In this document: in pieces, positions 1-43,548 of the stretch | Numbering within the stretch: position 1 is the first letter of the stretch | Layout: every line of letters begins with the position of its first letter | Source of the DNA: Pirellulales bacterium | GTDB lineage: Bacteria; Planctomycetota; Planctomycetia; Pirellulales; Thermoguttaceae | Direction: 5' to 3' | Assembly: GCA_016931995.1 (NCBI GenBank) | Contig: JAFGDS010000109.1 | Coordinates: forward strand, 1 to 43,548 | DNA: 43,548 bases | Translations under genes and position numbers: made by a program | Notes under the pieces: generated by a model | What the model was told of the DNA's origin: nothing | Database searches by the model: none | Seen by the model: only the letters and a program-made list of their open reading frames with translations

Positions 1-373
1 CCGGCGACAAAACAATCAAGCAAGTCGAAGGCTTCGGCAGAAATCTTCGTCGTAGTTTTTTCTTGAACAGGCACCATCGCGTTGTTTCCAGTGTTGGCAA
101 ATGACGACAAGTCACGTAATAGTCATCGTCTCTGCCGCCTTCATGGCCCCATGTTACTCATCATAGGCGGAGAGAATTGGCACCGCCAACGCCGATTGGG
201 TAACATCTTCATTATACAGACGTGGCGGTAATCGTCTAGCCCCCACTAGAAGGGGTGCGCCATGACCCGAAAAATCCCCGATTCAAACTGACCCACTACC
301 TGTCGGGCCGGCCCCCTTGGCTCCCGGCGGTCGTTTTAGTACGATACCCAGGATCGGGCGTCACGCGCCCTTC
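1..373. other. Left-edge non-coding sequence
   Basis: No convincing gene is seen. The first 250 bases are less GC-rich than the rest of the window. A small hairpin with CCCC and GGGG arms lies near 241-257. The stretch ends just before the tRNA-Arg gene, so it may hold that gene's promoter, but no clear -35/-10 pair is visible. Confidence 0.5.
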
Positions 374-447
<74 letters not shown>

Positions 448-814
448 CTTGAGGCGGTGGGGTGAGTCGGGTCAGTGCGTCCGCGTGCCGTTTCTCTCTG
501 CGCCCGAAACTCGCCGAGACACCGCCCCTCCGTCCGCCAGCGGGTTCCTATCGCCAGTCCCGATCCCGCGGGCGGCGGGTCCTGGCGGTTTTCTGGGCGG
601 TCTGCTTCGGCCGTCCCAACAAAAGCGCGTGTAGCAACAGGGCCCGCCGTCCGCGGGATCGAGCCGAGCATCGGTAGCCTCAACCGATGCTGTATCCCTG
701 CCCCAGACGAGCGGAATCCCGTTGCGATGAGCGGTTAAGTACCCCATTCCAAGTATAGGATTCTTGGGAGTGGGACGTCGCGTTCCTCTCCGGCTTGCCT
801 TCTTCGCTTGCCGT
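448..814. other. Non-coding stretch with a tRNA-like hairpin
   Basis: No gene is supported here. At 667-691 there is a perfect 9-bp stem (AGCATCGGT/ACCGATGCT) with a 7-nt loop. Its left arm, with the preceding G, repeats ten bases of the tRNA-Arg (GAGCATCGGT). A weaker hairpin, CCAAG/CTTGG, lies near 749-767. It could end leftward transcription or be the remains of a duplicated tRNA; neither can be settled from sequence alone. Confidence 0.4.
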
Positions 815-1312
815 TTATGCGCCGCGGGCGGGGATGGCACTCACGGACCAGGCGAGACTGACGACCCAACCGATCAGGCACCAACCGAGGAAGAGGTTGA
901 TCACCAGGATCGGACCCTTGTTCGGGTGATTCCGCGCGGCCGCCACGATCGTGGGCAGCAAGTAGATCGCGACCAGCGTCCCCCAGAAAGCCAGCCCAAG
1001 GAGGAACGACCCATTTTCTCTGACAATTAGGAGGACGAAGCCAATTGTCGCGACTGCGATGAACGTCAGCACGAAGATCATCCCGGCAGGAGAACGCAAT
1101 GCGCGGCCCCATTTGGACGCAGCCGAACGACGCTCGCGCGCCAAGCGGACGTTCACTCCACACGCCGGACACGTCGGCTCCTGGATGTCCACCGCGCGGC
1201 CGCAGGCCGGGCAAGGACGACTCGTCTGATAATGCCGTCCGCACTGTGGGCATTCAGAATCCACGGCGGTGCGTTGGACGACTGGGATGCGGCAGTGCGG
1301 GCAAAGCGGCAT
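815..1312 (-). CDS. Zinc-ribbon membrane protein with superinfection-immunity-type C-terminus
   Basis: A 165-residue protein. Residues 1-60 hold two CxxC pairs in each of two zinc-ribbon-like units (CPHC/CPQC, then CPAC/CPAC). Hydrophobic segments follow at about 78-98 and 103-125. The last segment contains IYLLPTIVAAARNHPNK, then a second part ending LFLGWCLIGWVVSLAWS. The pattern YxLPxxxAxxRxHxN...NLxLGWxxxGWVxxLxW matches the superinfection immunity family (T4 Imm-like, Pfam Imm_superinfect). Phage members of that family block entry of DNA from related phages, but many bacterial members are untested. It shares its N-terminus with the next leftward gene upstream (1333-2010). It may be host or prophage-edge cargo. 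Confidence 0.75.
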   Translation of the reverse strand: MPLCPHCRIPVVQRTAVDSECPQCGRHYQTSRPCPACGRAVDIQEPTCPACGVNVRLARERRSAASKWGRALRSPAGMIFVLTFIAVATIGFVLLIVRENGSFLLGLAFWGTLVAIYLLPTIVAAARNHPNKGPILVINLFLGWCLIGWVVSLAWSVSAIPARGA

Positions 1313-1332
1313 GGTGAATTCGGTTCAAGTGG

Positions 1333-2010
1333 TTAGTGCCGGCGTCCTTCGGCGTCGATTCCTCTGGCGGGCATTTCTTCGACAATGTCCTTGAGACGTC
1401 CTGTCCTCAGTCGTTCGGCGGCGTCGCGGAGACCGTGACAAATCTCCACCACGTCGAGTTGTTCGCCGTTCTCCAATTTTGCCGTGACCAGATAGACATT
1501 CATTTGGCCCATTGCCACTAGCCGGTCGGCTTTCTCGCGATCGTCCTTCGCCGGCAACCGTTGGCCAAGATCGTCCAGGAGGGCGAGCCGATCGACATCC
1601 GGCGAGGCGATGTTCCAAAAGACCGCCACCCGCTGATGTGCCTCGGACAAGGGCCCCGCGAGGGTCCTGTCGCCGGTTCGTCCCGCCCGCTCGGCGAGAT
1701 CTGCGGCCGCCTCAAACTGCCCGGCGATCTGGGTATAGGCCGGATCAGGAAAGGAGATCGATCCCGAGCCGATCGGCCGATCCGATTCGGACACGAAGTG
1801 GCCCCTAAAAAACAGGCAGGCCACGAGTGCAATTGGCGATGCGCACGCGAAAAGAAGGAGCAGGTAGCCGGGGCCAAACCGGAACCGAACGCGCGGCGGC
1901 GGAGCAACCTCCGCCAAAGGAACGTGGTATTGCCAATGACATTGGGGGCACTCCGCGTCGGTGGCGGTTTGCCAGACGACAGCGACGCGACAGCGTGGAC
2001 AGAGGGGCAT
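1333..2010 (-). CDS. Zinc-ribbon, single-span membrane protein
   Basis: The chosen start gives 225 residues and begins MPLCPRCRVAVVWQT, nearly the same as the start of the neighbour at 815-1312 (MPLCPHCRIPVVQRT). It has GGAG a few bases upstream, so the longer reading frame to 2148 is not preferred. CPRC and CPQC form a zinc ribbon at residues 4-24. One membrane span lies at about 45-67. The remaining 150 residues are soluble, probably helical, and not recognised. Gene order suggests transcription with the neighbour, which starts 21 bases beyond this gene's stop. The shared N-terminus with unrelated C-termini points to domain shuffling between duplicates. Confidence 0.75.
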   Translation of the reverse strand: MPLCPRCRVAVVWQTATDAECPQCHWQYHVPLAEVAPPPRVRFRFGPGYLLLLFACASPIALVACLFFRGHFVSESDRPIGSGSISFPDPAYTQIAGQFEAAADLAERAGRTGDRTLAGPLSEAHQRVAVFWNIASPDVDRLALLDDLGQRLPAKDDREKADRLVAMGQMNVYLVTAKLENGEQLDVVEICHGLRDAAERLRTGRLKDIVEEMPARGIDAEGRRH

Positions 2011-2546
2011 GAAGGTCTCCGATTGTCTCTCCTCCTGATTCTGAACGCCCTTCACTCTCGGATCCATAACCCGGTTTCGGGGGCGCAATAACGCGCTCGC
2101 GGCGCGGTGGGGTGACGAGTGCTTGTCACCACGACGGGAAGTCGCCAAAAAAAATCTGCGACTGGCCTTGACGGCCGGCGCGGATTCGTTCTAATCGCCG
2201 ATGCTACACGTGGCCCCGCGCGGGGCCGAGAGCTTTTGTTTCTTTCACGCGGCGGTTTTTAACAATCGGGCGAGCCCGCGCTCCTTCGTCAGGCCGGCGG
2301 CCAGTTATTGGGTCCGCGGCCGAACGCGGTTCGGCGATTCTCGCCCATTCGCGGCCCTTTCCCGATTGTGGGTAGGCCGCGGACCCGACAACTGGCTTCG
2401 CTGCGCGTGGGCGCGCGCAGGCCGATCCCGCAGGTCCCTTGCCCCAACTGCGCTCGGTCTGCGCGCCCCGCCAGCGCGCACGGAGGAGCGGGCGGCAACG
2501 GACGGATCGACTGGCGCGGCGCGAGCCCCAGCCAAGAGGAGCCCTA
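2011..2546. other. Divergent spacer before the integrase
   Basis: This stretch lies between the leftward zinc-ribbon genes and the rightward integrase and should hold both promoters and perhaps one prophage end. Two structures are visible. One is the perfect palindrome GGCCCCGCGCGGGGCC at 2212-2227, followed by a T-rich run. The other is a 21-bp imperfect inverted repeat at 2301-2321 and 2375-2395. A longer in-frame extension of the integrase begins at 2439 but lacks a good ribosome site. No att core was found. Confidence 0.5.
2301..2395. repeat. Imperfect 21-bp inverted repeat upstream of integrase
   Basis: The left arm at 2301-2321 (starts CCAGTTATTGGG) and the right arm at 2375-2395 (ends GACAACTGG) match at 19 of 21 positions when one is reverse-complemented, with a 53-base centre. 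It could fold as a long hairpin in RNA or serve as paired protein-binding sites. Its place 150 bases before the integrase start makes integrase arm sites or integrase-gene control plausible, but this is inference. Confidence 0.6.
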
Positions 2547-3707
2547 ATGGCGATCCGGAAGCTCGACACCTTTGACGTTGCTTCGCGCGGTCCGGCGGCC
2601 GCGCCGGAACCGCGGACGGCGCTGCGGTTGTTTGTGCCCGACCGAGTGGACGGCAGCTTGCCGCCGCTTGCGGCTTCGCAGGGCCGGCTCTCGCCGGCGA
2701 TGAGCCTGTCGGAATTCTTCGACGGGTACGTGTGGCCCGTCCTCATGCGGCCGCGGGACACGTCGGCCCGCACGCTGGCCGAATACCGACGGAGCCTCGG
2801 CTACTGGGTCGAATTCACGGGCGATCCGCCCCTGGGGGCGGTGAGCCAGGCCTTGTGCGTCGAGCTCCTGGCCGGCCTGCAGAAATGCCCGGGCCGGCCG
2901 AGCCGCGGCAACGAGACCTTGGCACGCAACACGATCCGGAAGCATTGCACGCAGTTGCAGTATCTCTTGGACCTGGCCGGGCCGCGGTCGCGGGCCAACC
3001 GGATGGCCGCGACGAAGAAGGGCCTTTTTGGCCTGGACGAGGACGGGCTGCCCAACGAGCCGCCCTATCTGGTCCGGTCGCCGGCCGAGCGGAACGAGGT
3101 GGACGAGGTCTTCGAGGTCGAGGAAATCCACGCCTGGCTCGAGGCGTGCGAGCGGGCCCGCGTGCCGCGGGACCTGGGCGTCGCGCCGGCGGCGTGGTGG
3201 AGGGCCTTGATCCGCTATCTCTACAACACCGGCGTGCGGCTCGGCACGGCGATGGCCATCCGGTGGACGTGGCACGAGCGGGACGAACGCGGCCGGCTGT
3301 GGCTGAAGGTGCCCAAGACCGAGATCAAGGGCCACGCGCAGAAGAGCTTCTACGTGAACGCCGAGGCGGCCGACGCGATCGAGTCGATCCGCACCGCGCG
3401 GGAGATCGTGTTCGCCTGGCCGCACCATCCGCGGTGGCTGCAAGCCGTGCGGGTGAGATTGCAGGCCGCAGCCGGCCTGCCGCCGCATCGCCGGTTCGGA
3501 TTCCACGCCCTGCGCCGCGCGATGTGTACGGAGGCGGCCGAGATGAACGCTCTGGTCGCCCAGAAGCAGGCCGGCCACACGGCCATCGCGATGACCCGCG
3601 ACAAATATGTGAACAAGCGGGTCGTGGCCGCGACAATGGAGCGGCTGCCCCAGCCGAAACGGCGGCGGACCAAGGACGACGATCCGGATCAAAAGAAGCT
3701 GTTTTAG
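2547..3707 (+). CDS. int: Tyrosine recombinase (phage integrase)
   Basis: The 386-residue protein would cut and rejoin DNA between phage and host attachment sites. The catalytic set is visible: R231 in TGVRLGTA, a lysine in KTEIKGH, H320 and R323 in HALRR, H344 in QAGH and the nucleophile Y354 in DKYV. The N-terminal half holds a SAM-like DNA-binding region (about 50-150). The start at 2547 is preferred because AGAGGAG lies 7 bases before it. Residues 36-45 (SLPPLAAS region) are encoded by a copy of a 30-bp repeat also found before two tail genes. It reads toward the rest of the prophage. Confidence 0.92.
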   Translation: MAIRKLDTFDVASRGPAAAPEPRTALRLFVPDRVDGSLPPLAASQGRLSPAMSLSEFFDGYVWPVLMRPRDTSARTLAEYRRSLGYWVEFTGDPPLGAVSQALCVELLAGLQKCPGRPSRGNETLARNTIRKHCTQLQYLLDLAGPRSRANRMAATKKGLFGLDEDGLPNEPPYLVRSPAERNEVDEVFEVEEIHAWLEACERARVPRDLGVAPAAWWRALIRYLYNTGVRLGTAMAIRWTWHERDERGRLWLKVPKTEIKGHAQKSFYVNAEAADAIESIRTAREIVFAWPHHPRWLQAVRVRLQAAAGLPPHRRFGFHALRRAMCTEAAEMNALVAQKQAGHTAIAMTRDKYVNKRVVAATMERLPQPKRRRTKDDDPDQKKLF

Positions 3708-3800
3708 TGGCCAGTGGTTAGTGGCCAGTAGGCGGTAGGCGGAAACCCGAATCCCGAATCCCGAGCCCCGAACCCCTAGCCCCAGTCCCGATTCACGGAG
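3706..3800 (+). repeat. Low-complexity spacer after integrase
   Basis: This spacer begins with three tandem variants of GTGGCCAGT/GTGGTTAGT (about 3708-3730). It continues into a C-rich tract made of CCCGAATCCC, CCCGAGCCCC and CCCAGTCCC units (3745-3791). It overlaps the integrase stop. The same units recur in most spacers of the window. A GGAGGA ribosome site follows directly for the next gene. Confidence 0.75.
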
Positions 3801-3809
3801 GAACGACCG

Positions 3810-4241
3810 ATGGCCAACTTCTCGGCCGAGACCGCGACGAACGGACGTAGGCGGGTGTTCGCAGACGGGGGCGTGCTCGTGGCCCGGTCCGACCTCGTGG
3901 ATCACCGGCCGGCCCCGTTCGATTGGGGGCCGGCCGCGTCGCGGGATTCCTTGCACCGGCTCGCGCTGGCCATCCTCGCCCGCGAACTGGGCGAGGATTC
4001 GCTGGCCGTTCTCCACTACCGGGACTTCGCCGCGGACGTGCTCGCGCCGGCGGATTGCGGCGCCTGGTTCCTGTCCGGTTGCGCGGTCCGCCAGTGGCTC
4101 GACGCCAGGGTCGAGGGCTACCGCGATCGAAAGTGCGTGGCAGTGACGCCCGTCGGCGGCCTGGCTCCGCCGCCGCGCGGCGTCACCTTGGACCAAAACC
4201 ACCCCAACCAGAAGGGAGGTGACCGCGTGAAAGCACTCTGA
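3810..4241 (+). CDS. DUF6166-like phage protein
   Basis: A 143-residue soluble protein. Residues 38-98 (from DWGPAASRDSLHRLALAIL through a short acidic helix and a DF...W.LS...V..WL ending) resemble the DUF6166 pattern found in phage and plasmid proteins of unknown function; the assignment is from memory of that pattern. The start has a strong GGAGGA site 9 bases upstream. The last residues read through GGGAGGTGA and a GTG codon, which looks like a leftover ribosome site. A hairpin (CGTCGAT-CGCG with its complement, 4244-4282) follows the stop. No biochemical role is known. Confidence 0.6.
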   Translation: MANFSAETATNGRRRVFADGGVLVARSDLVDHRPAPFDWGPAASRDSLHRLALAILARELGEDSLAVLHYRDFAADVLAPADCGAWFLSGCAVRQWLDARVEGYRDRKCVAVTPVGGLAPPPRGVTLDQNHPNQKGGDRVKAL

Positions 4242-4243
4242 GA

Positions 4244-4327
4244 CGTCGATCGCGTAACCGCGGGCCGGATCGCGGATCGACGCTCAACTCAATTGTTGGG
4301 TTGCAAGACACCGGGCACGACGCCCGG
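4244..4327. other. Two hairpins ahead of the initiator tRNA
   Basis: The first hairpin pairs 4244-4254 with 4271-4282. The second has stem CCGGGC/GCCCGG at 4311-4316 and 4322-4327 with a 5-base loop, 24 bases before the tRNA. They may separate the upstream mRNA from the tRNA transcript or aid processing. There is no T-run, so intrinsic termination is not evident. Confidence 0.45.
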
Positions 4328-4351
4328 CTCACCGATTGCCACGAAGGCACT

Positions 4352-4423
4352 CGCGGGGTGGAGCAGTGGTAGCTCGCCGGGCTCATAACCCGGAGGTCGC
4401 GGGTCCGAATCCCGCCCCCGCAA
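4352..4423 (+). tRNA. Initiator tRNA-fMet (anticodon CAT)
   Basis: The acceptor strand CGCGGGG pairs with CCCCGCA and leaves the C1 x A72 mismatch that marks bacterial initiator tRNAs. The anticodon stem CCGGG/CCCGG has three consecutive G-C pairs next to the loop CTCATAA, the second initiator hallmark. The D arm is GAGC-AGTGGTA-GCTC. The T loop reads TCCGAAT rather than the usual TTCGAAT, an unusual base at position 55. Discriminator A4423 is followed by CTGA, so CCA is not encoded. It lies between two rightward phage genes, 33 bases before the RimI-like gene. Confidence 0.93.
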
Positions 4424-4455
4424 CTGAAAAGATCGCTGAAGGGAGGAACCACGAA

Positions 4456-5013
4456 ATGCACGAAAGGGCGGCGGGGCCGATCGCTTGGATGAAGCCGTTT
4501 GATTCACTAGGCGCGGAAATCCGGGACATGTTGCGGCGGGACATGCCAAGGGTCCTCGATATCGAGCGAGCGGGCTTCGCGCATCCGTGGGACGAGGCTG
4601 AGTTCCATCGCGCGTGCAAGTTGACGAAGGTGCGGGCCATGACGGCGGCGCTGTACGAGCCCGATCCAGACGACACGGGCCTGTGCGCCGTCGAGACGGT
4701 GATCGGCTTTATGGTCTTCGAGCTGGGCACGCGCGCGGTCGAGCTCATGAACCTGGCCGTCGCGCCGGAGTTTCGCCGACGCAGCGTCGGTCGCAAAATG
4801 ATCGACTATCTTTCGAGCTATCTGTCCGAGAAGCGGCCGCGGATCGTCGCCAACGTGTGGGAGCGGAACGTCGACGCGCAACTGTGGTTCCGCGCGCTGG
4901 GGTTCAGGGCGGTCCGCATCCTGCCCGGCGAGTACGAGGATGGCAGCGAGGCGTGGCAATTCGCCCGCCGCTGGCGCCCGGCCGAGGCGGCGGCACTAGC
5001 CACTGGCCACTGA
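4456..5013 (+). CDS. GNAT acetyltransferase, RimI-like
   Basis: A 185-residue GNAT-fold enzyme, expected to move acetyl from acetyl-CoA to a protein N-terminus. The RimI-like opening (VLDIERAGFAHPWDEAEF) is at about 33-50. The core reads VELMNLAVAPEFRRRSVGRKM, where R/Q-x-x-G-x-G/K binds the CoA pyrophosphate. It ends with RNVDAQLWFRALGFRAVRI and a Y-E-DG-E-A motif, as in RimI (N-acetylation of ribosomal protein S18). GGGAGG lies 9 bases before the chosen ATG; the longer frame would run through the tRNA. The last residues (ATGH) come from a spacer repeat. The real substrate is unknown. Confidence 0.82.
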   Translation: MHERAAGPIAWMKPFDSLGAEIRDMLRRDMPRVLDIERAGFAHPWDEAEFHRACKLTKVRAMTAALYEPDPDDTGLCAVETVIGFMVFELGTRAVELMNLAVAPEFRRRSVGRKMIDYLSSYLSEKRPRIVANVWERNVDAQLWFRALGFRAVRILPGEYEDGSEAWQFARRWRPAEAAALATGH

Positions 5014-5022
5014 CCACTAACC
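4992..5022 (+). repeat. CCACTGGCCACTGACCACTAACC repeat module
   Basis: Tandem variants of CCACT/GGCCACT cross the stop codon of the acetyltransferase gene. They are the reverse complement of the GTGGCCAGT units that follow the integrase at 3708-3730. The module is part of the set of stereotyped spacer sequences. Confidence 0.65.
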
Positions 5023-5146
5023 AAACACGGAGCGCGGGCCGAGGGATCGCCCCCGCGGCCACGGAAGGGCGGGCAAGCGGAAACGGCCGGCCGACGCGAG
5101 GGATCGCTCGGCCGGCGTGAACAACGAGATCGACAAGGAGGACGTC

Positions 5147-5404
5147 ATGGTGGGCACGGTGTTCGTGGATTCGACCTACGCGCGGCCGCAGATCGCGATG
5201 CCGCCGCGGCGCGTGCAGTGCGGCGAAACGGTCGTCGAGGTGAGTCTCGGCTTCCGGTTGTCGCGCTGCCCGGGCTGGATCGCGCGGGGGCTTCTGCGGC
5301 TTCTGTTTCGGTGGGTCGCCCTGGAACCGATGCTCGAGATACACCTGCTCGAACCACGCCGCCAGCCGCCGCCGTTCGACCCGTACTTCCGATCGGCGAA
5401 TTAA
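5147..5404 (+). CDS. Small hypothetical protein (85 aa)
   Basis: The ATG at 5147 is chosen because AAGGAGG lies 5 bases before it; an in-frame GTG at 5117 is weaker. The protein has two halves: an N-terminal part with strands (TVFVDSTY, ETVVEVSLGF) and a hydrophobic amphipathic stretch WIARGLLRLLFRWVALE at about 46-62 that could touch a membrane or pack in a small fold. It is proline- and arginine-rich at the end. It belongs to the early rightward gene run. No family is recognised. Confidence 0.6.
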   Translation: MVGTVFVDSTYARPQIAMPPRRVQCGETVVEVSLGFRLSRCPGWIARGLLRLLFRWVALEPMLEIHLLEPRRQPPPFDPYFRSAN

Positions 5405-5440
5405 CGCGGGGGAAGGGGGATTGGGGATTAGGGATTGGAG
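5405..5440 (+). repeat. G-rich spacer (reverse of the C-rich module)
   Basis: GGGGGAAGGGGGATTGGGG followed by ATTAGGGATTGG is the opposite-strand form of the C-rich spacer unit. It passes directly into the GGAGG ribosome site of the next gene. On the + strand the runs of four to five G could form a quadruplex. Confidence 0.6.
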
Positions 5441-5446
5441 GACGCC

Positions 5447-5743
5447 ATGGAAGAAAACGATCCGTTGCGGGCTTTGCGCCGGCATAGGGCGATCGGCCCC
5501 GCCACGAAGCTCGCGTTCGAGTGGTTGTGGCGCGCCGCCGGCGAGAAGCCGGGTCGCGTGGAGGTCTCGCTTTTGCAATGGGGATTGGAGCTCGGCCGAT
5601 CGGAGCGGTCGGTCCGGGGCTGGATTCGCGACCTGGTGGCATGGGACCTGATCCAGGTCACGGGCCGCGGCGACGACGACGAGTGGCACGTCGACGTCTA
5701 CCATCCCGCGCCGCCGAGCGATCGTCGCAAACCCGCCTCTTAG
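5447..5743 (+). CDS. Winged-helix replication/regulatory protein, short paralogue
   Basis: A 98-residue protein with a winged-helix pattern: helices at about 14-28 (AIGPATKLAFEWLWRAAG) and 36-66 (recognition helix RSERSVRGWIRDLVAWDLI), then a wing (QVTGRGDDDEWHVDVYHP). It aligns from AFEWLW through VDVYHPAPP with the N-terminus of the next gene (AFEWLW...VYVYHPNPA), so the two are tandem paralogues. GGAGG lies upstream of the ATG at 5447. It probably binds DNA near the origin candidate inside the neighbour or controls the replication operon. Confidence 0.7.
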   Translation: MEENDPLRALRRHRAIGPATKLAFEWLWRAAGEKPGRVEVSLLQWGLELGRSERSVRGWIRDLVAWDLIQVTGRGDDDEWHVDVYHPAPPSDRRKPAS

Positions 5744-5762
5744 GCTTCCCAAGGAAGGGACC

Positions 5763-6911
5763 ATGGAAGACTACGACCCCACCTTCTTCGATTCGCTCGC
5801 GCCGCTGCACGCGGACAACCGCATCGGCGCGAGCGTGGCCCGCGCGTTCGAGTGGCTCTGGCACCAGACGCGGGGCAAGCCCGGGTACATCCTCTTCACG
5901 ACGAGGGACCTGGCCTACTTCTTCCGCCGCGCCCAGAGCCGCGCGGACGAGTGGATCGACAAGCTCGTCGAGGCGGGACTCATCGAGATCATCGAGCGGA
6001 CGCCGCGGGGCGTGCTGCACGTTTACGTGTACCACCCGAACCCGGCGGCCGAGCGACGCCGCGATCCGCCCGATCCGCAGCGACGTCTGGCGTTCGCCGA
6101 CCAGACCCAGGAGTGGGACGAGCCGGCCCGCGCCATTCCGTTTTCGGCGCCGAAAACGGAAAGTGGGAGTCCGTCCATTCCGGTTTCTTCTCCGAAAACG
6201 GAAAGCGACGGGGGGAAAGCACCCGAGGGCGGGGCGGCGGTCGGCGAGTCCTTTCCGGTTTCTTCTCCGAAAACGGAAAGCGACGGGGGGAAAGCACCCG
6301 AGGGCGGGGCGGCGGCGGGCCGAGACGATCCCGCGGCACACCTGTCTTCCGCGTGCGCGGGCGCGCCCGCGCGATTACCAATTACCAATACCAAGAAATC
6401 AATCTTACCAACTTCCCAATCGTTACCAACCCAACCGTTACCAAGCGGGCACGAGGTCGGGGATCGGGAGTCGGGGATTGGGGATCGGGGGTCGGGGCTT
6501 CTGCCGCCGCGCGTCGCGCGGGCCGAATCCCGAGTCCCGAGCCCCGACTCCGCCGCGCCGATCGGCGCGATCCTGCCGGCGGCGATCGGCCAGGCGATCG
6601 ACGCGGCCACGGACGAGCGGGGCGCGGCTGCCAGGCTCGAGGCCCGGATCCTGCGGGCCGTGCCCGAATTGGCCAAGCGGGAGTGCGTCGACGGGAAGTG
6701 GCTCGACGGCCTGCACGCCGCCAGGGATGCCGTGCGGCTGGTCTTGGACGCGGGCGTGAGCGAGCGGGACTTGGGCGCGATCTTCAACGACGTCCGCGCC
6801 CTGCGGGCCGCGGGCAACCTGGCCAACCCCGGCGGGTTCTTTCGCTACAAGGTCGACGAGCTGGCCCGGCGCCACGGGATTGATCTGCGCGCCCCACCCC
6901 GCGGCACGTGA
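5763..6911 (+). CDS. Phage replication initiator-like protein with embedded origin
   Basis: A 382-residue protein. Residues 1-100 form a winged helix (AFEWLW, RADEWIDKLVEAGLIEII, wing to VYVYHPNPA). Residues 120-270 are low complexity with two identical SSPKTESDGGKAPEGGAA units. Residues 275-382 form a helical domain ending GGFFRYKVDELARRHGI, a pattern common in phage replication proteins with helicase-loader-binding ends. The layout parallels lambda O: DNA-binding N-terminus, a linker encoded by the origin, and a C-terminal partner-binding domain. GGAAGGG precedes the ATG. No DnaB helicase or loader gene was found in the window, so host helicase use is inferred. Confidence 0.75.
   Translation: MEDYDPTFFDSLAPLHADNRIGASVARAFEWLWHQTRGKPGYILFTTRDLAYFFRRAQSRADEWIDKLVEAGLIEIIERTPRGVLHVYVYHPNPAAERRRDPPDPQRRLAFADQTQEWDEPARAIPFSAPKTESGSPSIPVSSPKTESDGGKAPEGGAAVGESFPVSSPKTESDGGKAPEGGAAAGRDDPAAHLSSACAGAPARLPITNTKKSILPTSQSLPTQPLPSGHEVGDRESGIGDRGSGLLPPRVARAESRVPSPDSAAPIGAILPAAIGQAIDAATDERGAAARLEARILRAVPELAKRECVDGKWLDGLHAARDAVRLVLDAGVSERDLGAIFNDVRALRAAGNLANPGGFFRYKVDELARRHGIDLRAPPRGT
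6136..6500. other. Candidate phage replication origin inside the replication gene
   Basis: Three inverted-repeat iterons share the right arm CCGAAAACGGAA. They lie at 6136-6161 (a perfect 26-bp palindrome), 6178-6203 and 6253-6278. They are followed by an AT-rich stretch at about 6374-6444 with five copies of TTACCAA (6375, 6382, 6405, 6423, 6438). A G-rich run follows at 6451-6497. Iterons, then an AT-rich unwinding element, inside an initiator-like gene matches the lambda ori arrangement. Confidence 0.62.
6178..6315 (+). repeat. Exact 63-bp direct repeat, period 75 bp
   Basis: Bases 6178-6240 and 6253-6315 are identical. The 75-bp period is 25 codons, so the reading frame is kept and the protein gains a second SSPKTESDGGKAPEGGAA unit. 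Each copy contains one inverted-repeat iteron. Perfect identity suggests a recent duplication. Confidence 0.9.
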
Positions 6912-6956
6912 GCGAGCGTGTGTGTTTCTCACTTCTCCCAACCGAAAGGAAAACCG

Positions 6957-7733
6957 ATGAGTTTAGGACTGTCGAACATGTCGAAATCTGGCCCCGAGGA
7001 CATCGTCCGCGCCATCGCCGTTCTGGGCGCGGAGGCCAACGGGCCGAGGATCGTCAAACTGCCCGGCGACACTGAGTATGCGATCGTCCACGGCGACGAG
7101 TACGAAGTGCGGCCCATGCCTGCGCGGCCGCGGGAGGAGCGGGTATTCGATCTGGCGACGCTCGTGGCCCGCGCGGCCACGTTCGAGCGACCGGCGGCGA
7201 TCTGGTATTCGGCCGACCGCGTCGCGGTGTGCGACGGCCAGACCGGCGACCGCCTCTGCACGTGGCCCCTGCGATGCTCGTTAGCGTGGCAGCATCTGGC
7301 CGACTATGGCGGACCGCCGTCGTTCGGACACCAGAAGCTGCTTGCCTTACTCGTCGACGTGCTGGACGCCCCGGAGGACGTCGTGGATGCCTTCCGGCAA
7401 TTGCGATGGAACGTCTCGACCGAAACGGTTCAGGCGGTCTCGCCGACGAGCGAGTCGCGATCCGAGACCAAGGCGCTCCCGCCCGACGCGCCGCGGACGA
7501 TCCGCCTGCAAGTGCCGTTTTGGGACACGCCCGGTTTGCGCGAGACCTGGTCGATCGACGCTCGCGTCGAGTGCTTCCTGCGCGACGAGGAACCGAGGAT
7601 ATCGCTCGCGGCCGGGCACGACGCCCTGATTGAGATCGGCGAGCAGGCCATGGACTTGCTGCGCGACAAGATCGCCGCCGCGCTGGCCGAGGCGAATCTC
7701 GCCATTCCCCTTTACCACGGCTGCCACTGCTGA
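6957..7733 (+). CDS. Hypothetical phage protein (258 aa)
   Basis: The start at 6957 is chosen for the AAAGGA site just before it. The protein looks like a single soluble alpha/beta fold: IVKLPGDTEYAIVHGDEYEV near residues 33-52, a segment IWYSADRVAVCDGQTGDRL at 87-105, a helix around GHQKLLALLVDVLDAPEDVVDAFRQ, then an Ig-like strand-rich C-terminus (TIRLQVPFWD, VECFLRD). The general plan recalls DUF2303-type phage proteins linked with recombination or replication genes, but I do not claim membership. It lies between the replication gene and ParB in the early run. Confidence 0.6.
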   Translation: MSLGLSNMSKSGPEDIVRAIAVLGAEANGPRIVKLPGDTEYAIVHGDEYEVRPMPARPREERVFDLATLVARAATFERPAAIWYSADRVAVCDGQTGDRLCTWPLRCSLAWQHLADYGGPPSFGHQKLLALLVDVLDAPEDVVDAFRQLRWNVSTETVQAVSPTSESRSETKALPPDAPRTIRLQVPFWDTPGLRETWSIDARVECFLRDEEPRISLAAGHDALIEIGEQAMDLLRDKIAAALAEANLAIPLYHGCHC

Positions 7734-7744
7734 GCGAGGAAACC

Positions 7745-9397
7745 ATGAAAACCAAAACAATCGGGCGGAGCAAATCGAGGTCGGAGGTCGGAGGTCGGAA
7801 GTCGGCGCGGGGCCGCCCATCGACCTCCGCCCCGAGCCCAGAATCCCCAGCCCCCAGTTCCGAGCCCCCAGCCCACGTCGCCGGGAAGCCCGTCACCTTG
7901 CTCGCCCTGCTCGCGCCGATCGAGAGGATCGGACCGAGCCCCTACAATCCGCGGCGGGACTTCCCGGCCGAGGAGATCGAACAGCTCGCCGCGACGATCC
8001 GCGCGGTCGGCATCGTGCAGCCGATCGTCGTGCGGCGGATGGTAAGTGGCCGGTATGAAGTGGTCGCCGGCGAGCGGCGGCTCCGCGCGGCCAAGGCGGC
8101 CGGCCTCGATAAGGTGCCGGTGATTATCCGCGATCTGGACGACGACCAGGCCCGCGAGATGGCCATAATGGAGAACCTGGCCCGCAAGGACCTCAACGCG
8201 ATCGAGGAGGCCCAGGGCTTCGCGGCGCTCTTGAAGGGGCCCAGTGCGCCGACACAGACGGAGCTGGCCGCCCGGCTGGGCTGCTCGCAAGGGCACGTCG
8301 CCAACCGGCTGCGGCTCCTGCGGCTGCCCAAGGCGTGGCGGGACCGCATTCGCTCGGGCACGCTCCCGCCGAGCCACGCCCGGGCGATCGTGCCCTACTG
8401 CGAACACCCGACGCTCATGGCCGCGATCGGCCGGGAGCTCGACGCCGATTTGAAACGCAACGACGGCCGGTTGTCGGATGTCGAGACGTTCCAGGCAGGC
8501 ATCGAATACGCGATCAATATGAGCACGAAGCCGCTGGAAGGCCAGCGGTACGATTGCCGCCGCGGCGGGCACGTGCCCGTCTTCGCGCCGACGCCCGATG
8601 AGGAAGCGCAGCTCGGCGTGATCGAGATCGATCTGGACGGCCAGAAGGAGCGGCGGGCCACCAACACGAAGCTCTGGGAGAAGCTCCAAAACAAGCACGC
8701 GACCAAGTGGCTCAAGGAGAACGCCAAAGGCCGCAATGGTCGGGCCGCGAAGAAGGCGGCCGGGAAAAACGGCAAGCCCAAGCCGCCCTCGCCCGAGGAG
8801 GAGGCGGCCCGAGCCCGCGAGCAGGCGCGGCAATTCGCCCGGCGGCTCTGGGAGTTTTACGTGGATTGGCTGCGGTACCTATGCGCGCAGGTTCTGGCCG
8901 ACGCGACGCCGGCGGAGGACCTGATCCCCGTGCTCCTTTGGTTCGCGCAGGGGCACGTTCCGTTCGGGATGCACCGCAGCACGTCCGACGTGGCGGCGGT
9001 GCTCAAGACCCGCAAGCTGCCCGGCTCGGGCGGCGCGGCCATCCTGGCCATCCCGGCCAAGAAGGCGACCGAGATCGGCGGGGCGATCGCCGGGCGGTGG
9101 TTCCACGATCCGAAGGAGGGGCCGCGGCCGTTCGTGCCCGACCCGATCGTCCGCGCGGTGGCCGAGCGGCTGGGGATCGACCCGGAGGCCGAGTGGCGCC
9201 GCGAGCGGGCGGGGCCCTTGACGGAGCGGTACTTCAACCTGCACGGCAAGGAGCGGCTCTTGGCCCTGGCCGACGAGCTCGGGACCGACCTGGCCGACGC
9301 CGAGCGGGCCACGAAGGCGGCCTGCGTGGCGGCGATGATGAAGCGGACCGGCCTCGCGCTACCGAAGGAGCTCGCGCGGCCGCGGCGGCCCAAATGA
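7745..9397 (+). CDS. ParB/Spo0J-like CTPase DNA-binding protein
   Basis: A 550-residue protein, long for ParB. Residues 12-45 are low complexity, encoded by spacer modules. The ParB N-terminal domain covers about 57-150, with IGPSPYNPRRDFPAEE, VQPIVVRR and the CTP-binding box GERRLRAAKAAGL. It is followed by ENLARKDLNAIEEA and a helix-turn-helix (TELAARLGCSQGHVANRLRLLRL, 175-197). A zinc-like or structured middle and a lysine/alanine-rich hinge (about 325-355) lead to a 190-residue C-terminus not seen in chromosomal ParB. GAGGAA precedes the ATG. No ParA is nearby, so it may be a regulator or DNA organiser rather than half of a partition pair. Confidence 0.85.
   Translation: MKTKTIGRSKSRSEVGGRKSARGRPSTSAPSPESPAPSSEPPAHVAGKPVTLLALLAPIERIGPSPYNPRRDFPAEEIEQLAATIRAVGIVQPIVVRRMVSGRYEVVAGERRLRAAKAAGLDKVPVIIRDLDDDQAREMAIMENLARKDLNAIEEAQGFAALLKGPSAPTQTELAARLGCSQGHVANRLRLLRLPKAWRDRIRSGTLPPSHARAIVPYCEHPTLMAAIGRELDADLKRNDGRLSDVETFQAGIEYAINMSTKPLEGQRYDCRRGGHVPVFAPTPDEEAQLGVIEIDLDGQKERRATNTKLWEKLQNKHATKWLKENAKGRNGRAAKKAAGKNGKPKPPSPEEEAARAREQARQFARRLWEFYVDWLRYLCAQVLADATPAEDLIPVLLWFAQGHVPFGMHRSTSDVAAVLKTRKLPGSGGAAILAIPAKKATEIGGAIAGRWFHDPKEGPRPFVPDPIVRAVAERLGIDPEAEWRRERAGPLTERYFNLHGKERLLALADELGTDLADAERATKAACVAAMMKRTGLALPKELARPRRPK
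7773..7880 (+). repeat. Spacer modules captured inside the ParB gene
   Basis: GGTCGGAGGTCGGAAGTCGG-type sequence (from about 7781) is followed by a short inverted partner and a C-rich tract of CCCAGAATCCCC/CCCCCAGTTCCGAG units (to about 7875). The order equals that seen in true spacers, yet here it is read in frame as serine/proline-rich protein. Confidence 0.7.
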
Positions 9398-9455
9398 AGT
9401 CGGAACGCGGAGGTCGGGAAGTTCCGACTTCCGCATTCCGACCTCCGACCTCACA
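9398..9455. repeat. Inverted GGTCGG-type repeat between ParB and CsrA genes
   Basis: A left arm with CGGAGGTCGG and a right arm with CCGACCTCCGAC lie between the ParB stop and the csrA ribosome site and can form a long hairpin. It may end or process the ParB transcript. There is no T-run. Confidence 0.65.
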
Positions 9456-9472
9456 CCTGAAAGGAGTCAACC

Positions 9473-9652
9473 ATGTTGGTGCTCTCACGGAAGCGGAATG
9501 AGTCGATCCGGATCGGCCAAGGCGTGTTCGTCACGGTTGTGGAAATCCGCGGCGACAAGGTGCGGCTGGGGATCGACGCGCCCAAGGAAATCCCCGTCTG
9601 GCGGACGGAGATCGATCCGGGCGACGAGCCGCCGAGGAGGTCGCGGGCGTGA
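9473..9652 (+). CDS. csrA: CsrA/RsmA carbon storage regulator
   Basis: A 59-residue protein starting MLVLSRKRNESIRIG, the hallmark of CsrA, with VEIRGDKVRLGIDAPKEIPVWR following. The N-terminal LxLxRK strand and the C-terminal xxVxR motif supply the RNA-binding surface in known CsrA dimers. CsrA binds GGA-containing hairpins in leaders and usually blocks translation by covering the Shine-Dalgarno sequence. The gene has its own AAAGGAG site. It lies at the end of the early rightward run, only 21 bases from the stop of the leftward kelch gene. The tail after residue 45 is short and arginine-rich. Confidence 0.95.
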   Translation: MLVLSRKRNESIRIGQGVFVTVVEIRGDKVRLGIDAPKEIPVWRTEIDPGDEPPRRSRA

Positions 9653-9673
9653 ACGTCCAATCAACGGAAACGG

Positions 9674-10813
9674 TCAGCCTCTTCGTCCTCGCCAAGCGCT
9701 CGCCGACAGACCAATAGCACCCATGGCAAGAAGAACGAGGATGGACGGTTCGGGAACCGTGAAGAGGTCCACGACGTCTTTCCCTCCGGTTGAATCGTAG
9801 CCTCCGGCAAAAAGGGCGCTCGGTCCCGCAGTGGTGGCGGCAAGACTGCGGCGAGGCATCGACAGCGTCGCGGTGCTGCATTGGCCCGTGGCAGTGTCGA
9901 AAATGTCCACAACATCGCTGGTCAGCAATCCGCCATTGTAACTGACGCCTCCAGCAAAGATCGCCAGATTGCCGACCGTCGTGGCGACTAGGTCGCTACG
10001 AGCCTGGGAAAGCGTGGCCGTGGACCATTGCCCCGTTTCGGCGTTATAGATATCGACCACCGCGCTAGCGGAAAGGCCCCACCCTCCCGCGAAAATGGCC
10101 AGATTCCCTACGGCCGTGACGGCCAATGCATCCCTGGCCTCGGACAACTGGCCGGCCGACCAGATGCCGGTCTCAGCATCGAAGATGTTCACTACGGTAC
10201 TTCGGTTGGAGTGAAAAAGGGCTTTGCTGCCCACGGTGGTCGCTACTGTCCGGCCGCCCGGCCCGAAAGGGAGAGTGTCGGTCGACCAGGTGTTGGTTTC
10301 GGAGTCGTAGATGTCCACCACCTTGCTGCTAAGGCCATTCCCAGTCCAACCGCCAGCGAAATAGACCTTCGTGCCCAACGTGGTGGCGCCCAGACCAGAG
10401 CGCGCGACCGACAGAGCATCCTGTTGAGACCATTCGTCTCGTGCGAGGTCATAGATGTCGACGCGACTGACGTGTGAATTGCTGTTTCGCTCTCCACCGG
10501 CGAAGATCGCCTTGCCGTCGACCGTTGCGGCGGCAAGGTCATGGCGGGCGATTGAGAGCGCGTCCGTCGACCATGAGCCGGAATCTGCATCGTAGATGTC
10601 CACGCGGTTGGAGTAGTGATAGCCACCAGCAAAGAAGGCTTTGTTGTCCACCGTCGTGGCCGCGATGTTGTACCGCGCCGAGGAAAGGTGGCCCGTGGTA
10701 TGGGTAATCTCTATGGCGGGGGGAATCTCGATCGCAAGGACGAAATTGCCGTGCGACCATTGACAGACCGCCACAATTGCCAGAGAAGTCAAACCACCCA
10801 TCGCGCGTAACAT
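9674..10813 (-). CDS. Kelch-repeat protein with signal peptide and PEP-CTERM anchor
   Basis: A 379-residue secreted protein. Residues 1-27 form a signal peptide (LTSLAIVAVCQ core). At least six kelch repeats of about 50 residues follow, each with FAGG, a VDIYD strand and a W.T...L..AR ending, giving a beta-propeller. The C-terminus has VPEPS at about 352-356, a hydrophobic stretch and WRGRRG, the PEP-CTERM sorting signal cut by exosortase. It reads against the phage genes and its base composition is lower in GC, which fits a recently gained cargo gene. AAGGAG lies 8 bases before the ATG. A surface role altering the lysogen's envelope is plausible. Confidence 0.9.
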   Translation of the reverse strand: MLRAMGGLTSLAIVAVCQWSHGNFVLAIEIPPAIEITHTTGHLSSARYNIAATTVDNKAFFAGGYHYSNRVDIYDADSGSWSTDALSIARHDLAAATVDGKAIFAGGERNSNSHVSRVDIYDLARDEWSQQDALSVARSGLGATTLGTKVYFAGGWTGNGLSSKVVDIYDSETNTWSTDTLPFGPGGRTVATTVGSKALFHSNRSTVVNIFDAETGIWSAGQLSEARDALAVTAVGNLAIFAGGWGLSASAVVDIYNAETGQWSTATLSQARSDLVATTVGNLAIFAGGVSYNGGLLTSDVVDIFDTATGQCSTATLSMPRRSLAATTAGPSALFAGGYDSTGGKDVVDLFTVPEPSILVLLAMGAIGLSASAWRGRRG

Positions 10814-10896
10814 CCAAGTGTCTCCTTCAGTGGGTCAGCCTGTAGGATTTCGCACCGCGTTGTCGGCCAGATCCGATAAGGGTCACCGGTGCCGCC

Positions 10897-10902
10897 ATTA
10901 TA
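10897..10902 (-). promoter_or_regulatory. Candidate -10 box for the kelch gene
   Basis: The leftward strand reads TATAAT, a perfect sigma70 -10 hexamer, about 84 bases before the kelch start codon. A TTGTGG near the -35 position is spaced 19 bases away, so the pair is imperfect. Confidence 0.5.
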
Positions 10903-11028
10903 ACGCCGCGCCCAAAGGGATCCACAATCCACCCCATTCACCATGACGCCGTTGACTGAGGCCCCCTTCCAGGCGGGCTAAATCCTCACCCCATAGACCG
11001 CGGGGGCCGTGGCGGCCGCGGGCAGGAG

Positions 11029-11044
11029 TATTTCATGCGAAATA
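11029..11044. promoter_or_regulatory. Variant palindrome overlapping a start codon
   Basis: TATTTCATGCGAAATA keeps both arms of the perfect palindrome TATTTCGCGCGAAATA seen elsewhere in the window. Two of its central bases differ and create the ATG of the next gene. Binding here would cover the start codon, which fits autoregulation. Confidence 0.5.
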
Positions 11045-11496
11045 ACGCGGCGGAACTCAGCCGGCACCAGAAACGGGTCCTCGCGGCCCTGGCGGCCCTC
11101 GCCAAGCGGCACGGTTGGCGGTGGTGGTCGCGCCGGGCGATCGGGCACGTCGTCGCCGCCGGCGAGTACCACGCGACGATCCAGATCGAGACGATCGCCG
11201 CGCTGAAGCGGGCCGGCCTGGTCCGGTCCCAATGCAACTCGTGGTCCGAATCCATGCGGCGGGACGTGCGCTGCGCCTGCGCGCGGCGTCTGTGGGGGCT
11301 CACCGACGCGGGCGCGCGGGTTGCCGCCCAGACGCCCGTCGTCCTGGTCGGCGACGCCGAGACGAGGATCGCCGCCACCCTGCGGTTTTTCGACCGGCCC
11401 ATGGAGTACGACTACGAAGACGAGGTCGAATTTTGGCTCGCGGTTCGGCGCGGCCAGCCAGACGAGGCGGACGGCGCGGCCAACGATTGCGGTTAA
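11035..11496 (+). CDS. Winged-helix DNA-binding protein (153 aa)
   Basis: Residues 8-75 show a winged-helix pattern: helix HQKRVLAALAALAKRHG, then W.SRRAIGHVV, then a recognition-helix region TIQIETIAALKRAGLV and a turn rich in arginine. A WGLTDAGARVA segment at about 90-100 is typical after the wing in MarR/PadR-like proteins. The C-terminus is acidic (YDYEDEVEF). Its start codon lies inside a degenerate copy of the 16-bp palindrome found at three other places. It is divergent from the kelch gene. A regulator of the lysogenic region is a reasonable guess, but no ligand or target is known. Confidence 0.6.
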   Translation: MRNNAAELSRHQKRVLAALAALAKRHGWRWWSRRAIGHVVAAGEYHATIQIETIAALKRAGLVRSQCNSWSESMRRDVRCACARRLWGLTDAGARVAAQTPVVLVGDAETRIAATLRFFDRPMEYDYEDEVEFWLAVRRGQPDEADGAANDCG

Positions 11497-11515
11497 CGCG
11501 GGCTTTCCGCTGGGG

Positions 11516-11785
11516 TCAATTTCTCGTCACGCGCAAATCCGTCTCACTGCATTGCCATACGAAAGGCGAGGGGGCATCGGAGAAGTCGGCGAGGTGCCTC
11601 TTCGCCTCCTCTTCCGTGTCGTAGGCGCCGCCCAAGACCATTTCGCCTTTTGGCTTGTTGTGGGCGCTAACGTTCTGAATCGATCTCCGGTTCTGGTTCG
11701 TATCGTTGTCCAGCCGACTGTTTTTGAAACCTTCGCTGATGTACCACTTGCTCAGTTCGAGCCGAATCTGAAGGTATTGCGACAT
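11516..11785 (-). CDS. Small hypothetical protein (89 aa)
   Basis: The ATG at 11785 is preferred over a longer frame because GAAAGGAA precedes it and base composition changes there. The protein begins MSQYLQIRLELSKWYISEGF, a strand-helix pattern, then a polar stretch rich in asparagine and arginine, and ends with GGAYDTEEEAKRHLADF and SPFVWQCSETDLRV. The GC content is lower than its neighbours, suggesting separate origin. It is convergent with the winged-helix gene, whose stop lies 19 bases away. No family is recognised. Confidence 0.6.
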   Translation of the reverse strand: MSQYLQIRLELSKWYISEGFKNSRLDNDTNQNRRSIQNVSAHNKPKGEMVLGGAYDTEEEAKRHLADFSDAPSPFVWQCSETDLRVTRN

Positions 11786-12111
11786 GGCAATAGTTCCTTT
11801 CAAAGGGGTTCTGGATCCCGCATTGGGAACGGAGTCCTGAGCAAAAATAGGCCACAACCAACCACCCGGCCGGTGGTGGAAACCGTTCTTGGCTCCATGC
11901 CGGCATCTTCTCAACCGGCGGGCCCGGTATCACGGATCGGGCCCGGCGTATTCCGCGGCGGCCCCGGGTATTCTCTTTTGGGCCCAAAGTATTCCGCGGA
12001 TTCGGCGCGGCGGGGCGGGATTCGGCTTGACGGGCGGGCGACGCGATGGCTCCATGTCCAATGCGGGGCGCGGGACCGCGCCCGGCCACGAACCCCCCCG
12101 AGGAGACCGCC
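11786..12111. other. Divergent spacer with GTATTCCGCGG repeats
   Basis: No gene is supported. GTATTCCGCGG occurs at about 11948 and again at about 11989, flanking GGGTATTC and the near-palindrome TTGGGCCCAA. The repeats lie between a leftward and a rightward gene and could be operator sites. No convincing -35/-10 pair was found. Confidence 0.4.
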
Positions 12112-12441
12112 ATGCACGCCACCATCGAGAACGACGACGCGATCGGCGACGACCTGCGGATCACGAAGACGACCCGCCGGGCCGCGGGGAGCGGGACCTG
12201 GGTGATCGGCGCGGTCGCCGGCCACCGCTTCGAGGCCCTCGTTTTCCCCGCGCACGCGGCGTGCCCCGATTTCGAGCTGGGCGACAGCCGCCTCTCGAAA
12301 CTCTGGATCGAGCGGCTGGCGGACCGGCGGACGGTCTGCTCGTTCGACCGCGGCTGGGACCTCCGTCCCGCCACGCCCGAGGCGGCGGCGATCGCCGACT
12401 TCCTCGCCGCGGGCCTGGCCGAACACGTTTACGGCAACTAG
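12112..12441 (+). CDS. Conserved small phage protein (109 aa)
   Basis: GAGGAG precedes the ATG at 12112. The core, WVIGAVAGHRFEALVF then HAACPDFELGDSRLSKLWIERL and later FDRGWDLRP...AAIADFLAAGLAEHVYG, fits a short conserved family that I recall from phage and plasmid accessory regions (an unnamed DUF). It looks like a compact alpha/beta fold with a G-DSRLSKLW motif. It is first in a rightward run of three small genes. The biochemical role is unknown. Confidence 0.65.
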   Translation: MHATIENDDAIGDDLRITKTTRRAAGSGTWVIGAVAGHRFEALVFPAHAACPDFELGDSRLSKLWIERLADRRTVCSFDRGWDLRPATPEAAAIADFLAAGLAEHVYGN

Positions 12442-12453
12442 GAGATCGCCGCC

Positions 12454-12705
12454 ATGAGACGCCCCGATGTCACTATCCGCGGAACCCGCCACGCCGGCGC
12501 CCACGAGGCGATCCAGCATTTGTCGGTCTCGGCCGACAACGACGCGATCGCGATCGGCGGGACGTACCTCACCGTGCCCCGGGCCGAGGCCGACCGCCTC
12601 GAGTCCGCGGGCGTTCCCTTCGCCCGTCTGTTCGACCGCGACGGCCGCATCGTGGCCGTGCCGACCGGGCGCGATGGACCTGCAACCGCGAGGACCCAAC
12701 GATGA
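12454..12705 (+). CDS. Small hypothetical protein (83 aa)
   Basis: AGGAG precedes the ATG. The stop overlaps the next start as ATGA, so the two are translationally coupled. The protein is strand-rich (IQHLSVSADNDAIAIGG, TYLTVP) with a helix AEADRLESAGVPFARLF and a final basic tail. No family is recognised. Position in a tight run of small phage accessory genes supports it being real. Confidence 0.6.
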   Translation: MRRPDVTIRGTRHAGAHEAIQHLSVSADNDAIAIGGTYLTVPRAEADRLESAGVPFARLFDRDGRIVAVPTGRDGPATARTQR

Positions 12706-12941
12706 CCGCGCAGCCAACGCCACGCAACGACGACCCGCCGGCCGGCGGCCCGCTCGTGCCGCACGGCACGCGGGTGCTCAATATCGAGGACGGAGAGCCG
12801 GGCACGATCCTCAACGGCTATGCGTTCGATCCCGACGAGGGCGGCTGGACCGAGTACGAGGTCGAGACGGCCCGCTACATCGAACGCTGGCCGCGCAGCG
12901 AGTTCATCCTCTTCTCCGAGTTCGGCGATCCCGACGCCTGA
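12702..12941 (+). CDS. Small acidic hypothetical protein (79 aa)
   Basis: The start overlaps the previous stop (ATGA). The N-terminus is proline-rich (PTPRNDDPPAGGPLVP). The rest, TRVLNIEDGEPGTILNGYAFDP then WTEYEVETARYIERWPRSEFIL, resembles small beta-barrel domains that carry an exposed GxxG turn. It ends 141 bases before a convergent gene. No family is claimed. Confidence 0.6.
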   Translation: MTAQPTPRNDDPPAGGPLVPHGTRVLNIEDGEPGTILNGYAFDPDEGGWTEYEVETARYIERWPRSEFILFSEFGDPDA

Positions 12942-13081
12942 GAGACGCCGAGGACAGCGCAAGCCTGATCGCTCTCGCAAACAACGCCCGAGCTTGCCGC
13001 CTTCTGGAAACGAGGAAGCCCTTCGCGGACTGGCCCAAGACCAGTCAGATGGACTCCATCGCGACGGCGGCATGCGCGGGC

Positions 13082-13627
13082 TCATTCAGCCTTGCCGGGT
13101 GCCTCCAACTCCGGTGTCTCGGGAGGTTCGTTGGTTTGGATGACCGCGGGTCCTGAGACGACCTCGATCCGCGTCCCGCATCGCGTGCCCAAATCTCGCA
13201 TGACTTCTTCGATTCGGTTGACCTGCTCGAGGACGGTCGGATCATCTTTCACGATCTTCGCGATGGCGAGGGGTTGAAGGTGAGGTGGCAGGTCTGCCGT
13301 CTCGCGGAGGTTGGCAATGTACTGCCCCGTGGCTTGTTGTCGGATCAATTCCGTGCTGGCCTCGCGCTCCTCGCGATGCGCCGCGATCTCGGCCGCTTCC
13401 TCCGCCGTTCGCCGAGCAGTACTGCCTTCTCTGGCGACTCTCGCCCCCACCACGTATTTGAGGAGCCGGATGGGCCCCTTCAACGCTCGCATGATGTGAC
13501 CGCACGTCTTGCGGAAGCGGCCGACGTCGTCAAGCGTCAAAAGCCCTTCCGGACCGGGCCTAGGTCGTCCTTGAACTGTCAGGACCGTCGGAACCGTCTC
13601 AGCGGAGTCGTGCCATGATTCGTTCAT
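13082..13627 (-). CDS. Hypothetical protein, second gene of leftward cargo pair
   Basis: A 181-residue protein whose start overlaps the stop of the upstream leftward gene (ATGA), so the two form an operon. It is helical: LLTLDDVGRFRKTCGHIMRALKGPIRLL at about 29-56, a charged coiled stretch rich in R, E and A (AREGSTARRTAEEAAEIAAHREEREAS), then helices to about 150 and a proline/glutamate-rich tail. No family is recognised. Its orientation against the phage genes and its lower GC content suggest cargo rather than phage core. Confidence 0.65.
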   Translation of the reverse strand: MNESWHDSAETVPTVLTVQGRPRPGPEGLLTLDDVGRFRKTCGHIMRALKGPIRLLKYVVGARVAREGSTARRTAEEAAEIAAHREEREASTELIRQQATGQYIANLRETADLPPHLQPLAIAKIVKDDPTVLEQVNRIEEVMRDLGTRCGTRIEVVSGPAVIQTNEPPETPELEAPGKAE

Positions 13628-14541
13628 GAAACGTCCTCCGCGAAAGCCGGCTCACGCGCATCGACAACGCGAAAATCAATTCCATGTCCGCCGAGAAGGC
13701 GGTCGAGCTTCGACATCTCAAAGAACAACTTGGCAAGGTCTTCCGCCGTGGCAGTGCCAGGGGCAATGAGGAGTTCCAACGTTGGCGTAAGACCTGTGTC
13801 GGCGCGAAAGAGCGTGTGGGCAAGGCTTTTCGCCGCGGCAGCGCCATGATCCGTCAAAGGCTCCAACGGCGGCATCCAGGGTGACCCTTCGCGAAAGGGC
13901 GAGATCGCTACCAACGTCGGCCTGTCCACTGGCCAAAGCGGTCCCAGCTTATCGACGTCAATGGGATCACCGAGGGTCGGCAGGGGACCGGGCGAGAACA
14001 TGGCAAGCCTCGCGAGGTCCTTTCGCTCGGCCTCTTTGGCCATATCTCGGCCCGAAGAATCCACAATCAGATGGGGGGCGGTATTGAAAACAGAGCAGGC
14101 TGCGGAGGCAGCTCCGGTGGCGGCGTCGATAACATCATCGGCGAGTGAAGAACCCGAAGGAGTGATAGCGCCAGTCTCGTAGCTGGGCTGCAAAGAGTCG
14201 ATGTTGGACGCGCCTCCAACACCCGCAATGCAGCCGGCGCGGGCGGCCTTGGCAGCAAAGGCGGCGGCCTTGGCAACATATCGGTCCGTCATCGAAGAGA
14301 GCTGGATCGCCGCGACTTCCACTTGCGAAGCGGCCGCACTGGCTGCGGCCGCGGTGATCTTGCCGGCCGCAAAATGCGCAGCGGCCGAAATTGCGGCCTC
14401 CACGACTTCGGCGTGATTCGGGTCATTCGAGCAAGAGAGTGACTGGGCCCGTCGCGCGCACCGGGCTGCGAAGGCCACGACAGCCCGGAGGGAGAGCTTC
14501 CTCAACTCTTCTTCATATGGCGGTCTCGGCTCATCGCTCAT
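13624..14541 (-). CDS. Alanine-rich hypothetical protein, first gene of leftward cargo pair
   Basis: A 305-residue protein opening MSDEPRPPYEEELRKLSLR, then VVAFAARCARRAQSL. This opening is familiar from uncharacterised planctomycete proteins. Residues 20-115 are long alanine-rich helices. Residues 185-305 form a different, possibly enzymatic or binding domain (FSPGPLPTLGDPIDVDKLGPLWP, and TATAEDLAKLFFEMSKLDRLLGG). GGAG precedes the ATG. No signal peptide or membrane span is clear. The pair with the downstream gene may act together; function is unknown. Confidence 0.65.
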   Translation of the reverse strand: MSDEPRPPYEEELRKLSLRAVVAFAARCARRAQSLSCSNDPNHAEVVEAAISAAAHFAAGKITAAAASAAASQVEVAAIQLSSMTDRYVAKAAAFAAKAARAGCIAGVGGASNIDSLQPSYETGAITPSGSSLADDVIDAATGAASAACSVFNTAPHLIVDSSGRDMAKEAERKDLARLAMFSPGPLPTLGDPIDVDKLGPLWPVDRPTLVAISPFREGSPWMPPLEPLTDHGAAAAKSLAHTLFRADTGLTPTLELLIAPGTATAEDLAKLFFEMSKLDRLLGGHGIDFRVVDAREPAFAEDVS

Positions 14542-14833
14542 CTGACGTCTCCGAAACGTCCCTCAATGGGAACAACATCCCTCCACCGTTGTCAGAATAA
14601 CGGCCCCCGTTGGGGGCGTCAATCGCGGTGGCTTGGGGCGGAGCTGGCGCCGCGCGCGGAGGATCTTCCTGGGTCGAAAAGCCCGGTAGGGATCACAGCC
14701 ACGGCTGTCGGCATGCACCGACTCATAATGCCCCCCGGCCAAGGGCTGCGATTGACGCGCTTCCCGCGATCGGGTTAGGCTATTTCTGCACGGATCGGCC
14801 GGCGCGCGGCGTAAAGCTCTGTTGCCGCGCACG

Positions 14834-14862
14834 TTGCGCCGTGGCCGGCCGGCCGTTATACA
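14834..14862 (+). promoter_or_regulatory. Candidate promoter for the 14895 gene run
   Basis: TTGCGC, a 17-base spacer, then TATACA. Transcription would begin about 14869, inside the 30-bp repeat variant, leaving a short leader before the ATG at 14895. Confidence 0.4.
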
Positions 14863-14863
14863 A

Positions 14864-14893
14864 TGGCAGCTCGCCGCCGCTGGCGGCTTCGCC
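14864..14893 (-). repeat. 30-bp repeat, diverged copy
   Basis: Starts TGGCAGC and ends GGCGGCTTCGCC. It differs at about three positions from the reverse complement of the exact pair at 32703-32732 and 38578-38607. It ends one base before a start codon. Confidence 0.7.
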
Positions 14894-14894
14894 C

Positions 14895-15029
14895 ATGAAA
14901 CGCCTCGTCCAGGCCGTCTTCGATCTCATCTGGCCGCCTGAAGAGGGCGACCCGCTCGCGTCGTTCTGGCAGCAGGCCGTCGTCTTTTTGGCGATTGCGG
15001 CCGCCATCGCCGCGGTGGCACTGTTGTAG
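14895..15029 (+). CDS. Short single-span membrane protein (44 aa)
   Basis: The frame reads MKRLVQAVFDLIWPPEEGD, then a hydrophobic helix (FWQQAVVFLAIAAAIAAVALL) to the stop. This is a positively charged amphipathic start followed by one membrane span. There is no Shine-Dalgarno sequence; the 30-bp repeat variant lies directly before the ATG. It could be a small membrane-associated or lysis-accessory peptide. Gene status rests on the sensible protein layout and the promoter-like site upstream. Confidence 0.45.
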   Translation: MKRLVQAVFDLIWPPEEGDPLASFWQQAVVFLAIAAAIAAVALL

Positions 15030-15037
15030 GGGCTGGC

Positions 15038-15127
15038 GAAGTCGGAGGTCGGAATTCGGAAGTCGGAGGAGACCATCTCCGCTTCCCGCTCTCCCCCTTC
15101 CGACCTCCGACCTCCGATTTCCGATCT
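15038..15127. repeat. Inverted GGTCGG-type repeat
   Basis: The left arm carries GTCGGAGGTCGG and AAGTCGGAGGAG. The right arm carries CCGACCTCCGACCTCCG. The arms can fold into a long hairpin between two genes, as at the other module A sites. Confidence 0.65.
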
Positions 15128-15220
15128 CCTCCGGCGCGGGGTGGCCACTTCTTTGATTTGCGGCGGAGGCGGGCCGCGTCGTAGGATCGGTTCTGGCAAC
15201 AGGGCGGAACCGGAGCAACC

Positions 15221-15331
15221 ATGTCCGCCCCGCTCGATCCCACAGCGCCCGCCCTCACGGTCCCGCGGCGGCTTCGGCCGACGCGGGACCGTTTTGCGCG
15301 CGCACGGGTCGGGCCAGGAGAGCCGCGTTGA
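15221..15331 (+). CDS. 36-codon micro-ORF coupled to the next gene
   Basis: The ATG has GGAG 6 bases upstream. The frame ends in TGA that overlaps the TTG start of the next gene (TTGA). The peptide is basic, beginning MSAPLDPTAPALTVPRRLR. The overlap suggests a leader ORF that carries ribosomes to the weak TTG start. It is too short to assign a role. Confidence 0.4.
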   Translation: MSAPLDPTAPALTVPRRLRPTRDRFARARVGPGEPR

Positions 15332-15753
15332 CCCTCGATCCCGACCGCGTCGCTCACGTCGAGCGCCTGTTGGCTGAGCAGCGTCATTCCCAGCGGGCCA
15401 TCGCGGCGACCGCCGGCGTCAGCCGCGGCACCGTCGCGGCGATCGCCGCCGGCCGGCGCCGCGTCCTGCCGCCCAGAGAGCCGGACCCCGGCCCCGCGTG
15501 GCGCGATGGGCCGGTCAAGCGGTGTCCCGCCTGCGGCGCGCGGGTCCACCTGCCGTGCGAGGCGTGCCGGCTCAAAGCGGAAAGCGGAAAGCGGAGAGCG
15601 GAAACGCGGACGCCCGAGCGGATCGATCCTCTCCAGCTTGAGCTGCGGCTCGAACACCTGGTCCGTTACCCCGAAGCCCGCCGCCGGATGCGACGGCGGA
15701 TCCAAGAGCACGGCGAGCCGGCCCGCCCCCAAACCCCAGTCCCCAGCCCCTAG
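15328..15753 (+). CDS. Helix-turn-helix and zinc-ribbon protein
   Basis: A 141-residue protein starting at TTG. Residues 10-45 hold a helix-turn-helix of resolvase/transposase type (SQRAIAATAGVSRGTVAAIAAG). A zinc ribbon follows (CPAC...CEAC, about 68-85). Then comes a lysine/glutamate stretch encoded by AAGCGGAAAGCGG repeats, and a basic helix (ARRRMRRRIQEHG). The last seven codons lie in a C-rich spacer repeat, whose TAG ends the gene. The TTG start is supported by the overlapping micro-ORF. A DNA-binding regulator of late genes is possible but unproven. Confidence 0.6.
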   Translation: MTLDPDRVAHVERLLAEQRHSQRAIAATAGVSRGTVAAIAAGRRRVLPPREPDPGPAWRDGPVKRCPACGARVHLPCEACRLKAESGKRRAETRTPERIDPLQLELRLEHLVRYPEARRRMRRRIQEHGEPARPQTPVPSP

Positions 15754-15803
15754 CCCCCAAACCCCAGTCCCCAGCCCCTAGCCCCCGATCCCCGAGTCCC
15801 GAG
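15722..15803 (+). repeat. C-rich spacer with exact 28-bp tandem duplication
   Basis: The 28-base unit at 15726-15753 (starting CCCCCAAACCCCAGT) is repeated exactly at 15754-15781. It ends with CCCGATCCCCGAGTCCCGAG directly before the ATG at 15804. The first copy contains the stop codon of the upstream gene. No Shine-Dalgarno sequence is present. Confidence 0.85.
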
Positions 15804-16250
15804 ATGCTCAAAGACCCCGAACTCGCCGCCGTGTTGTGGCACGCGCTGGAGCGCGTCGCCGGCAAGGAGGGCCGGCGCGATCACCTGACGGCGGGCGAGC
15901 GGTACGACCTCAAGCTCGCAATCACGGGCGAGATCGCCGGCCAGCCGATCGACGCGGTGCGCGTCGCCGGCATCCTCTCCGTCGGGCACGACTCCACGCG
16001 GGCCAGCTCGACGGGGCCGAAGGCAGAGCTGCTCTTGGCGCACGTGCTGGCCAGGCTCAACGAGCGGACGCGGGAGAAGATCTGCCGCGAGCTGCCCGAA
16101 GTGTTCGCCCGCGAGGGTAACCAGTTGCCCGCCGCCGATCCGGCGATCGTCGCCGCGGCGACCAACCTGCTCGCCCGCTTGCGGGCCAAGACGGAGATTA
16201 CGGCCCGCGGCCCGGTGAGCTGTCCCTACACGATCGCCCTGGAGGCCTGA
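15804..16250 (+). CDS. Hypothetical phage protein (148 aa)
   Basis: A helical soluble protein: LKDPELAAVLWHALERVAG, then LTAGERYDLKLAITGEIAGQPI, a short HDSTRASSTGPKAELLLAHVLARLNERTREKI helix pair, and a tail ending in CPYTIALEA. The start follows a C-rich tract with no GGA-type ribosome site. Its place ahead of several rightward phage genes and its typical base composition support it. No family is recognised. Confidence 0.6.
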   Translation: MLKDPELAAVLWHALERVAGKEGRRDHLTAGERYDLKLAITGEIAGQPIDAVRVAGILSVGHDSTRASSTGPKAELLLAHVLARLNERTREKICRELPEVFAREGNQLPAADPAIVAAATNLLARLRAKTEITARGPVSCPYTIALEA

Positions 16251-16351
16251 GCCGGCCGCCGGGCGGACCACAAAACCCTGTTGCCCATCGGCGTGGACGG
16301 CCCGCGCGGCCGGCGTTTTGAACCCTTTTTCTTTTTAAGGAGTGCTCTCTC

Positions 16352-16756
16352 ATGTTCACGGGAATCCTCGGCGCGATCCTCACCAAGCTCATCGGCGACG
16401 CGGAGAAGCTCCGCGCGTTCCTGCAGTCGCAGTGCGACCTCCTGGTCGAGTGGGCCGCCACGACCGAGACGGCCGTCGACGACATCCTGGCCAAGGGCCT
16501 GGCCGCGATCCTTGCTAGCCCCGAGGCCTGGCGCGACTTCCACGCCGCCGTGCTGCGGGCGATCCACCTGGTGGACACGACGCGACCCTTGGGATATTGC
16601 GAGACGTGCGGCGTGGCTGCCAGTTTCGCTCGGAGGGACGCCGCCTTCAACGACCTGGTCCAGGCGGTGGCCGACAAGACGAAGCTCGACCTCGCCACGA
16701 TCCTCGCCCTGATCGACGCGATCATGAAGTTGATCGACGCCTGGCGCAACCGCTGA
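16352..16756 (+). CDS. Hypothetical phage protein (134 aa)
   Basis: AAGGAG lies about 9 bases before the ATG. Nearly the whole protein is amphipathic helix: FTGILGAILTKLIGDAEKLRAFL, then a central helix with ATTETAVDDILAKGLAAILAS, and a C-terminal LDLATILALIDAIMKLIDAWRN. A CETC pair sits at about 90-93 but has no partner pair. The two hydrophobic ends could associate with a membrane. Its role is unknown; it precedes the putative lysis genes. Confidence 0.6.
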   Translation: MFTGILGAILTKLIGDAEKLRAFLQSQCDLLVEWAATTETAVDDILAKGLAAILASPEAWRDFHAAVLRAIHLVDTTRPLGYCETCGVAASFARRDAAFNDLVQAVADKTKLDLATILALIDAIMKLIDAWRNR

Positions 16757-16907
16757 ACGAGCGGAGCGGGGGGCGGGGGACGAAGGACGAAACCAGAATG
16801 ACGAATCAATGACGAAGCCCGAACCCCGAATCCCCAGCCCCCAGTCCCCAATCCCCAGTCCCTAGCCCCCAGTCCCTAGCCCCTAGCCCCCAACCCCCAT
16901 TCCCCCG
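16757..16907 (+). repeat. Spacer of GACGAA units and C-rich tract
   Basis: A GGGGGACGAAGGACGAA / AATGACGAATCAATGACGAA module (about 16776-16816) is followed by a long run of CCCCAGTCCC, CCCCAATCCCC and CCCCTAGCCCC units that reaches the ATG at 16908. The first module recurs at 32612-32648. Confidence 0.75.
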
Positions 16908-17633
16908 ATGCGCAAACCGCTTCCCTGCTTCCTCGCCGCGGCGGTGTTTCTCGTCGCCGCGGCCGCGGCGGCCGCGCCCGTGGCCAAAATCACGGGCCCG
17001 ACCGAATCGCTGCCCGGCGACCTGGTCGTTCTGAAGACGGACGGCACGGTCGGCGCGGGCTTCGCCTGGACGGTCGACGGCCCCGACGGCGTCGACGCCC
17101 GTTGGTTCGCCACGGACGGCGGCAAGAACGTCGTCTTCGCCGCGCGGACCCCCGGCCGGTATCTGTTCGTCCTGGCCGTCTGCGCCGACGGCCAGGTGGC
17201 CCAGACCAAGCACGTGCTCCTGAACCAAGAGAACGGCCCGGGACCGAATCCGACGCCAAACCCTTACCCGCCCCCGAGCGCCGCACTGAGAACCCTGGTG
17301 GACCCCGTGACGGCGGCGCTCGGGGGCATCCCGCGCCCGGATGCGAAGGCGGTCAATGTCCGGTTGGCGGCGGTGTTCCACCGCTGTGGCACGGCCGCCG
17401 CGGACGCCGCTAGCACCGGCGCCCTGCGTCAGAAGATCATCGACGAGGGCCGCGCCGAGTTCGGCGCGGACCTGCTCGACGCGGGACAGTACGACCGGGC
17501 CGAGGCGGCGATCGAGGCGGCCCTGCGCGAGACGCTCACCCTGGAGAACCGCGCGATGGACGCGGACCTGAAAGCGAAGGCGGCCGCCGTCCTCGAGGCG
17601 ATCGCCTGGGCCTGTTGGGAGGCGAGCCGATGA
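16908..17633 (+). CDS. Secreted protein with PKD/Ig-like domain
   Basis: A 241-residue protein with a clear signal peptide (MRKPLPCFLAAAVFLVAAA, cut near residue 24). Residues 27-107 look like a PKD or Ig-like domain (ITGPTESLPGDLVVLKTDG, FAWTVDGPDG, GRYLFVLAVCADG). A proline/asparagine linker follows (PNPTPNPYPPP), then a helical domain from 125 to 241. No Shine-Dalgarno sequence; a C-rich tract leads to the ATG. The stop overlaps the next gene's start (ATGA), so it is co-translated with the papain-fold peptidase and may help its export or placement. Confidence 0.7.
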   Translation: MRKPLPCFLAAAVFLVAAAAAAAPVAKITGPTESLPGDLVVLKTDGTVGAGFAWTVDGPDGVDARWFATDGGKNVVFAARTPGRYLFVLAVCADGQVAQTKHVLLNQENGPGPNPTPNPYPPPSAALRTLVDPVTAALGGIPRPDAKAVNVRLAAVFHRCGTAAADAASTGALRQKIIDEGRAEFGADLLDAGQYDRAEAAIEAALRETLTLENRAMDADLKAKAAAVLEAIAWACWEASR

Positions 17634-18577
17634 GCGTGCGATTCCGGACCCCCGACGAGATCCGCCGGGCCTACGAAGACGGCCTGCCCGGCTGGCGGTT
17701 CAACCCGCGGACCATGGACAAGTTGTTCGCCGACGGCTGCGCGGACACGTTTGCCGACGTGGCCGCGCACCTGCGGGGCGTGGGCAAGGGCAAACGGGCG
17801 CTCCTGTGGCGGTCGCGCGAGAAGTTCGACCCCGGCGCGTTCGGCAAGGAGCCGCAGACCCGCGGCAGTTGCACGAGCCACGGCGACCGCAGCGCCCGCG
17901 ACACCACGCGATCGGTCGAAATCCACATCAAGGGCGAGCCCGAGGAGTATTACCTCCGCGGCGCGACCGAGCCGACCTACGCCGCCCGCGGCCACGCGGG
18001 CGAGGGCATGGACCCGGCCGTGGCGGCCCGGTTCGTGACGGAGGTGGGATTCCTCTTCCGCGAGAAGTACCCGTTCGGCGATCTCTCGTCGCTCAACGAG
18101 GACCTCTGCGACGCGTGGCGGCGGATGCCGGCCGAGCTGGTGGCCGAGTGCCGCAAGCACCACGTCGGCCGCTACGTCGCGCCCGCCACCGCGGACGAGG
18201 CGAAGGACCTGCTGTTCGCCGGCTACGCGATGCACAGCGGACAGAACATCGGATTCCGCACGGAATCCGACCGCCGCGGCATCGCCGTGCCCAGCGGCTC
18301 GTGGAGCCACGACATGGCCACCGTCGGCTACGACGACACGCGGGAGGTGTATCCGGTCTGCGTGTTCCTCGTGCCCAATTCATGGGGCAAGTGGAACGAG
18401 CAGCCGAAGGTCTGGCCCGCCGACGTCTACGGCCCGTGGCCCGAGGGCTCCTTCTGGGTGGACGAGGAGGTGTGGGCCGAGCACTTCGTCGGCGGCCGGT
18501 CGATCTTCGCCTACTGCGACGTCGCCGGCGTGCCGCAAAAGACGCTGCCCGATTGGGGCATCGGCAACTTCCTTTGA
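17630..18577 (+). CDS. Papain-fold (C1-type) cysteine peptidase
   Basis: A 315-residue protein with the papain catalytic order: Q76 in PQTRGS, C81 in GSCTSHG, H227 in SWSHDMATVGYDD, and N250 in VPNSWGKWN. The NSWG motif is diagnostic of C1 peptidases. The start at 17630 is chosen for its ATGA overlap with the previous stop. No signal peptide is present. Its position between a secreted PKD-like protein and a holin-like protein, and the absence of any recognisable muramidase or amidase in the window, suggest a peptidoglycan- or envelope-cleaving role at lysis. Virion processing is the alternative. Confidence 0.82.
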   Translation: MSVRFRTPDEIRRAYEDGLPGWRFNPRTMDKLFADGCADTFADVAAHLRGVGKGKRALLWRSREKFDPGAFGKEPQTRGSCTSHGDRSARDTTRSVEIHIKGEPEEYYLRGATEPTYAARGHAGEGMDPAVAARFVTEVGFLFREKYPFGDLSSLNEDLCDAWRRMPAELVAECRKHHVGRYVAPATADEAKDLLFAGYAMHSGQNIGFRTESDRRGIAVPSGSWSHDMATVGYDDTREVYPVCVFLVPNSWGKWNEQPKVWPADVYGPWPEGSFWVDEEVWAEHFVGGRSIFAYCDVAGVPQKTLPDWGIGNFL

Positions 18578-18656
18578 AGTCGGAAATCGGAGGTCGGAGG
18601 TCGGAAAGTCAACCGACCTCCGACCTTTCGCGTCCCTCGTCCCCCGTCCCTCGCCC
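18578..18656. repeat. Inverted repeat plus C-rich spacer
   Basis: Left arm GTCGGAAATCGGAGGTCGG and right arm ACCGACCTCCGACC form a hairpin (about 18580-18627). A tract of CGTCCCTCGTCCCCC type then runs to the ATG. The order is the same as at 30206, 34294 and 38480. Confidence 0.75.
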
Positions 18657-19022
18657 ATGAACGCGCCCTACGTGATCGCCGGCACCAGCACCGCGGCCTG
18701 GGCGCTGGCTCAGGCCGCGGCCAAGACGGACGTGGTGGACGGCTGGGAAGGGGCCGTCAACTTCACGGCGACGGCGGCGGTGATCACGATCGCCGTGACG
18801 CTCTCGCTCAAACTCGGGCCGCTGATGTTGGGCAAATACCACGGCCTGGTCGAAAAGGTGGGCAAGGCCCTCGACCGGAACAACCGGGCCCTGCGGGCCA
18901 ACGCCCGCAGCAACCGCGCCCTGGCCGCCGCGATCGATCGGCTGGGCGAGCGGGTCGGCCCCGCAAGCCCGTCGCCCGAGGCCGCCGCGCCGCGCGACGC
19001 GATCTCGACCGGAGGAGCGTGA
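18657..19022 (+). CDS. Holin-like membrane protein
   Basis: A 121-residue protein. A weakly hydrophobic segment at about 5-23 (YVIAGTSTAAWALAQAAA) is followed by a strong membrane span at 33-57 (AVNFTATAAVITIAVTLSLKL and GPLML). Residues 62-98 form a basic amphipathic coil (KALDRNNRALRANARSNRALA). Small size, one or two spans and a charged tail next to a lytic-type peptidase fit a class II/III holin. The start has no ribosome site and follows a C-rich tract. A structural or tail-fibre chaperone role cannot be excluded. Confidence 0.5.
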   Translation: MNAPYVIAGTSTAAWALAQAAAKTDVVDGWEGAVNFTATAAVITIAVTLSLKLGPLMLGKYHGLVEKVGKALDRNNRALRANARSNRALAAAIDRLGERVGPASPSPEAAAPRDAISTGGA

Positions 19023-19023
19023 C

Positions 19024-19746
19024 GTGGCCGTGTCGTTCAACGAGATCGACCAGTACCTGTCCATCGCCGACAGCGCGGCGATGACGCTGCCCGACGCGGA
19101 TTGGACGCTGGCCGGGTGGATGAAGCCCGACTCGTTGGCCGGCACGGGCAGCCAGTTCGTCGTGTCGTGGAACCACTTCAACTACCTGCCGTCGCTGAAC
19201 TGGTGGTTCCGCGAGGCATCCCACCCCAGCGAGGCGGGCAAGATCAAATTCCGGCTGAAGGACACCGCCGACCAAATCGAGGTCTACTCGCCCACGGCGG
19301 TGATTACCACGATGGATTGGTATCACCTGTGCCTCGTCCGCAGCAGTTACACGTTCACGCAGTACGTCAACGGCGTGGCCGCCGGATACGGCGTCCTGGG
19401 CAAGATGGATGACATCAATCCGTCCGTGCCCTGGCTCTTCGGCGCGGTGACGGAGTTCGACCCGGACAGCTACTTCGGCGGCCGCTTGGCCGAATGGGCC
19501 AAGTGGGACCGGGCCCTGGGGGCCGACGAGCGGGCCGCGCTGGCGGCGGGCCTCGCGCCGATCTGGTACCCGACGGGCCTGGCGTGGTGGCTGCCCCTCT
19601 ATACGTCGCACGAGGAGAAGATCGTGCCGCTTTCGGTCACGGACAGCTCCGGCGGCCCGGCGGCCCATCCGCCGCAGATCAAGTATCCGCCGCCCAATCG
19701 CCGCGGGATCGCCTGGCAACTCAACCCGCTCGGGATCGGAGTCTGA
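19024..19746 (+). CDS. LamG/concanavalin-like protein, probable fibre component
   Basis: A 240-residue protein. Residues 1-185 follow the LamG jelly-roll pattern: FNEIDQYLSIADSAAMTLP, WTLAGWMKPDSL, a WYHLCLVRSS strand, YVNGVAAGYG and FGGRLAEWAKWDRALGADER. This fold binds sugars or proteins. The GTG start lies two bases after the previous stop. The C-terminus (HPPQIKYPPPNRRGIAW) is typical of planctomycete and phage surface proteins. It is followed by three small coupled genes. Role in host attachment is inferred. Confidence 0.72.
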   Translation: MAVSFNEIDQYLSIADSAAMTLPDADWTLAGWMKPDSLAGTGSQFVVSWNHFNYLPSLNWWFREASHPSEAGKIKFRLKDTADQIEVYSPTAVITTMDWYHLCLVRSSYTFTQYVNGVAAGYGVLGKMDDINPSVPWLFGAVTEFDPDSYFGGRLAEWAKWDRALGADERAALAAGLAPIWYPTGLAWWLPLYTSHEEKIVPLSVTDSSGGPAAHPPQIKYPPPNRRGIAWQLNPLGIGV

Positions 19747-19749
19747 AGC

Positions 19750-20295
19750 ATGTCGGCAGTGAAGGGGTCTCCGCTGACGGACGGCCAGGTGCCCGTGCGG
19801 CTGGTGAGCGCAGTGGATCTGCAAACGCCAATGCCGGGCAAGCAGGCCGGCGAGCTGCTGGTCAAATACTGGAAGCTCGGGCAAGAGGGCAAGACCTGGT
19901 ACTACGTCGATCAGGAAGGCCCCAACTGGTTCGAGGCGGGCGACGGCGATTACGCGATGCAGATCGGCGACGAGGAGTGGACCAGCGAGGGGGACTGGAT
20001 GTACGAGGTCGCGGCGTCGGGCTGCGCGACGTTCCTCGGCATGGTGCACGTCGCGTCGGCCGCCGCGCCCGGCCCCAGCGCGGTGGAGATCGCCGACGCC
20101 GTGCTGGCCCGCAGTGTCGCCGCGGTGGAAGGCACGGCGCCGGAGCACTCGCTGTGCACGCTCGTGCTGGCCGCCCTGGAAAGCGCGATCGCCGAGGGCG
20201 TCTGGACCATCAAACGGATGGACGGGGTGACGCCCCACGCGGTCAAGGCCGTCGCGACCGACCCGACCGCCAAGCCCGTGACGGGGGTGAGCTGA
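19750..20295 (+). CDS. Probable phage fibre/baseplate-associated protein (181 aa)
   Basis: The ATG lies three bases after the LamG stop. The first half is strand-rich (VPVRLVSAVDLQTP, TWYYVDQEGPNWFEAGDGDYAMQI, TFLGMVHVASA). The second half is helical: VEIADAVLARSVAAVEGTA then CTLVLAALESAIAEG, followed by a short strand pair. The SAVEIADAVLARS-type segment is recurrent in phage host-contact proteins. The stop overlaps the next start (TGATG). No enzymatic motif. Confidence 0.6.
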   Translation: MSAVKGSPLTDGQVPVRLVSAVDLQTPMPGKQAGELLVKYWKLGQEGKTWYYVDQEGPNWFEAGDGDYAMQIGDEEWTSEGDWMYEVAASGCATFLGMVHVASAAAPGPSAVEIADAVLARSVAAVEGTAPEHSLCTLVLAALESAIAEGVWTIKRMDGVTPHAVKAVATDPTAKPVTGVS

Positions 20296-20492
20296 TGCAA
20301 GCCGGATTCTGGGACCTCGTGGCGTGGCTCTTCCGCTGGCGCGGCGGCCGATCGCCTGGGCCCGCGGCTTATTCCGTCCCGGCGATGGACGTCTTCGGCG
20401 CCGGCGCGGTCCTCGCCGAGGTCCGTCTCGCCGGGGCCGAGTCGTCCGACGTGTTCGTTTCCGGCCGCGTTGCCGGCGAGGTGGCGCCATGA
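20295..20492 (+). CDS. Small hypothetical protein (65 aa)
   Basis: The frame starts in a TGATG overlap with the previous gene and ends in an ATGA overlap with the next, strong evidence for a coupled gene. The protein has a tryptophan/arginine-rich start (FWDLVAWLFRWRGGRSPG) and a strand-rich second half (AVLAEVRLAGAESSDVFVSG). The function is unknown; it sits among fibre-type genes. Confidence 0.6.
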   Translation: MQAGFWDLVAWLFRWRGGRSPGPAAYSVPAMDVFGAGAVLAEVRLAGAESSDVFVSGRVAGEVAP

Positions 20493-20881
20493 CCCGCGAC
20501 GATCGAGGCCTCGTGTTCAAGAACGGCACGGCCACGCTGCTGGCCCGCGTGGTCGGGGAGGACGCCGCGCCGATCGGCCAGGCCGACATCGACTCGATCG
20601 TCTACTCGATCTACCAGCTCGACGCGGCCGACGCCGACTGCCGCCTGGCGATCGCCGGCCACGCGGACGTGCCGCTGGCCGTCGAGGACGTGATCTTCGA
20701 CACGCTCCAGACGGACGCCCGCTGGACCGCCGACGCCATCGGCTACAACTTCGCCCACACCATCGACGTGGCCACGGCCCCGGCCTTCGCGATCGCCGGT
20801 CGCGACTACCTTGTCGAATACCGCCTCGCCCCCGTCGCGGGCCAGCTCATTCTCGTCCGCTTCCGCCTGCACGCGATCTAG
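20489..20881 (+). CDS. Hypothetical phage structural protein (130 aa)
   Basis: Starts in an ATGA overlap with the previous gene. It is beta-rich: LVFKNGTATLLARVVGED, DSIVYSIYQLD, then a polar stretch and a final pair YLVEYRLAPV and LILVRFRLHAI. Such short beta proteins between fibre genes are often baseplate or fibre accessory proteins. The next gene starts two bases after its stop. No named family is claimed. Confidence 0.6.
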   Translation: MTRDDRGLVFKNGTATLLARVVGEDAAPIGQADIDSIVYSIYQLDAADADCRLAIAGHADVPLAVEDVIFDTLQTDARWTADAIGYNFAHTIDVATAPAFAIAGRDYLVEYRLAPVAGQLILVRFRLHAI

Positions 20882-20883
20882 CC

Positions 20884-21318
20884 ATGCCCCGCCGCCCGTT
20901 GCGAGTCTGCGCCCACCCCGGCTGCCCGGCCCTGACGCCGCGTCGCTACTGCGCCGCGCACGAGCGGCTGCCGGCGGCCCGGGAGCCCGACCGCCGCCCG
21001 AGCGCCGCACGGCGCGGCTACGGCGGCGATCGGTGGCGATCGCTGCGGCTGGCCGTGTTCCGCCGCGACCACTGGATCTGCCGCGCGTGCGGCAAGGCCT
21101 GCGCGTCGGGCCGCCTCGCCGCGCCGGCCGACCGCGCGCACTGCGACCACGTCGTCCCCAAGGAGCAAGGCGGCACGGACGAGATCGACAACCTGCAGAC
21201 GCTCTGCGGTTCGTGCCATAGCCGCAAGACCGACCGCGCCGAGGGCGGCTTCGGCCGCCCGCCGCGGCCCGCTATTTCGCGCGAAATACCGCGGCGACTA
21301 CCGCCCGAGGGGGGGTAA
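20884..21318 (+). CDS. HNH endonuclease
   Basis: A 144-residue protein. Zinc-binding cysteine pairs appear at the start (CAHPGC, then YCAAH) and in CRACGKAC. The nuclease core reads HCDHVVPKEQGG...NLQTLCGSCHSRKT, with H-N-H residues and two CxxC knuckles. HNH proteins next to terminase genes assist DNA packaging in many HK97-like phages. The last codons read through one copy of the 16-bp palindrome TATTTCGCGCGAAATA (21273-21288), giving residues AISREI. It is 200 bases ahead of the methyltransferase gene. Confidence 0.88.
   Translation: MPRRPLRVCAHPGCPALTPRRYCAAHERLPAAREPDRRPSAARRGYGGDRWRSLRLAVFRRDHWICRACGKACASGRLAAPADRAHCDHVVPKEQGGTDEIDNLQTLCGSCHSRKTDRAEGGFGRPPRPAISREIPRRLPPEGG
21273..21288. 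promoter_or_regulatory. Perfect 16-bp palindrome TATTTCGCGCGAAATA, copy 1
   Basis: Lies in the last codons of the HNH gene. Identical copies are at 33619-33634 and 40228-40243, and degenerate forms at 11029 and 28581. It may be a protein-binding site or a mobile repeat. Confidence 0.65.
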
Positions 21319-21436
21319 CGGGTCAAAATCCTACAGGGGGGGCCGCCCGGGACCGGGCTGGACCTCGCGCGTTTTTACCCGCGAAATTCGAGGGGGGGGT
21401 ATTGAGGGGGCGAGCAACGAGCGTTTGAGCGGGCGG

Positions 21437-21458
21437 CCCGGGAGGTGCAACTCCCGGG
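21437..21458 (+). other. Hairpin CCCGGGAG/CTCCCGGG
   Basis: An 8-bp perfect stem with loop GTGCAA between the HNH and methyltransferase genes. A G-rich stretch with runs of seven G (from about 21306 to 21403) lies upstream. It could slow or end read-through from the HNH gene. Confidence 0.5.
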
Positions 21459-21473
21459 CAGCCCTTCACACGA

Positions 21474-21491
21474 CGATCTGTGCACAGATCG
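21474..21491. promoter_or_regulatory. Perfect 18-bp palindrome upstream of the methyltransferase
   Basis: CGATCTGTGCACAGATCG is perfectly symmetric and holds two GATC sites. It lies 29 bases before the favoured GTG start at 21521 and 2 bases before an alternative ATG at 21494. An operator for control of the methyltransferase gene is a natural guess. Confidence 0.55.
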
Positions 21492-21520
21492 CCATGCGTT
21501 TCCGCGTGGAGGATCGAGCC

Positions 21521-22414
21521 GTGCGCAGAGCGAACCGGACTAAAAAGAATCGGGCGACCGCCGCCCGCAACTTGAGAACGAAAGCCGCGCCGCTCCGGGA
21601 GTCCGGGGCGCGGGCGTTGGAGCGCAAGTGGGGAACGAAGCCGGGCCAGCTATGGACGATCGCCAGCCGGCACGGCGGCGCGCACCGGCTGCTCTGCGGC
21701 GACGCGACGCGGGCCGAGGACGTGCTGCGCGCGATGGACGGCGCGCAGGCGGCCCTCGTGGCGACGGACCCGCCCTACGTCGTCGACTACACGGGCGACC
21801 GGCCGCGCCCCCGCGCGCGGAAGACCCGCGCGGGCAAGGACTGGACCGACCTGTTTCGCGAGCCGAAGGCGAAGGACGCGAGGGCCTTCTTCGCCGCCGT
21901 GTTCCAAAACGTCCTCGCCGTGCTGGCCGACCACGCGGCGATCTACGTCTGGCACGCGCACAAGCGGCATCCCATCCTGGCCGACGTCTGGCGCGAGCTG
22001 GGCATCCTCGAACACCAGCAGATCGTGTGGGTCAAGCCGGCGTCGGTGTTCGGACCGTCTTACTGGCACTGGCGGCACGAGTGCTGCCTGATGGGCTGGC
22101 GGCGGGGATCGCAACCGCCCTACGGTCCGCGCGAGCACAACTCCGTCTGGGAGGTGGATTACGAGGGGAAGAAGAGAATCGTCGGCAATCTGCATCCCAC
22201 GCAGAAACCGGTCGAGCTGTTCGCGCGTCCGATCCGCCGGCACACGCAGCCGGGCGACGTCTGCTTCGAGCCGTTTTGCGGGAGCGGCTCCCAGCTCGTC
22301 GCAGCCGAGCGGATCGGGCGACGGTGTTACGCGATCGAGCTCGAGCCGGCCTTCGTGGCCGTCGCCCTGGAGCGGATGGCCGACATGGGGCTTGAACCGA
22401 AGCGAGAACGCTGA
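21521..22414 (+). CDS. DNA adenine/cytosine-N4 methyltransferase (beta-type order)
   Basis: A 297-residue enzyme if started at the GTG with GGAGG nine bases upstream; in-frame ATG 21494 is the alternative. Motif IV, TDPPYVVDY, at about 83-91 precedes motif X/I, where FEPFCGSGSQLVAAE (about 248-262) binds S-adenosylmethionine. The order DPPY then FxPFxGSG is that of beta-class methylases. GQLWTIASRHGGAHRLLCGDA precedes the catalytic part and suits a ParB-linked methylase core. No restriction enzyme is adjacent, so it is an orphan, likely protecting phage DNA. Its stop overlaps the terminase start (TGATG). Confidence 0.9.
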   Translation: MRRANRTKKNRATAARNLRTKAAPLRESGARALERKWGTKPGQLWTIASRHGGAHRLLCGDATRAEDVLRAMDGAQAALVATDPPYVVDYTGDRPRPRARKTRAGKDWTDLFREPKAKDARAFFAAVFQNVLAVLADHAAIYVWHAHKRHPILADVWRELGILEHQQIVWVKPASVFGPSYWHWRHECCLMGWRRGSQPPYGPREHNSVWEVDYEGKKRIVGNLHPTQKPVELFARPIRRHTQPGDVCFEPFCGSGSQLVAAERIGRRCYAIELEPAFVAVALERMADMGLEPKRER

Positions 22415-22899
22415 TGGCCACGCGAGGGCGCAAACCCAATCCGAGCGCGCTTAACCGCCTGCGGGGAAACCCGGGCAAGCGCGCGACGAACAAGCGGGAG
22501 CCCAAGATCAAGGCGGAGATCCCGCCGTGCCCGCGGCACTTGGACGCGGAGGCCAAGAAGGAATGGCGCCGCGTGGCGGGGATCCTGCAGAAGCACGGCC
22601 TATTGACCCAGGTGGACCGAGCCGTGTTGGTGGCGTACTGCCGGGCCTGGAGCCTGTTCGTCGAGGCGGACCGGCACGTCCGCGAGCGCGGCATGACGAT
22701 GGTCTCGCCCAAAACGGGCGCGGTGTACCAGAGCCCCTACATGAATCAGCTCACTGCGGCCATGAAGGACCTGGTCCGTTTCGCCGCCGAGCTGGGGATG
22801 ACCCCGTCGAGCCGATCGCGGGTGAAGGTGGACGTGGACGGACCGGAGTCGGACCCGATGACCAGGCTGCTCTTTGAGCGTTATGGCAGCACGAATTAA
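22414..22899 (+). CDS. terS: Terminase small subunit, P27 family
   Basis: A 161-residue protein that would recognise phage DNA and start packaging. It opens with the family's basic tail (RGRKPNPSALNRLRGNPGKR). The family core then follows: PPCPRHLDAEAKKEWRRV, LLTQVDRAVLVAYCRAWS, and a helix with YQSPYMNQLTAAMKDLVRFAAELGM-type text ahead of TPSSRSRVKV. The start overlaps the methyltransferase stop and the end overlaps the large subunit start, so the packaging genes are translated as a coupled set. Confidence 0.92.
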   Translation: MATRGRKPNPSALNRLRGNPGKRATNKREPKIKAEIPPCPRHLDAEAKKEWRRVAGILQKHGLLTQVDRAVLVAYCRAWSLFVEADRHVRERGMTMVSPKTGAVYQSPYMNQLTAAMKDLVRFAAELGMTPSSRSRVKVDVDGPESDPMTRLLFERYGSTN

Positions 22900-24694
22900 G
22901 AAGACGCCGCAGCGCCGCAAGCCATGCAAGTTCACGATTCCCGATCGAGACCGCAACGACCCGCGGGTCGTGGAGTACATCGAGGGCGTCCTGTCGGGCC
23001 GCATCGTGACGGGGCGGCTTGCGCGGCTGGCGGTCGAGCGGCACGTCCGCGACCTGGCGGAGGGCGCGAAGCGGGGCCTGTGGTTCGACTACGAGGACGC
23101 CCAGTTTACCCTCGACTTCGTCGAGTGCCTCTGCCACTCGAAGGGCGAATGGGCGGGCCGGCCGATCCATTGCGAACCGTGGGAGGCGTTTCTGTATTGG
23201 GTCCCCTTTGGCTGGAAGAAGGCCGATGGCAACCGGCGATTCAACACCGTCATCCTCATCGTCGCGCGCAAGAACGGCAAGAGTCTCTTGGGGGCCGCGG
23301 CTGGGCATCGGCTAACGGTCGCCGACAACGAGCCCGGGGCCGAGGTCTACACCTTCGCGACGAAGAAGGACCAGGCCCGGATCGTGCACGAGGAGGCCCG
23401 GCGGATGGTCCGCCGGTCGCCGTCGCTGCGGCGTCGGGTCGCGATGCACAAGGACAACCTCTCGATCGAGGCGACCGACTCGAAGTACGCGCCGCTGGCC
23501 AGCGATTCGGATACTCTGGACGGCCTGAACGTGCATGGGGCGATCGGCGACGAGCTGCACGCCCACCCGGACCGCGGGCTGTGGGACGTGATCGAGACGG
23601 CCACCGGCGCGCGACGGCAACCGATGATGTGGGGGATCACGACCGCCGGCCGCGGCGACGATCCGAATTCCCTTTACCAGGAACTGGCGGGCTACAGTCG
23701 CAAGGTCCTCGAGGGCCTCGTGGAAGACGACAGTTGGTTCGCCCTGATCTACCAGATGGACGGGGCGACCTACGACGAGGCAGGTGCGGAGGTCCGGCCG
23801 GCCGACGACTGGACGGACGAGGCCAACTGGATCAAGGCCAATCCGAACCTGGGCGTCTCGGTCAAGATCGACGATCTGCGCCGCAAGGCCAAGAAGGCCA
23901 AAGAGACGCCCGCGGCGCTGGCCAACTTCCTGCAAAAGCACCTCAACGTCGAGGTGGCCGCGGCCGCGGCCTGGCTGCCGGCCGGCCTGTGGGATCGATG
24001 CCGCGGCGAGGATCCGTTGTATGGGCCCGAGGGTCTGCTCCCCGCGCAGATCGAACGGTGGAGGGGCCGGCCCTGCTTTGCCGGCGCGGACCTGTCGAGC
24101 GTCGACGATCTGACCGCGGTCGTGCTGGCGATCCCGATGGACGACGGGTGCATCGACGTGGTCCCGTTTTGCTGGTGTCCGAGGGAGAACGCGATCGGCC
24201 GGCAGCGGGACCGGCGCGTGCCTTATGTGACGTGGGCGGAGCGAGGCCTGTTGGAGCTGACCGAGGGCGACAGCGTGGACTACGACTGCCTCCGGGCCAG
24301 GCTCCGTCAGGTCCGCGACGAGTGGGGCCTGGACGTCCAGGAAATCGCGATGGACCCGCACAACGCGATCTACGTGGCGACGCGGCTGGCGGACGAGGAC
24401 GGCTTCACCGTGTTCGAGCATCGCCAGGGATTCCTCTCGATGAATGACCCGATCAAGCAAACCCAAAAACGCCTGTTGGACCGAAGGCTCCGCCACGGCG
24501 GGCACAAGGTCCTCGCCTGGTGCGTGTCGAACGTCGTCACGCGGACCGATCCGGCGGGCAACATCAAGTTCGATAAGGAGGCGGCCAGCGAGAAGATCGA
24601 CCTGGCCGTGGCGATGGTCATGGCCGTGGGCCGGGCCCTCGTGGTCCAGCCGAAGCGGTCCGTGTATTTGACGCGAGGAGTGATCGCGCTATGA
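22883..24694 (+). CDS. terL: Terminase large subunit (HK97-type)
   Basis: A 603-residue packaging motor. The ATPase part has a Walker-A-like loop in VARKNGKS (about 130-137) and a Walker-B region ending IGDELHAH (about 220). The coupling segment MWGITTAGRGDDPNS follows. The nuclease part starts with CFAGADLSSVDDLTAVV (about 397) and continues through the VQEIAMDPHNA region to EKIDLAVAMVMA near the end, where acidic residues hold metal. The ATG at 22883 overlaps the small subunit stop. It pumps DNA into the prohead through the portal encoded just downstream. Confidence 0.94.
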   Translation: MAARIKKTPQRRKPCKFTIPDRDRNDPRVVEYIEGVLSGRIVTGRLARLAVERHVRDLAEGAKRGLWFDYEDAQFTLDFVECLCHSKGEWAGRPIHCEPWEAFLYWVPFGWKKADGNRRFNTVILIVARKNGKSLLGAAAGHRLTVADNEPGAEVYTFATKKDQARIVHEEARRMVRRSPSLRRRVAMHKDNLSIEATDSKYAPLASDSDTLDGLNVHGAIGDELHAHPDRGLWDVIETATGARRQPMMWGITTAGRGDDPNSLYQELAGYSRKVLEGLVEDDSWFALIYQMDGATYDEAGAEVRPADDWTDEANWIKANPNLGVSVKIDDLRRKAKKAKETPAALANFLQKHLNVEVAAAAAWLPAGLWDRCRGEDPLYGPEGLLPAQIERWRGRPCFAGADLSSVDDLTAVVLAIPMDDGCIDVVPFCWCPRENAIGRQRDRRVPYVTWAERGLLELTEGDSVDYDCLRARLRQVRDEWGLDVQEIAMDPHNAIYVATRLADEDGFTVFEHRQGFLSMNDPIKQTQKRLLDRRLRHGGHKVLAWCVSNVVTRTDPAGNIKFDKEAASEKIDLAVAMVMAVGRALVVQPKRSVYLTRGVIAL

Positions 24695-24927
24695 ATGAGA
24701 ACCACGAAAAACACGAAACGCACGAAAGGGGCGCGGGGCGGGGGACGAGGGGCGAGTCAGGGCGGTTAGCCTGGTCGACCGCGGACAGCGTGTGCCTGGT
24801 GGCCATCGCCTCGACGGTCTGGGGCCTCTGGCTGATGTGGCCGCCGGCGGCCCTCGTCGGCGCCGGCACGTTCCTCTACTTGCTCTCGGTCGGCATGCAC
24901 AAACAGGCGGAGCACCATGATCCTTGA
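24691..24927 (+). CDS. Small two-span membrane protein (78 aa)
   Basis: The start overlaps the terminase stop (ATGA) and the end overlaps the portal start. The first 25 residues (NENHEKHETHERGAGRG) are encoded by a CACGAAA-type repeat that also surrounds the start of the RimI-like gene. The rest has two hydrophobic helices: STADSVCLVAIASTVWGLWLM and then a VGAGTFLYLLSVGM segment. Its role in an otherwise packaging/head operon is unknown; a small holin-like or membrane-anchor role is possible. Confidence 0.6.
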   Translation: MNENHEKHETHERGAGRGTRGESGRLAWSTADSVCLVAIASTVWGLWLMWPPAALVGAGTFLYLLSVGMHKQAEHHDP

Positions 24928-26623
24928 TTCCCTGATGGCCGCGTTCCGGTCGATCGAGAACCCGCGCGTCCCGCTTGCGCAGGCGGCCGACGATCTGTAC
25001 GACGCGATGTGCGGGCCGGAGTCGTCGGCCGGCGTGCGGGTCAGCCGCGAGACGGCGCTGACGCTCTCGGCCATGTGGCGGGGCGTGAACCTGGTCTCCC
25101 GCGACGTGGCCAAAATGCCGCTCTTCCTCTTCCGCCGCAAGAGCGACGAGGACCGCGAGCGGGCGAAGGACCACCCGGCCTACCGGCTCCTGCGCCGCAA
25201 GCCCAACCGCGAGATGACCGCCTTCATCTTCTGGCAAACGCTCGTGGGCCACGCCCTCATGGCCGGGAACGGTTACGCCTACATCTTCCGCGCGGGCGAC
25301 GGCTCGGCCGAGGAGCTCATTCCCCTTTTGCCCGATCGGACCTGGCCGGTCCGGATCAACCGCCGGCTGTGGTACATGACGCAGATCAACGAGGAGTCCC
25401 GGACGCTCCGGCCGGAGGACGTGCTGCACGTGAAGGGGTTCAGCCACGACGGGATCGTCGGTTACAACGTGATCGGCAAGGCCCGCGAGTCGGTCGGTTG
25501 GGGGCTGGCCATGCGGAAGTATTCGGCCCGCTTCTTCAAGAACGGCGCCCGCGTGTCCGGCGTCCTGATGACGCCCGGCGCGATGAAGGAGGAGGCCGCG
25601 GCGAACTTGCTGCGGAGTTTCAACGAGCAATACGCCTCGCTCGACAACGCGCACAAGACGCTCCTTTTGGAGGAGGGCGCCAAGTACCAGGCCACGACCG
25701 TCTCGCAGGACGACGCGCAGTTCCTGGAGTCGATGGAGTTCTCGCTCTTGGACGTGGCCAACTGGCTCAACCTCGCGCCGCATAAGGTGGGCCACCCGAG
25801 CCGCACAAGCTTCGCCAGCCTGCAGGAGGAGAACCAACGGCACCTGGACGAGGCGATCGACCCCTGGGCCGTGAACATCGAGCAGGAGTGCGACGACAAG
25901 CTTTTGACCGAAGAGGAGAAACGCGAGGACACGCACTACTGCGAGTTCAACCGCGAGGCCCTGATCCGCGTGGACTTCCGCACCAAGGTCGAGGCCCGCT
26001 CGAAGCAGATCATGTCCGGCGAGCTCTCGCCGGACGAGGCCCGGGCCATGCAGAACCGGCCGCCGCGCGGTGACGGCCTGGGCGGCCGCTACTGGATGCC
26101 CACGAACATGCGGTTCGCCGACGAGCCGCTGGGCGGCAAGCCCAAGCCGCCGGCCGGCGGCAACGACGAGGAGACGAAGCCCGTCGTCGACGAGGAGCCG
26201 GACGATGAAGGCCAGCGGAAAGCGGAAAGCGGAAAGCGGAGGGCCGCCGAGTGGAACGTCCTCTGCGACGCGGCGGGTCGCGTGTTTTCTCGCCTGGCCA
26301 ACGAGGCCCGGCGGGCCGCCAAGCGGCCGGAGCGGTTCTGCGCCTGGCTCGACGAGCTCGACCGCGAGCGGCCGACGCTGGTGCGGATGCTGGCCCCGGC
26401 GATCGGCCTGCATGCCGCGCCGATCGGCGCGGACACCGGGGCGCTGGCCGATCGCGTCACCGCGGGGTTGCTCGCCTCGTTCCGCGCGGATCTGTTGGAG
26501 ATCGCCGGGGCGGCCAAGCCCGACGAGCTGGCCGGCCGCGTCGACGCCCACCTGCTTTTGGCCGAGGCCTTCGCCTCCCACACCATCGATCACCTGCTAC
26601 AGGAGCCCACCCATGCCCCCTAG
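24917..26623 (+). CDS. HK97-family portal protein
   Basis: A 568-residue protein forming the dodecameric DNA gate at one capsid vertex. The family pattern is visible: ALTLSAMWRGVNLVSRDVA at 48-66, MPLFLFRRK, HPAYRLLRRKPNREMTAF, GNGYAYIFR at 114-122, LHVKGFSHDGIVGYNVI, and the ARFFKNGARVSGVLM stretch. The clip and barrel region ends near residue 400. A 160-residue C-terminal extension follows a low-complexity linker that includes GQRKAESGKRR, encoded by a spacer repeat (26216-26240). GGAG precedes the ATG. The end overlaps the protease start. Confidence 0.93.
   Translation: MILDSLMAAFRSIENPRVPLAQAADDLYDAMCGPESSAGVRVSRETALTLSAMWRGVNLVSRDVAKMPLFLFRRKSDEDRERAKDHPAYRLLRRKPNREMTAFIFWQTLVGHALMAGNGYAYIFRAGDGSAEELIPLLPDRTWPVRINRRLWYMTQINEESRTLRPEDVLHVKGFSHDGIVGYNVIGKARESVGWGLAMRKYSARFFKNGARVSGVLMTPGAMKEEAAANLLRSFNEQYASLDNAHKTLLLEEGAKYQATTVSQDDAQFLESMEFSLLDVANWLNLAPHKVGHPSRTSFASLQEENQRHLDEAIDPWAVNIEQECDDKLLTEEEKREDTHYCEFNREALIRVDFRTKVEARSKQIMSGELSPDEARAMQNRPPRGDGLGGRYWMPTNMRFADEPLGGKPKPPAGGNDEETKPVVDEEPDDEGQRKAESGKRRAAEWNVLCDAAGRVFSRLANEARRAAKRPERFCAWLDELDRERPTLVRMLAPAIGLHAAPIGADTGALADRVTAGLLASFRADLLEIAGAAKPDELAGRVDAHLLLAEAFASHTIDHLLQEPTHAP
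26216..26241 (+). repeat. GGAAAGC repeat captured in the portal gene
   Basis: Three tandem GCGGAAA units encode part of a linker in the portal protein. The same units occur at about 15576-15606 in the helix-turn-helix gene. Confidence 0.7.
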
Positions 26624-27335
26624 CCCCCAGCCCCCGGCCCCCAATCCCGAGTCCCGAACCCCGAGTCCCGAACCCCGAACGCCGAGCCCCGAGCCCCGAG
26701 CCCGCGGGCCGGAGCGCCGCACGATCGGCCCCGAGCTGGCGGCCGCGAGGGTGGAGGCCCGCGACGACCAGCCCGGCCGGATCGTCGGCTACGGCGCGGT
26801 GTTCTACGACGGCACGGAGGCGACCGAGTACGAACTGTGGGAAGGGACGCGGGAGCGGATCCTGCCCGGGGCGTTCGATCGGGCGATCCGCGAGGACGAC
26901 GTGCGGGCCCTGATGAACCACGACGTCAACCTCGTCCTCGGCCGGAACAAGGCGGGCAGCCTCCGTCTGGCGGCGGACGCGCGGGGTCTGCGCTACGAGA
27001 TCGATCCGGCCGACACCCAGGCCGGCCGCGACGCCGCGGCCCTGGTGGCCCGGGGCGACATCTCCGGCAGCTCGTTCTCGTTCGTCGTGACGGACGAACA
27101 GTGGCGGGTCGAGGACGAGATCCGCATCCGCGAGATCCGCGGCGTGCGGCTGTTCGACGTGGGGCCGGTCACGTTTCCCGCCTACGAGGCCACCACCGCG
27201 GGCCTGCGGGCCGAGGGCGACCCGACCGAGGCTCGGGAGTCGCTCGACCGCTGGCTTGCCCAGCGGCGGGCCCGCGAGGCAGAGGGGATGGATATGGACG
27301 TGCGGGTGGCGGAGGTTTCCCGGGACCCGACGTAG
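26613..27335 (+). CDS. HK97-family prohead protease
   Basis: A 240-residue serine protease that matures the capsid. The ATG at 26613 overlaps the portal end. Residues 2-35 are proline/serine/glutamate-rich (PNPESRTPSPEPRT), encoded entirely by the C-rich spacer module. The peptidase core then runs IVGYGAVFYDGTEATEYELWE, ALMNHDVNLVLGR with the catalytic H, and GDISGSSFSFVV with the catalytic S, then FDVGPVTFPAYEATTA. In other HK97 phages the capsid gene follows at once; here 1.47 kb with a TIR gene intervenes. Confidence 0.92.
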   Translation: MPPSPQPPAPNPESRTPSPEPRTPSPEPRARGPERRTIGPELAAARVEARDDQPGRIVGYGAVFYDGTEATEYELWEGTRERILPGAFDRAIREDDVRALMNHDVNLVLGRNKAGSLRLAADARGLRYEIDPADTQAGRDAAALVARGDISGSSFSFVVTDEQWRVEDEIRIREIRGVRLFDVGPVTFPAYEATTAGLRAEGDPTEARESLDRWLAQRRAREAEGMDMDVRVAEVSRDPT

Positions 27336-27473
27336 TCCACGGCCACCACGGGCGCTGGAGGCCATGTCGCAATTCGCCTTGGGGGTGGACGCGGCGTCAG
27401 TGCCCGGGCATACTACGCAATGTCCTGGCACGTCTCGTCTTCTTCCACTATCTCACATCGGCGGGTGGCATCC

Positions 27474-28493
27474 ATGAATTCACCGAGCCCCTTCAAACGC
27501 AAACCCTGGGTATTCCTTTCTCATTCCTCGTCCGACAAGGAGTTCATCGAGCGGGCGGCCATGGCGCTGAAGAGATTTGAAATCGAACCGTGGCTGGACA
27601 GCGAAGAGATCAGACATGGACAACCCTGGCTGGATGCAATCTTCGAGAACGGCATCCCGAATTGTGACTGCACCTTGGTTTACCTCACGGAATCATCGCT
27701 TCAATCGGCGATGGTCAAGAAGGAAATCGACGCGTCCGTGCTGCAAAAGCTCAAGGACAAGGGTGTTGGATTCCTTCCCTATGTCTCAACTGAGCAGATT
27801 CGTGAACAGCTTCGAAGCGACATCCAGGCAATTCAGGCTCCACTCTGGAACCTGGCCAACTTCGACGTTCTTCTTCCGCGGGTCGTGGCCGAGATCTGGC
27901 GCAGCTTCAGCGAGCGGACATCTTTGATCGTCGTAAAAGATGAACGGACGGCACACCTTGAGGCCGAGCTGGAACTCGTGAACTTGAAGGCCGCGTTGTC
28001 AGGCGACATCTTCACGGAAGCTGAGGAGAAGGACTTCCGATACATCTGGGAGAAACTCAATCGCCGTGACGAGATCATCATCGCGGTCCGCAAGAACGAG
28101 GATACGTCCGAAAGGCACACCTTTTCGGTAGGTGTCCGATCATTCATTCCACTCCTTGCCACTCCGGGACAGCTTGAATTCTCCGACGATTCTCTGAGTG
28201 ATGTTTTGCTCCGATCTGAGATAATCAGGCAATGTGTCAAGAAACATTTTTTTTCGTCTGTTGAGTTCCCGATGCTCGGCAATGACCTTATTACGTTTGG
28301 GTTAGTCGCCAGCGAATGGAGACCGGCGGAGAGGGCGTCCAACGAATCGCCCATGTTGCGAAGGGGCTTTGGGCGGAGCGCCCACTACGACTTGGTGTAT
28401 ACTCCGAAGATGTTTCGATTCAAATATTGGTTGACGTACCGGGGGCTTTTGCCGCCAGAACTGGATGTGATGGCCGTAGAGAATTCGGCATAA
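27474..28493 (+). CDS. TIR-domain protein, candidate anti-phage effector
   Basis: A 339-residue protein. The TIR domain spans about 9-135: strand A in WVFLSHSSSDKEF (12-24), the BB-loop region WLDSEEIRHGQPW (40-52), and CDCTLVYLTESSLQSAMVKKE, where E84 sits at the NADase catalytic position. Residues 165-339 are unrecognised alpha/beta sequence and may sense a trigger. GC content falls sharply and AT-rich codons appear (TTTTTTTTCG near 28248), unlike the flanking capsid genes. The ATG at 27474 is preferred; a 54-base extension lacks a good site. The gene lies between prohead protease and capsid, so it could be expressed with late genes or from its own promoter. Confidence 0.83.
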   Translation: MNSPSPFKRKPWVFLSHSSSDKEFIERAAMALKRFEIEPWLDSEEIRHGQPWLDAIFENGIPNCDCTLVYLTESSLQSAMVKKEIDASVLQKLKDKGVGFLPYVSTEQIREQLRSDIQAIQAPLWNLANFDVLLPRVVAEIWRSFSERTSLIVVKDERTAHLEAELELVNLKAALSGDIFTEAEEKDFRYIWEKLNRRDEIIIAVRKNEDTSERHTFSVGVRSFIPLLATPGQLEFSDDSLSDVLLRSEIIRQCVKKHFFSSVEFPMLGNDLITFGLVASEWRPAERASNESPMLRRGFGRSAHYDLVYTPKMFRFKYWLTYRGLLPPELDVMAVENSA

Positions 28494-28804
28494 CAGCTTC
28501 GCTCGCCTCTCCTGGCGCCGGCATGGCCAATTCCTGCAGTGGACAGCCGGCCGCCCCGGCGCGTAGACTGGAGACTCATTGCGAAATACCCCCGCGCGGG
28601 CCCGGGCACGCCGTGACGTGCCGGACCTGAGGCGGTCTGGCGGTGAGCCGGCTGACGCCGTGATCGGCAGCGACTCGCCCGCGGTAGGACCCCACGGATC
28701 TATCGCCGGCCTGGCGCTCGCCGATCTTTCTTTTGCGCGCCGGCGCGGTGGGTTTGCGGGTCCCGAGTTCCGAGCCCCGAACCCCTAAACCCCCCAAAAC
28801 CGTC
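28494..28804. other. Spacer between TIR and capsid genes
   Basis: No gene is supported. A half copy of the 16-bp palindrome (GCGAAATA) lies at 28581-28588, followed by CCCCCGCGCGGG. A C-rich tract (28758-28800) leads to the capsid ATG. The junction probably marks the right end of the inserted TIR segment. Confidence 0.45.
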
Positions 28805-30205
28805 ATGCCCGCACCCGCCAAGACGTCCAAGCAACTCCGCGAGGAGCGCGCCCCCCTGGTCACCCGGATGAAGGAGCTCCGGGACAAGCACCACGATCCC
28901 AAGCAGGAGTGGACCGCCGAGGACCGCGCCAACTGGGAGAAGGTCAACGCGGATTACAACGACCTGACTCGCCAGATCGAGGAGGTCGAGGCCTCCGACG
29001 CGATGGACGCCCGCCTGGCCGCCGTCGAGGGCGAGCAACGTCAACCGGCCGGCGACCCCCGCGTGGGCCGCGAGAACCTCGACAGCCGCCGCGCCGCGGC
29101 CGGCGCGTCGGGTGCGGCGAGCGAGGAGGACCGCGCCGTCGCGATGCAGGGCTGGTGCCGGCGGCAGATGGACCAGGACGTCGAACCCCGCCACGAGGAG
29201 GCGGCCGCCCGCTGCGGCCTGCGGCTGGACGCCAGGCAACTGACCATCCCGCTGTTCGAGACGCAGCGGTGCCGCTCGCTGCAGCGGCAACTCCGCTCCG
29301 TCCACCCCGAACGCATCCACGACGCCTTCGAGGGCCGCGCGATGTCGGCCACGTTGGGCGGGTCCGGCGGCGGGTTCGTGCCCGAGGGCTTCGTGCGATC
29401 GCTGGAGGTCGCCCTGCTGGCCTTCGGCGGCATCCGCCAGGCGGCGGAGATCTTCCGCACGGAGACCGGTGAGCCGACGCCCTGGCCCACGATGGACGAC
29501 ACCACGAACGAGGGCGAGCTCGTGGGTGAGAGCAAGGAGGTCGCCACGGCCGATCCGAAGGTCGGCCAGGTGCTCTTCCATGCGCACAAGTATTCCAGCA
29601 AGGCGGTGCTCGTGCCGCAGGAGCTGCTGGAGGACTCGGCGTTCGACCTGCCCAGCATCCTGGGCGCGATGCTCGGCGAGCGGCTCGGGCGGATTACGGC
29701 CAAACACTGCACCACCGGCGACGGCAACGGCCGACCGTTCGGCATCGTGCCCGCCGCCACCGTGGGCAAAACGACAGCCGCCGCGACGGCGATCACCTAC
29801 GACGAGCTCCTGGGCCTGGAGCACTCGGTCGATCCGGCGTACCGGATCGATTCGTCCTACATGATGCACGACAACGTCATCTTGGCGTTGCGCCTCTTGA
29901 AGGACGAGAACGGTCTGCCGCTGTGGCAGTCGAACATCGCCGAAGGGCGGCCCGACCGGCTGGGCGGCCGGCCCATCTTCATCAATCAGGCGATGGACGC
30001 TTCGCTCGTGGCCAACGCCAAGACGGTCCTGTTCGGCCAGCTCTCCAAGTTCAAGATCCGCGAGGTCCGCGGCGTGCGGCTCTACCGGCTGCAGGAACGC
30101 TACCGCGAAAAGGACCAGGACGGCTTCGTCGCCTTCCTCCGCCTCGACGGCCACCTGCTGGACGCCGGCTCGCATCCGGTCAAGGCGCTGCAGCAGCACG
30201 CGTGA
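28805..30205 (+). CDS. HK97-family major capsid protein
   Basis: A 466-residue protein. Residues 1-75 form a charged coiled-coil scaffold domain (QLREERAPLVTRMKELRDKHHD-type text, then DLTRQIEEVEASDAMDARLAAVE), normally removed by the prohead protease. The folded capsid part begins near residue 180: GGFVPEGFVRSLEVALLAFGGIRQAAEIF, then PTPWPTMDD, KVGQVLFHAHKYSSKAVLVPQELLEDSAF, the GNGRPFGIV loop, and VRLYRLQERYREKDQDGFVAF near the end, all typical of HK97 capsids. No Shine-Dalgarno sequence; a C-rich tract ends at the ATG. Confidence 0.94.
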   Translation: MPAPAKTSKQLREERAPLVTRMKELRDKHHDPKQEWTAEDRANWEKVNADYNDLTRQIEEVEASDAMDARLAAVEGEQRQPAGDPRVGRENLDSRRAAAGASGAASEEDRAVAMQGWCRRQMDQDVEPRHEEAAARCGLRLDARQLTIPLFETQRCRSLQRQLRSVHPERIHDAFEGRAMSATLGGSGGGFVPEGFVRSLEVALLAFGGIRQAAEIFRTETGEPTPWPTMDDTTNEGELVGESKEVATADPKVGQVLFHAHKYSSKAVLVPQELLEDSAFDLPSILGAMLGERLGRITAKHCTTGDGNGRPFGIVPAATVGKTTAAATAITYDELLGLEHSVDPAYRIDSSYMMHDNVILALRLLKDENGLPLWQSNIAEGRPDRLGGRPIFINQAMDASLVANAKTVLFGQLSKFKIREVRGVRLYRLQERYREKDQDGFVAFLRLDGHLLDAGSHPVKALQQHA

Positions 30206-30312
30206 CGAAATCGGAATTCGGAGGTCGGAAGTCGGAGAGCTAACCGACTTCCGAATTCCGACCTCCGACCTTCGTTCCCCCAATCCCGAATCCCCAATCC
30301 CCCAAAACTCCC
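30206..30312. repeat. Inverted repeat plus C-rich spacer after capsid gene
   Basis: Arms from about 30213 (TCGGAATTCGGAGGTCGG...) and 30243 (CCGACTTCCGAATTCCG...) form a long hairpin with a loop near AGAGCTAA. CCCCCAATCCCGAATCCCC-type sequence then leads to the ATG at 30313. Confidence 0.8.
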
Positions 30313-30750
30313 ATGTTCATGCTCAGCGAAGACGTGAAGCTCACGCTCGTCCAGCCGGGGCTGGCCGACGGTCAAACCGACCCGGACAGCGCGCGGGTGG
30401 ACATGCAGGGCTTCGACGGCGTCATGTTCGTCGGCGTGGTCGGCACGATCACCGGCAGCGGCACCGTCGAGCTGGCGGTGAAGCAGGCCGACACGGACAT
30501 CGTCGGCGCCGCCCTGGCCGGCGCGAGCGCCACCGCCGAGGGCTCCGCCAACTCCGATAAGCTGCTGGTGATCGACATCGACAAGCCGAGGAAACGCTAC
30601 GTCGGCACGACGCTCACCCGCGCCGTGGCCAACAGCATCTACGGCGGGACGATCGCGATCCAGTACAAGGGCCGCAACAAGCCGGTCGTCACGGCCGCGG
30701 CCCAATTGGCCGCCGACATCGTCCGGCTGCTGTCGCCCGCCCAGGTGTAA
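30313..30750 (+). CDS. Head-associated structural protein (145 aa)
   Basis: A beta-rich protein directly after the capsid gene: VDMQGFDGVMFVGVVGTIT, GSGTVELAVKQADTDI, LLVIDIDKPRKRYVGTTLTR and YGGTIAIQYKGR. Small proteins of this layout at this position are often capsid decoration or head-stabilising proteins. No Shine-Dalgarno sequence precedes it; the leader is C-rich. No named family is claimed. Confidence 0.65.
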   Translation: MFMLSEDVKLTLVQPGLADGQTDPDSARVDMQGFDGVMFVGVVGTITGSGTVELAVKQADTDIVGAALAGASATAEGSANSDKLLVIDIDKPRKRYVGTTLTRAVANSIYGGTIAIQYKGRNKPVVTAAAQLAADIVRLLSPAQV

Positions 30751-30779
30751 GCGGCTCACCAACCCTCCCGGAGTGAACC

Positions 30780-31025
30780 ATGCGAATCCGATTGCGCTGC
30801 GCCCGGGCCGGCGACGGCTGGTCGCAGAAACCTGGCGAGACGATCGACGTACCGACGGGCGAGGCCCGCCGGATGGTCGCGGCCGGCCAGGCCGTGGCCC
30901 TCGAGGAGTTCCCGCCCGAGCCCGACCCGCCGGAGGGCGCCGCGGCCGCCGACGGCGGGGCCGACGCGCCCGCGCGTCGGAAGCGAAAGACCAAGAGACC
31001 CGATGATCCCGCCGCGACCGATTGA
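30780..31025 (+). CDS. Small head protein (81 aa)
   Basis: GGAG precedes the ATG. Residues 1-45 form a small beta domain (RCARAGDGWSQKPGETIDVP, then EARRMVAAGQAVALEE) of the type found in short phage head proteins before the connector gene. The rest is a proline/alanine-rich tail ending in a basic ARRKRKTKR. It lies between capsid and connector genes. The role is unknown. Confidence 0.6.
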   Translation: MRIRLRCARAGDGWSQKPGETIDVPTGEARRMVAAGQAVALEEFPPEPDPPEGAAAADGGADAPARRKRKTKRPDDPAATD

Positions 31026-31099
31026 AATGGCGGCGATCCGCCCGAGCGAAGCGGCCGTGCGACCGCGGCCGCGGGCCCGACTTGCGCGCGAGGTGACCC

Positions 31100-31678
31100 G
31101 TGAGCCTCAACCAGACGACGCCGCCCGCGGCCGAGCCGATCACGCTGGCCGAAGTGAAGGCCCACCTGCGGATCGACCACGCGGATGAGGACGCCCTGTT
31201 GGGCTCCTACATCAAGGCCGCCCGGACGTGGGGGGAGCTGCGGCTGCGCCGCCAGCTCATCACCGCGGGCTGGACCCTGGGCCTCGACGCGTTTCCGCCC
31301 GACGGCGTGATCCGATTGCCGCGGCCGCCGCTGCAATCGGTCCAGTCGATTATCCACCTCGACGCCGAGGGCGACGAGCAAACGCTCGATCCGGCGCTCT
31401 ACCGGATCGACGCGGCCGGCGAGCCCGGGCGGATCGTCCGGGAATACGGCGCGACCTGGCCGGCGACCTGGCCCGTGCCCGAGGCCGTCACGATCGCGTA
31501 CACGGCCGGATTCGGCGACGCGCCCGCCGACGTGCCCGAGGATTACCGGCTCGGGCTCCTGTACCTGGTCGGTCACTACTACAAGCTCCGCGAGCCGGTC
31601 ATCACGGGCACGATCGTCACCGACGTGCCCCTGACCGTGCAATCGCTTTTGTCCAACCCGCATTTTGAGTTCGCATGA
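31100..31678 (+). CDS. Head-tail connector protein (HK97 gp6-like)
   Basis: A 192-residue protein starting at GTG. It opens with the family signature EPITLAEVKAHLRIDHADEDALLGSY, then helices with ARTWGELRLRRQLI, a strand region (GVIRLPRPPLQSVQSI) and a final YRLGLLYLVGHYYKLREPV helix. gp6-like proteins form a ring below the portal and link head to tail. AGGTGA six bases upstream is a weak ribosome site. The stop overlaps the next start (ATGA). Confidence 0.88.
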   Translation: MSLNQTTPPAAEPITLAEVKAHLRIDHADEDALLGSYIKAARTWGELRLRRQLITAGWTLGLDAFPPDGVIRLPRPPLQSVQSIIHLDAEGDEQTLDPALYRIDAAGEPGRIVREYGATWPATWPVPEAVTIAYTAGFGDAPADVPEDYRLGLLYLVGHYYKLREPVITGTIVTDVPLTVQSLLSNPHFEFA

Positions 31679-32004
31679 CCGCCACCGTTTCCGCCGGCAA
31701 CCTGACGAAGCGGGTCGCGATCGAGCGTCCCGTCGAGGCCCACGTCGACGGCGAGGTCCGCCTCTCCTGGCAGACCGTGGCGACGCCGTGGGCCGCGATC
31801 GAGCCGCTCTCCGAGCGCGAGTACCTGGGCCTGGGCGCGGTGCACCAGGAGGCGACCCACCGCGTCGTCCTCCGCTGGCGCGCGGGGCTGGACGGGTCGA
31901 TGCGGATCCTCTACCGCGGCCGCGTGCTCGAGCTGGTCGGTCCGCCGCGGAACGTCGACGAGGCCAACGTGCGGCTGGAGCTCTTCGTGAAGGAGACCGA
32001 CTGA
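31675..32004 (+). CDS. Head closure protein
   Basis: A 109-residue beta-barrel protein of the SPP1 gp16 / head-tail adaptor type. Seen are AGNLTKRVAIERPVE, WQTVATPWAAIEPLSEREYL, then THRVVLRWRAGLDGSMRILYRGRVLEL and a last strand VRLELFVKE. Such proteins close the portal after DNA filling. Overlaps both neighbours (ATGA start, TGATG end). Confidence 0.87.
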   Translation: MTATVSAGNLTKRVAIERPVEAHVDGEVRLSWQTVATPWAAIEPLSEREYLGLGAVHQEATHRVVLRWRAGLDGSMRILYRGRVLELVGPPRNVDEANVRLELFVKETD

Positions 32005-32615
32005 TGGCGCGTCGGGCGGTCGGCAACATCCAGATCGGGATCGACGTCCGCGGCGACGTCGAGGCGAAGGCGCTTTTGGACGCGTTGCCGTTCCGCGTTT
32101 ACCGCCGCGTGCTGCGCAGCGCCGTCGCCAAGGCGACCCGTCCCATCGTCCGCGACGCCAAGGCCCTCGCTCCCAAGCGCAACCGGACCGTGGACGAGCA
32201 GGGCCGCGAGGTCGGTCCCACGGGCCTTCTGCGCAAGAGCCTGGGATTCGTGATCCGGACCTACCTGACCCGCGGCGTGGTGTTGGGCGTGATCGGTCCG
32301 CGGAAGGGATTCCGGACGATCATCGACGGCCGGCCCCGCGATCCCATCCACTACGCGCACCTGGTGGAGTTCGGCTACCGGATCGCCCGCGGCGGGACGC
32401 TGGCGACGACGACCGGCGGCGACGCCCGCGCCGCGCGGAAGGACAAGAAGAAACACAAAGGCGTCCACGTCGCCACGCACCTTGCCCGGCCGTTCCTCCG
32501 GCCGGCCCACAAATCGAACGAGCGCCGCGCGATGTCCACCATCGAGCGGGAGGTCGCCGCCGGCATCAAGCGCGAGGCCGCCAAGCTCGCGGCCAAGGGC
32601 AAGCTCCACAAATGA
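32004..32615 (+). CDS. HK97 gp10-like tail protein
   Basis: A 203-residue protein. The gp10 pattern is visible: KALLDALPFRVYRRVLRSAVAKATRPIVRDAKALAP at about 22-57, GLLRKSLGFVIRT, and HYAHLVEFGYRI, then a lysine-rich loop and the ATHLARPFLRPAH motif, with a final amphipathic helix (TIEREVAAGIKREAAKLAAK). These proteins act at the head-tail joint or tail terminator. The start overlaps the head closure stop (TGATG). Confidence 0.87.
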   Translation: MARRAVGNIQIGIDVRGDVEAKALLDALPFRVYRRVLRSAVAKATRPIVRDAKALAPKRNRTVDEQGREVGPTGLLRKSLGFVIRTYLTRGVVLGVIGPRKGFRTIIDGRPRDPIHYAHLVEFGYRIARGGTLATTTGGDARAARKDKKKHKGVHVATHLARPFLRPAHKSNERRAMSTIEREVAAGIKREAAKLAAKGKLHK

Positions 32616-32739
32616 CGAATGACCAAGCATCAATGACCAAGGAAGCACGAAGCCCCAATCCCGAATCCCCAGACCCGAACCCCGAACCCCTCGCCCCGAC
32701 GTTGCGAAGCCGCAAGCGGCGGCAAGCTGCCACTGACCG
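32616..32739 (+). repeat. Composite spacer: GACGAA units, C-rich tract, 30-bp repeat
   Basis: AATGACGAATGACC-type units (to about 32648) are followed by a CCCCAATCCCGAATCCCC tract. The exact 30-bp repeat follows at 32703-32732 (starts TGCGAAGCCGC, ends AAGCTGCCA), seven bases before the ATG at 32740. Confidence 0.85.
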
Positions 32740-33186
32740 ATGCTCGAGCCCAGCCTGCACGACTACCTGACCGCCGACGCCGATCTGGCGGCCCTCGTGG
32801 CCGGACGGATCCACATGATCCAGTTGCCCGCGGCGCGGCGCGGCGAGGTCCGGCTGCCGGCCCTGACGATCCAGCGGGTGGCCACCGCGCCCGAGGCGCA
32901 CCAGGGCGGGGCGTCGAACCTGGGCGACGCGACGATCCAGCTCGACGCGTGGGCGAACGAGTACGGCCAGGCGAAGGCCGCGGCCGAGGCGGCGCGGCTG
33001 GCGATGCTGCGGCTGGCCACGGGCGGCGCGATCGGCCGGCCGGAGCGTCGGATCGAGGTCCTGCACGTCGCCCACCGCGGCGAGCACGACGACCCCGAGC
33101 CGCCCGAGGGCGGCCGCGCGGCCGGCGGCGGCCACGTGATCCTCGAGTTCGACGTCCGCTGGCGCCGCGCCGTCCCGAGCCCCTAG
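32740..33186 (+). CDS. Tail completion protein (gp17/DUF3168-like)
   Basis: A 148-residue protein: LHDYLTADADLAALVAGRIHM, then LPALTIQRVATAPEAHQGG, IQLDAWANEYGQAKAAAEAARLAMLRLATG and a last strand HVILEFDVRWRRA. The pattern of two short helices, strands and Y-x-x-A helix fits DUF3168 tail completion proteins. There is no GGA-type ribosome site; the 30-bp repeat occupies its place. Follows the gp10-like gene as expected. Confidence 0.8.
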   Translation: MLEPSLHDYLTADADLAALVAGRIHMIQLPAARRGEVRLPALTIQRVATAPEAHQGGASNLGDATIQLDAWANEYGQAKAAAEAARLAMLRLATGGAIGRPERRIEVLHVAHRGEHDDPEPPEGGRAAGGGHVILEFDVRWRRAVPSP

Positions 33187-33236
33187 TCCCGATCCCCGAA
33201 TCCCGATTCCCGAGTCCCGAACCCCCAGCCCCGACC
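33178..33236 (+). repeat. C-rich spacer
   Basis: Units of CCCGATCCCCGAATCCC and CCCGAGTCCCGAACCCC fill the whole gap and include the stop of the upstream gene. They reach three bases short of the next ATG. Confidence 0.8.
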
Positions 33237-33605
33237 ATGGCCCCTCCCTACGTTTCCACCGGCATTCAAGTCACCTTCCCCGGCCTCAGCGCGGAACTCT
33301 TGGACGTGAACAAGACCGACGAGGAGGCCGAGCAGCTCGACGGCACCCACCAGCTTTCGCCCGACATGTACCGGAAGTGGATCTCCGGCCTCGTGGACGG
33401 GGGCGAGATCACCTTCCTGCTGCACTGGGGCGGCTCGGTGCCGGAGCGCGGGACCAACGGCAGCCTCGTCGTCCAGTGGCCGGGCGGCCAGACGATGACC
33501 GTCAACGCGAACCTGAGCAAGGGCGGCGGCATCGCGGCCAACCTGGGCGAGAAGATGACGAGCCCCGTCACGTTCAAGCTCAACGGCAAGCCCGCCTGGA
33601 CCTGA
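33237..33605 (+). CDS. Tail tube-like protein (122 aa)
   Basis: Beta-rich throughout: STGIQVTFPGLSAELLDVN, HQLSPDMYRKWISGLVDGGEITFLLHWGG in parts, GSLVVQWPGGQTMTVNANL and SPVTFKLNGKPAWT. The order (strand, SGLVDGGEITF strand, then short hairpins) matches lambda V / HK97 tail tube proteins. It follows tail completion and precedes the chaperone genes by one gene. The leader is C-rich without a Shine-Dalgarno sequence. Confidence 0.78.
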   Translation: MAPPYVSTGIQVTFPGLSAELLDVNKTDEEAEQLDGTHQLSPDMYRKWISGLVDGGEITFLLHWGGSVPERGTNGSLVVQWPGGQTMTVNANLSKGGGIAANLGEKMTSPVTFKLNGKPAWT

Positions 33606-33618
33606 TCCGACGGCCGGG

Positions 33619-33634
33619 TATTTCGCGCGAAATA
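33619..33634. promoter_or_regulatory. Perfect 16-bp palindrome TATTTCGCGCGAAATA, copy 2
   Basis: Lies 14 bases after the tail tube stop, flanked by CGGG and ACCCG so that the symmetric core sits in a longer hairpin. A C-rich tract and a GGAG ribosome site for the next gene follow. Confidence 0.65.
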
Positions 33635-33690
33635 ACCCGAACCCCGAGTCCCGATCCCCGCACCCCGCGTCCCGATCCCCGGAGAACCCC

Positions 33691-34293
33691 ATGGCCCAGA
33701 TCAAAGTCGCCGCCACGATCGAGGTGGCCGGCGCGTCGATCGTCTCGAAGCTCGCCCGCGAGGCGGACGGCCTCATCTTCCACGATCCCACGCTCGCCCC
33801 GGGCAAGGCCGGCACGCTTACGACGCGGACCGACGCGAACACGGGCGTCGCCACGCTCGGCGCGGGCCACGGGATCACGGACGCCGACAAGGTCGACGTC
33901 TATTGGGCCGGCGGCCTCCGCCACGGCATGGACGTCACCGCCTACGACGGCACGACGATCACCGTCGACGGCGGCGCCGGCGACGACCTGCCCGCCCAGG
34001 GCGCGGCCCTGGTGGTCGGCGTCCGCCAGGAGATCGACGTGGACTTCGACGGCGACGACGTCCAGTTCCTCAGCGCCCACTGCCCCGAGCGGGCCCACGT
34101 CGATTTCCAGACCGGCGCCTCGGTGAGCGTGCATGCGCAGGAGCTGCCCGCCGAGGAGGCCTGGACGTGGGCGGCCGACCAGGGCGTCGCCAATCCGCTC
34201 GGGGGCGACCCCGTGGGCAAGGTCCTGGCCAGTTGCGGCTCCACTGCCGGCGGCAAGCTCACGATCGCCGGCGTGCGCGACAGCACGCCGTAG
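33691..34293 (+). CDS. Tail structural protein (200 aa)
   Basis: GGAG precedes the ATG, an exception among the late genes. The sequence has strand-turn repeats: AATIEVAGASIVSKLA, ADKVDVYWAGGLRHGMDVTAYDG, TTITVDGGAGDD and EIDVDFDGDDVQFL, then a C-terminal part with LGGDPVGKVLASCGSTAGG. It could be a tail tube or fibre-like element encoded beside the tube gene. No named family is claimed. Confidence 0.62.
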   Translation: MAQIKVAATIEVAGASIVSKLAREADGLIFHDPTLAPGKAGTLTTRTDANTGVATLGAGHGITDADKVDVYWAGGLRHGMDVTAYDGTTITVDGGAGDDLPAQGAALVVGVRQEIDVDFDGDDVQFLSAHCPERAHVDFQTGASVSVHAQELPAEEAWTWAADQGVANPLGGDPVGKVLASCGSTAGGKLTIAGVRDSTP

Positions 34294-34398
34294 GAAATCG
34301 GAAATCGGAGGTCGGAAGTCGGAGAACTAATCGACTTCCGCATTCCGACCTCCGACCTTCGTCCCCCAATCCCTAGCCCCCAACCCCCAATCCCCGCC
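34294..34398. repeat. Inverted repeat plus C-rich spacer before the chaperone gene
   Basis: Arms at about 34296-34322 (ATCGGAGGTCGGAAGTCGG) and 34332-34358 (CGACTTCCGCATTCCGACC) can form a hairpin with loop AGAACTAAT. CCCCCAATCCCTAGCCCCC-type sequence reaches the ATG at 34399. Confidence 0.8.
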
Positions 34399-34956
34399 AT
34401 GCCCTGCATCCAATCCGAACGCCCCGAGGACGCCTACCGCGCGCGGGAGGACGGCCCGCCCGTGGACGAGCCGGCCGACGCGGCCGAGCCGATCGAGTAC
34501 GTCGAGCTCGACCGCGAGGCGATTCTCGGCGCGGACGACCTGCCCGTCGAGTCGGTCCTGATCCCCGAATGGCCGGTCCACGGCCGGCCCGGCCGGTGCT
34601 TCGTCCGCACGATAACGGGCGAGGAGCGCGACTGGTGGGAGGTGTTCCTGCACAACCACCGCACGCCGGACCGAAAGCTCAACGCCAAGAACCTCCGCGC
34701 GACGCTCGTCGCCCTGTGCGCGTGCAAGCGGTCGGGCGAGCGGCTCTTCGCCCTGGACGACGTGGAGCGGCTCGGCAAGAAGAACGCGAAGGGCCTCGAT
34801 CGGATTTACGACAAGGCCCTGACCCTGAACAAGCTGACCGAGAAGGACGTGGAGGACCTCGTAAAAAACTCCGGAAGCGACCCAGCCGTCTCACCGCCTT
34901 CCGCGTGTGCGGGGACGTCGGGGTCGTTCACCCCGTCCACCTCCTCCGCGAGCTGA
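34399..34956 (+). CDS. Tail assembly chaperone, unshifted product (G-like)
   Basis: A 185-residue protein in the normal frame. The N-terminal part is acidic and leads to VRTITGEERDWWEVFLHN and LRATLVALCACKRSGERLFALDDVERLGKKNA, a pattern seen in phage tail chaperone G-type proteins that coat the tape measure during tail building. At residues 155-157 (GTA AAA AAC) the mRNA carries a slippery heptamer; most ribosomes should continue to the stop at 34956. It lies directly upstream of the tape measure gene. Confidence 0.82.
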   Translation: MPCIQSERPEDAYRAREDGPPVDEPADAAEPIEYVELDREAILGADDLPVESVLIPEWPVHGRPGRCFVRTITGEERDWWEVFLHNHRTPDRKLNAKNLRATLVALCACKRSGERLFALDDVERLGKKNAKGLDRIYDKALTLNKLTEKDVEDLVKNSGSDPAVSPPSACAGTSGSFTPSTSSAS

Positions 34957-35231
34957 GCAGCCCGCAACTCGCGGAGTGGATCGCCTATTACCGCACGGAG
35001 CCCCGGGGCGAGGACCGCGACGACTGGCGGATCGCGAAGCTGGCCGCCGAGCTGGTGCGGGTCCTCTGCGGCCGGTCCGCCGCGGCCGTCACGGCGAAGG
35101 ACTTCCTCCTGCGATTCGACGAGCCCCGCGCGGCCGCGCCCGTCGACGCGGACGCCGCGGCCCGCGCCGAGCGGGCGCACGAGCTCCTGGTCAAGATGCA
35201 GCAGATCTATCCCCCAGCCCCCAACCCCTAG
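34399..35231 (+). CDS. Tail assembly chaperone, -1 frameshift fusion (GT-like)
   Basis: Slipping back one base at A AAA AAC (34863-34869) joins the first 157 codons to a second frame running to 35231, giving about 277 residues. The shifted part reads LRELSSPQLAEWIAYYRTEP, then DDWRIAKLAAELVRVL, the W-x-Y-x-x-x-E pattern of T-type chaperone ends that bind the tail tube. The second frame has no good start of its own, which supports expression by frameshift. Its last residues (YPPAPNP) lie in the next C-rich spacer. Efficiency is unknown. Confidence 0.8.
34863..34869 (+). promoter_or_regulatory. Programmed -1 frameshift site A AAA AAC
   Basis: The heptamer is in the phase needed for tandem slippage (codons AAA and AAC in frame). 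Downstream, CGGAAG and CTTCCG (about 34872-34902) and a GGACG...CGTCC hairpin (about 34914-34941) could act as stimulatory structures. Confidence 0.85.
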
Positions 35232-35276
35232 CCCCCGACTCCCGAGCCCCGAATCCCCAGTCCCGAGCCCCGAGTT
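35210..35276 (+). repeat. C-rich spacer before tape measure
   Basis: CCCCAGCCCCC, CCCCTAGCCCCC and CCCCGAATCCCCAGTCCCGAG units overlap the frameshift product's end and reach the tape measure ATG. Confidence 0.8.
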
Positions 35277-37049
35277 ATGGCCACCGTCGGCAACCTCGTC
35301 GCCTACGTCACCGCGAACAGCTCGCGGCTCGGCCCCGACCTCGCGCAGGCGAAGGGGAAGATCGGGTCGTTCGCCAATTGGACAGACAAGACGTTCGGGA
35401 AGATCCCGCTCTTCGGCGGTCCTGCGGGATTGGCAGTCGGCGCGCTGGGAGCGTTGGGCCTGCGCGAGGTCGCGGCGGATTTCCAGGGCGTTGGCGAAAA
35501 AATCGATGCGATGGCGAAGTCGGCGCGGCGGCTGGGCGTCTCGGTGCAAGAAATCAATCGCATGCACTACTGGGCGAATCTGGCAGGGGTCAGTGTGGGG
35601 ACATTGGAGAAGGGCCTGCAAAAACTGAATATTGCGGTGTGGGAAAAGGGGCTCGGAAAAGGCGCCGGGGGCGAAGCTCTTGCCGAGTTGGAGGGCATCT
35701 CCGGAAAGTCCATTAGGACGCTCTACGACTTCGCGGATGCCCTTCGCGCATTACAGAACCCGGCAGATCGACTTCATTTTGTGTCGGAGATTCTGGGATC
35801 GAAGAACACGCAATTGGTCTCGATTCTTGAACGGGGGTCCGCCTCACTGCGGGAACAGAACGCCGAACTGGATCGTATGTCGCGCCTGTCTGATGCCGCG
35901 GCCCATAGCGTCGAGGCGTTGCATCGCGCGCAGATGAAGCTCGGAATGGCAAAGGGTGGTTTCAAAGAGACCGCTTACATCGGCTACGCCTATCTGTCCC
36001 GACCGATTTTCGAGAACCTCAATCGAGCGGTGTCTGGGGTGATCGGCGGGGATTTGGGTCCCGCCTTCAAGATGCTCCTGAGTGGTGATTTCGGGTATGC
36101 GGAAGAGCTCGTCCGGGAACTCAACGAGGTGCCTGGGGCGAACGAGAAGATCGAACAATCGATACTTCGAGCGAGGGATGCGGAAGACAAGCGGACAGCG
36201 GCGATCAAAAAAACGGTGGACGCCCTGGACGACATGCTCGCAAAATCGGAGGAGCAACAACTCATCAAAGCGGGCAAGACGACCGAGCTGCGGCTTGCGC
36301 TGGAGAAACAACGCGACAAACTGCCGGCCGACGAGTTCAAGAAGCTCTGGGACCGTCTGCTGGCGAGCGAGCAGGCGGGGCGGGCGGCCGACGACAAGGA
36401 GGCGGCGGACAAGCTGAGGGACCAGCTCAGCGATCGCCTCCAAGCGCTTGAGACTCGGGCGATCGAGGCGGTTGCAAACCAGGGTCTCTCGCCGGAGGAG
36501 GCGGAGCTCCACCAGCTCGAACGCATGATCCGCGAGGGCAGTGTGAAGGGACTGGATACGCTGCTTGCCGTGACGCAAAAGCGCGTCCGCGAGGCGAAGG
36601 AGACGGCGCAAGTCGAGCGCCAAATGGACGCGGCCGCCAAGGCGCAAGAGCAGCTCCAGGAGAAGTTCTCCAATCTAACCGAACGGAACATGACGCCGCG
36701 GGAGAAGTACCTGGCGGCGATGCGCGAGCTGGGCGGCGATCTGGGTCAGGGTCTGCCGGCGGAGACGGCCCTGCGCGAGGCGGACCGGATCGGGAAGGAG
36801 CTGCTCGAGGCGGAGTCGCCCAAGGACCGCGATGCGCGGCTGGCCGAGGCGCTCGAGCGTGGCAGCGCGGAGGAGATTGCCGCCCGCAACCGGGCGATCT
36901 ACGGCGGGGCCGATCCGCAACGGGAGACCCGCGAGCTGCTTCGCCAGCAGGTCGCCCACCTGCAGAAGCTCGGCACGATCGACGCCAGCCTGCGGGAGAT
37001 CCGCGACGGCAAGTTCCCGGTGCTCACCGGGAAGGGGGACGCCGCATGA
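35277..37049 (+). CDS. Tail tape measure protein
   Basis: A 590-residue, mainly helical protein that sets tail length and helps DNA entry. It opens with the tape measure pattern VGNLVAYVTANSSRLGPDLAQAKGKI. A hydrophobic stretch PAGLAVGALGALGLREVA lies near 50-67, and long charged helices run from 300 to 560. Compared with many siphovirus tape measures it is short, so the tail is expected to be short. The section 35500-36300 is less GC-rich than the ends, suggesting mosaic exchange. The start has a C-rich leader; the end overlaps the next gene (ATGA). Confidence 0.88.
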   Translation: MATVGNLVAYVTANSSRLGPDLAQAKGKIGSFANWTDKTFGKIPLFGGPAGLAVGALGALGLREVAADFQGVGEKIDAMAKSARRLGVSVQEINRMHYWANLAGVSVGTLEKGLQKLNIAVWEKGLGKGAGGEALAELEGISGKSIRTLYDFADALRALQNPADRLHFVSEILGSKNTQLVSILERGSASLREQNAELDRMSRLSDAAAHSVEALHRAQMKLGMAKGGFKETAYIGYAYLSRPIFENLNRAVSGVIGGDLGPAFKMLLSGDFGYAEELVRELNEVPGANEKIEQSILRARDAEDKRTAAIKKTVDALDDMLAKSEEQQLIKAGKTTELRLALEKQRDKLPADEFKKLWDRLLASEQAGRAADDKEAADKLRDQLSDRLQALETRAIEAVANQGLSPEEAELHQLERMIREGSVKGLDTLLAVTQKRVREAKETAQVERQMDAAAKAQEQLQEKFSNLTERNMTPREKYLAAMRELGGDLGQGLPAETALREADRIGKELLEAESPKDRDARLAEALERGSAEEIAARNRAIYGGADPQRETRELLRQQVAHLQKLGTIDASLREIRDGKFPVLTGKGDAA

Positions 37050-37927
37050 GCGCGTCGATCACGGCGATCAAGGTGGGCGGCGCGAGCGGCGTGGGCCGGC
37101 TGGACTGCACGCGCGAATACGTGCTCATCTACCTCGTGGAGACCACGGACCCCGCCGACGGCTCGATCATCGTGGGCAACTGTCCCGGGATGCCGCGGCG
37201 CGGGTACGTCTACGGGTTCGGGAACGAATACGACCTCGGGGCGCTGTGCCAGTCCGTCACGCCCCGACAGATCTCCAAGCTGGTCTGGGAGGTCACCTGC
37301 CAGTTTTCGAGCAAGACCGAGGACCCGGACCAGAATATGGAGAATCCACTGGTCCGCCCGCCCCGGATCGAATGGGACGCCGAGACGTTCCTCGAGCCCT
37401 ACGAGCGCGACGCGAACGGCAAGGCGGTCCTGAACGCCGCGGGCGATCCGTTCCGCGCGCCGCTCGAGCGGGAGGCGAGCCGGCTGATCCTGCGGTTCAC
37501 CCGCAACGAGGCCACCTTCTCGCCGATCGAGCAGGCCGCGCTGGCGAACAAGTGCAACGCCGACACGTTCATGGGGGCGGGGCCCGGCTGCGCGAAGCTC
37601 TCCGCGCCCAAGGCGGTTTGGAAATACGAAAACGACGTCGGCTACTGGGAGAAGAGCTACGAGATCAAGTTCGATTCCAAGGGCTGGAACGAGCATCCCG
37701 CCAACATGGGCTGTCGCCATTACGCCTACCGCGTCGCGGAGCCGGGCGGCATGCCCCAGAAGGTCAAAGTCCTCGCGGAGGACGAAAACGGCGTGGTCTC
37801 GACGGAGCCCGTCCATCTCCGCGCCGACGGCTGGCCGTTGGAGCAATCCGAGATCGAGGCCGGCAACATCGTCTACCTCGATTATCAGCCCTACGAACGC
37901 ATCCCCTTCGGCCCGCTGTTTTCCTGA
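37046..37927 (+). CDS. Distal tail protein (293 aa)
   Basis: Starts in an ATGA overlap with the tape measure stop, the usual place of distal tail or baseplate hub proteins. The sequence is mixed: LDCTREYVLIYLVETTDPADG, a WEVTCQFSSKTEDPDQN strand region, RPPRIEWDAETFLEPYERDANGK, AKLSAPKAVWKYENDVGYWEKSYEI and a final acidic part. A recurring W.KYENDVGYWEKSYEI-type stretch suggests a beta-sandwich. No enzymatic motif is seen and no family is claimed. Confidence 0.65.
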   Translation: MSASITAIKVGGASGVGRLDCTREYVLIYLVETTDPADGSIIVGNCPGMPRRGYVYGFGNEYDLGALCQSVTPRQISKLVWEVTCQFSSKTEDPDQNMENPLVRPPRIEWDAETFLEPYERDANGKAVLNAAGDPFRAPLEREASRLILRFTRNEATFSPIEQAALANKCNADTFMGAGPGCAKLSAPKAVWKYENDVGYWEKSYEIKFDSKGWNEHPANMGCRHYAYRVAEPGGMPQKVKVLAEDENGVVSTEPVHLRADGWPLEQSEIEAGNIVYLDYQPYERIPFGPLFS

Positions 37928-37969
37928 TCCCGAGCCCCGAGTCCCTAGCCCCGAACCCCGAATCCCGCC
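37928..37969 (+). repeat. C-rich spacer
   Basis: CCCGAGCCCCGAGTCCC, then CCCCGAACCCCGAATCCC units fill the gap completely between stop and ATG. Confidence 0.8.
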
Positions 37970-38479
37970 ATGGCCATCCCGACGATCCAACAAGGCGACT
38001 TCCACGTCAACGGCACGTTCACCTGCAAGGCGTTCGGCGGCGCGAACGAATCGATCCGCGACGAGGACGTCTCGCCGGCCGCCGATCTGGCGACCGGCAA
38101 GATGCGTCACCGGTTCTACTGCAAATTCGCCCAGGACACGCCCGCGGCGATCACCATCCCCATCCACGGCGTCTTCGGCGCGACGGCCGAGATCGTCGGC
38201 GTCGAGATCTTCATGGTGACCGCGCCGGCCGGCGGCGACAAGAAGGTGACGGTCGACGTCCAGGCGGGCAACATCGGCGCCGGCTACGCCTCGGTCCTGA
38301 CCGCCGCGGCCGAGTACACCACGAGCGAGACCGACCGCGAGGTGATCTCGGCCGGCATCGACGAGCCGGACCTGGCCGACGGCGATTCGCTGGTGGTCGT
38401 GGTCACGCCCAGCGGCTCGACCGGCACCGGCGGCACGGGCCTGCACGTCACGGTCATCGTGGACGAGAAGCCGATCTAG
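37970..38479 (+). CDS. Tail/fibre structural protein (169 aa)
   Basis: Beta-rich: GDFHVNGTFTCKAFGGANESI, HRFYCKFAQDTPAAITIPIHG, AEIVGVEIFMVTAPAGGDKKVTVDV, and SLVVVVTPSGSTGTGGTGLHVTVIV at the end. This resembles the small jelly-roll proteins that decorate tails or fibres. The C-rich leader carries no Shine-Dalgarno sequence. An inverted repeat follows the stop. No named family is claimed. Confidence 0.65.
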   Translation: MAIPTIQQGDFHVNGTFTCKAFGGANESIRDEDVSPAADLATGKMRHRFYCKFAQDTPAAITIPIHGVFGATAEIVGVEIFMVTAPAGGDKKVTVDVQAGNIGAGYASVLTAAAEYTTSETDREVISAGIDEPDLADGDSLVVVVTPSGSTGTGGTGLHVTVIVDEKPI

Positions 38480-38613
38480 GTAGGTCGGAAGTCGGAGGTC
38501 GGAACGCGGAATTCTCTCCGACCTCCGACCTCCCAATTCCGACCTCTCCCAATCCCTGGCCCCTAGCCCCCAATCCCTGCGAAGCCGCAAGCGGCGGCAA
38601 GCTGCCATTTATC
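38480..38613. repeat. Composite spacer: inverted repeat, C-rich tract, 30-bp repeat
   Basis: GGTCGGAAGTCGGAGGTCGG (38484 on) pairs with CCGACCTCCGACCTCCC (38518 on). A short C-rich tract follows, then the exact 30-bp repeat at 38578-38607, identical to 32703-32732. The ATG lies 6 bases later. Confidence 0.85.
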
Positions 38614-39459
38614 ATGTCCCTCCCAGACGAAGGCGCGCTGATTTCCCGCGGATTCGGCCAGCGGATCGACCGCGCGGTCCGATGGGTCGAGCGGCAGATG
38701 GGCGCGGCGCGGCCGCGGCCGCTCCCGCCGACGCAGGTGCTGTCGAAGAAACGGGGCATCCTCTTCCGCGCCGACGAGGACGTGCCGGCCCACGGCCTGG
38801 TGGCGCTATTTCCCCACCCCGATCCCGATGAACTGCCGGTCGGATACGGGTACGGCCTCTACGTGAACGGCCCCCAGGACGTGGCCGCCGGCGGGACCGG
38901 CGTCTGCTGGCCGGCCCACGAACCCGTCCCGGCGCTCCATTACACGCACGATCCGGGGCGCGCCACGAACGTGGGCGACACGTGGGGCCCGAAAATGAGC
39001 GGGGGCGAGGGCAGCAAATACTGCCTCTACCGCGGGCTGCCCGGATTCATGTCACATCCGTTTTCGGGCGTCACCTGGATCGACGAGCATCACTTCGTGG
39101 CCGACGCGCAGTGGGACATGCTGGCCGGCCGCTGCTATTGGTGTCAGGCGCGGTACATATCGTGCATGGAGGAAAACGACAATCGCCGTTGGGTCATCGC
39201 CGCCTGGGCCGCCGCCGCGCAATCGGCCGGCTTCGTGTACGACGGCGTGAATCTATGGCCGGCCATGGCGATCACGGTGTCCGTCGGTCATACGTTAGCG
39301 CCCCGGGATCCTCCGAAGTATCCAACCCCCAATGTGGTTGCAGGCGATTACATCGCTTATATTTATGGCGCGAGCGGGTACACGATCCAGTATCTCTATG
39401 GCGCCGTCCTCCCCGGCCTCGTCGCGCTGGGCGTGGCGTGGAACCCGCCGCCGGAATGA
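38614..39459 (+). CDS. Last structural gene of the late run (281 aa)
   Basis: Residues 1-50 are a helical, arginine-rich part (FGQRIDRAVRWVERQMGAARPRP). The rest is beta-rich with many aromatic residues: GILFRADEDVPAHGLVALF, VGYGYGLYVNGPQDVAAGG, CYWCQARYISCMEEND, and a C-terminus with YIYGASGYTIQYLYGAVLP, which would suit a host-contacting tip. A CYWC pair is the only metal-like motif. The 30-bp repeat precedes the ATG in place of a ribosome site. It probably encodes a tail tip or fibre-associated protein. Confidence 0.65.
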   Translation: MSLPDEGALISRGFGQRIDRAVRWVERQMGAARPRPLPPTQVLSKKRGILFRADEDVPAHGLVALFPHPDPDELPVGYGYGLYVNGPQDVAAGGTGVCWPAHEPVPALHYTHDPGRATNVGDTWGPKMSGGEGSKYCLYRGLPGFMSHPFSGVTWIDEHHFVADAQWDMLAGRCYWCQARYISCMEENDNRRWVIAAWAAAAQSAGFVYDGVNLWPAMAITVSVGHTLAPRDPPKYPTPNVVAGDYIAYIYGASGYTIQYLYGAVLPGLVALGVAWNPPPE

Positions 39460-39653
39460 CGGCGCGCCGGCGTCGATCATCGTCTCGCCGCCGGTTGCCC
39501 CAACGGTCATGGCGCTGGGGTGTTTACCCCAGGCGCAAGGCGGTCGGCGGTTGCGATCGGTCCATCGTCGATTGACGCGCGTCGCCACCGCGGCTAATCT
39601 GGTGGTGACAAGGCCGGTGCCTTGCCAACCTAGGGGGCACTGGTCTTCATTTG

Positions 39654-40139
39654 ATGTCCACCGTTGACTCTCTCATTGCCGCCCTGGCCAGCCCCGATCC
39701 AAACGAGCGTGCGGCGGCGGCCGAGCGCCTCGCCATGCTGGGGCCGGAGGCGGCATCCGCAGCCGTTGTACTCGTGCGGGCCTGCGCGGATACCTCGACC
39801 GAGGTCCGCAAATGGGCGGCCGTGGCGCTTTCATCACTCGGAACCCCTCGCGTCGCCCATGTCATCCCGTTGGCGGGTCTCTTGATGGACGACAACGCCT
39901 GGGTCGGCTATTGGGCGGCCACGCTGCTGGGTCGGATCGGCGCCGCCCCGGCCGTACCCGCCCTGGCCGCGGCCGTGAACAGCGGCCCGATCGAGGTCCG
40001 TTGCCAGGCCGCCTGGGCCCTGGGGCAGATTGGCGAGTCGGCCCGGGCCGCATTGAGAGTCCTCCTTCAGGCAACCGCCAGCGACGACGTCCGATTGGTC
40101 GCCAGAGCTCGCGACGCGATCGAACGGATCAACGGGTAA
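39654..40139 (+). CDS. HEAT-repeat protein (161 aa)
   Basis: About four HEAT/PBS-lyase-like repeats of 30-35 residues: SPDPNERAAAAERLAMLGPEA, TSTEVRKWAAVALSSLG, DDNAWVGYWAATLLGRIGAAPAVPALAAAV and GPIEVRCQAAWALGQIGE. The fold is an alpha solenoid for protein contacts. No Shine-Dalgarno sequence is clear. It is rightward, 195 bases past the last tail gene, and may be the first host gene or cargo at the prophage's right side. Confidence 0.8.
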   Translation: MSTVDSLIAALASPDPNERAAAAERLAMLGPEAASAAVVLVRACADTSTEVRKWAAVALSSLGTPRVAHVIPLAGLLMDDNAWVGYWAATLLGRIGAAPAVPALAAAVNSGPIEVRCQAAWALGQIGESARAALRVLLQATASDDVRLVARARDAIERING

Positions 40140-40227
40140 CGCCGAATTGTTGCGGACTACGCCTCAACGCCGTCCGCCGCGGGAAGATCATGCTGGCGGC
40201 GGATCGGAGGCGCGGGGAGAATGGCGG

Positions 40228-40243
40228 TATTTCGCGCGAAATA
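40228..40243. promoter_or_regulatory. Perfect 16-bp palindrome TATTTCGCGCGAAATA, copy 3
   Basis: Lies 89 bases after the HEAT gene, just beyond the stop of the leftward small gene at 40263. It is past the last clear phage gene, so either the prophage reaches this far or the palindrome is a host repeat. Confidence 0.65.
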
Positions 40244-40262
40244 GCGGCTTCCCCAGGCGACC

Positions 40263-40508
40263 TCAATCTTCGTTCGGGGGCGGCGGGCAGGCGGACGACG
40301 GCCAGACGACCTTGTCGAGGATCTCGATGCGGTCGTGTTCCCGTTCGCTCACGTGGTACCACACGAACTCGCCGAGCGGGCAGCGCCAGAGGCGCAGGAA
40401 GGGCGCGACGCCGATCGCCTGGATCAGCGCCTGCTCGATGATCCCCGTTCCCACGTGGTGAAAGAGCGCCGTGTAGACGCCCGCCTCGGTCAGCTCGGAA
40501 ATCCTCAT
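40263..40508 (-). CDS. Small hypothetical protein (81 aa)
   Basis: The ATG at 40508 has GAGAGG upstream on the leftward strand; a longer frame is not preferred. The protein is mixed alpha/beta: MRISELTEAGVYTALFHHVG, TGIIEQALIQAIGVAPFLRL, then WRCPLGEFVWYHVSEREHDRI and a last strand with DKVVWP. It could be a small DNA-associated or regulatory protein, but no family is recognised. It is convergent with the HEAT gene. Confidence 0.6.
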   Translation of the reverse strand: MRISELTEAGVYTALFHHVGTGIIEQALIQAIGVAPFLRLWRCPLGEFVWYHVSEREHDRIEILDKVVWPSSACPPPPNED

Positions 40509-40878
40509 GACCACCTCTCCCCAACAACGCCCAACGGTCCTGCTCCCCATCTTTCTCGCGTTTCCGCCTCGCCGCGTCCAGTTGCTCCCCCCCTTCGGCG
40601 CGCGGACTACTCCGGCCGCTTTGCCGCGATTTTCGTCCGCCCGCCGCTGAGGGGAGTACGAACCTTCGGTTACTGAGACCGAAGGTCGAGCCCCGCCGGT
40701 CTCTCTGATTGACGCCCCCCGACGGGGCTGGTACGCTGGTGACAGTGGAGTGACAGTCCGCCCGATGGCCGGCTGACCGGACGCGGCGGCTGTCCTTCTC
40801 TTTGTTGGGGCCCCTCGGTCACAGGGCACTTCGCGGCCGTGCGCCGCGGCTCGTCGGGTCGAGGGCACACGGGGACCG
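40509..40878. other. Divergent spacer before the STAND gene
   Basis: No gene is supported. The stretch holds a hairpin (GAGACCG/CGGTCTC, about 40675-40706) and a promoter-like pair downstream of it. Base composition is GC-rich with C-runs near 40589-40596. It likely serves both the leftward small gene and the rightward STAND gene. Confidence 0.45.
40709..40737 (+). promoter_or_regulatory. Candidate promoter of the STAND gene
   Basis: TTGACG, a 17-base spacer, then TACGCT, about 140 bases before the ATG. The spacer carries CCCCGACGGGG, an inverted repeat that could be an operator, and a hairpin lies just upstream. Confidence 0.5.
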
Positions 40879-43548
40879 ATGATGTCGGGGAGCATGACTG
40901 TGGACGGCGCGCTTCCCGAGCCGCTCGCGTCGCTCGTTTCCCTGGGCGACAACGAACGCAATCTCCGCCTCCTCGTCGAGCAGATCAAGGCTCCCACGGG
41001 CATCATCCCGTTCGTGGGAGCGGGCATGTCTGTCCCCTTCGGTTTCCCCGCATGGCGGCCGTTTCTGATTTCGCAAGCGCCAGACTCGACGACACGGCAA
41101 CAGATCGTGGAGTTGCTCGATCAAGGTCTCTACGAAGAGACAGCAGAGGCACTTCTCGACGCGCTTAGGGCGAACTCGCTGCAGGACGCCATCGACCATA
41201 CGTTTGGTGCGCATCGGCTGCCAGACCCGCTGCCGCCCGCCCCGATTCGACAGTTGCCCCGACTCTGTTCAGGACCGGTGTTGACCACGAATTTCGATCC
41301 CGTTCTTGACGAAGTCTTCAAGAGCGCCGGCCGGCCGTTCGACGATCGCATCCTCGGTATGAAGGTGGACTTGCTTCGCGAGGTGTTCCTCAAGGATCGC
41401 CACGTCCTGGTCAAACTCCATGGCGACGCAGCCGATCGGACCGACCGTGTGCTCACCTGGAGCGAATACGAACACGCCTACGGCGAGCGCGAACCACTGA
41501 CGGCATTTCTCCGCTTCGCGATGACGCGACCGCTGCTCTTCCTGGGGTGCAGCTTGGAAAAGGACAGGACGGTTCGCGTTCTGGAGGAACTTGCAGGGGA
41601 ATTGCATAACCGTCACGCCGATGGCCTGCAAATGCACTTCGCCATTCTGGAGAAGCCGGCCGACGAAGCGACGTTCGCCGATCGCAAACGACGGCTGAGT
41701 AAGTTGGGCATCCGCCCCATCTGGTATCCGACCGGACAACATGGACGGATCGAAGACCTCCTGGCCTATCTGGCCCACCAGTCGGGGCGGGGCCCGGTCT
41801 TCGGCGCCATCCCTGCGGAGCCTCCGCACTACCTGCACCGTAGCCCGGAACTGACCCAGTTGCGCGCCGTGCTCTTGGCCGATACTGGCGTCAATGTGGC
41901 GATTACGGGTCGCGGCCAAACGGTGGGCGTGCAAGGGATGGGCGGCGTCGGAAAGACCGTGCTGGCCGCGGCGCTCGCGCGGGACGCGGACGTGCAACGA
42001 GCCTATCCCGACGGCGTCTACTGGTTGACGGTCGGCTCGCGGCCCAACGTACTCGGACTATTGAACGAGCTGGCTGGGTGTACGCCAAATGACGACGGCC
42101 CGCTAACAACCGTGGCGCAGGCGCAGACGAAGTTGCGCGAGGCGCTTCGGGGAAAGCGCGCGCTGTTTGTCCTTGACGATGTGTGGCGCGTGGACGATGC
42201 GGTGTTGCGGAACGTGGTTTCGGCGCCTTCACGGCTGCTTGTCACGACGCGCAACCGCGAGGTATTGGTGGGCTTGGAGGCACAAGAGGTTTGTATTGAC
42301 GTGCTCTCGCCGGACGGGGCGCTCCGGATGTTGGCCGACTGGGCCGGAGAGTCCGACCCCGCCCGACTGCCGGCCGTTGCAGTCGATATTGTCCGGGAGT
42401 GCGGCTTCTTGCCGTTGGCCTTGGCAATGATCGGAGCCATGATCAGACTTCGACCGACTGCGTGGGACGACGCGTTGGAGTTGTTGAGGCATCGCGACCT
42501 TGAGGAATTCCGCACGCGGTTTCCTGACTACCCGTACCCGGACCTTCTCCGGGCGATCGCGGTGGGCGTTGATGGTTTGGAGGAAGAAGACAAGCGGCAT
42601 TACCTGGACCTGGCCGTCTTCCCGGAGGACGAGGCAATCCCGGAAGGACCGCTCGAGGTCCTCTGGGGTCTTTCGCCCGCGAGGACGCGGGCCTGCATGG
42701 ACCGCCTGGTGGCGCGGTCGCTGGCAACCTGGCAGGAGAAAGACGGGCGGCGCGGGATTCTCGTGCACGACCTGCAATACGACTATGTGCGGAAGGTGCG
42801 GGAGAAGGACCTGGCGCCACTTCACAGACGATTCCTCGACGGCTACCGGATACGATGCCCCAATGGCTGGCCAAGTGGCCCGGACGATGGGTATTTCTTT
42901 GATCATCTGGCCGGACACCTGCAAGAGGCCGGTTTGAAGGAGGGACTCGACGGGTTGATTTCTGACTTCTCATGGCTCCAACGACGACTTGAAGTCAGCA
43001 GGGTCACCGGGCTTTTGGCTGATTGCCGCGTTTCCCGCGATCAAAAGTACATTCGGTTCGTTAGTCATGCGATCCAACTAAGTGCCCATGTGTTGTGGCA
43101 CGACAAACATCAATTGGCATCACAGCTTTGTGGTCGGTTGGCTCACGACGATGGTCCTGCGGCTCAAGCCGTGTTGGCCGGGGCCATCCAGTACAATGCC
43201 ACATCGTGGCTCCAGCCACTAGTCCCCACGCTTCAAGCCGGTGGTACACAACGATTCACTCTCGAGGGCCATGTCGATTCGATCAGCGCGGTGGCGGTTT
43301 GTGCCGATCGTCCTTGGGCCGTTTCTGCGTCGCAGGACATCACGCTTAAGATCTGGGACCTCGAGACCGGCGAGTGCCTGCGGACTCTCAAGGGCCATCA
43401 AAACCCGATCTGGGCGGTGGCGGTTTGTGCTGATCGTCCTTGGGCCGTCTCCGCGTCGTGGGACAAGACGCTCAAGGTCTGGGACCTCGAGACCGGCGAG
43501 TGCCTGCGGACGCTCGTGGGCCACCACAATCAGGTAATGGGGGTGGCG
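40879..43548 (+). CDS. SIR2-NB-ARC-WD40 STAND protein, 3' end missing
   Basis: 890 codons are open to the window edge. The SIR2 domain spans about 30-300: IIPFVGAGMSVPFGFPAW (NAD-binding GAG at 47-49), LTTNFDPVLDE (135-145) and LVKLHGD with H181 as the catalytic-type histidine. The NB-ARC ATPase has Walker A GMGGVGKT (353-360), Walker B LFVLDDVW (429-436), LLVTTRN (453-459) and GFLPLAL (509-515). A helical arm follows, then WD40 repeats from about 800, two of them nearly identical in DNA (126-bp period). The plan, NAD-consuming effector, ATP switch and sensor, is that of STAND immune proteins such as SIR2-bearing Avs types. An upstream in-frame ATG at 40882 is possible. Confidence 0.9.
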   Translation, partial: MMSGSMTVDGALPEPLASLVSLGDNERNLRLLVEQIKAPTGIIPFVGAGMSVPFGFPAWRPFLISQAPDSTTRQQIVELLDQGLYEETAEALLDALRANSLQDAIDHTFGAHRLPDPLPPAPIRQLPRLCSGPVLTTNFDPVLDEVFKSAGRPFDDRILGMKVDLLREVFLKDRHVLVKLHGDAADRTDRVLTWSEYEHAYGEREPLTAFLRFAMTRPLLFLGCSLEKDRTVRVLEELAGELHNRHADGLQMHFAILEKPADEATFADRKRRLSKLGIRPIWYPTGQHGRIEDLLAYLAHQSGRGPVFGAIPAEPPHYLHRSPELTQLRAVLLADTGVNVAITGRGQTVGVQGMGGVGKTVLAAALARDADVQRAYPDGVYWLTVGSRPNVLGLLNELAGCTPNDDGPLTTVAQAQTKLREALRGKRALFVLDDVWRVDDAVLRNVVSAPSRLLVTTRNREVLVGLEAQEVCIDVLSPDGALRMLADWAGESDPARLPAVAVDIVRECGFLPLALAMIGAMIRLRPTAWDDALELLRHRDLEEFRTRFPDYPYPDLLRAIAVGVDGLEEEDKRHYLDLAVFPEDEAIPEGPLEVLWGLSPARTRACMDRLVARSLATWQEKDGRRGILVHDLQYDYVRKVREKDLAPLHRRFLDGYRIRCPNGWPSGPDDGYFFDHLAGHLQEAGLKEGLDGLISDFSWLQRRLEVSRVTGLLADCRVSRDQKYIRFVSHAIQLSAHVLWHDKHQLASQLCGRLAHDDGPAAQAVLAGAIQYNATSWLQPLVPTLQAGGTQRFTLEGHVDSISAVAVCADRPWAVSASQDITLKIWDLETGECLRTLKGHQNPIWAVAVCADRPWAVSASWDKTLKVWDLETGECLRTLVGHHNQVMGVA
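43288..43548 (+). repeat. Near-identical WD40 coding repeats, 126-bp period
   Basis: Units starting at 43288 and 43414 both begin GCGGTGGCGGTTTGTGC and share long identical runs such as GGGACCTCGAGACCGGCGAG. One unit is 42 codons, one WD40 blade. The array continues past the window edge. High DNA identity points to recent amplification or gene conversion. Confidence 0.88.

Follow-up and report, generated by a model that had tools for sequence, protein, structure and literature searches.

A candidate lambda-like replication origin inside the initiator gene of a Pirellulales prophage

The origin of phage lambda lies in the middle of the O gene, where 19-bp inverted-repeat iterons and an AT-rich tract are found, and according to the cited excerpts the O protein also binds single-stranded AT-rich DNA (PMC7466680; PMC3985674). 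For the RepA_N initiator Rep of pSK41, the relevant sections of PMC5703833 describe an N-terminal winged helix that binds boxes located centrally in rep, a linker encoded by the origin and a helical C-domain; the same sections report that the hybrid initiator pPR9 carries a helix-turn-helix (HTH) of pfam13730. In SPP1, oriL is placed within the initiator gene 38 (gp38) and consists of repeats and an AT-rich unwinding element, and the phage supplies a loader (gp39) and a helicase (gp40) of its own (excerpts of PMC6316719). At oriV of RK2, the Rep protein TrfA binds one strand of the repeats of the unwinding element, all four of which are required, and RK2-type Rep proteins have two winged-helix domains, as stated in the extract of PMC4081077. 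Among the matches listed by our literature search, no title deals with the replication origin of a planctomycete phage; one of the papers listed, PMC10945688, is on a planctomycete from the deep sea and makes mention of bacteriophages.

Here, we analysed a window of 43,548 bases (i.e., the whole stretch of DNA considered), which is one whole contig of a 5.43 Mb genome (G000) and whose host bacterium very probably belongs to the order Pirellulales (Planctomycetota). Family matches identify a tailed-phage prophage on the contig, with integrase, terminase, portal and capsid genes, which is presumably still active. Most likely, this dormant virus starts its DNA copying inside its own initiator gene, as lambda does, using an initiator that standard family libraries barely recognise. 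That is, we assign a probability of about 0.8 to the reading that 5763-6911 encodes the prophage's replication initiator and that the linker-coding DNA within it (about 6136-6444) would be bound by this protein and serve as the phage replication origin. The genes of the prophage that are of relevance here are the following.

2439..3707, plus strand: tyrosine integrase, upstream of the replication module
5435..5743, plus strand: 102-aa winged-helix paralogue of the initiator's N-domain (34% identity over residues 10-101)
5763..6911, plus strand: probable replication initiator gene, 382 aa, with winged helix, linker and helical C-domain (from ORF, AlphaFold2 and PHROG)
6960..7733, plus strand: protein without family, after the initiator gene
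7745..9397, plus strand: ParB-like protein, 550 aa, a neighbour kept near three initiator homologues
22414-22899: terminase small subunit
22874-24694: terminase large subunit
24917-26623: portal
28733-30205: major capsid

Between integrase and replication module, a tRNA-Met gene is located at 4352-4424. A search for att candidates, i.e., exact 18-mer repeats between 1-6000 and 34000-43548, returned none. An N6/N4 DNA methylase (21425-22414; 2.9e-21) is encoded directly before the terminase genes, and the head-gene cluster includes a TIR-domain protein (27420-28493; Pfam TIR_2, 1.6e-17). The third-position GC of the latter gene is 0.66 and thereby below that of its neighbours; it is likely a cargo gene and perhaps has a role in defence. 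Among the ORFs scanned, a subset of those in the window, none could be recognised as a helicase or loader gene. For the ORF at 6960-7733, neither Pfam nor PHROG gives a match at E<=1; its relative in the G121 locus (L052) is 25.6% identical.

Within and around the linker-coding part of the initiator gene, we distinguish the following features.

5778..6050, plus strand: winged-helix DNA-binding domain, residues 6-96 (AlphaFold2 model and structure comparison)
6136..6161: candidate iteron 1, perfect 26-bp palindrome TTCCGTTTTCGGCGCCGAAAACGGAA
6178..6203: candidate iteron 2, imperfect inverted repeat TTCCGGTTTCTTCTCCGAAAACGGAA
6253..6278: candidate iteron 3, identical to iteron 2 and within the tandem duplication
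6173..6320: 73-nt tandem duplication that doubled iteron 2 (6173-6245 and 6248-6320, 96% identical)
6375..6444, plus strand: AT-rich block and probable DNA unwinding element; each of its six TACCAA is on the plus strand
6561..6872, plus strand: helical C-terminal domain, residues 267-370, conserved in several homologues

The AlphaFold2 model of the initiator shows a confidently predicted winged helix (residues about 6-96, with a block of pLDDT 87-96 over residues 11-90), a disordered stretch that is almost wholly below pLDDT 50 (residues 108-264), and a helical C-terminal domain of moderate confidence (residues 267-370, mean pLDDT 72.9). All iterons and the AT block are encoded within the disordered stretch, the iterons at codons about 125-172, i.e., about 370-515 nt inside the gene. 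Third-position GC falls from 0.93 for the N-domain to 0.68 for the linker and is back at 0.94 for the C-domain. A dip of this kind in the linker is observed in 6/6 genes examined (window included), which were chosen from 10 palindrome-tested loci and for which the linker borders were drawn by eye. Selection on the linker DNA for a property other than its codons is expected to leave such a drop.

A sequence-only reading of this stretch had claimed three inverted repeats with a common arm, one of them a perfect 26-bp palindrome, followed by an AT-rich block with five TTACCAA, all in one open frame. We find each of these elements in place: the inverted repeats are those listed above, they share the arm CCGAAAACGGAA, and ORF 5763-6911 spans the whole element. 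Iteron 1 is the longest perfect palindrome in the window (arms of at least 10, gap of at most 4). We compared it with synonymous-codon shuffles of the gene, which preserve the protein and the gene's own codons; its 13-nt arm was reached in 0/300 of them, and a mismatch-tolerant score gave again 0/300. Since iterons 2 and 3 lie within the 73-nt tandem duplication, they are not independent copies. When up to 3 mismatches are allowed, the iteron pattern occurs at only three sites in the whole 5.43 Mb genome, all of them here (reversed control: 0).

The AT-rich block starts about 100 bp after iteron 3. It holds TACCAA at positions 6376, 6383, 6389, 6406, 6424 and 6439, five of the six being TTACCAA, and the plus strand of the rest of the window contains a single further copy (13909). 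None of 2000 synonymous shuffles matched the six copies of the gene. Their spacing is irregular rather than tandem, unlike that of a slippage array. A duplex stability scan, which had been suggested as a check, agrees with the proposed role at short range: given nearest-neighbour energies, no 50 bp of the window are less stable than 6375-6424, while in longer scans the block is not the least stable stretch, coming 2nd at 75 bp and 6th at 100 bp. The GC-skew (per kb) that had been suggested along with it does not clearly change direction here. Two base pairs ahead of the block, an 18-bp palindrome made of G and C only is found (GCGCGGGCGCGCCCGCGC, 6355-6372).

Two further parts of the earlier proposal stand only to some extent. 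The G-rich run at 6459-6500 lies in the open frame as claimed, but it cannot be kept as part of the origin: at <=3 mismatches it has 21 matches in the genome (reversed control: 4), which correspond to 14 separate places, window included, after overlapping ones are joined. As a repeat dispersed over the genome, it has to be dropped from the element. By eye, similar G-rich heptamer-like repeats (GGGGATC/GGGAGTC/GGGGATT) as those found in frame at 6459-6500 are also visible at 5411-5440 and 6523-6551. Two open frames next to the G004 homologue (L033, 11-841 and 1951-2319) include short simple repeats in frame as well, with EGYEGYEGGEGY in the integrase and KGVKGVKGMKGVKG in the next frame; they look as if another dispersed repeat had been inserted into genes.

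The second part concerns the two winged-helix proteins that had been proposed to act at the iterons. For the N-domain of the initiator, the AlphaFold2 model gives a winged helix. The upstream 102-aa protein is a partial paralogue (2.8e-4 to phrog_270); a tblastn search with it on the 10.9 kb contig of the nearest relative (G003) matched solely the initiator itself, and it is therefore probably not essential to the origin system. It could compete for the iterons and thereby limit initiation, or act as a regulator.

To place the protein among known initiators, we used 11 members of its family. At E<=0.1, phrog_270 (replication initiation) is matched by 5/11 members with a best value of 1.1e-8; the window protein alone reaches just 0.039, such that the family match rests on the homologues. 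Further matches are found for phrog_428 (replication initiation, 3/11) and phrog_186 (DnaD-like loader, 2/11, best 8e-7), and weak ones for the O-like families phrog_345 (2/11, best 0.054) and phrog_391 (1/11, best 0.006). With regard to Pfam, PF13730 is matched by 4/11 members (best 9.5e-4). At E<=0.5, none of the 11 members matches RepA_N or lambda O's family (Phage_rep_O).

Structure comparisons are less specific. Searching PDB sequences at E<=1 gave 4 matches, none of which is an initiator. Among solved structures, the N-domain resembles many winged helices, with 5trd as the best row (Z 10.6), LexA at 9.6, and CRP and MarR entries too. Residues 1-96 align with the initiator entries 4pql, 4pt7, 4pta and 5kbj, which are listed as initiator, Rep or DNA-binding protein and are presumably RepA of staphylococcal multiresistance plasmids, at Z 8.3-9.5 and rmsd 2.9-3.4 over 86-91 residues; the match to 4pql (Z 9.5, rmsd 3.0, 87 aligned) is thereby level with those to unrelated winged helices. 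Among the matches listed for predicted viral protein structures, helix-turn-helix proteins of phages are numerous, and several replication initiators as well as two O-type proteins occur too; a single match is at E<=0.001 and the others are weaker. For the C-domain, the highest matches are to designed helical proteins, with Z not above 6.9, and are uninformative; no DnaD or RepA C-domain entry is among the matches listed.

Homologues of the initiator are rare and divergent across Planctomycetota. At E<=0.001 and with the own genome included, matches are found in 7/99 near genomes, 14/396 of the order, 8/119 of the family, 4/397 of the class and 3/392 of the phylum. Two of the 7 near-genome matches were left out, as they cover the linker region only. 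Before the palindrome tests, we dropped the matches in G026 (L004) and G067 (L007) as well as the second one in G003 (L012, contig C81), since their alignments are confined to the linker or its borders and resemble low-complexity matches. Searches of INPHARED and PLSDB (tblastn) revealed no relatives, nor did IMG/VR scans with the window protein, the A1 profile and the G003 protein. The closest homologue, from G003 (L013), is 37-38% identical over the alignment. Its element is related to that of the window and has the same neighbours, i.e., integrase, initiator, acetyltransferase and a 550-aa ParB-like protein, with the acetyltransferase on the opposite side of the initiator.

For each homologous gene, we compared the best inverted repeat with those of 300 synonymous shuffles. 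Among the first 10 loci, 6 show values of <=1/300 (window, G003, G004, G064, G074 and G109), G121 is weak (7/300), and no signal is seen for G063 (81/300), G020 (105/300) and G340b (175/300). Nine further loci add two strong cases (G717 with 0 and G938 with 1) and two weak ones from the same genus (G392, 7/300; G292, 6/300). The other five show no signal: for G141 (184/300), only the C-terminal 117 aa entered the test due to a late start chosen, the frames of G340 L018 (140/300) and G298 (240/300) are cut by contig ends, that of G063b (252/300) has 115 aa, and that of G749 (165/300) is broken. Altogether, 8/19 loci (7/18 excluding the window) are at <=1/300, 3 are weak and 8 are without signal. 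As a control, 0/16 other genes of the window are at <=1/300, the lowest value being 12/300.

The palindromes of the 8 significant loci differ in sequence. The G003 gene has two of type GTGCCGGGTTTTC-gap-GAAAACCCGGCAC, which occur at two places only in the G003 genome, both in the initiator gene; G004 has one (CTCGGAGGTTTCGGCGACGAAACCTCCGAG), and those of G074, G064 and G109 are of yet other sequence. Those of all 8 loci lie at codons 104-218, i.e., past the winged helix. In the window, the model places the palindromes within a linker; for the other loci, the alignment suggests the same. The 60-bp stretch of highest AT content in the gene follows the palindrome at 7/8 significant loci (AT from 0.45 in G717 to 0.70 in G003); the exception is G109, where this stretch precedes the palindrome and lies in the N-domain. 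Judged by these comparisons, the putative origin element recurs as DNA, not as fixed sequence, in divergent relatives. We discarded one further observation: the two palindromes of G074 (L053) are in different codon phases, but another frame yields a similar peptide for the second copy, such that a frameshift between them is likely and the phases do not count as frame-independent evidence.

The TACCAA array is more narrowly distributed. Seven copies are found in the G003 gene, six of them inside its most AT-rich 100 bp (0/2000 shuffles), and two in the G004 gene (5/2000). The shuffles of G003 average 1.79 copies, i.e., the amino acids of this protein favour the motif. The codon phases are mixed (1 and 2 for both the window and G004, 0 and 2 for G003), such that the motif is no peptide repeat and is kept as DNA in these genes. 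Clusters of three TACCAA in the genomes G000 and G003 are restricted to the coding strand of the initiator genes. The motif is absent from the genes of 7/10 loci of the first set and of all 9 further loci (16 loci lacking it). Using triple clusters as an origin finder was dropped: 78/396 genomes of the order have one somewhere, and 30 such loci (about 3 kb or less each) revealed no convincing member of the initiator family (best E 0.3). The motif alone is thus no origin marker and is informative only within this branch.

Given these observations, three alternative explanations have to be weighed. The palindromes might be a parS-like centromere for the downstream ParB-like protein (7745-9397) instead of initiator iterons. 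parS sites are palindromes, and tblastn finds relatives of this protein near the initiator homologues in L032, L052 and L054; beside the G141 homologue, a ParB-like frame that tblastn did not report is visible by eye, too. No ParB match, however, is found near the strong-palindrome homologues L033, L049 and L053, where the pieces have 5.7-13.1 kb and a divergent ParB can escape the search. Furthermore, the sites lie within the initiator gene with an AT-rich block of unwinding type behind them, and no ParA was recognised among the window ORFs scanned, a subset of all ORFs. We thus consider a centromere unlikely.

A very unlikely explanation is that of an intragenic operator, by which the gene is merely autorepressed, either by the winged-helix protein or by the 102-aa paralogue, and replication begins elsewhere. 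The resemblance of the winged-helix domain to many regulators (LexA, CRP and MarR entries) fits this idea, and a regulator of this type could be encoded at 5435-5743 by the paralogue. Yet the sites are about 370-515 nt into the gene and thus away from the promoter, and neither the directional repeats of the AT block nor the C-domain nor the family matches to replication initiation would be explained. Finally, it is hardly credible that the repeats are drift in a disordered linker without DNA function (slippage, or dispersed simple repeats of the lineage): the G-rich repeat in the same linker is dispersed, the iteron array is partly a tandem duplication and tandem TACCAAC repeats do occur in other genomes of the order, but iterons and TACCAA clusters are unique to the gene in its genome, the TACCAA spacing is irregular, and palindromes of differing sequence recur at a similar place in distant homologues.

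We therefore favour the intragenic phage origin. At the level of sequence, it builds on the anatomy, the uniqueness of the repeats in the genome, the linker palindromes of the relatives and the homologues' matches to phage initiator families. Points against it are the weak phrog_270 match of the window protein alone, the loci without a significant palindrome, the narrow distribution of TACCAA, the GC-skew, the stability ranks at 75 and 100 bp, the lack of a recognised helicase or loader gene among the ORFs scanned, the C-domain without an assigned fold and the distance of about 100 bp from iteron 3 to the AT block. Concerning its function, we infer iteron binding, unwinding, single-strand recognition and helicase recruitment: the winged-helix N-domain would bind the palindromic iterons as dimers and wrap the DNA, the strain of wrapping would open the downstream AT-rich block, the initiator would hold one opened strand via the repeated same-strand TACCAA, and the C-domain would recruit the host helicase or primase. 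More tentatively, and at less than even odds, the homologues may constitute a barely recognised initiator family of temperate phages of Planctomycetota, in which each lineage has its palindromic iteron in its own linker and one branch carries a TACCAA array that is read single-stranded. The family is also of interest as a natural experiment, with initiator and proposed binding site evolving jointly in a single reading frame and with the DNA function visible as lost codon bias in the linker.

Among the known systems close to this locus, lambda O/ori has the same layout, with inverted-repeat iterons ahead of an AT-rich tract in the initiator gene. The lambda-like interpretation that had been read from the sequence is supported: the anatomy (N-domain, linker with iterons, AT block and C-domain in one frame) is real, palindromes recur in relatives, and several homologues match phage initiator families. 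The systems differ in that the inverted repeats of the window have 26 bp vs. the 19 bp given for lambda's iterons in the excerpts cited above, in that the gene after the initiator (6960-7733) is not recognisable as P, and in that the family lacks the Pfam match of lambda O at E<=0.5 and shows only weak matches to O-like PHROGs in single members.

With RepA_N initiators, the locus shares candidate binding boxes (the iterons) in the linker-coding centre of the gene and a helical C-domain. In contrast to them, the family has no RepA_N Pfam match, its structural match is level with that to ordinary winged helices, and its C-domain model has no clear match to DnaD; the DnaD-like loader family phrog_186 is matched by 2/11 members. 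The HTH family pfam13730 of pPR9, as named in the sections cited, is also the one matched by 4/11 members here. Since the protein has a Pfam match to neither lambda O nor RepA_N, it would work like them without being filed under them. For SPP1 oriL, the likeness is an origin within the initiator gene with repeats and an AT-rich element; according to the excerpts drawn on, the repeats there are direct vs. the palindromes of the window, and genes of gp39/gp40 type were not recognised among the window ORFs scanned.

RK2 TrfA/oriV provides the model for the TACCAA array. It differs in its four 13-mers, in an origin that lies outside trfA, and in the two winged-helix domains of its Rep protein. If the more tentative reading of the family is true, the array would be what the unwinding repeats of RK2 are, but in a phage and within an intragenic origin of lambda type. 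The kind of origin proposed here is thus already known, and the putative initiator, by its sequence matches, is a further member of the kind, without a Pfam match to the lambda O or RepA_N families.
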